IMG/VR virus record: IMGVR_UViG_3300030333_005156
Coordinates: 23,687-43,931 of that record
DNA from: a virus
Reading direction: 5' to 3' (one strand)
DNA: 20,245 bases
Made by a program: the position numbers and the translations under genes. Shown here piece after piece: positions 1 through 20,245 of the stretch. Position 1 is the first letter of the stretch, and each line of letters begins with the position of its first letter. The notes under the pieces are model-generated. The model was given only the letters and a program-made list of their open reading frames with translations. It was not told the DNA's origin and did not search any database.

Positions 1-3000
1 ACCTATATAAATTACTATCATAATATACACTCTGATGTTGACTTGGTATATATGAAGAACTATAAGGTATATGTGCTGATGCACTTGCACTTGATGAATA
101 AAAATATACCATTTCTTGATTATGTTCTGCTAATCTTGAACCACTTATATTTGGTTGTAATACTTCACCAAAGGTTGTTCCCTCACCACCTGATGTTACA
201 CTTGCAGTTGCATAATTGTATCCATATGCTGTTTTTTGGTCTACAACATTCAATTTTAATAATGTTGGTTGATTCAAAGTACCAAGTGAACCACTATTAT
301 CTTGGAATCTCAAATTCACTTCACTTTCATGATAATCAGAACTTCCACCTATATCAAAATAAATATCATCTCTTGACCCACTTATGAATCTTGTTACTAA
401 TAATCCATCTTCATATTCACCTGCATTTTCATAATAACGATTATCATATTCAGGTCTATCCCCAACAATTTGTTTACTTCTTTCCAAAATATTTGGTTCT
501 ATTAAAACACCTGTTGTTGCTTTACTTCTAGCAGGAACCCATTGTTTTAATTGTGTAAATACACTTGGGTCATAATATGTTAGTATTCTTAAATAATCCC
601 AAAAGTTATTAGGTCTTGAATACTTTTGCCAATATTCTGTTCTTAATTTTTGTAATCCTCTATATGATAATTTATATTGGTCTCTTGGGTCTCCAATATA
701 ATCATCAAAATTAAAATCTGCAATACTATACATTATATCTTCATTAATAACATCAACTGGTGAAAAATAAATACCAACCTTTTCACTATCTATTGGTGCA
801 AAGTCTTGTGATGATTTTTCTCTACGCGATTCTGGAGAAAGATTACCAGTTAATGTAGTATCTTCAATTCTAATCTTTGTTGCATTTCTTCTCGTAGGGC
901 CGATATTTGGAACCTTTAATTGTTCTTTATCAACTAAACTTCTAAATGTATTTGTAGTAAATCCATTTGCTGAACCAGTTGTATCGGTTGGTGCACTTAT
1001 ATAATAATTTTGTTTATTCGCAACATTTGTTACATAAGATGTTGTATTTAAATTAATATTATTATCAAGTGAATGTCTTATTAATAAGTCATGGTAAGAT
1101 GAACTATAAGTATTACCATTATATGACTTAGGTGCTCTAACATGATTATTAAATATACTTTGACTTAATGGTTCTGACCATAAACGATATTCCATTAATG
1201 AACCACTATATCTTGCACCAAAGTTTGTATTTTGACCACCAAGATAAATATATTTTGAACCACCACTTCCAGTAAATGCAGCATTTATTGCACTACTACT
1301 TGCATGTCCTATACCTGTTGTTAAACTTGAACTTGTTTGGAATTTAATTCTTTCTCGTGTTGAGTCATATTGTTTTGCAGTTAACTCATACTTTACATTT
1401 CTTGATGTCAAATCATCACTCATTGGAACACCACTTGCACTAATTCTTGTCAACATCACACTCCACATATCATCATTATAAAATGGTTGTAAAGATGAAG
1501 TTATACCATACTCACCTGTTGATGCACTGATACTAAATTTTAAATATCCAAAATCATCTGCTGTTCCGTTGTCTTTTAAATGTATTGCCCAATCATTTTC
1601 TTTTTGTGCAATCACCATACTACCAGAACTTCCTACACTATGTGGTGTTCTAAATCTAAACTCTATTGTTTGTGGATAAATACTATCATTATCGGTTGTC
1701 CATAATGTTTTTATATATTGTGATGCATGAAAATCTAATGCATATGTAAATTTTCTTTTTACTTCATAACTAACTCTTTCTTGATTATCTGGGCCACCAT
1801 ATTCTCTTACTCTTAATATTGTAGATGGTATACCATAACAATTTAATATACCCTTTAGACATCTAATTGAACCTTTACTCTTTACAAAAAATGGTAAATT
1901 ATTTAATAATCGTTTCCATATTTCTTCAGTCACTTGTTCTTGTGGTGTTTCATATTTTGAACTACCATCTGCACCCTTACCTAACAGATATTCTGGTAAT
2001 ATCATCAAGTCATTTCCATTTGCCAATTCTAGCCCAAGTGATTTTGCATATGATGCAGCAATGTCTTTTGAAATACCCTCTGATATATTAGGTGATTTAG
2101 TATTAATATCTGTAATATGTTTTGTGTATACCCATATTTCATCAAATTGTTGTCCTACCATATCCATAAATTCTAAGAAAGGATTGTTTTGAGTATCATC
2201 AACAACATGTAATGGTAAATTATTAACTAATCTATCTTTATTTTCAATATCATAAATTGATGCACTTGATATCATAGTATCAAACCAAGTAGTTGCTGCA
2301 GAACCTGTTGAATGAATTAATGTATAGGGTTCTGATGAATTAGATTTAGGCCATGTGTTATCATGATATTGTCCTGCAGACGAACTTACATAAGATGAAC
2401 TTTCAAAATACATATAATGTTCAAATGGGTCAAAAGAATTGACAACTCTTTGTCTTTTATTTTCAAGTAATGAAATTTCACCAGCAGATGATGAAATAGG
2501 AACCAAGGATTGACTTGATTTATTATATCCCTCAATCAACTCCACTTTCTTTTTAAAGTTTTTTATTCTTCTTTCTGCACTTGAGAAATGTACAAAATTA
2601 CCAAAACCTATATCATCAGTTTGTAAATTAACATCTACTGATGTCCTATTAAATTCAGTATTAACTTGGACATCTAATAAACTACCACTAATTAATTTTC
2701 TTTCTATATCTTTATTAACCGAATCATCACTACCCAATAAACTTGTATGTGTTTCTAATCTTGTGGTTCTAAAGTTTATAGGATTTTCTACAGATTGTAA
2801 ATTTGGTAGTTGTAAAAATAAACCATCTGGGTCTTCATCTATAAATGGTATTAATCTTATTGTATCATTATGGTCAGGAAGTCTTTTCTCTACAAAAAAT
2901 ACTTTTTTATATTGTTCAATATCATCTGATAATGGTTGTTTAAGTTTAAAAACTCTTTTTAATTCTTGTGTTGAAAAGAAATCTTTATTTTCATTTGTGA

Positions 3001-4681
3001 CTAAATAATAATCATCATCACATACCATATATGTTTTAAATCTTTCTATGTTATTTTTTTCATATAATACATTCCAACCAAAAAAATCATAATTTCTTTT
3101 ATCAACACCATCATGTCCTACCTCGGCTGCAGCCTCATAATAACTGATATCAACTCTAATTCTATTATAATCTAACACCTCTACAATTTTTGCAACATAA
3201 TCAACATTAAAAGTTGTGTCTATAATAGTAGGTGGTGCTCCAGGAATAATATTATTTTGTAAGTTTTCTGCATCTGCATTATTTCCTGCTTCTTGTTCTG
3301 GTGTTGTAGTTACTTCCCATGTAAATGTTGGATTATTTTGGGTACCACCAGTATAATATCCAGCATGACTACCATGACCTTCTTGATTTTCTGGAACTGC
3401 AAGTAACATTTTAATTCTATTTCTTTGTTCAAGAAAACGCTCTTGCCAATGTTTATTTTCTGTAGTTTTCCATTTACCTAAAGATGCTGCAACTATATTG
3501 TTTGCAAATATTGTATGGTGTTTATCTAATATAAGATTCCATACTTGAAATGGTGGTTTTTGAAAATATTCGGTTCCTATTTCTTTTGACATAAACCAAC
3601 CATCTTTTGTTCTGATTGGATGATGGTCTGTAGTGATAAGGTTTTTATATTTAACCATTTTGTCACCAAAACCTCTATCACTTTTTATTACTTTTTTAAC
3701 TCTTGCAACACCTTTATCTGTTCTGACTTTCATACCAGCTCTCATCATCTTGATTGGTATTTGTCTACCATTACTTAGTGTTACTTTAGTGTTAGGATGA
3801 AAACAAACACCATCATAATCAAACTCTGACCCACCATCAAAATCCTCTGATTCAGTTGTTTCATTCTCTGTTTGTTCTTCTTCTGTAAATGCATCTGGAA
3901 CACTATCGTCTACAAAGTCATCTCCCTCACCCATACTATCATCAAAGTCTTCAGGATTTGAATCTTCATATACTTCTTCAGTTACGGTATATTGAAATAA
4001 TCTTGGTATTCTAATCTCACCACCAACCATATTTTGAGTAAAACCTCTATCACCATCTTGTAAATTTGCAATTAAAGTATGTTCATTGTCATCATCAAAT
4101 GTAAGTGAACCATCAGCATCTGATTCTGGCATATTAATGGGTCTATATTTAACGAGAGTATTCATCTCTCTAAAGTTTTTAAAATATGTTTGGTTTTTAA
4201 AATCTTGAGTAGATACAATTACTTCACTTCTATCACCAGAAATGTGTTCAAGGACATATTTTAAATCTCTTAAGAATAATTCTTTAGGTGGGTTTTGATA
4301 TATTTCCTCTGCAGACATCCCTGCAACACTTGAATAGTATCTTGTTTCATTATTTAATACTTGTGTTTGTACTTGACCTGCATATATTTGACCCTCATCA
4401 TCAACAAATACACTTTGGTCTCTACCAGCTAATTTTCTTAAAAATTTATAAACAACTCTATAGGTTCCCTCATGAAAACCCTCGTCCCTAAAGAGTTGTC
4501 CAATATTTAAATCAATAAAACCATCTTCAACATTTGGTGATAATTTTTTAGTGAATATTAAATTGTCTTCCTCATCATATGCATGAACAATAATAAAGTC
4601 ATTACCTCTACCAAAACTACTATATACCCTACCTGGGTTATAATATAATTCTCTTTCTTCTGGTGTAAATCCATATTCCAT
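1..4681 (-). CDS. Giant tail/baseplate structural protein with embedded Hint domain and LamG-like domain (partial, C-terminus beyond window)
   Basis: I read this frame codon by codon and it is open from the ATG at 4681 to the window edge, giving at least 1,560 residues with no stop. The ATG overlaps the TAA of the upstream gene by one base (TAATG). Visible parts in order: an N-terminal region of about 240 residues that I do not recognise; a very acidic linker (about 240-292); a Hint domain (293-400); a long unassigned region; a concanavalin/LamG-like beta sandwich (about 980-1185), with TIEFRFRTP near its start and YIYLGG then SGSLMEYRLW near its end; and a Ser/Tyr-rich C-terminal part. It is the last gene seen in the baseplate operon after gp25 and gp6, where T4 carries the large wedge protein gp7, so a baseplate or tail-fibre role is inferred from position. 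I do not claim homology to gp7. Confidence 0.9.
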   Translation of the reverse strand, partial: MEYGFTPEERELYYNPGRVYSSFGRGNDFIIVHAYDEEDNLIFTKKLSPNVEDGFIDLNIGQLFRDEGFHEGTYRVVYKFLRKLAGRDQSVFVDDEGQIYAGQVQTQVLNNETRYYSSVAGMSAEEIYQNPPKELFLRDLKYVLEHISGDRSEVIVSTQDFKNQTYFKNFREMNTLVKYRPINMPESDADGSLTFDDDNEHTLIANLQDGDRGFTQNMVGGEIRIPRLFQYTVTEEVYEDSNPEDFDDSMGEGDDFVDDSVPDAFTEEEQTENETTESEDFDGGSEFDYDGVCFHPNTKVTLSNGRQIPIKMMRAGMKVRTDKGVARVKKVIKSDRGFGDKMVKYKNLITTDHHPIRTKDGWFMSKEIGTEYFQKPPFQVWNLILDKHHTIFANNIVAASLGKWKTTENKHWQERFLEQRNRIKMLLAVPENQEGHGSHAGYYTGGTQNNPTFTWEVTTTPEQEAGNNADAENLQNNIIPGAPPTIIDTTFNVDYVAKIVEVLDYNRIRVDISYYEAAAEVGHDGVDKRNYDFFGWNVLYEKNNIERFKTYMVCDDDYYLVTNENKDFFSTQELKRVFKLKQPLSDDIEQYKKVFFVEKRLPDHNDTIRLIPFIDEDPDGLFLQLPNLQSVENPINFRTTRLETHTSLLGSDDSVNKDIERKLISGSLLDVQVNTEFNRTSVDVNLQTDDIGFGNFVHFSSAERRIKNFKKKVELIEGYNKSSQSLVPISSSAGEISLLENKRQRVVNSFDPFEHYMYFESSSYVSSSAGQYHDNTWPKSNSSEPYTLIHSTGSAATTWFDTMISSASIYDIENKDRLVNNLPLHVVDDTQNNPFLEFMDMVGQQFDEIWVYTKHITDINTKSPNISEGISKDIAASYAKSLGLELANGNDLMILPEYLLGKGADGSSKYETPQEQVTEEIWKRLLNNLPFFVKSKGSIRCLKGILNCYGIPSTILRVREYGGPDNQERVSYEVKRKFTYALDFHASQYIKTLWTTDNDSIYPQTIEFRFRTPHSVGSSGSMVIAQKENDWAIHLKDNGTADDFGYLKFSISASTGEYGITSSLQPFYNDDMWSVMLTRISASGVPMSDDLTSRNVKYELTAKQYDSTRERIKFQTSSSLTTGIGHASSSAINAAFTGSGGSKYIYLGGQNTNFGARYSGSLMEYRLWSEPLSQSIFNNHVRAPKSYNGNTYSSSYHDLLIRHSLDNNINLNTTSYVTNVANKQNYYISAPTDTTGSANGFTTNTFRSLVDKEQLKVPNIGPTRRNATKIRIEDTTLTGNLSPESRREKSSQDFAPIDSEKVGIYFSPVDVINEDIMYSIADFNFDDYIGDPRDQYKLSYRGLQKLRTEYWQKYSRPNNFWDYLRILTYYDPSVFTQLKQWVPARSKATTGVLIEPNILERSKQIVGDRPEYDNRYYENAGEYEDGLLVTRFISGSRDDIYFDIGGSSDYHESEVNLRFQDNSGSLGTLNQPTLLKLNVVDQKTAYGYNYATASVTSGGEGTTFGEVLQPNISGSRLAEHNQEMVYFYSSSASASAHIPYSSSYIPSQHQSVYYDSNLYR
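3482..3805 (-). other. Hint (hedgehog/intein-type autoprocessing) domain inside the giant tail protein
   Basis: Residues 293-400 of the giant protein show the Hint blocks in order. Block A starts at Cys293 (CFHPNTKVTLSNG). Block B has the TxxH signature at 350-353, followed by HPI and a GW (ITTDHHPIRTKDGW). Block F is VWNLILDKHHTIFANNIV (380-397). At the C-terminal junction, where inteins end in His-Asn followed by Cys/Ser/Thr, the sequence is Ala-Ala followed by Ser400. The thioester-forming Cys and the block B His are kept and the Asn that cyclises in splicing is absent. About 108 residues leave no room for a homing endonuclease. By family knowledge this favours N-terminal cleavage, as in hedgehog or type-B bacterial intein-like domains, over protein splicing. 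Confidence 0.85.
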
Positions 4682-5043
4682 TATATGTCTCCACTCCTAT
4701 CTTCTTCATCATAGTATTGAGTAAAATTTTCTGAAATAAAAACTTTAAATTCTCTTTCTTTATTTATTTCAGGTAACATATCATCATTAAAATATTGTTG
4801 TTCATTCATAACACGAACATATTCATATAATTCTTCGTTTGCAGAACCAAGATTATCAGGGTCTTCATATGATAACAATACACCATTACCATCTCGTATT
4901 GGTTTATTTGCATCAAATGAACCACTTTCTTGCATTTTTTGTTTTGCATCATTTATATCACGCTCTAATGCAATCCTTTCTGCATCAAGTATTCGTGTGT
5001 AAAGCTCTGACCTATTTCTCGCTTGTTCTTTTGTGTATGGCAT
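4681..5043 (-). CDS. Small acidic protein of the baseplate operon, function unknown
   Basis: This 120-residue protein is not recognised. The N-terminal half is predicted to be helical and rich in charged residues (MPYTKEQARNRSELYTRILD, then an ALERDINDAKQKM helix). The C-terminal half is acidic and ends DEEDRSGDI. There is no signal peptide or membrane segment. It starts two bases after the TAA of the 391-residue gene, and its stop overlaps the ATG of the giant protein, so it is translated as part of the same late mRNA. Position suggests a small wedge component, or an assembly partner of the giant protein, but nothing in the sequence proves it. Confidence 0.75.
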   Translation of the reverse strand: MPYTKEQARNRSELYTRILDAERIALERDINDAKQKMQESGSFDANKPIRDGNGVLLSYEDPDNLGSANEELYEYVRVMNEQQYFNDDMLPEINKEREFKVFISENFTQYYDEEDRSGDI

Positions 5044-5045
5044 TG

Positions 5046-6221
5046 TTATCTCTCAATGTTTCTTACAACCTTAAATGACCATGCTGGGTCACTATAATAA
5101 TTTATTATTTCTTCTGATGTACCACTACCACTTACAACTTTAATTGAAATATCATAATGTCTTTCTGATTGAAAACTATCCATTCTTAGATTGAAATAAT
5201 TACCTGTTGAATCACAACTAACTTTAGAACCTGTTCCAAATGGAACAATAGTTTCTTCAGTAACAGAATCTTTAATTGAATAATAAGTTGATGCACTTGG
5301 TAGTGTTCTAATTGTTAGACCCTCAGGTGTAGTATTAAATACTCTATCATTATATCTCGGTCTACCAACTAATCTAAATCTTGATATTGATTTTTCTAAA
5401 TATTCTTCTCTTATACCTTTAAAATAAATTACGGTATCTTCCAATGCACTACCTGTTAGTTGTGTTAAACTTCCTGTTGACCAACTTGAATCATCCCAAA
5501 CAACCTCTAATGATGGTGGATAGATTGTGTGTGTTTCTCTTGAGAAAAATTGTAATGTCCCAAATCTTGAAGTTCCACCCTCATCTGAATCTGAATCACC
5601 ACTAAAGCTATAAGATGTTCCATAGGAACCTGTTGATTCTCTCTTAATTATAAATCCATTATTAGGATATATTGAACTTGAATGTATATGATTATTAACC
5701 AAATCAGTTACATCAAATCTAACATCTCGTTTATCATAAGTTAAATCATAAGATTGACTTATATTATATTGTGAATATGAATCTTGTGAACCAGTAAACC
5801 ATGCACCACCATCAGTAGTAATTGAACCAGTTACCCATGGTGTTTCTTTTTGTTGGTCTCTATATTTAAATGATGCACCATCTTCTGTTACAGGACTATC
5901 AAACTTTTTACCAGTTCCTGACTTCCAACTACCACTAATCATATAGATATGTAAATTTTGTTCTGCTTCTAAATCTTTTGAACCAGCATCATATAAATTT
6001 AAATAAAATTTTGCAGTAGTAGGTATCTTACCATCTTGTATTGATTGTGATACATATGAATAATCTACTTCCAATAATATACGAGATATATTTATTGTGC
6101 TACCATCATCACTTACTTCTTTAACAACTTCAAGTATCTCATCGTGACCTGCATTTAATGATGAAGTAGTTCCACCAGAAAATAATGTTGTATCCTTTTT
6201 TATATATTCAAAATAATGCAT
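5046..6221 (-). CDS. Beta-rich virion structural protein, DNRLRE-like N-terminal half
   Basis: 391 residues. The ATG overlaps the TAA of gp6 (TAATG) and has AGGAGA seven bases upstream. The N-terminal half has the layout of DNRLRE-type extracellular beta domains: a start with a string of small residues and LNAGHDEILEV, then SRILLEVDYSYV, a hydrophobic KFYLNLYDAG strand, a SGSWKSGTG turn, and RFDVTDLVNNHI followed by NNGFIIKRE. DNRLRE domains are known in large surface-exposed fibrous proteins. The second half (about 225-391) is also beta-rich, ending DPAWSFKVVRNIER. It lies between gp6 and the giant tail protein, so I infer a baseplate-proximal structural or fibre-attachment protein. The DNRLRE assignment is pattern-based and tentative. 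Confidence 0.8.
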   Translation of the reverse strand: MHYFEYIKKDTTLFSGGTTSSLNAGHDEILEVVKEVSDDGSTINISRILLEVDYSYVSQSIQDGKIPTTAKFYLNLYDAGSKDLEAEQNLHIYMISGSWKSGTGKKFDSPVTEDGASFKYRDQQKETPWVTGSITTDGGAWFTGSQDSYSQYNISQSYDLTYDKRDVRFDVTDLVNNHIHSSSIYPNNGFIIKRESTGSYGTSYSFSGDSDSDEGGTSRFGTLQFFSRETHTIYPPSLEVVWDDSSWSTGSLTQLTGSALEDTVIYFKGIREEYLEKSISRFRLVGRPRYNDRVFNTTPEGLTIRTLPSASTYYSIKDSVTEETIVPFGTGSKVSCDSTGNYFNLRMDSFQSERHYDISIKVVSGSGTSEEIINYYSDPAWSFKVVRNIER

Positions 6222-8197
6222 TAGAAATCTCCTACTACTCTACCCTCAATATCTGAATCTGGGAATTTTACTTCAAATATACTTGGGTCTAATGATGGAT
6301 ATACCACACCATCTCTTGATGCTGATGATATGTCATATATGTTACCACTATATTCACTTGTTACTAAGTGTTTATTTTCAATACAAACTATATCTTTATT
6401 TGGATTATTGTGGTCAGGTGGAACAATACTTGCAACACCATCAACTAAAGAAATTTGATAGGCAATATCACTTAATACTATTGGTTGACCAATTTGCCAC
6501 TTATCAATTTTAAAATAGTCTTTTACCTTTTGGATTGCTCTAAATAATACATCATTTTTATTAAATCCTCTTTTTGTAATAATATTAAATCTAACACCTA
6601 TATTAATAATATATGCATTCTTAATGTTGATTGCATCTGTTACCATTCTATATTGTGATAGATAAATTTTTAAATTTTCTTTTACTGCTCTATTTACAGC
6701 AATAAGTTTTTTATTTGCATCATATCCAAGAACATACATATTTAATGCCAATGGATTTGGATTAATACTTACATTTTCATTTTCTACTACTTCACCAGTA
6801 ACACTATCTACATATGTTTCAGTAGCCTTTTCTAATTGTTCATCTTGAACAATAAATGCTTTTGCAATATTACCATATTTTTGTGGTAATGAATATATTC
6901 TTGTAATATAATCTTTTTGTGTTACTGAACGACCTTGTGCATTAAATATAGATGCTGCATTTAAACGAATAGATTCTATTGGTTCCTCACCACTACCACC
7001 TGATGCAGGTTTTGGGTTTGTAAAAGATAAACTTTCTTCTGCAGTTTGTTTTTTTGTTGAATCTAAATTATCACCTGTAATTGTAAAAGTTACATCACTT
7101 GAATTTGTGATGGTATTAGAAATTACATTATGTTCAACATCTCCACCATGATTATATTTTACGGTTAAAGTTGTATTACTTGGTGCAAGACCAAAAGTTT
7201 TTGTTTTTAAAAAATTACTTGGGTCAAATGTTTCATCTATCTTTGAAACACCTACTCCTAAAGAAGAACCAACACTATCTGGATTTGGTATTATTTCTTC
7301 ATCAGGATTATCTGATATACCAGCACCAAACAATAATTCTGTTTTTAAATCTGTTCCTCTAATATTTGTTGAAAATCTTTTTGAAGTTTTAATTAATTTT
7401 AATAGATAAGGTGTATCGTTTGCATATTGTGCAAGGTTTGGGTCATTGGTTGTAGAATTTTCTTCATCTTCATATACGGTATCTTGTGCAAGATAAGGAA
7501 CTTGATACCAATTATTACCATTACTATCTGTTACAGAAATAACCTCAGTTACATTAGGTTCAGATAAAACAATTTTGTCAAACTTTTTTGCAGAAGTAAA
7601 TGTAAATGTTTCTGATTTTCTTTGACCACTTTTTACGAGAGCCTTTTTAGTTAATTTAAATTCTGTTGGAACATTACCACTTGATGGTTCCAATGCCTCT
7701 TTAACAAGTGGGTCTAATGAACTTGACACTTTAAAGTTAACATCATCCAACATAGTAAAATCAACACCACTTGTTGATGATACAACACTATTAGAACTCA
7801 TTATACCAGCATAACTTAAATCAGGAATATACTCATCCGATGCATTTACCTTTGCAGGAACATTCATTGATACTTCTATCTCTGCAGTTGCAGGTGAAGC
7901 TGTTTTTGGTTTGTATCCTAAAGATTGTGCAATATCATAAATATTCTTTTTCTCTTCTGCTTGTAAAATTAATGTTTCTCTAAATTGATTATCCACATAA
8001 AAATTTAATACATCACCAACATATGCTGCCATCTCTATGAACATCATACCTGGGTCTGATTCATTAAAGTCATTATATGTATTTGGAAAATATGATTTTG
8101 CAAACTCAATAATATTCTGTCTTATTGTTGAGAAATCTCTTCCAAGATAATTTACTTCTTTTTTAACTACTTTTTTATTTGTTCCATAATCAGACAT
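6221..8197 (-). CDS. 6: Baseplate wedge protein, gp6 / baseplate J family
   Basis: 658 residues, close to the length of T4 gp6. The N-terminus carries the hallmark of T4-like gp6 proteins: LGRDFSTIRQNIIEFAKSYF, then DFNESDPGMMFIEMAAYVGD (residues about 19-63), followed by a FYVDNQFRETLI helix. The C-terminal half has the baseplate J-type core around ARDGVVYP and earlier AASIFNAQGRSVTQKDYITR (about 412-432), where the protein typically begins its second conserved part. In T4, gp6 dimers join neighbouring wedges into the ring around the hub and drive sheath-contraction signalling. The start is supported by GGAG inside the end of gp25, seven bases before the ATG. The order gp25 then gp6 is typical of contractile phages. 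Confidence 0.95.
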   Translation of the reverse strand: MSDYGTNKKVVKKEVNYLGRDFSTIRQNIIEFAKSYFPNTYNDFNESDPGMMFIEMAAYVGDVLNFYVDNQFRETLILQAEEKKNIYDIAQSLGYKPKTASPATAEIEVSMNVPAKVNASDEYIPDLSYAGIMSSNSVVSSTSGVDFTMLDDVNFKVSSSLDPLVKEALEPSSGNVPTEFKLTKKALVKSGQRKSETFTFTSAKKFDKIVLSEPNVTEVISVTDSNGNNWYQVPYLAQDTVYEDEENSTTNDPNLAQYANDTPYLLKLIKTSKRFSTNIRGTDLKTELLFGAGISDNPDEEIIPNPDSVGSSLGVGVSKIDETFDPSNFLKTKTFGLAPSNTTLTVKYNHGGDVEHNVISNTITNSSDVTFTITGDNLDSTKKQTAEESLSFTNPKPASGGSGEEPIESIRLNAASIFNAQGRSVTQKDYITRIYSLPQKYGNIAKAFIVQDEQLEKATETYVDSVTGEVVENENVSINPNPLALNMYVLGYDANKKLIAVNRAVKENLKIYLSQYRMVTDAINIKNAYIINIGVRFNIITKRGFNKNDVLFRAIQKVKDYFKIDKWQIGQPIVLSDIAYQISLVDGVASIVPPDHNNPNKDIVCIENKHLVTSEYSGNIYDISSASRDGVVYPSLDPSIFEVKFPDSDIEGRVVGDF

Positions 8198-8199
8198 TT

Positions 8200-8619
8200 T
8201 TATGCTCCAACACTTCTATTAAAATTGAATGTTATATTTTCTAAAGATTCTTTTTCAGTCTCTATAAAGTATTCTAATTGTATTTGTACCAAATTAGGAT
8301 TACTTGCATCTTGAACCACGAATATATTATTAACATTAACATAAGGTAACCAATTTTCAATTGCATCTCTGATAGTTTCCTCTATCTTATTATCAAAGTC
8401 GTCTACGATTGGTTCAAATAATAAATTTGTTAGTTCCGAACCAAATTCTGGTTGGAAAGGTCTTTCACCTTTTGATGTTAACAACAAATTTCTAAGATTT
8501 GATTTAGTTTGCTCTAATAAAGTTTTACTTTGGTTAAAAGTAGAAAAAAGATTACTCGTCATTGGAAATCTTAATCCGACAAACTTGTCAGGATTTTTAT
8601 CTGTTGCTCTTACACCCAT
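8200..8619 (-). CDS. 25: Baseplate wedge protein gp25 (GPW_gp25 family)
   Basis: 139 residues, the usual size for gp25. The signature LLLTSKGERPFQPEFG (residues 45-60) followed by SELTNLLFEP is the conserved core of the gp25/lysozyme-like baseplate family shared by T4, Mu, P2 and contractile injection systems. Gp25 sits in the inner baseplate next to gp6 and gp53 and is thought to nucleate sheath assembly. The gene starts three bases after the upstream TAA, with an AAGGGA ribosome binding site, and ends two bases before gp6. No key residue of the motif is missing. Confidence 0.96.
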   Translation of the reverse strand: MGVRATDKNPDKFVGLRFPMTSNLFSTFNQSKTLLEQTKSNLRNLLLTSKGERPFQPEFGSELTNLLFEPIVDDFDNKIEETIRDAIENWLPYVNVNNIFVVQDASNPNLVQIQLEYFIETEKESLENITFNFNRSVGA

Positions 8620-8622
8620 TTA

Positions 8623-9108
8623 TTATTTTTTTCCCTTGAATTTATCATGATTTATTAAGTCACTATAGTCACGAGTCAATGCATTCTTTAATGAATCTGG
8701 TAATTGTTCTGAAGTAACTCCTGCCTCTTTCATAGTTTGGACTGCTGCTATTTCTCTTTGAACTTTTTTATCACCACCTGCTACGAGACCATCTCCATAA
8801 CCTAACAACTCTGCTGCTCGTGATGAATCAAATGTTCCATTACCCATTGTAGGCCATTCAGAATCTTCTGTTTCACCTTGACTTAAACCTATAGTTTCAT
8901 TTAACACTTCATTCAATGGCCCATTTTTTGTAAACTGAACCTTTTCCTTTTTCTCAATAGGTTTGATTTTTTCCACATTTTTTATGGTTTCTTTTGCGAG
9001 AGACTTAAGAGATTGTTTGTTCTCCTTTATAAATATCTCATTGACTTGTTTTTTAACTTCTTTACGAACTACTAATTCTATTATTTTTATTAGTTCTGTT
9101 TTTTTCAT
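8623..9108 (-). CDS. Small virion-associated protein upstream of gp25, function unknown
   Basis: 161 residues, not recognised by name. The N-terminal 60 residues are lysine-rich and helical (MKKTELIKIIELVVRKEVKK), a style often seen in small proteins of marine T4-like phages. A middle segment (about 70-110) is Gly/Ser-rich with EWPTMGNGTFDSSRAAELLG. The C-terminus is helical and basic, ending HDKFKGKK. The gene has GGAG seven bases before the ATG and lies directly between the 144-residue gene and gp25. Its place in the baseplate operon suggests a structural or assembly role; no catalytic motif is visible. Confidence 0.8.
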   Translation of the reverse strand: MKKTELIKIIELVVRKEVKKQVNEIFIKENKQSLKSLAKETIKNVEKIKPIEKKEKVQFTKNGPLNEVLNETIGLSQGETEDSEWPTMGNGTFDSSRAAELLGYGDGLVAGGDKKVQREIAAVQTMKEAGVTSEQLPDSLKNALTRDYSDLINHDKFKGKK

Positions 9109-9120
9109 GTTATTACTCCT

Positions 9121-9555
9121 TTATGTAACCGTGTATACCCCACTAAATGTTGCACCACTACTTGTATTAGTAAATATCACCGTATCTAAATGTTCTTTAA
9201 AATAATTACCCATATTATTTAAAAATCCATCTAATGTATTAGATTCCCATGTTGATGTGGGTGGTGTTCCACCAGCAGTTACAAATACACCATTAGTTAA
9301 TGCCGTCCAATATAAAACTAATCCTGCACCAACACCATCAAGTAATACTGATACTGATTGTGATTGTAATCCTGCTTTCATTGGTGTTAATATTAAATCT
9401 TTATTTCCTGTTTGCATATTATATGCACCACCACCACTTGTTATAGTATTGTGATATTCATCCACAATAAACTCTGCACATTCATCAGTTGTTTCAAAAA
9501 ACTGACCATTGTTCATTTTACTTCTATAATTATCTTGTAATGTATCAAATGACAT
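9121..9555 (-). CDS. Putative tail/baseplate protein, function unknown
   Basis: 144 residues, no recognised family. It opens with a helical stretch (MSFDTLQDNYRSKMNNGQFF, then DECAEFIVDEYHNTI), followed by a Gly/Thr-rich region with LLDGVGAGLVLYWTALTNGV (about 71-90). The hydrophobic part is too interrupted by polar residues for a confident membrane helix. It ends in a beta-prone GATFSGVYTVT. The stop of the upstream hub/spike gene overlaps this start by one base (TAATG), so the two are probably translationally coupled. Location between the spike and gp25 argues for a baseplate or hub component. Confidence 0.75.
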   Translation of the reverse strand: MSFDTLQDNYRSKMNNGQFFETTDECAEFIVDEYHNTITSGGGAYNMQTGNKDLILTPMKAGLQSQSVSVLLDGVGAGLVLYWTALTNGVFVTAGGTPPTSTWESNTLDGFLNNMGNYFKEHLDTVIFTNTSSGATFSGVYTVT

Positions 9556-10712
9556 TACTTATCAATTCTATGTTTATCACTTAATGCATCTTTCACTGCA
9601 CTCATAGCACTTGTTACTGCACTCCAATTAGGTGCTGCACTTACAGGTCCTGGTGTTGGGCCTGTTGGTGTTGGTATACCAGTCACTCCACCAATTGCAG
9701 TAACCAATGCATCTAACTTATCATATAGTATTTGTCCCAACACTTGTGGTTCAGTTCCACTATCATCACCTATCTTAACTTCAGGTGATTCCATTACAAT
9801 TTTATTAACTGCACCTATTGAAACATTATCACTTGAATATAATCCAATACTATCTGTTCGTGTAGTAAAAATTATTCTATCACTACGAACTTGTATTTGT
9901 GACTTATCATAATCAAGTGAGTCTTGTATTACTTTAGATGTTATTGGTAGTTCTAAGTTTACTTTTTCATTATAAGTCATATTAATAGAACTCAAATCTT
10001 CTTTAATAGACTCAACTGCTAAATTATCATTTACAAATCCTGATACACCATTTGTTATTTTTATACTTGGTGATATTTCTTGTTCATCAATTTGGTTACT
10101 ACCTAATCTAATCATATTACCAAATCGTCCATTAAGAATTGTATCACCCTCAAACATAACAGGTCGTTTTACATCTTTATCTGCTGTATAATAAAAACCA
10201 GGTTTATACTTATCTGAATTTACCATTGGTGACCTATCCCAAGTAAAGTCAGATTGTTTTACATTTGCATTTTTATTTGTTAAATTACTAATACCTGGTC
10301 TTGCCATATTAGTTGGTGAATTATTTAAATGAACAAATCCTAAATAATATCTTTCACCATTATCAACATATCCATATACAACTTCACCTGCTACAGGTAT
10401 TCTTTGTATATCTGGCATCAATGGTCTAAACCAACTACAACTACTTATATTTACATTATCTTCTGAAAGTAAAAATCTACCTTTTATACCACCATAATAA
10501 GTATAGTCAGGTTCACCATCTATTTTTCTTCGTGGTAAATCTTCTTCTTGTAAACAAACATTCAATACTTCAACTGGTTCTAATTCATAAAATAAGTCAC
10601 TATCTTGATTTAATTTATTTATAAGATTTTGACTTTGTGCTGTTACTAAACCAGTTTTATCTTTACCAACACCAGGTGATGTAGTTTGTTTAACTTTTAA
10701 TGTTACTGGCAT
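9555..10712 (-). CDS. gp5-like baseplate hub / tail spike protein with OB-fold domain
   Basis: 385 residues. Residues about 70-130 carry the OB-fold pattern of gp5/VgrG-like spike proteins in T4-like phages: YYGGIKGRFLLSEDNVNISS, then SWFRPLMPDIQRIPVAGEVV and a YYLGFVHLNN strand. Further on come NGRFGNMIRLGSN (about 194-206) and a repeating beta section (QIQVRSDRIIFTTRTDSIG), which resembles the beta-helical needle part. A Pro/Thr/Gly linker (about 343-358) precedes a helical C-terminus. The lysozyme domain of T4 gp5 is not visible here. The protein probably forms the trimeric membrane-piercing spike under the tail tube. The start is supported by AAGGAT six bases upstream. Confidence 0.85.
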   Translation of the reverse strand: MPVTLKVKQTTSPGVGKDKTGLVTAQSQNLINKLNQDSDLFYELEPVEVLNVCLQEEDLPRRKIDGEPDYTYYGGIKGRFLLSEDNVNISSCSWFRPLMPDIQRIPVAGEVVYGYVDNGERYYLGFVHLNNSPTNMARPGISNLTNKNANVKQSDFTWDRSPMVNSDKYKPGFYYTADKDVKRPVMFEGDTILNGRFGNMIRLGSNQIDEQEISPSIKITNGVSGFVNDNLAVESIKEDLSSINMTYNEKVNLELPITSKVIQDSLDYDKSQIQVRSDRIIFTTRTDSIGLYSSDNVSIGAVNKIVMESPEVKIGDDSGTEPQVLGQILYDKLDALVTAIGGVTGIPTPTGPTPGPVSAAPNWSAVTSAMSAVKDALSDKHRIDK

Positions 10713-10722
10713 TATTTATCCT

Positions 10723-11112
10723 TTAGTCTTGATTCAAACTCGCCTGAATAGTATCAGAATGACTTTGTAACTCTTGAACATCGTCTTCTATTGCATCCAT
10801 TAATTGTTTCTTTTCTGCATCTGTAAGTCCGAATTCATCTCCACTATCGTTACTAATTCTTCCCTCAGCTGCCATTATTCTTTGAACCACGGTTGCTAAT
10901 TTAACTAATTGTTCATCATTTTTAACATTTATTTCTAAATATTCTTTTAACATAGGTATTATTTGCACAGCCGTATCACCATCTTTAATAAACCCTACTA
11001 CCTCTTTCATCAATACTTCTAATTGTTGTTTATTGGTTTTGGAATTATCATAGATGTCTTTGAATACATCTGATAAGGTTTTACCCTCAAATATTTCGTA
11101 ATCATTTGCCAT
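10723..11112 (-). CDS. Small helical protein, first gene of the baseplate operon
   Basis: 129 residues, almost entirely predicted helix and acidic, with no membrane segment. It opens MANDYEIFEGKTLSDVFKDI and ends in a long acidic helix (LTDAEKKQLMDAIEDDVQEL). I do not recognise a family. It is the first leftward gene after the divergent intergenic region at 11113-11253 and ends ten bases before the hub/spike start, so it heads the late baseplate operon. A structural or chaperone function is inferred from position only. The ribosome binding site is weak (TAGGC). Confidence 0.75.
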   Translation of the reverse strand: MANDYEIFEGKTLSDVFKDIYDNSKTNKQQLEVLMKEVVGFIKDGDTAVQIIPMLKEYLEINVKNDEQLVKLATVVQRIMAAEGRISNDSGDEFGLTDAEKKQLMDAIEDDVQELQSHSDTIQASLNQD

Positions 11113-11159
11113 AATTTTGCCTATACATTATCAATAATAAATATTAAAACTTCAAAAAA

Positions 11160-11167
11160 TGTTTATA
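11160..11167 (-). promoter_or_regulatory. Possible late promoter of the baseplate operon (TATAAACA)
   Basis: On the minus strand this reads TATAAACA, one base from the T4 late -10 element TATAAATA. It lies 48 bases upstream of the first baseplate-operon ATG at 11112. T4-like late promoters have only this -10 element and need a gp55-type sigma factor, which this phage encodes. The surrounding sequence is very AT-rich, so a chance match is possible. Confidence 0.35.
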
Positions 11168-11175
11168 TATAAATA
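11168..11175 (+). promoter_or_regulatory. T4-type late promoter (TATAAATA)
   Basis: A perfect match to the T4 late -10 consensus TATAAATA on the plus strand, 79 bases upstream of the 73-residue membrane protein ATG. It is back-to-back with the TATAAACA element read on the minus strand, which would make 11113-11253 a divergent late promoter region. The match sits in an alternating AT tract, which lowers certainty. Confidence 0.55.
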
Positions 11176-11217
11176 TATATCAACCCATGAAAGTCTCATA
11201 TATACAATAGTTATTTA

Positions 11218-11236
11218 AGTCGGTGGAAATCCGACT
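11218..11236 (+). promoter_or_regulatory. Leader hairpin upstream of the 73-residue membrane protein gene
   Basis: AGTCGG (11218-11223) pairs with CCGACT (11231-11236) around a seven-base loop. This short stem lies a few bases upstream of the CGGAG ribosome binding site. It could stabilise the 5' end of the mRNA or affect ribosome access. There is no U tract, so it is not a terminator. Confidence 0.45.
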
Positions 11237-11253
11237 ATAACGGAGAAACAAAA

Positions 11254-11475
11254 ATGAAGGAAATCATAACAATAGTTAAGGGATATGTAGATGATTTAGC
11301 TCATCTTCTTTTATCCTTGGTTGCCATAGGTGCTGTTTCTGAAGTAATTTTTGGAACTGGTATCTTCGGTGTAAATGTTATCGGTAACCTAACATCAATC
11401 ATAAACACATTCGGCGAATCTGGATTCGCTGGACTCGTCGCATTGTTGGTGTTGGTGGGTTTATTCCGTAAATAG
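11254..11475 (+). CDS. Small two-helix membrane protein, function unknown
   Basis: 73 residues with a CGGAG ribosome binding site about eight bases before the ATG. The N-terminus is amphipathic (MKEIITIVKGYVDDLAHL). There are two hydrophobic helices at about 15-35 and 57-71, joined by a Gly/Asn-rich loop with FGVNVIGNLTSIINTFG. The tail is a short basic FRK. It lies on the opposite strand to all neighbouring long genes, behind a late promoter and before a strong terminator, so it is probably a single-gene late transcript. Size and topology would fit a holin-like or virion membrane protein, but charge pattern and context do not decide it. Confidence 0.8.
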   Translation: MKEIITIVKGYVDDLAHLLLSLVAIGAVSEVIFGTGIFGVNVIGNLTSIINTFGESGFAGLVALLVLVGLFRK

Positions 11476-11498
11476 TACTAATTCGGATAGAAGTAAAT

Positions 11499-11530
11499 AA
11501 AAAAGGGTGGGATTTTTCTCACCCTTTTTT
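11499..11530 (+). terminator. Rho-independent terminator after the 73-residue gene
   Basis: AAAAAAGGGTG (11499-11509) pairs with CACCCTTTTTT (11520-11530), an 11-bp stem that can be extended by a G-U and a G-C pair, with a T-rich loop. The A tract on one side and T tract on the other mean it can work in both directions. It starts 24 bases after the stop codon. Confidence 0.9.
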
Positions 11531-11552
11531 GTTATATTAAAATATTTATATT

Positions 11553-11588
11553 TAATCAACCGCATATGTGTTGATTATTAACGCGTTA
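11553..11588 (+). promoter_or_regulatory. Two inverted repeats in the leader of the lysine-rich peptide gene
   Basis: TAATCAAC (11553-11560) and GTTGATTA (11570-11577) form an 8-bp inverted repeat around a nine-base centre. It is followed at once by the perfect palindrome TAACGCGTTA (11579-11588). Both lie between the preceding terminator and the AGGAGT ribosome binding site at 11593. They could be operator sites or an RNA leader structure; I see no convincing plus-strand -10/-35 pair here. Confidence 0.4.
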
Positions 11589-11603
11589 GTACAGGAGTAT
11601 ATT

Positions 11604-11801
11604 ATGAAGACAATACTAACTGGTATACTTTCTCTTTTAATTCTCTTTGGTTCAGTTCCAACTGCACAAGCATCTGATATGAATAATAAAGCTGGTATGG
11701 AAGAAGTGAAGAAGAAGAAAAAGAAGAAAGGAAAGAAACTTGGTGAAAAAGGTAAGAAGAAGAAAAAGGGTTTTTGGTCTAAAGTCTTTGGAACTAAGTA
11801 G
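11604..11801 (+). CDS. Secreted lysine-rich small peptide, function unknown
   Basis: 65 residues. I chose the ATG at 11604 because AGGAGT ends five bases upstream; a longer reading from 11568 has no ribosome binding site and would bury the signal peptide. Residues 1-23 form a clear Sec signal peptide: MKT, a hydrophobic core (LTGILSLLILFG), then an AQA cleavage motif before Ser24. The mature part is 42 residues with 18 lysines, including runs of seven (36-42) and five (51-55), and ends GFWSKVFGTK, an aromatic basic tail. A polycation exported to the periplasm could bind membranes, peptidoglycan, lipopolysaccharide or DNA; a lysis or envelope role is speculation. It lies on the plus strand, converging with the methyltransferase gene. 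Confidence 0.8.
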   Translation: MKTILTGILSLLILFGSVPTAQASDMNNKAGMEEVKKKKKKKGKKLGEKGKKKKKGFWSKVFGTK

Positions 11802-11811
11802 TATTAAAATA

Positions 11812-11839
11812 AAAAAGGGAAGTGAAAACTTCCCTTTTT
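11812..11839. terminator. Bidirectional terminator between convergent genes
   Basis: AAAAAGGGAAGT pairs with ACTTCCCTTTTT, a perfect 12-bp stem closed by a GAAA tetraloop, with A and T tracts on either side. It lies 10 bases after the lysine-rich peptide stop on the plus strand and 2 bases after the methyltransferase stop on the minus strand, so it can end both transcripts. Confidence 0.93.
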
Positions 11840-11841
11840 AT

Positions 11842-12756
11842 TTACCAAAATTTATTATTGGTGTTTATAATATAATCTTCAAAATTATCTTTAAATTTTC
11901 CTAATCGTTTTGCAGTTTCTTTTGGATTACCCTTTGAAAACATTAAAACATTTTGATGTGACTTAGGAACTTTTCTACTTGTGTTCATAAATTTTTCTGC
12001 TCTCATACCAGCAGTTGCAGGTTCTTGTAATAAAATCATTTCATTATAATAAGACATTCCAGCATCTTCAAACGCCTGAATCGTATCTGAAACAAAACCA
12101 ACATAAGAATCTTTTTCTCTTACCTCACCAACAACAAATACCGCAAAAGAATTATCTTCTAATTTATCACAAGATTTTTTAATAATTTCTCTATATTGTT
12201 TTAAAAAAGTTTTATAATCCATATTAGAAATATCTTCTGGGTTATCTGAATATTGTTCAAGATTATAATAAGGTGGACAAGAAAATAAAAAATTATATTT
12301 ACCTTTTACCTTATCTATATTTAAAGAATTATCATTTATCCAAGTTGGTATGTGAGTATCACATATTTTTTTACCTTGAATTATATTATGTTCTATTTGA
12401 TTTTTAGATAAATCAACACCAGTATAATTTCTTTTTAATTTACTTGCAACAATTCCTCTAACTGAACCACCTGCAAAACAATCTAAAATTTTATCATCTT
12501 CTTTTGTAAACCATCTATACATACATTCACATAAAACAGGGTCAAATACAGAAGTACTATTTTGTCTCATTCGTTTCATCAAATCACTAAGACTTAAAAG
12601 ATTTTCTCCTCTACCTAATTCACTTTCTATACCAAGATTTTTCCATAACTTTTTTCGTTTTTTCCACCTAAGAGATTTTACATCAAGAATACTAATAGGT
12701 GGAATTACGAATACTTGTTCAAGTCTACCAGATTGAGATTTAACTTCATTAGACAT
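11842..12756 (-). CDS. DNA amino-methyltransferase (N6-adenine or N4-cytosine type)
   Basis: 304 residues from the ATG at 12756, four bases after the gp55-type stop; a longer reading would need a TTG deep inside that gene. The N-terminus has FVIPPISILD and a SELGRGENLLSLSDL segment, a layout I associate with phage DNA methylases. Motif I, the S-adenosylmethionine-binding loop, is ILDCFAGGSVRG (about 90-101). Motif IV, the catalytic loop, is FSCPPYYNLEQYS (about 158-170, with the PPY intact). Motif I precedes IV. Expected to methylate an exocyclic amino group in DNA; the target sequence cannot be predicted. It is last in its operon, followed by a strong hairpin terminator. Confidence 0.9.
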   Translation of the reverse strand: MSNEVKSQSGRLEQVFVIPPISILDVKSLRWKKRKKLWKNLGIESELGRGENLLSLSDLMKRMRQNSTSVFDPVLCECMYRWFTKEDDKILDCFAGGSVRGIVASKLKRNYTGVDLSKNQIEHNIIQGKKICDTHIPTWINDNSLNIDKVKGKYNFLFSCPPYYNLEQYSDNPEDISNMDYKTFLKQYREIIKKSCDKLEDNSFAVFVVGEVREKDSYVGFVSDTIQAFEDAGMSYYNEMILLQEPATAGMRAEKFMNTSRKVPKSHQNVLMFSKGNPKETAKRLGKFKDNFEDYIINTNNKFW

Positions 12757-12760
12757 ACTA

Positions 12761-13486
12761 TTATAGATTATTCCAACTACCTGTATATCTTGTCTCAACT
12801 GAACCAGTAGCGAGATAATTTTTTTGTAAATTTACATGATGTTTTTTCATCACATTAACCACACGAGTAATATGTTGTGTATTACTTCCTGTCATCTCAC
12901 GAATTAAAATATACAATGCCTTCTTATTAAAGTTCTCTATATTTTCACGAGTTTCAAAAAGATAAACAACAGAATTTGCAACATCAATATCTTGTTTTCT
13001 TTTAAACACGGTAGTTAAATTATTTGTCCAATACTCAACAAACAAATCAAGATACTCTTTCTTTGCACTTTTCATATCAAGTAAATCAGTTTCACGAACA
13101 GGGTCTCGTTTGTAATCTGTAACTTCTTCACCATCGTGTTGTTTCATTCGTTTGTAGTTATTGTTATTATGTAAAATTAAGTAATTCTTTGCAACAATAC
13201 TAAAGTAAGAGAATGCCTTACCCTTACCCTCTGTGAATTTGTGCATATTCATATATAGAAAACTAACAACCTCGTGCATTACATCTGAACTTGGAACATC
13301 AAAGTAATAAAACTTAAATGTATGAATTATATTTTCTGCCAACTTCTCAAATGGAACTCTAATGTGTTCATTATAAATTCGTTCCCTCATATGTGGACGA
13401 GTTTCTTTATTGTGTCTAATGATTGCATCTTCTGTTCCTTGATGGAAGTAATATCTTGGTGAACCTTTTTTAGCTTTTCTTGGCAT
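12761..13486 (-). CDS. 55: Late-transcription sigma factor, T4 gp55-type
   Basis: 241 residues. Residues about 45-110 show the sigma region 2-like core of gp55 proteins from T4-like phages: PFEKLAENIIHTFKFYYFDV, then HEVVSFLYMNMHKF and GKGKAFSYFSIVAKNYLI, followed by an Asn-rich LHNNNNYKR. Gp55 binds host core RNA polymerase and recognises TATAAATA late promoters, such as the one at 11168. The start overlaps the upstream TAA (TAATG) and has AAGGA nearby. T4 gp55 ends in an acidic, hydrophobic sliding-clamp-binding tail; here the C-terminus reads TRYTGSWNNL, and I see no such acidic motif. Confidence 0.88.
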   Translation of the reverse strand: MPRKAKKGSPRYYFHQGTEDAIIRHNKETRPHMRERIYNEHIRVPFEKLAENIIHTFKFYYFDVPSSDVMHEVVSFLYMNMHKFTEGKGKAFSYFSIVAKNYLILHNNNNYKRMKQHDGEEVTDYKRDPVRETDLLDMKSAKKEYLDLFVEYWTNNLTTVFKRKQDIDVANSVVYLFETRENIENFNKKALYILIREMTGSNTQHITRVVNVMKKHHVNLQKNYLATGSVETRYTGSWNNL

Positions 13487-13737
13487 TATATTTCCTTTTC
13501 TGTTATAGTGTTTAATTCATTTATTGTTTCTTTGATACCCTCAAATACTACACCTATTTCATCATCGGCTTCAAATTTACCCTCTGAATCTAATTGGTCA
13601 AGTGTAGTCTTAGTCTGTATCACTCTGTCTGCATATTCTTCAACCCAAGCTTCTAATCGTTCTACTTTTCTAAAAAGATTGAAACTTGTATATCCAAATG
13701 TAACTGCAAGACATCCAAAAATTATCTCTAAGACCAT
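13486..13737 (-). CDS. Small N-terminally membrane-anchored coiled-coil protein
   Basis: 83 residues, family not named. Residues 1-19 (MVLEIIFGCLAVTFGYTSF) form a hydrophobic segment. A charged helix follows (FRKVERLEAWVEEYADRVIQ) and then an acidic, probably coiled-coil part ending INELNTITEKEI. It overlaps the end of the upstream methyltransferase by ten bases, has GGGAG before the ATG, and its TAA overlaps the gp55 ATG. The coupling to the sigma factor gene is tight, but no function follows from the sequence. Confidence 0.8.
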   Translation of the reverse strand: MVLEIIFGCLAVTFGYTSFNLFRKVERLEAWVEEYADRVIQTKTTLDQLDSEGKFEADDEIGVVFEGIKETINELNTITEKEI

Positions 13738-14399
13738 TTCTCTATACTCCCTATTGTTGATTGATTAATTCTATTCATACCCATTTCAAATGTTTCACTA
13801 TTTATTTCGGAACCCAAATATTTACGATTTAATTTATTACATGCAAGTGCAGTAGTTCCAATTCCCATAAATGGGTCATACACAATATCACCCTCTTCAG
13901 TATAATTCTCTATACATCTTTCTGCAACTTCTTGTGGCATATTATATGAATATCCTTTATATGAATGGTGTGGATGATACCAAGTATCATATTTAAATAA
14001 TTTTGTATTTTTAGATTTAAAACTCTTTCGTGCATAAGACATAACAAAGGCATAATTATATCTAAACATATTTATCTCTCTTGACTTTTCCCATATCTTT
14101 TGATTCAATAAATCATAACCTAAATTTTTCATAATGTCTGTAATATACTGATGTTTTGGTATTGTTTTTCTTTTAAATCTTCTATCTGTTACTACAATTG
14201 ACACAACATTTTTTCTTGGATTAAACTTACTATAAATTTCTTCCATCCAACCAAAATACTTATCATCATCTTTAATTGGTTCTAAGTTCATCTCATGATA
14301 CTCAGGTGGGGAAAAGAATACATAATCGTATTCTAAATCCCTACCTAAAGTTATGAGACAATCTTCATTATAGATACTACTTTTCTCCGAATAACTCAT
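13728..14399 (-). CDS. DNA amino-methyltransferase with variant catalytic motif (SPPE)
   Basis: 223 residues from the ATG at 14399, which has AAAGGA eight bases upstream; the longer reading lies deep in the HD gene. Motif order is IV then I, the order of beta-class enzymes. Motif IV reads VFFSPPEYHEMN (about 27-38), so the aromatic residue expected after Pro-Pro is Glu, with Tyr one place later. Motif I is VYDPFMGIGTTALAC (about 173-187), a textbook S-adenosylmethionine site. A MSYARKSF strand and a YSYNMPQEVAERCIE segment before motif I are typical of the N6/N4 methylase fold. Probably a DNA modification enzyme, but the catalytic change raises doubt about activity. It overlaps the HD gene by 23 bases. 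Confidence 0.87.
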   Translation of the reverse strand: MSYSEKSSIYNEDCLITLGRDLEYDYVFFSPPEYHEMNLEPIKDDDKYFGWMEEIYSKFNPRKNVVSIVVTDRRFKRKTIPKHQYITDIMKNLGYDLLNQKIWEKSREINMFRYNYAFVMSYARKSFKSKNTKLFKYDTWYHPHHSYKGYSYNMPQEVAERCIENYTEEGDIVYDPFMGIGTTALACNKLNRKYLGSEINSETFEMGMNRINQSTIGSIEKWS

Positions 14400-15156
14400 C
14401 AAATAAATCCTTTGCTGAAGAAGTTGGTTGTGTTTCAACTTTCTCTTTTATCTGTTTGTTTACCGATTGTTTAATATTCTTAACTGATTTATTTACTTTT
14501 TCAGTAGATTTCTTTTCTGAATATTTCCATTCAGTATACTCTGCTCTTGTTGCCATATGGTCAGCCCAATGGATAAGATAAGGTAAACTTGAATGAAAAC
14601 TATGTTCAGGTTTAAATGTTTTTAAATATTGAACATTTGCATCATCATACATACCATCACTAACTTTAATTGCTAACCACTCTAATTGAGTTACTTTAAC
14701 ATCAAAGTGTTGTAATAGATATAATGCTCTATCTGTAACACCCATAAACTGCATTTCAGGATTCTGTGTAAACCACTCGTTGAGTTTCTTTCGTCTCCAA
14801 TCATCTTCTTGAACCAAGTAATACTCATGTTCTAAGTCACCGACTTTACCTAAATCATGATGTAATGCACAAAAAACTAATTCCTCATCAGTATAGTCAA
14901 TGACTGCACCGATAGATTCATATACTTTTGTTAACTTCCTTGCAGTGTCCACTAAGTGTAACACATGAAGAACATAACCACCTGCAAATGCATAGTGATA
15001 ATTTGGTTTACCACTTGCAGGTGCAACAATGATTCTGTCTTCAAAGAAATCATACATCTTATTTAAATTATCAAGTCGTTCACCTGTGAATGTTTCATTC
15101 ACAATGTTTCTCAACTTAGTATAATTGTCTAATAGTTGTTGTTCTGTTAAATTCAT
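14377..15156 (-). CDS. HD-domain phosphohydrolase
   Basis: 259 residues. The metal-binding HD signature is visible: GGYVLHVLHLV (59-69, His64/His67), ALHHDLGKVGD (97-107, the His-Asp pair at 100-101) and a distal Asp in IHWADHMATR (about 199). HD enzymes hydrolyse phosphoester bonds, often of nucleotides; the substrate here is not decided by sequence. HD hydrolases of this kind are common in the nucleotide-metabolism regions of marine T4-like phages. The last 50 residues are a Lys/Ser-rich, probably disordered tail ending KDLFDELFGEK. The gene is the first after the sigma70-like promoter at 15196-15225. Confidence 0.88.
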   Translation of the reverse strand: MNLTEQQLLDNYTKLRNIVNETFTGERLDNLNKMYDFFEDRIIVAPASGKPNYHYAFAGGYVLHVLHLVDTARKLTKVYESIGAVIDYTDEELVFCALHHDLGKVGDLEHEYYLVQEDDWRRKKLNEWFTQNPEMQFMGVTDRALYLLQHFDVKVTQLEWLAIKVSDGMYDDANVQYLKTFKPEHSFHSSLPYLIHWADHMATRAEYTEWKYSEKKSTEKVNKSVKNIKQSVNKQIKEKVETQPTSSAKDLFDELFGEK

Positions 15157-15195
15157 ATTCTGTAACCTTTGTATTTTCCCAATTTAATTGTTATT

Positions 15196-15225
15196 AATAT
15201 ACAACATTTTTACCGCTGTTGTCAA
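15196..15225 (-). promoter_or_regulatory. Sigma70-like promoter upstream of the HD gene
   Basis: On the minus strand a perfect -35 box TTGACA (15225-15220) is followed after 18 bases by TATATT (15201-15196), 39 bases before the HD ATG. A long A-rich tract just upstream of the -35 box resembles an UP element. It would be read by host RNA polymerase without phage factors, so the HD, methyltransferase and gp55 genes could be expressed early. Confidence 0.75.
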
Positions 15226-15242
15226 GCTTTTTTTTATTTTTT

Positions 15243-16556
15243 TTAATCAACATACCAATCTGATTGTTTGTCACTTGGATATTTGTAACTACTATCCACT
15301 AACCATTTTCTTAACTCTGGTCCTGATTTAACATCTATAATTAAATGATATCTATCCTCTTCACCAAAGTTAATAGCAGTATGTGGTTTTCTCATATCTA
15401 AATACCATAACTCACCTTTACCCATTTTTGATTTAGTAACACTACCATCACAATTCCATTGAGTAAACTCAACCTTTGGATTTGTCTTTAATGGAAAGTG
15501 TAGTCTTGCCCATTGTCCATCACTAATACCAGCCTCTACATCTTGTCTATCAGTATGTCTTTCAAGTTCACCCTCACCTTGACTTAATTTCAAGATACGA
15601 ATTCTTTCATGTTCAAATGGTAAGAGTTTAGCAAACTTCTCTACTTCAGTAAGTCTTTCTCTAAGTGGTGTATCTTCTACTTTCCACTCTAACTTTTCTG
15701 CATTTTCTTTTCTCCACTTTTGATTCATCTCGGCAGGTTTGATAATAAAGTCTTCTTTACCACCATAACCACGAACCACAATACCACTCCATGAATTACC
15801 TTTGTTGTAATTACTATAGTGGTTAGCAAAGTCTTCTTGTAGTGCAAAGATTTGTTCCATCAATGGGTCTGTATCTTGAACATCTAAGTCTAATCTCTGT
15901 AATGAGATTTCTTGTGATTTTGCAAGTTCACCTGTATGTTCTCCTTTGAACCAATAACCATACATATCTGCAAAACTCGTAATCAAATTATCTCTTCTTT
16001 CATAACCTAAGTCTCTTAGTATACCAACCATTCTTCTGTTTTGCATATCACACTCAACTACGGTTGTTCCCTCATCAAAGAAACCACCACCCTCTGATTC
16101 ATGTCTTTTTATCAAATCATATAAGTGTTGTTCATTACCAGGATAACATGCAATCTCACGAATATATGCATCGGTTTTACAATTTAATTTATATTCTGCT
16201 CCTGTAAAGGATTTAATTTTTTTAAATTGTGTTTTCATGTTCTTCATATTATAATATAAAATACATGCAACAATTTTACCATCGTTGTTCTCAACCCAAT
16301 CAACTTCATATGCATGACCCTCACGACCCTCTACATGGTCAAATGCTAATTGTAAGTCCATTTTATTTATTTTTCTAAATGGGTCTCGTAATCTCGTGTT
16401 ACCATATTGTTCACGAATTTTTTTCTCACCCTCTGGTCTTTGTGTTTCCATAAAACAATCTAATAAATTCTGATATGTTGGTGTATCATCATAAATCCAT
16501 TGTTTACCATTATGATATGGTTTTGGTATCTCTACATCGTAATCTCTAAATTTCAT
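15243..16556 (-). CDS. GNAT-like / 2OG-Fe(II) oxygenase (aspartyl-hydroxylase-like) fusion
   Basis: 437 residues from the ATG at 16556, with AAGGAG eight bases upstream; a GTG nine bases earlier is too close to that site. The N-terminal half (about 70-200) has the GNAT acetyltransferase pattern: a KIVACILYYN strand, AYIREIACYPGN in the place of the acceptor/CoA strand, and a late VECDMQNRRMVGILRDLGYE typical of motif B. The C-terminal half is an Asp/Asn-hydroxylase-like double-stranded beta-helix: ERHTDRQDVEAG supplies His334 and Asp336 (HxD), ARLHFPLKTNP follows, and LWYLDMRKPHTAINFG supplies the distal His392, with Arg402 as likely 2-oxoglutarate contact. It lies between two methyltransferase genes five bases after the first. 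Substrate unknown: a DNA base, a protein or a small molecule. Confidence 0.82.
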   Translation of the reverse strand: MKFRDYDVEIPKPYHNGKQWIYDDTPTYQNLLDCFMETQRPEGEKKIREQYGNTRLRDPFRKINKMDLQLAFDHVEGREGHAYEVDWVENNDGKIVACILYYNMKNMKTQFKKIKSFTGAEYKLNCKTDAYIREIACYPGNEQHLYDLIKRHESEGGGFFDEGTTVVECDMQNRRMVGILRDLGYERRDNLITSFADMYGYWFKGEHTGELAKSQEISLQRLDLDVQDTDPLMEQIFALQEDFANHYSNYNKGNSWSGIVVRGYGGKEDFIIKPAEMNQKWRKENAEKLEWKVEDTPLRERLTEVEKFAKLLPFEHERIRILKLSQGEGELERHTDRQDVEAGISDGQWARLHFPLKTNPKVEFTQWNCDGSVTKSKMGKGELWYLDMRKPHTAINFGEEDRYHLIIDVKSGPELRKWLVDSSYKYPSDKQSDWYVD

Positions 16557-16561
16557 CTCCG

Positions 16562-18115
16562 TCACTCCTTTGGTTTATAAAATATCAATATTGGTTCAAA
16601 CTTAAAGTAATCACCACCACGACTAAGTGGATGTGATTTTATCATTACTGAATTCTTTACATTGGATGCATCTATCCCAACCATTCTCGTCATCAACATC
16701 TTGTAAATACCTTGATATTCACCACCAAGACTTTCCACGATATCTATACTATCTTGTTCTAATGGAATGTATTTATCACTACCTACTTTGATATCTGCAA
16801 TGTTCCAACACAAATATCTATCAGGTTTTAAATATGTATACATTGTTGTTAAGGTTGGTTTCAAAAAGTTATCTCTCCAATCATCATATGCACCGAACTT
16901 TTTAAAACTTTGATTTTCATCTTGAGAGTATTGTTCTCTATTGAAATAAGGTGGGGAAGTAAAAACCATATCTAACTTACCCTTATACTTCTGAAACTCA
17001 GGATTGTTCCCAACTTCTTCACTACCCTCTCTAAATATTTCGTATGTGTTAGGTTTTGCCTTACCCCAAAAAGGATTAGGATTAAAACAATGTTCATTAT
17101 AGTAATCTGCTACTGCCTCATATCTACCCTCGTTATCAGGGTTTGGGTCAATACCAACATAATGTATATTCCTATCACTACACATAGCACCTAAAATTCT
17201 TCCACCCCAACCGCTTGACGGATCGCTTATTATTAAATTTAAGTCCTTGATATGTTTTGTAAAATGTTCATACAAGAACTTCGCGGTCAAGGGTGGAAAA
17301 TTTACTGCTGGTTGTCCAAGTCCTAATCTAAATACTTGAAGAGCACTTGGAAAAATTCTTTGTTTTCTTTTATACTTTCTAATATAATAATGATAATATC
17401 TTTTATCACCATTCTTTAACTCATAACTATCTTTTAATTCATCACCAATTGTTCTAAGGTTTTGTTCTGTTAAACATCCTGTAGATAAATACATTTCCAC
17501 TTCACTCTTTTTCAATATAAGATATTGTGAATTTATATCTACAGGTTTAGTATCACTTTGTCTCACCACCATAATACCATAAGTTTGGTCTTGATTAGTT
17601 TGTTTTAAGAAATCAGATACATTACTCATACCCATTTCTTTTACCTTAACACTCAAACTAAAAGTATACATTGAGTCTTTAAATAAAGACCTCAACATTG
17701 CTTTCTTGAATGTTTCTCTTAACTCATCATCTTTAAAGTGGTCATATATTGAAGTAGCTCCATCACTACTTACACCTGTAGAAATCTTTGTCTTTAACAT
17801 TGTTGGAAAGAATTGATTTACTCCACTTGCATACTTATTAAAGTTCTTAACTACTTTTGTTTTTTCATCAAAGAAGCTCTCAACATCATACCCAAATAAT
17901 TTTTTCCAATTACTGATTATCTCATTCTCATTCTGACCAATAACTGGTGGTTGACCATTCTCATCCCATTGGGTAATAACATATGTTCGTAAATCATCAA
18001 TCCATTTCTCTACTTCTGAATCACTCTTATGTAGTAATTCATCGTAGGTTATATTAATTGGATTGTCTTTACTCGCAATGTTAGACTTTTCATAAAACCA
18101 TTTTTGTTTATTCAT
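16562..18115 (-). CDS. Large DNA amino-methyltransferase with unassigned N-terminal domain
   Basis: 517 residues. The C-terminal half is the catalytic domain: motif I LIISDPSSGWGGRILGA (294-310), acidic motif II in HYVGIDPNPDNEGR (318-331), motif IV MVFTSPPYFNREQYS (383-397, SPPY intact), and a KPDRYLCWNIADIKVG strand. The first 280 residues match nothing I recognise and may be a target-recognition or partner domain; they include a basic, aromatic stretch RYYHYYIRKYKRKQR (239-253). The ATG overlaps the TAA of the 3D-domain gene (TAATG), and the stop is five bases before the GNAT-2OG gene, so these are coupled. Predicted to methylate adenine N6 or cytosine N4 in DNA. Confidence 0.88.
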   Translation of the reverse strand: MNKQKWFYEKSNIASKDNPINITYDELLHKSDSEVEKWIDDLRTYVITQWDENGQPPVIGQNENEIISNWKKLFGYDVESFFDEKTKVVKNFNKYASGVNQFFPTMLKTKISTGVSSDGATSIYDHFKDDELRETFKKAMLRSLFKDSMYTFSLSVKVKEMGMSNVSDFLKQTNQDQTYGIMVVRQSDTKPVDINSQYLILKKSEVEMYLSTGCLTEQNLRTIGDELKDSYELKNGDKRYYHYYIRKYKRKQRIFPSALQVFRLGLGQPAVNFPPLTAKFLYEHFTKHIKDLNLIISDPSSGWGGRILGAMCSDRNIHYVGIDPNPDNEGRYEAVADYYNEHCFNPNPFWGKAKPNTYEIFREGSEEVGNNPEFQKYKGKLDMVFTSPPYFNREQYSQDENQSFKKFGAYDDWRDNFLKPTLTTMYTYLKPDRYLCWNIADIKVGSDKYIPLEQDSIDIVESLGGEYQGIYKMLMTRMVGIDASNVKNSVMIKSHPLSRGGDYFKFEPILIFYKPKE

Positions 18116-18669
18116 TAATTATTCAATACTAAATTTGTCTTTACTATTTTTGCACTATCAAACTTATAAGGTTTGGTTCCTGGGGATTCCAATATATCAA
18201 TACGATTAACAAATCTTTTATTCATCGTATCTTTAACTTGGTAAACACCATCCTTACCATCAGTTCCTTTTAAGACAATGAAGTCACCATAATCTAAAAA
18301 ACCACCATGTCGTTTCAGAAGATTTCTACTGACCGCTATAAATTTATATTCACTTGCCTTGTGGACTCTTATTCGCGTTCCATCCGCGAGAATGTTCGGT
18401 GTAGAATCTGTCTGTTGACGAACTGGATGATACATCGTTACCGTCACTTCCATTCCCTCTAATTTGAACTCCTCTATAAGAGAACTTAATCTCTCATTTT
18501 CTACTTGAAGTTCATTTGTTTTTAATAACAAATTTTCTTTATACTTTTCAAAAATTTTCGTCCAAACAAAAGTATTAAAAATCAATAATGGCATTAATAT
18601 CATTATTGGTAATTTCAGATTGTTCATTTCATAATTCCTAAAGTTAAAGAAATCTTTTACAATAGTCAT
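18115..18669 (-). CDS. Membrane-anchored 3D-domain (double-psi beta-barrel) protein
   Basis: 184 residues from the ATG at 18669, which has AGGAGA nine bases upstream; an ATG 33 bases earlier overlaps the previous stop (ATGA) but has no ribosome binding site. Residues about 20-37 are a membrane helix (LPIMILMPLLIFNTFVW), followed by a coiled-coil stretch (40-70). Residues 74-179 look like a 3D domain: VTVTMYHPVRQQTDSTPN, then ADGTRIRV, IAVSRNLLK and GVYQVKDTMNKRFVNRIDI, with three Asp at 88, 147 and 158 as in the family name. 3D domains share the fold of MltA and RlpA and are linked to peptidoglycan cleavage. Predicted periplasmic and anchored in the inner membrane; a cell-wall role in entry or lysis is inferred. 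Confidence 0.82.
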   Translation of the reverse strand: MTIVKDFFNFRNYEMNNLKLPIMILMPLLIFNTFVWTKIFEKYKENLLLKTNELQVENERLSSLIEEFKLEGMEVTVTMYHPVRQQTDSTPNILADGTRIRVHKASEYKFIAVSRNLLKRHGGFLDYGDFIVLKGTDGKDGVYQVKDTMNKRFVNRIDILESPGTKPYKFDSAKIVKTNLVLNN

Positions 18670-18678
18670 ATATAAATA

Positions 18679-18684
18679 TCTCCT
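18679..18684 (-). promoter_or_regulatory. Ribosome binding site that decides the 3D-domain gene start
   Basis: AGGAGA on the minus strand, nine bases before the ATG at 18669. The alternative start at 18702 has only A/T-rich sequence upstream, so the shorter protein is preferred. Confidence 0.75.
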
Positions 18685-18698
18685 AATATATTTAAAAT

Positions 18699-19019
18699 TC
18701 ATTTTATTTGTAAACTTTTAATTAGTTCACTTTCATTTCGTTTCATATAATGTTGAATAACAAATCCCTCAACTATATGTGTAAAGAACCAAAAGAAACT
18801 AAGTAATGGTACAAATATTTGGTAATCCATATTCAATTTTGATATTCCTAACCATAATAAGAATATCATTCCAATTGATTTTGTTAAGAATCCCATTCCT
18901 GAAAATCCTAATGAATAAACATTACCTCTTTGTACCACCACATAAATTCCAACCAATAAATGCATTAGGTTTAGAATTATCGGTGAAAGAACACCTAACA
19001 AAATATATTCTATTATCAT
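18699..19019 (-). CDS. Three-helix membrane protein, function unknown
   Basis: 106 residues with three hydrophobic helices at about 5-29, 42-62 and 66-88 and a basic, charged C-terminus (YMKRNESELIKSLQIK). No catalytic motif is visible. An AGAGG ribosome binding site lies six bases before the ATG. The gene begins 21 bases after the tmRNA 3' end. It directly precedes the membrane-anchored 3D-domain gene, so it may act with it at the inner membrane; a holin-like role is possible by topology but unproven. Confidence 0.78.
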   Translation of the reverse strand: MIIEYILLGVLSPIILNLMHLLVGIYVVVQRGNVYSLGFSGMGFLTKSIGMIFLLWLGISKLNMDYQIFVPLLSFFWFFTHIVEGFVIQHYMKRNESELIKSLQIK

Positions 19020-19039
19020 TTATAACCTCTTTTCATTTG

Positions 19040-19382
19040 TGGAGCTGGGCGGAATTGAACCGCCGTCCAGTCTATCTTCCAAGTCAAGTCATTCACAACT
19101 TAGTTAGTTCCAAATCGGTAGTCACTAACAACCCACCATGTCCCATTTTACTCAGAATGGTTTAACTGAGATTTCATTTATACTCTAAACCTGAAGTGAG
19201 TGGTCTACCGATTCCGACGCCACAATCCTAATATCGGTGTCTTAGGTGTGACGGCCTACGAACTAAGCGTAAGCAAAATTGACTTGATTGCCAATTAGGT
19301 TTGTGGGTCTTTTTTAGTGAGTCTTACCCAAACTCCTGTTGCACTTAATCTCTTCCAATACCTGTCAATACCAGTCAGCCCC
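19040..19382 (-). ncRNA. ssrA: tmRNA (ssrA), one-piece, phage-encoded
   Basis: This 343-base RNA has all main parts of a one-piece tmRNA. The 5' end GGGGCTG (from 19382) pairs with CAGCTCC at the 3' end, giving the alanine-type acceptor stem with its G-U wobble at the third pair. The T arm is GGCGG-TTCAATT-CCGCC, and the CCA end is not encoded. The D-loop region reads GGTATTGACAGG, followed by AAGTGCA, both close to the bacterial consensus. Pseudoknot 1 is visible: GAGT pairs with ACTC and TGGGT with ACCCA. The RNA would rescue ribosomes stalled on broken mRNAs and tag the peptides for proteolysis. It lies four bases after the 51-residue gene and must be cut out of a longer transcript, as I see no promoter of its own. 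Confidence 0.95.
19263..19292 (-). other. tmRNA tag reading frame (GNQVNFAYA, stop UAG)
   Basis: Read from GGC at 19292, the frame gives GNQVNFAYA and then UAG. The stop codon lies in the loop of a hairpin formed by GCTTACG and CGTAGGC, which matches the helix 5 arrangement of known tmRNAs. Preceding bases (TAATT) keep the A at -4. The alternative frame from GCA ends in a Ser-rich polar tail, unlike known tags, which end in small hydrophobic residues. With the tRNA-borne alanine the tag would be ten residues. Confidence 0.75.
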
Positions 19383-19385
19383 ATA

Positions 19386-19541
19386 TTAATCAATCTCATC
19401 GTGGTCTTCTTCCCACTCAAATATTTCATCACCATCAATTTGAATCGCTATCTCTAAATTATCTATTAATGTTTCAATACGATTCCAATCTTCTTCATTA
19501 TATGCCTTTTCTAACTCTGATTTAATCTCTGCTAAGGTCAT
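19386..19541 (-). CDS. 51-residue acidic protein, function unknown
   Basis: This short frame has a strong start: AGGAGT six bases before the ATG at 19541. The protein starts MTLAEIKSELEKAYNEEDWN, continues as an amphipathic helix with LIDNLEIAIQIDGDEIFEWE, and ends in DHDEID. It overlaps the end of the secreted beta-rich protein gene by 20 bases and stops four bases before the tmRNA. Codon-level sense and the ribosome binding site support a real gene; no family is recognised. Confidence 0.75.
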   Translation of the reverse strand: MTLAEIKSELEKAYNEEDWNRIETLIDNLEIAIQIDGDEIFEWEEDHDEID

Positions 19542-20112
19542 ACTCTACTCCTATTTTAAATGTATAATATTTTTTACCTTTGATATCATTGTAATCAAAG
19601 ATATTAGTAAGTATCAACTTATCGGAAATTTTCCAATTAATCTTTGCATAATCTTCCATATCAAATCTACTCTCACCAGTCAATTCATCACGAAACCAAT
19701 AACCATCCCATTTTGCTTCCATAGAAAATCTGTCATTAACTTCTTTTTTCTTTTGAACACCCATTGATACACCACTCTCAAACTTATCATCAGAAAAGAA
19801 TCCTGTATATCCAATTGAGTAATCACCATCACGATAACGAATGTCTGCCTTACCATACTTTAAATCACGAGATGTTTTATTAACATATTGTGGTTTAAAA
19901 TAAAAGTTTTTTGGTTCCCATTCAAACCATATCTCATCATCAATATAAGATTGACCTAACTCTCGTTCCCAATCTCTTTTGAGATATATATTCTCACTCT
20001 TGAACCCAAGAGCAACTTCATAATCATCTTTAGTTATTGTTGCATCATTTGGTGTTCTCATAGAAAATGATGTGAACAATACTAAACTACTAAGTATTCC
20101 TTGTAGAATCAT
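19522..20112 (-). CDS. Secreted beta-rich protein, probable small outer-membrane barrel
   Basis: 196 residues from the ATG at 20112, which has GAGGAG eight bases upstream; a longer reading (from 20160) adds a His/Leu-rich leader with no ribosome binding site. Residues 1-18 (MILQGILSSLVLFTSFSM) look like a signal peptide. The mature part alternates polar and hydrophobic or aromatic residues in strand-length units: EIWFEWEPKNFYFKPQYV, KADIRYRDGDYSIGYTGF, FSMEAKWDGYWF, AKINWKISDKLILTNIF and YYTFKIGVEYDL. This pattern fits an 8- to 10-stranded outer-membrane barrel; the usual terminal Phe is missing because the protein continues with SRD. It could alter the host surface, for example to block superinfection. 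Function is not shown by sequence. Confidence 0.75.
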   Translation of the reverse strand: MILQGILSSLVLFTSFSMRTPNDATITKDDYEVALGFKSENIYLKRDWERELGQSYIDDEIWFEWEPKNFYFKPQYVNKTSRDLKYGKADIRYRDGDYSIGYTGFFSDDKFESGVSMGVQKKKEVNDRFSMEAKWDGYWFRDELTGESRFDMEDYAKINWKISDKLILTNIFDYNDIKGKKYYTFKIGVEYDLSRD

Positions 20113-20245
20113 CTTTTGTCTCCTCTTCAAATGGATTAATATAATAAGGTGGTGGAACATTATCTGTTGAATCAGGTGGTAATTCTGTTCTTATACCAAT
20201 TCGTTCTTCAAACTTATTTAAGTCCTCTTCCAATGTTCCATTGTA
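20090..20245 (-). CDS. C-terminal end of a gene cut by the window edge
   Basis: An open frame enters from the right edge and stops at 20090. The visible 51 residues begin YNGTLEEDLNKFEERIGIRT, continue with a proline-rich VPPPYYINPFEEE and end DDSTRNT. It overlaps the start of the secreted beta-rich gene by 23 bases and contains that gene's ribosome binding site. Coding character is good but too little is visible to name the protein. Confidence 0.6.
   Translation of the reverse strand, partial: YNGTLEEDLNKFEERIGIRTELPPDSTDNVPPPYYINPFEEETKDDSTRNT

Follow-up and report, generated by a model that had tools for sequence, protein, structure and literature searches.

A Vint-type Hint domain at the place of a gene boundary in a phage tail protein, and its probable role as a built-in cutter

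As a rule, tailed phages encode each baseplate protein in a gene of its own. A group of marine phages carries two tail proteins in a single long chain. The locus described here raises the question of what a Hint domain devoid of the splicing residues of an intein does in the middle of a very large phage tail protein. The window, that is, the whole stretch of 20,245 nucleotides under analysis, corresponds to positions 23,687–43,931 of the IMG/VR virus record IMGVR_UViG_3300030333_005156, which is 48,414 bases long. Its minus strand carries an open reading frame at 2–4681 that encodes at least 1560 residues and runs past the window end, and window positions 3482–3805 encode residues 293–400 of this tail protein (Table 1). 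An initial annotation, made from the DNA letters, had suggested that the protein cleaves itself at Cys293, perhaps as a maturation switch, or forms a cross-link through the thioester. Comparison with related sequences points to a specific and quite probable answer: the protein would be a baseplate or tail polyprotein, cut before Cys293 by a Vint-type Hint domain that replaces a gene boundary.

The tail or baseplate setting assigned to the Hint protein at the outset finds support in the genes for gp6-like and gp25-like wedge proteins located nearby. The protein of at least 1560 residues, its Hint part included, has no match in PHROGs, and its N domain has none in PHROGs, Pfam or PDB; for the fold predicted for this domain Foldseek gave nothing at E ≤ 0.001, and the best VIA Z was 3.7. 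The N domain is followed by a very acidic linker, recognized already in the initial annotation as ending at Cys293: in the translation (about residues 232–292) Asp and Glu make up 26 of the last 60 residues and Lys and Arg are absent, and in the AlphaFold model residues 228–287 have a pLDDT below 50. Elsewhere on the minus strand of the window, motifs like those of DNA amino-methyltransferases (SCPPYYN, SPPEYH and TSPPYFN) were seen by eye in three genes, at 11842–12798, 13728–14438 and 16562–18115.

Table 1. Parts of the Hint protein and neighbouring baseplate genes, in window coordinates
Feature	Position	Strand	Remarks
N domain, residues 1–230	3992..4681	-	Stand-alone protein of ~300 residues in sister phages
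Acidic low-complexity linker, residues 231–292, ending DYDGV292	3806..3991	-	Resembles the acidic C-terminal tail of stand-alone N proteins
Predicted scissile junction Val292-Cys293	3803..3808	-	Cys293 in 40/40 and Val292 in 38/40 distinct Hint sequences; Cys293 aligned by VIA-align to residue 1 of many inteins
Vint-type Hint domain, residues 293–402	3476..3805	-	Pfam, AlphaFold model, Foldseek, VIA-align, conservation
KW motif and helical tail after Hint, residues 403–424	3410..3475	-	Conserved in Hint-bearing relatives
C part from Met425, cut by the window end	2..3409	-	Met425 corresponds to the start Met of the separate C gene, aligned via closer relatives
gp6-like baseplate wedge protein	6221..8197	-	phrog_219, phrog_10646; context
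gp25-like baseplate wedge protein	8200..8619	-	phrog_261, phrog_43; context

Both profile searches and structure prediction bore out the Hint domain that had been read from the letters. The Pfam profile Vint (PF14623) matches residues 292–423 with E = 2e-16 and about 60.7–65.3 bits, against a curated cut-off of 27; in a scan of the 1560 residues it is the one confident domain, Hint_2 being weaker and nothing else appearing, and all 19 of 19 aligned relatives match it, the best at 1.1e-21. The AlphaFold model, built from 53 aligned relatives, covers residues 1–427, and between residues 290 and 410 block means of pLDDT are 91–97 over most of the length and 76–86 in a few blocks. The top PDB match of the model in Foldseek is the Tetrahymena Vint domain 8r2c (E = 7e-8, probability 1.00), followed in rank by bacterial intein-like (BIL) and intein domains. 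VIA-align gave the model a Z of 15.6 to Tetrahymena BIL2, 15.1 to Vint 8r2c (3.5 Å over 125 residues), 14.3 to a Clostridium BIL and 12.7 to the Hog domain 1at0, and a profile of 19 relatives found 8r2c by sequence alone at 3e-7. As Pfam, the model fold, VIA-align and the profile search agree, the Hint match is not due to chance, and by profile and predicted fold residues 293–402 are a Vint-type Hint domain.

Conservation marks out the predicted active site. Cys293, Thr298, Thr351, His354, Pro355, Asp386 and His389 are among the residues invariant in all 40 distinct Hint sequences, and they include the cysteine, the block B TxxH and the block F picked out by the initial annotation. At the far end of the domain position 399 is Ala, 400 is Thr or Ser and 401 is Leu or Met in every one of the 40, and the intein His-Asn and the +1 Cys, Ser or Thr are absent. 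The loss of His-Asn had thus been seen correctly, whereas the register then proposed, Ala398-Ala399-Ser400, is off by one residue: alignments to the RecA and GyrA inteins and an HMM alignment to BIL2 place the intein His-Asn-(+1) on Ala399-Ser400-Leu401. Because no terminal His-Asn is present and Leu stands at +1, splicing and ordinary C-terminal cleavage would not be expected. The Hint domain is under purifying selection, more strongly constrained than any other part of the protein. Its dN/dS of 0.02–0.17 is lower than that of the C domain (0.11–0.25) in 11 of 11 relative pairs, and lower than that of the N domain (0.13–0.39) in all 10 pairs with synonymous change there.

Relatives were gathered with three queries. 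With the whole protein 152 viral stretches were obtained; 80 loci were taken from them, and since these first 80 were picked for their similarity to the window protein, the shares of split and fused genes do not reflect natural frequencies. The Hint alignment brought 78 and, in addition, one contig in a gammaproteobacterial MAG; of 267 hits to the N domain, 80 were used. All open reading frames of 237 loci, which partly overlap, were then scanned with N-domain, Hint and C-domain profiles: N, Hint and C form one reading frame in 101, and N and C are separate reading frames without Hint in 104. Another 11 loci hold N and Hint only, on contigs ending soon after Hint, and in one more, L124, the C part is broken. 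Counted as distinct N domains, 48 are fused to Hint, 60 are split (65 with short contigs included), 4 are N only and 1 is fused without Hint. Hint-bearing relatives all have a single fused reading frame except the frameshifted contig L030, in which N and Hint-C occupy two frames with the shift near the junction (3780–3900), a sequencing error or real. Fully read members of the subfamily without Hint are all split into two genes except L084, whose gene at 7983–12836 is the sole N–C fusion without Hint in the subfamily; it has no acidic linker, and its middle part is unrelated.

Some observations concern the sources of these sequences. The contig binned in the gammaproteobacterial MAG (L158, NZZP01000021.1) shows a comparable succession of gene lengths as well as a Hint-fused protein, and is probably a phage contig. 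In L159 (G000:C1:1-19900) a protein of 630 or more residues, encoded at 18008–19900 on the minus strand, ends by eye in an apparent T9SS-type sorting domain (NYPNPF...GVYIFVLETDKKIKANKFTVVK); several proteins with signal peptides adjoin it, again by eye, an arrangement suggestive of a host that uses type IX secretion. When 50,697 phage records were searched by tblastn with the Hint part and the N domain, nothing was returned, even at E 10 and 1, so that this collection contains no cultured phage of this type. Vint scored above its cut-off in 2 of 398 genomes of one bacterial phylum, and one of the two is the phage-like contig itself.

The position of the domain is the most telling aspect of the comparison. 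In the sister clade there are two adjacent genes, one for an N protein of 281–324 residues whose acidic tail is disordered, the other for a C protein with a length of about 1230 residues or more; in 69 of the 104 split loci one base is common to the stop and the start codon. In the window's clade this boundary, with the N protein ending on one side and the start Met of the C protein on the other, is exactly where the Hint module (Cys293 to residue 424) is located. The N part that precedes Cys293 in fused proteins measures 269–313 residues (median 302), the median of the separate N proteins being 296, and Asp and Glu account for 31% of the acidic tail in fused and split proteins alike. On the other side, RNRFR followed by MGVSDRAKQQAAQRAASG in Hint-fused proteins of the window's clade aligns with MAISDRAKKLQARLESTN at the split C start (RNRFR and then MGVSDRAKQQ, against MAISDRAKKLQ in sister phages), and an AYIDFDVTG...LGEEG...SPGNGLP block after the C start is shared by the window's clade and split relatives. 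Since the window protein is without most of this block, its own Met425 was placed through its closest relatives. In L004, L005, L012, L019 and L025 the block after Hint (AYIDFDVTG...SPGNGLPxGGLI) is unexpectedly close to that of split relatives, possibly through recombination.

A profile search of the loci detected no Hint remnants between split genes at E ≤ 1e-3. More than 50 bases separate the N gene from the C gene in 20 split loci, mostly with another gene between them (L034, L044, L052, L062, L067 and others), which encodes a basic proline-rich protein (MARRAFIG...) or a nucleotidyltransferase-like protein of ~150 residues. The N/C gene boundary seems to be an insertion hot spot.

On the C-domain tree the split relatives are grouped in a single clade with the window's clade as its neighbour, and most of the remaining Hint proteins fall outside; on account of this placement the Hint domain looks older than the split. 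Either of two histories may apply: Hint was gained once and then lost, or it was gained twice. A single clade of all Hint proteins was not rejected (p-AU 0.33) on a tree with very long outgroup branches, and the split/Hint pattern rests on few changes, 2–3 on the tree. Further afield, the N-terminus of a C-protein relative matches the N-domain profile in Microcystis phage Mel-JY01 and an uncultured jumbo phage (hhalign E 1.7e-6 and 7e-8), and does so weakly in a Flavobacterium phage. These matches in distant relatives that hold both parts in one chain without Hint suggest that N and C probably go back to a single ancient chain, which in this group was parted by Hint or by two genes.

The distant relatives and L084 also indicate that separation of N and C is not strictly required, and that an uncut chain is tolerable in the wider family. 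They thereby lend some weight to the view that Hint is a folded but inactive relic in a protein that works uncut. Such a relic is nevertheless improbable, as the catalytic cysteine, the TxxH and the block F Asp and His never vary among the distinct sequences, no part of the protein is more constrained by dN/dS, and the site of the domain is the gene boundary of the sister phages.

Self-cleavage at Cys293 as first proposed is favoured by homology, by the predicted fold, by the invariant residues and above all by the split of sister phages at the same place, and we infer that it occurs, whatever its timing. Cys293 would attack the Val292 carbonyl in an N–S acyl shift, assisted by Thr351 and His354 and by Asp386 and His389 of block F, and hydrolysis of the thioester would presumably be the last step. 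The expected products are a 292-residue N protein, equivalent to the one that sister phages encode separately, and a C protein beginning with Hint. N-side cleavage is reported for type B BIL domains, in which the intein C-terminal motif is likewise absent (PMC7765530). Hint would stand in for the coupled stop–start junction and fix an equimolar supply of the two chains. A maturation switch or a thioester cross-link is possible; that Hint may do at the protein level the job of the stop–start codon pair of the sister clade is the simpler reading.

A different fate of the thioester, its transfer from Val292 to another nucleophile in a hedgehog-like ligation that would tie the N protein to a virion partner or a small molecule, is very unlikely. 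The domain resembles hedgehog Hog domains in its Hint fold and in having no C-terminal splicing residues, and a conserved 22-residue segment follows it at the position that in Hog proteins belongs to the sterol-recognition part (PMC7765530). This segment, however, is a conserved helix only, the likeness being judged from the Hint fold and the C-terminus, and the N protein of sister phages has an ordinary C-terminus and no Hint, so that ligation is not needed there. There is equally little probability that both ends are parted and Hint freed, whether through the atypical cleavage on the C side that has been reported for type B BIL domains, or by translation restart at Met425: this residue is kept in 39 of 40 distinct Hint sequences and matches the start Met of the separate C gene, and SD-like pairing there is slightly stronger over the whole Hint group than at random methionines (−2.9 versus −1.6 kcal/mol), but the window's own Met425 has almost none (−0.9 kcal/mol, against a mean of −5.6 before true split C starts), which makes an internal start unlikely, the His-Asn is absent with Leu at +1, and the Met425 segment is a predicted helix in the AlphaFold model.

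The phage domain can be set beside several known systems. It is like the Vint domain (PF14623, 8r2c) in its profile score above cut-off, its fold, its motifs A and B, a weak motif F only and the absence of an intein C-terminus. Vint was described at the C-terminus of eukaryotic VWA-Vwaint-Vint proteins (BMC Genomics 2008, PMC2362128). In the phage protein, by contrast, Hint lies mid-protein and a C part of more than 1100 residues follows; as the Pfam scan shows neither VWA nor Vwaint, the protein is by sequence a member of the Vint domain family and not of the VWA-Vint protein family. A 2024 paper on 8r2c reportedly suggested ligand-regulated cleavage. BIL domains, above all those of type B, share the Hint fold and the absent intein C-terminus, and N-side cleavage would be expected in both cases, but they are described from hypervariable regions of non-conserved proteins (PMC7765530), whereas the tail gene that contains the phage Hint is conserved and the domain lies at a gene boundary; type A differs further in its C-terminal His-Asn. 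Inteins of phage genes for terminase and ribonucleotide reductase (e.g. phiCbK, PMC3556154) are similar in fold and N-terminal chemistry, yet they possess the His-Asn and the +1 Cys, Ser or Thr that the phage Hint does not. Moreover, close relatives without Hint have two separate genes at the site, with only L084 and the distant relatives continuous, which argues that the flanks of Hint are not meant for rejoining. An intein or a type A BIL domain is ruled out by the missing His-Asn, and an intein also by the +1 residue and the non-continuous relatives.

Hint domains as such have already been annotated in phage proteins, and the literature searched yielded nothing relevant on Hint or intein-like processing of phage structural or tail proteins. 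What is new is a Vint-type Hint used at a phage gene junction. The split sister genes provide a natural control that predicts the exact cleavage product, and Vint function is therefore testable with one small construct. The domain might also serve as an N-side-cleaving tag of ~130 residues without splicing activity. On balance, the Vint-type Hint appears to be a built-in, cis-acting cutter at a phage structural gene junction, evolutionarily interchangeable with an overlapping stop–start, which would assign Vint a role outside eukaryotes.

Follow-up and report, generated by a model that had tools for sequence, protein, structure and literature searches.

We propose that the virus record studied here comes from a marine T4-like phage and carries a functional one-piece tmRNA, which would replace the tag of the host by a tag that is probably a poorer signal for ClpXP; we put the chances of this reading at roughly four in five. 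Comparison of related sequences shows a complete tmRNA fold maintained by covariation, with the resume codon in its usual position and GNQVNFAYA-UAG as the tag frame. It also shows that an AYA-like end in place of LAA is a trait of the family, and that most members extend the tag to 34–43 codons. The DNA analysed (20,245 nt; hereafter the window) belongs to an IMG/VR virus record of 48,414 bases.

When the window was searched with Rfam (cmscan), a single match was obtained at gathering thresholds: the tmRNA model RF00023 at positions 19037–19382 of the minus strand, with a score of 89.1 bits (E = 9e-34; gathering score 47 bits). The match spans positions 1–374 of the 374 positions of the model and is not cut. 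On the basis of this match and of covariation among 15 relatives, the one-piece tmRNA gene was placed at 19040–19382 (minus strand), i.e. 343 nt up to the discriminator base. The discriminator is the A at 19040 and the next three bases are CAA, so that CCA is absent from the gene. Since the gene reads GGGGCTG...CAGCTCCA in unpermuted order, the tmRNA is of the one-piece type; the permuted order (alphaproteobacterial type) is refuted by the acceptor halves at 19382 and 19041 and by the end-to-end match of the model. The original prediction of a phage-encoded one-piece tmRNA is borne out by these data: the covariance model, proposed as a check, accepts the fold well above the cut-off and with all its parts in order; the elements that had been named (acceptor stem, T arm, PK1 and a hairpin with the stop codon in its loop) are all found in the gene; and the tag GNQVNFAYA, with its AYA end and single UAG stop, is read in the sequence. 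ARAGORN did not call the tmRNA gene in the window.

An 84-pair structure with four pseudoknots was written from the window sequence and its pairs were counted on a structure-free DNA alignment (A1) of 15 distinct relatives, i.e. 15 of the 16 short-tag genes described below (L069 was left out). On these relatives 92.5% of the cells were paired, versus 35.0–43.5% when the partners were slid. Both sides had changed in 37 pairs, and the covariation score was 0.370, versus 0.179 after shuffling (0/500) and at most 0.102 with slid partners. The best-supported elements are the acceptor stem, H2, PK1, the T arm and PK2; less well supported are PK3 (78% and 78%), the outer helix of PK4 (76%) and helix 15 (87%). 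Beyond the elements first named, the fold also has PK2, PK3, PK4 and an extra helix.

The acceptor stem (helix 1; this and all following elements of the RNA are on the minus strand) is made of the 5′ strand GGGGCTG at 19376–19382 and the 3′ strand CAGCTCC at 19041–19047, with 97.1% of cells paired. The G3.U70 pair, which is the identity pair for alanine, is present in 15/15 relatives; as in other tmRNAs, there is no anticodon arm. Both the T arm (GGCGGTTCAATTCCGCC, 19048–19064, helix 16) and PK1 (GAGT/ACTC and TGGGT/ACCCA, 19304–19335, helices 5 and 6) are 100% paired, with changes on both sides in 4/5 and 6/9 pairs, respectively; a PK1-like helix pair is present in all 87 unique genes among the matches listed. 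The stop-codon hairpin H5, GCTTACG[CTTAGTT]CGTAGGC (19254–19274, helix 7), is paired in 94.9% of cells. For PK2 (CGTCAC.CCTAA/TTAGG.GTGGCG and ACCGAT/ATCGGT, 19207–19253, helices 8–10) the values are 86–97%, and 9/17 pairs have both-side changes. PK3 (ACTC/GAGT and TTCA/TGAA) and PK4 (CTCAG/CTGAG and CCATT/AATGG) occupy 19143–19201; their helices 11–14 are paired in 76–87% of cells, in a mixture of two sequence types, A and B, each of which is found in both tag classes. An extra hairpin (GTTAGT/ACTAAC, 19103–19129, helix 15) follows PK4 and precedes the 3′ strand of H2; it is 86.7% paired, with both-side changes in 3/6 pairs.

The tag frame, identified from the sequence and the family pattern, is GGC AAT CAA GTC AAT TTT GCT TAC GCT TAG (19263–19292, minus strand), i.e. 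GNQVNFAYA followed by a stop. Its resume codon lies 11 nt past PK1 and has an A at −4; according to the available text of a study of resumption, the codon is expected 11–12 nt after PK1, with an A four nucleotides upstream of it (PMC2481249). Spacings of 11–12 nt were found in 65 of the 87 unique genes among the matches listed; in the remaining 22, the PK1 helix was mostly placed too far 3′ by the greedy search. An A at −4 is present in 87/87 (among the matches listed), at a place where the search pattern partly required it.

Relatives were gathered with a pattern on the 3′ part of the RNA and by baseplate and tag searches; contig counts for the family are to be read as lower bounds. The 3′ pattern occurred at least 142 times in the collected loci. 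Twenty of the 142 matches were dropped because the gene ran past the 5′ end of its locus, and the 122 genes that could be cut out whole correspond to 87 unique sequences. RF00023 was above cut-off in 8 of 48 records with baseplate homology (two records found by their tag being subtracted); the tmRNA search covered 48 of the 80 baseplate loci. Seven matches were rejected as not being tmRNAs: L106 and L107, out of 19 matches in one relative search, and, in another search, all but one of six bacterial matches. Since blastn of the RNA gene against 50,697 phage records gave no match, an annotated relative is lacking; of two annotated phages tested for a tmRNA, neither had one above cut-off.

Two tag classes were found among the 87 unique genes of the matches listed. 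The short class (16/87) has tags of 9–11 codons ending in AYA(A); the frame is open in 16/16 genes and specifies 11 distinct tags: GNQVNFAYA (window), DNQVNFAYA, GNTANYAYA, GNTANFAYA, GNYANVAYA, GNMSNFAYA, GTYSNVAYA, GTEFNYAYA, GTQFNYAYA, GTQANLTYAYA and DNYTQYAYAA. The long class (71/87) has tags of 34–43 codons, about four times longer, which share the conserved core GLxIDWHLA and end in an AYA-like sequence, as in GDTSLDGLDIDWHLANLEMGFDNFVEPVQNDQPSYAYAA. A scan of viral contigs for this core returned at least 120 stretches; over all collected loci it occurs at least 134 times, 120 of them with a T arm downstream. Of these 120 occurrences among the matches listed, 107 fit the resume-codon pattern and 13 do not. 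The fitting ones give 71 distinct tags, 70 of 34–42 codons and one of 49, the latter starting with SDKSLEGLVIDWHFATSEMGFDNY and known in two copies without the usual stop after YAYA. This sister class, found in contigs of marine viruses, shares the RNA backbone, gene neighbourhood and AYA-like end of the window gene, from which it differs in its 34–43-codon tag, in the GLxIDWHLA core of that tag and in a hairpin where translation resumes. In a baseplate tree of nine phages for which both genes were available, long- and short-tag members are intermingled; taken with the occurrence of PK3/PK4 types A and B in both classes, this points to an exchange of tag modules among these phages.

The gene is tightly inserted among its neighbours. 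A small ORF just upstream (19386–19541, minus strand) has its stop ending 3 nt before the 5′ end of the tmRNA, which makes co-transcription and processing likely; we infer that the RNA is processed out of an operon transcript. Around the tmRNA, no terminator-like sites were found, and promoter-like sites were no commoner than in shuffles. Downstream come a gene for a 106 aa, membrane-like protein (18699–19019, minus strand), starting about 20 nt past the RNA, and a gene at 18115–18702 (minus strand) whose family neighbours the tmRNA in short-tag and long-tag relatives alike: it is found at 3 kb or less from the tmRNA in 52 of the 87 genes among the matches listed (14 short, 38 long). The product of the latter belongs to a PHROG of unknown function and is, we presume, '3D-domain-like'. 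In the relatives, the tmRNA is preceded by a small membrane-like protein in 35/87 genes, 34 of them long-tag, and by what we take to be a peptide-deformylase-like gene in 26/87 (both among the matches listed). CCA is encoded in only 4 of the 87 listed genes.

Turning to the lineage, the baseplate protein shares 47% identity with its counterpart in Microcystis phage Mel-JY01 and 40% with the one in Flavobacterium phage immuto. The major capsid protein of a 164,845-base long-tag record has 53, 51 and 36% identity to those of Mel-JY01, immuto and Rhodothermus phage RM378, respectively. Judged from these protein similarities, the relatives are T4-like and come closest to phages of Microcystis and Flavobacterium. 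The one-piece model was above cut-off in 114 of 118 genomes drawn from the phylum of Pedobacter (Bacteroidota). Tags were sought with ARAGORN in the best-scoring 30 of the 114 matching genomes and in the Pedobacter; the program gave a tag in 30 of these 31, with LAA or MAA at the end in every case and the GExNYALAA form in several. The window tag, GNQVNFAYA, ends in neither, and the AYA end is indeed unusual, as had been claimed. Bacteroidota tags (e.g. GENNYALAA, GEYNYALAA and DEYNYALAA) resemble it in their 9 codons, in the G or D that comes first and in an N-Y-A in mid-tag; they differ in that AYA replaces ALAA in the window (0/30 Bacteroidota tags end in AYA), and their phylum may not be that of the host. 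An alphaproteobacterial host, which the original prediction had considered as a condition only, is unsupported, the relatives being phages of Microcystis and Flavobacterium and, weakly, Rhodothermus phage RM378. The foreign origin to which a one-piece form would then have pointed need not be assumed if the host is a bacteroidote, because Bacteroidota tmRNAs fit the one-piece model. What stands of the first interpretation is thus the phage-encoded, one-piece RNA with an AYA tag and a UAG stop, and what lacks support is its alphaproteobacterial premise.

The nearest phage relatives and the tag format point toward a possible origin from a Bacteroidota-type tmRNA. One bacterial MAG ('bacterium TMED198') contains, on contig L232 at 6025–6475 (minus strand), a long-tag tmRNA beside three tRNAs; this contig looks like phage sequence in a bacterial bin. 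MAG binning is unable to settle the host, because the TMED198 MAG also carries a tmRNA of its own, with the tag ADYGYAAAA.

With the bacterial one-piece tmRNA (ssrA, RF00023) the window RNA shares a TLD with G3.U70, PK1–PK4, the stop hairpin, a 9-codon tag and a resume codon 11–12 nt past PK1. It differs in its AYA end and in the additional hairpin (helix 15) that precedes the 3′ strand of H2; in addition, its gene does not encode CCA and the phage record is without smpB. Phage-borne ssrA genes are already known. In the portion available, a 2014 survey reports ten phages with ssrA, among them Bxz1-like mycobacteriophages and Bacillus phage G, which have other hosts (PMC4131195). The accessible text of a 2022 study reports a tmRNA in 402 of 18,146 phage genomes, detected by ARAGORN, and proposes that phages might tag host proteins (PMC9004378). 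The tmRNAs of Melnitz and other marine phages that it describes are likewise marine and phage-borne, but they are two-piece, permuted and alphaproteobacterial in type, whereas that of the window is unpermuted. Among the open-licence papers listed by searches on phage tmRNA tags and on long tags, none describes AYA tags or tags of 34–43 codons in its title or the opening lines of its abstract. In the present family, a single RNA scaffold carries a naturally occurring series of tags, and the conservation of this family over many viral contigs makes an alteration by phages of the fate of rescued proteins directly testable.

Most likely, the RNA works with the SmpB of the host during infection and substitutes the phage tag. 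It would be cut out of the operon transcript in the infected cell, be supplied with CCA and alanine by host enzymes (CCA-adding enzyme and alanyl-tRNA synthetase), bind host SmpB and enter ribosomes stalled on broken mRNA, where A-GNQVNFAYA would be added in place of the host tag. The phage RNA would in this way compete with the host tmRNA and keep ribosomes available, and the host degradation signal would be replaced by a sequence that is probably less well recognised by ClpXP. No smpB gene was found in its own record or in any of the 36 tmRNA-bearing related records searched, most of which are fragments. As regards proteolysis, the part available of a study of the E. coli tag reports that altering the last or penultimate alanine raises the KM for ClpXP, and that altering the leucine before the last two alanines raises it modestly (PMC7652416). 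Because alanine changes raise KM, AYA is predicted to be a poorer ClpXP signal; these data come from E. coli and AYA itself is not among them. By analogy, different protease handling of the AYA tag is plausible.

Other explanations were considered, of which we regard a protective or rerouting tag as possible, at odds somewhat short of even. Tagged products would evade ClpXP or be sent to another host protease or adaptor, and the long form would add a docking peptide, GLxIDWHLA. A penultimate Tyr and an antepenultimate Ala stand where E. coli ClpX makes its contacts with LAA (PMC7652416, available part), and the long core, which may be a docking motif, is common to 71 distinct tags, themselves collected by that core. 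The long tag, core included, is predicted to be unstructured, with low confidence (pLDDT 62), as a linear motif may be. ClpP was found in 1 of 37 records (L320, record G068 of the long-tag class; a ClpP-like protease, 116 bits), so that phage-borne ClpP is not general. Against rerouting, no adaptor or partner gene was found and the core has no counterpart: there was no match to the long tag in phages (tblastn, E ≤ 1) or to the long core in the PDB (phmmer, E ≤ 10), and DWH-like motifs outside tmRNAs in the collected loci amount to two weak look-alikes. We only tentatively suggest that a widespread lineage of T4-like marine phages reprograms what becomes of rescued proteins, by an AYA end in place of the LAA signal of the host and, in most members, by a conserved tag of 34–43 residues that contributes a docking motif and has its start within an RNA hairpin. 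If true, trans-translation would be here a phage-controlled labelling system and not host quality control, and the long tag would mostly exceed the range of 8–35 residues given in the available text of a review (PMC8012679).

It is rather unlikely, in our judgement, that the tag is neutral, i.e. that the RNA merely adds rescue capacity and that AYA is fixed by the stop hairpin and not by proteolysis. The A-Y-A codons are in or adjoin the 5′ strand of the well-paired H5 (GCTTACG/CGTAGGC, 94.9%), yet AYA-like ends persist despite differing H5 sequence. In the long tags, the nucleotide sequence is under strong RNA constraint at synonymous sites: Ser4 is TCG in 61/63 and Gly7 is GGG in 65/65, codons that are rare elsewhere (TCG, 392 of 8,386 Ser codons; GGG, 453 of 7,890 Gly codons in the long open frames of the loci). 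The resume codon pairs with codons 4–5 in a hairpin that is kept in 98–99% of cells, with double changes in two pairs, and the long-class PK2 has double changes in 9/14 pairs; a candidate long-range helix within the long tag (GGUUG/CAACC) showed zero double changes and is unproven. Against neutrality, the long-tag peptide is kept through codon changes at Leu14 (TTA/CTA/TTG) and His13 (CAT/CAC), and dN/dS is 0.48 in frame versus 1.16 and 1.30 in the two shifted frames (230 pairs, not independent, of tags equal in length; L196 was left out of this count, and L166 out of alignment A2). Differences at codon positions 1–3 number 1531, 1022 and 2314 in the long tags and 970, 1114 and 1016 at the same positions of the next 72 nt. 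When the upstream context is used to place the resume codon, the long frame is open to the AYA-like end in 70/70 tags, and the two other frames are open equally long in 1/140. From these patterns, the long frame is judged to be under coding selection.

It is very improbable that the RNA is a decoy that titrates SmpB or blocks trans-translation, the mechanism put forward for mycobacteriophage DS6A and its TLD-only RNA (PMC4131195, portion available): a decoy could do without a reading frame, but here the frame is conserved, together with the stop hairpin and the context of the resume codon.

Resumption could, in the long class only, take place later, at the site chosen by ARAGORN, giving a tag of 11–24 codons with the first part as an RNA spacer. 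ARAGORN found 47 and missed 40 of the 87 unique genes among the matches listed. In the short class it found 4/16, with the correct tag each time, and missed 12/16; in the long class it found 43/71 (among the matches listed), all 43 being given 11–24 residues and never the full tag. These calls, and the conserved RNA pairing at the early resume site, would suit a late start. However, ARAGORN's starts are 22–93 nt past PK1, versus 11–12 nt for the early start in most genes, the early segment is conserved as coding sequence and the early context is the same as in the short class, so that late resumption is hardly credible; the A at −4 is present at both starts and does not discriminate. As ARAGORN misses genes and shortens long tags, annotations may understate both the number of tmRNAs and the length of their tags.

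Finally, a functionless relic or attachment-site copy of a host tmRNA, which could be imagined since ssrA can serve prophages as an integration site (PMC9004378, accessible text) and since ARAGORN rejects the window gene, has next to no probability in view of the compensatory changes in most helices, the intact gene in 87 unique variants (among the matches listed), the T4-like lineage and the packing of the gene between same-strand genes.

Some other genes of the window may be mentioned. Two small frames (11254–11475 and 11568–11801, plus strand) lie opposite the surrounding genes, one of them with a lysine-rich end; no PHROG match was found for either. Three nearby genes (11842–12798, 13728–14438 and 16562–18115, minus strand) have N6/N4 DNA methylase domains (PF01555), and a 440-residue protein (15243–16565, minus strand) has an aspartyl/asparaginyl beta-hydroxylase-like end (PF05118, 37 bits). 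A Vint/Hint domain (PF14623, 60.7 bits, residues 292–423), possibly an intein-like self-processing insert, is present in a tail-region protein of 1,560 residues (2–4681, minus strand).
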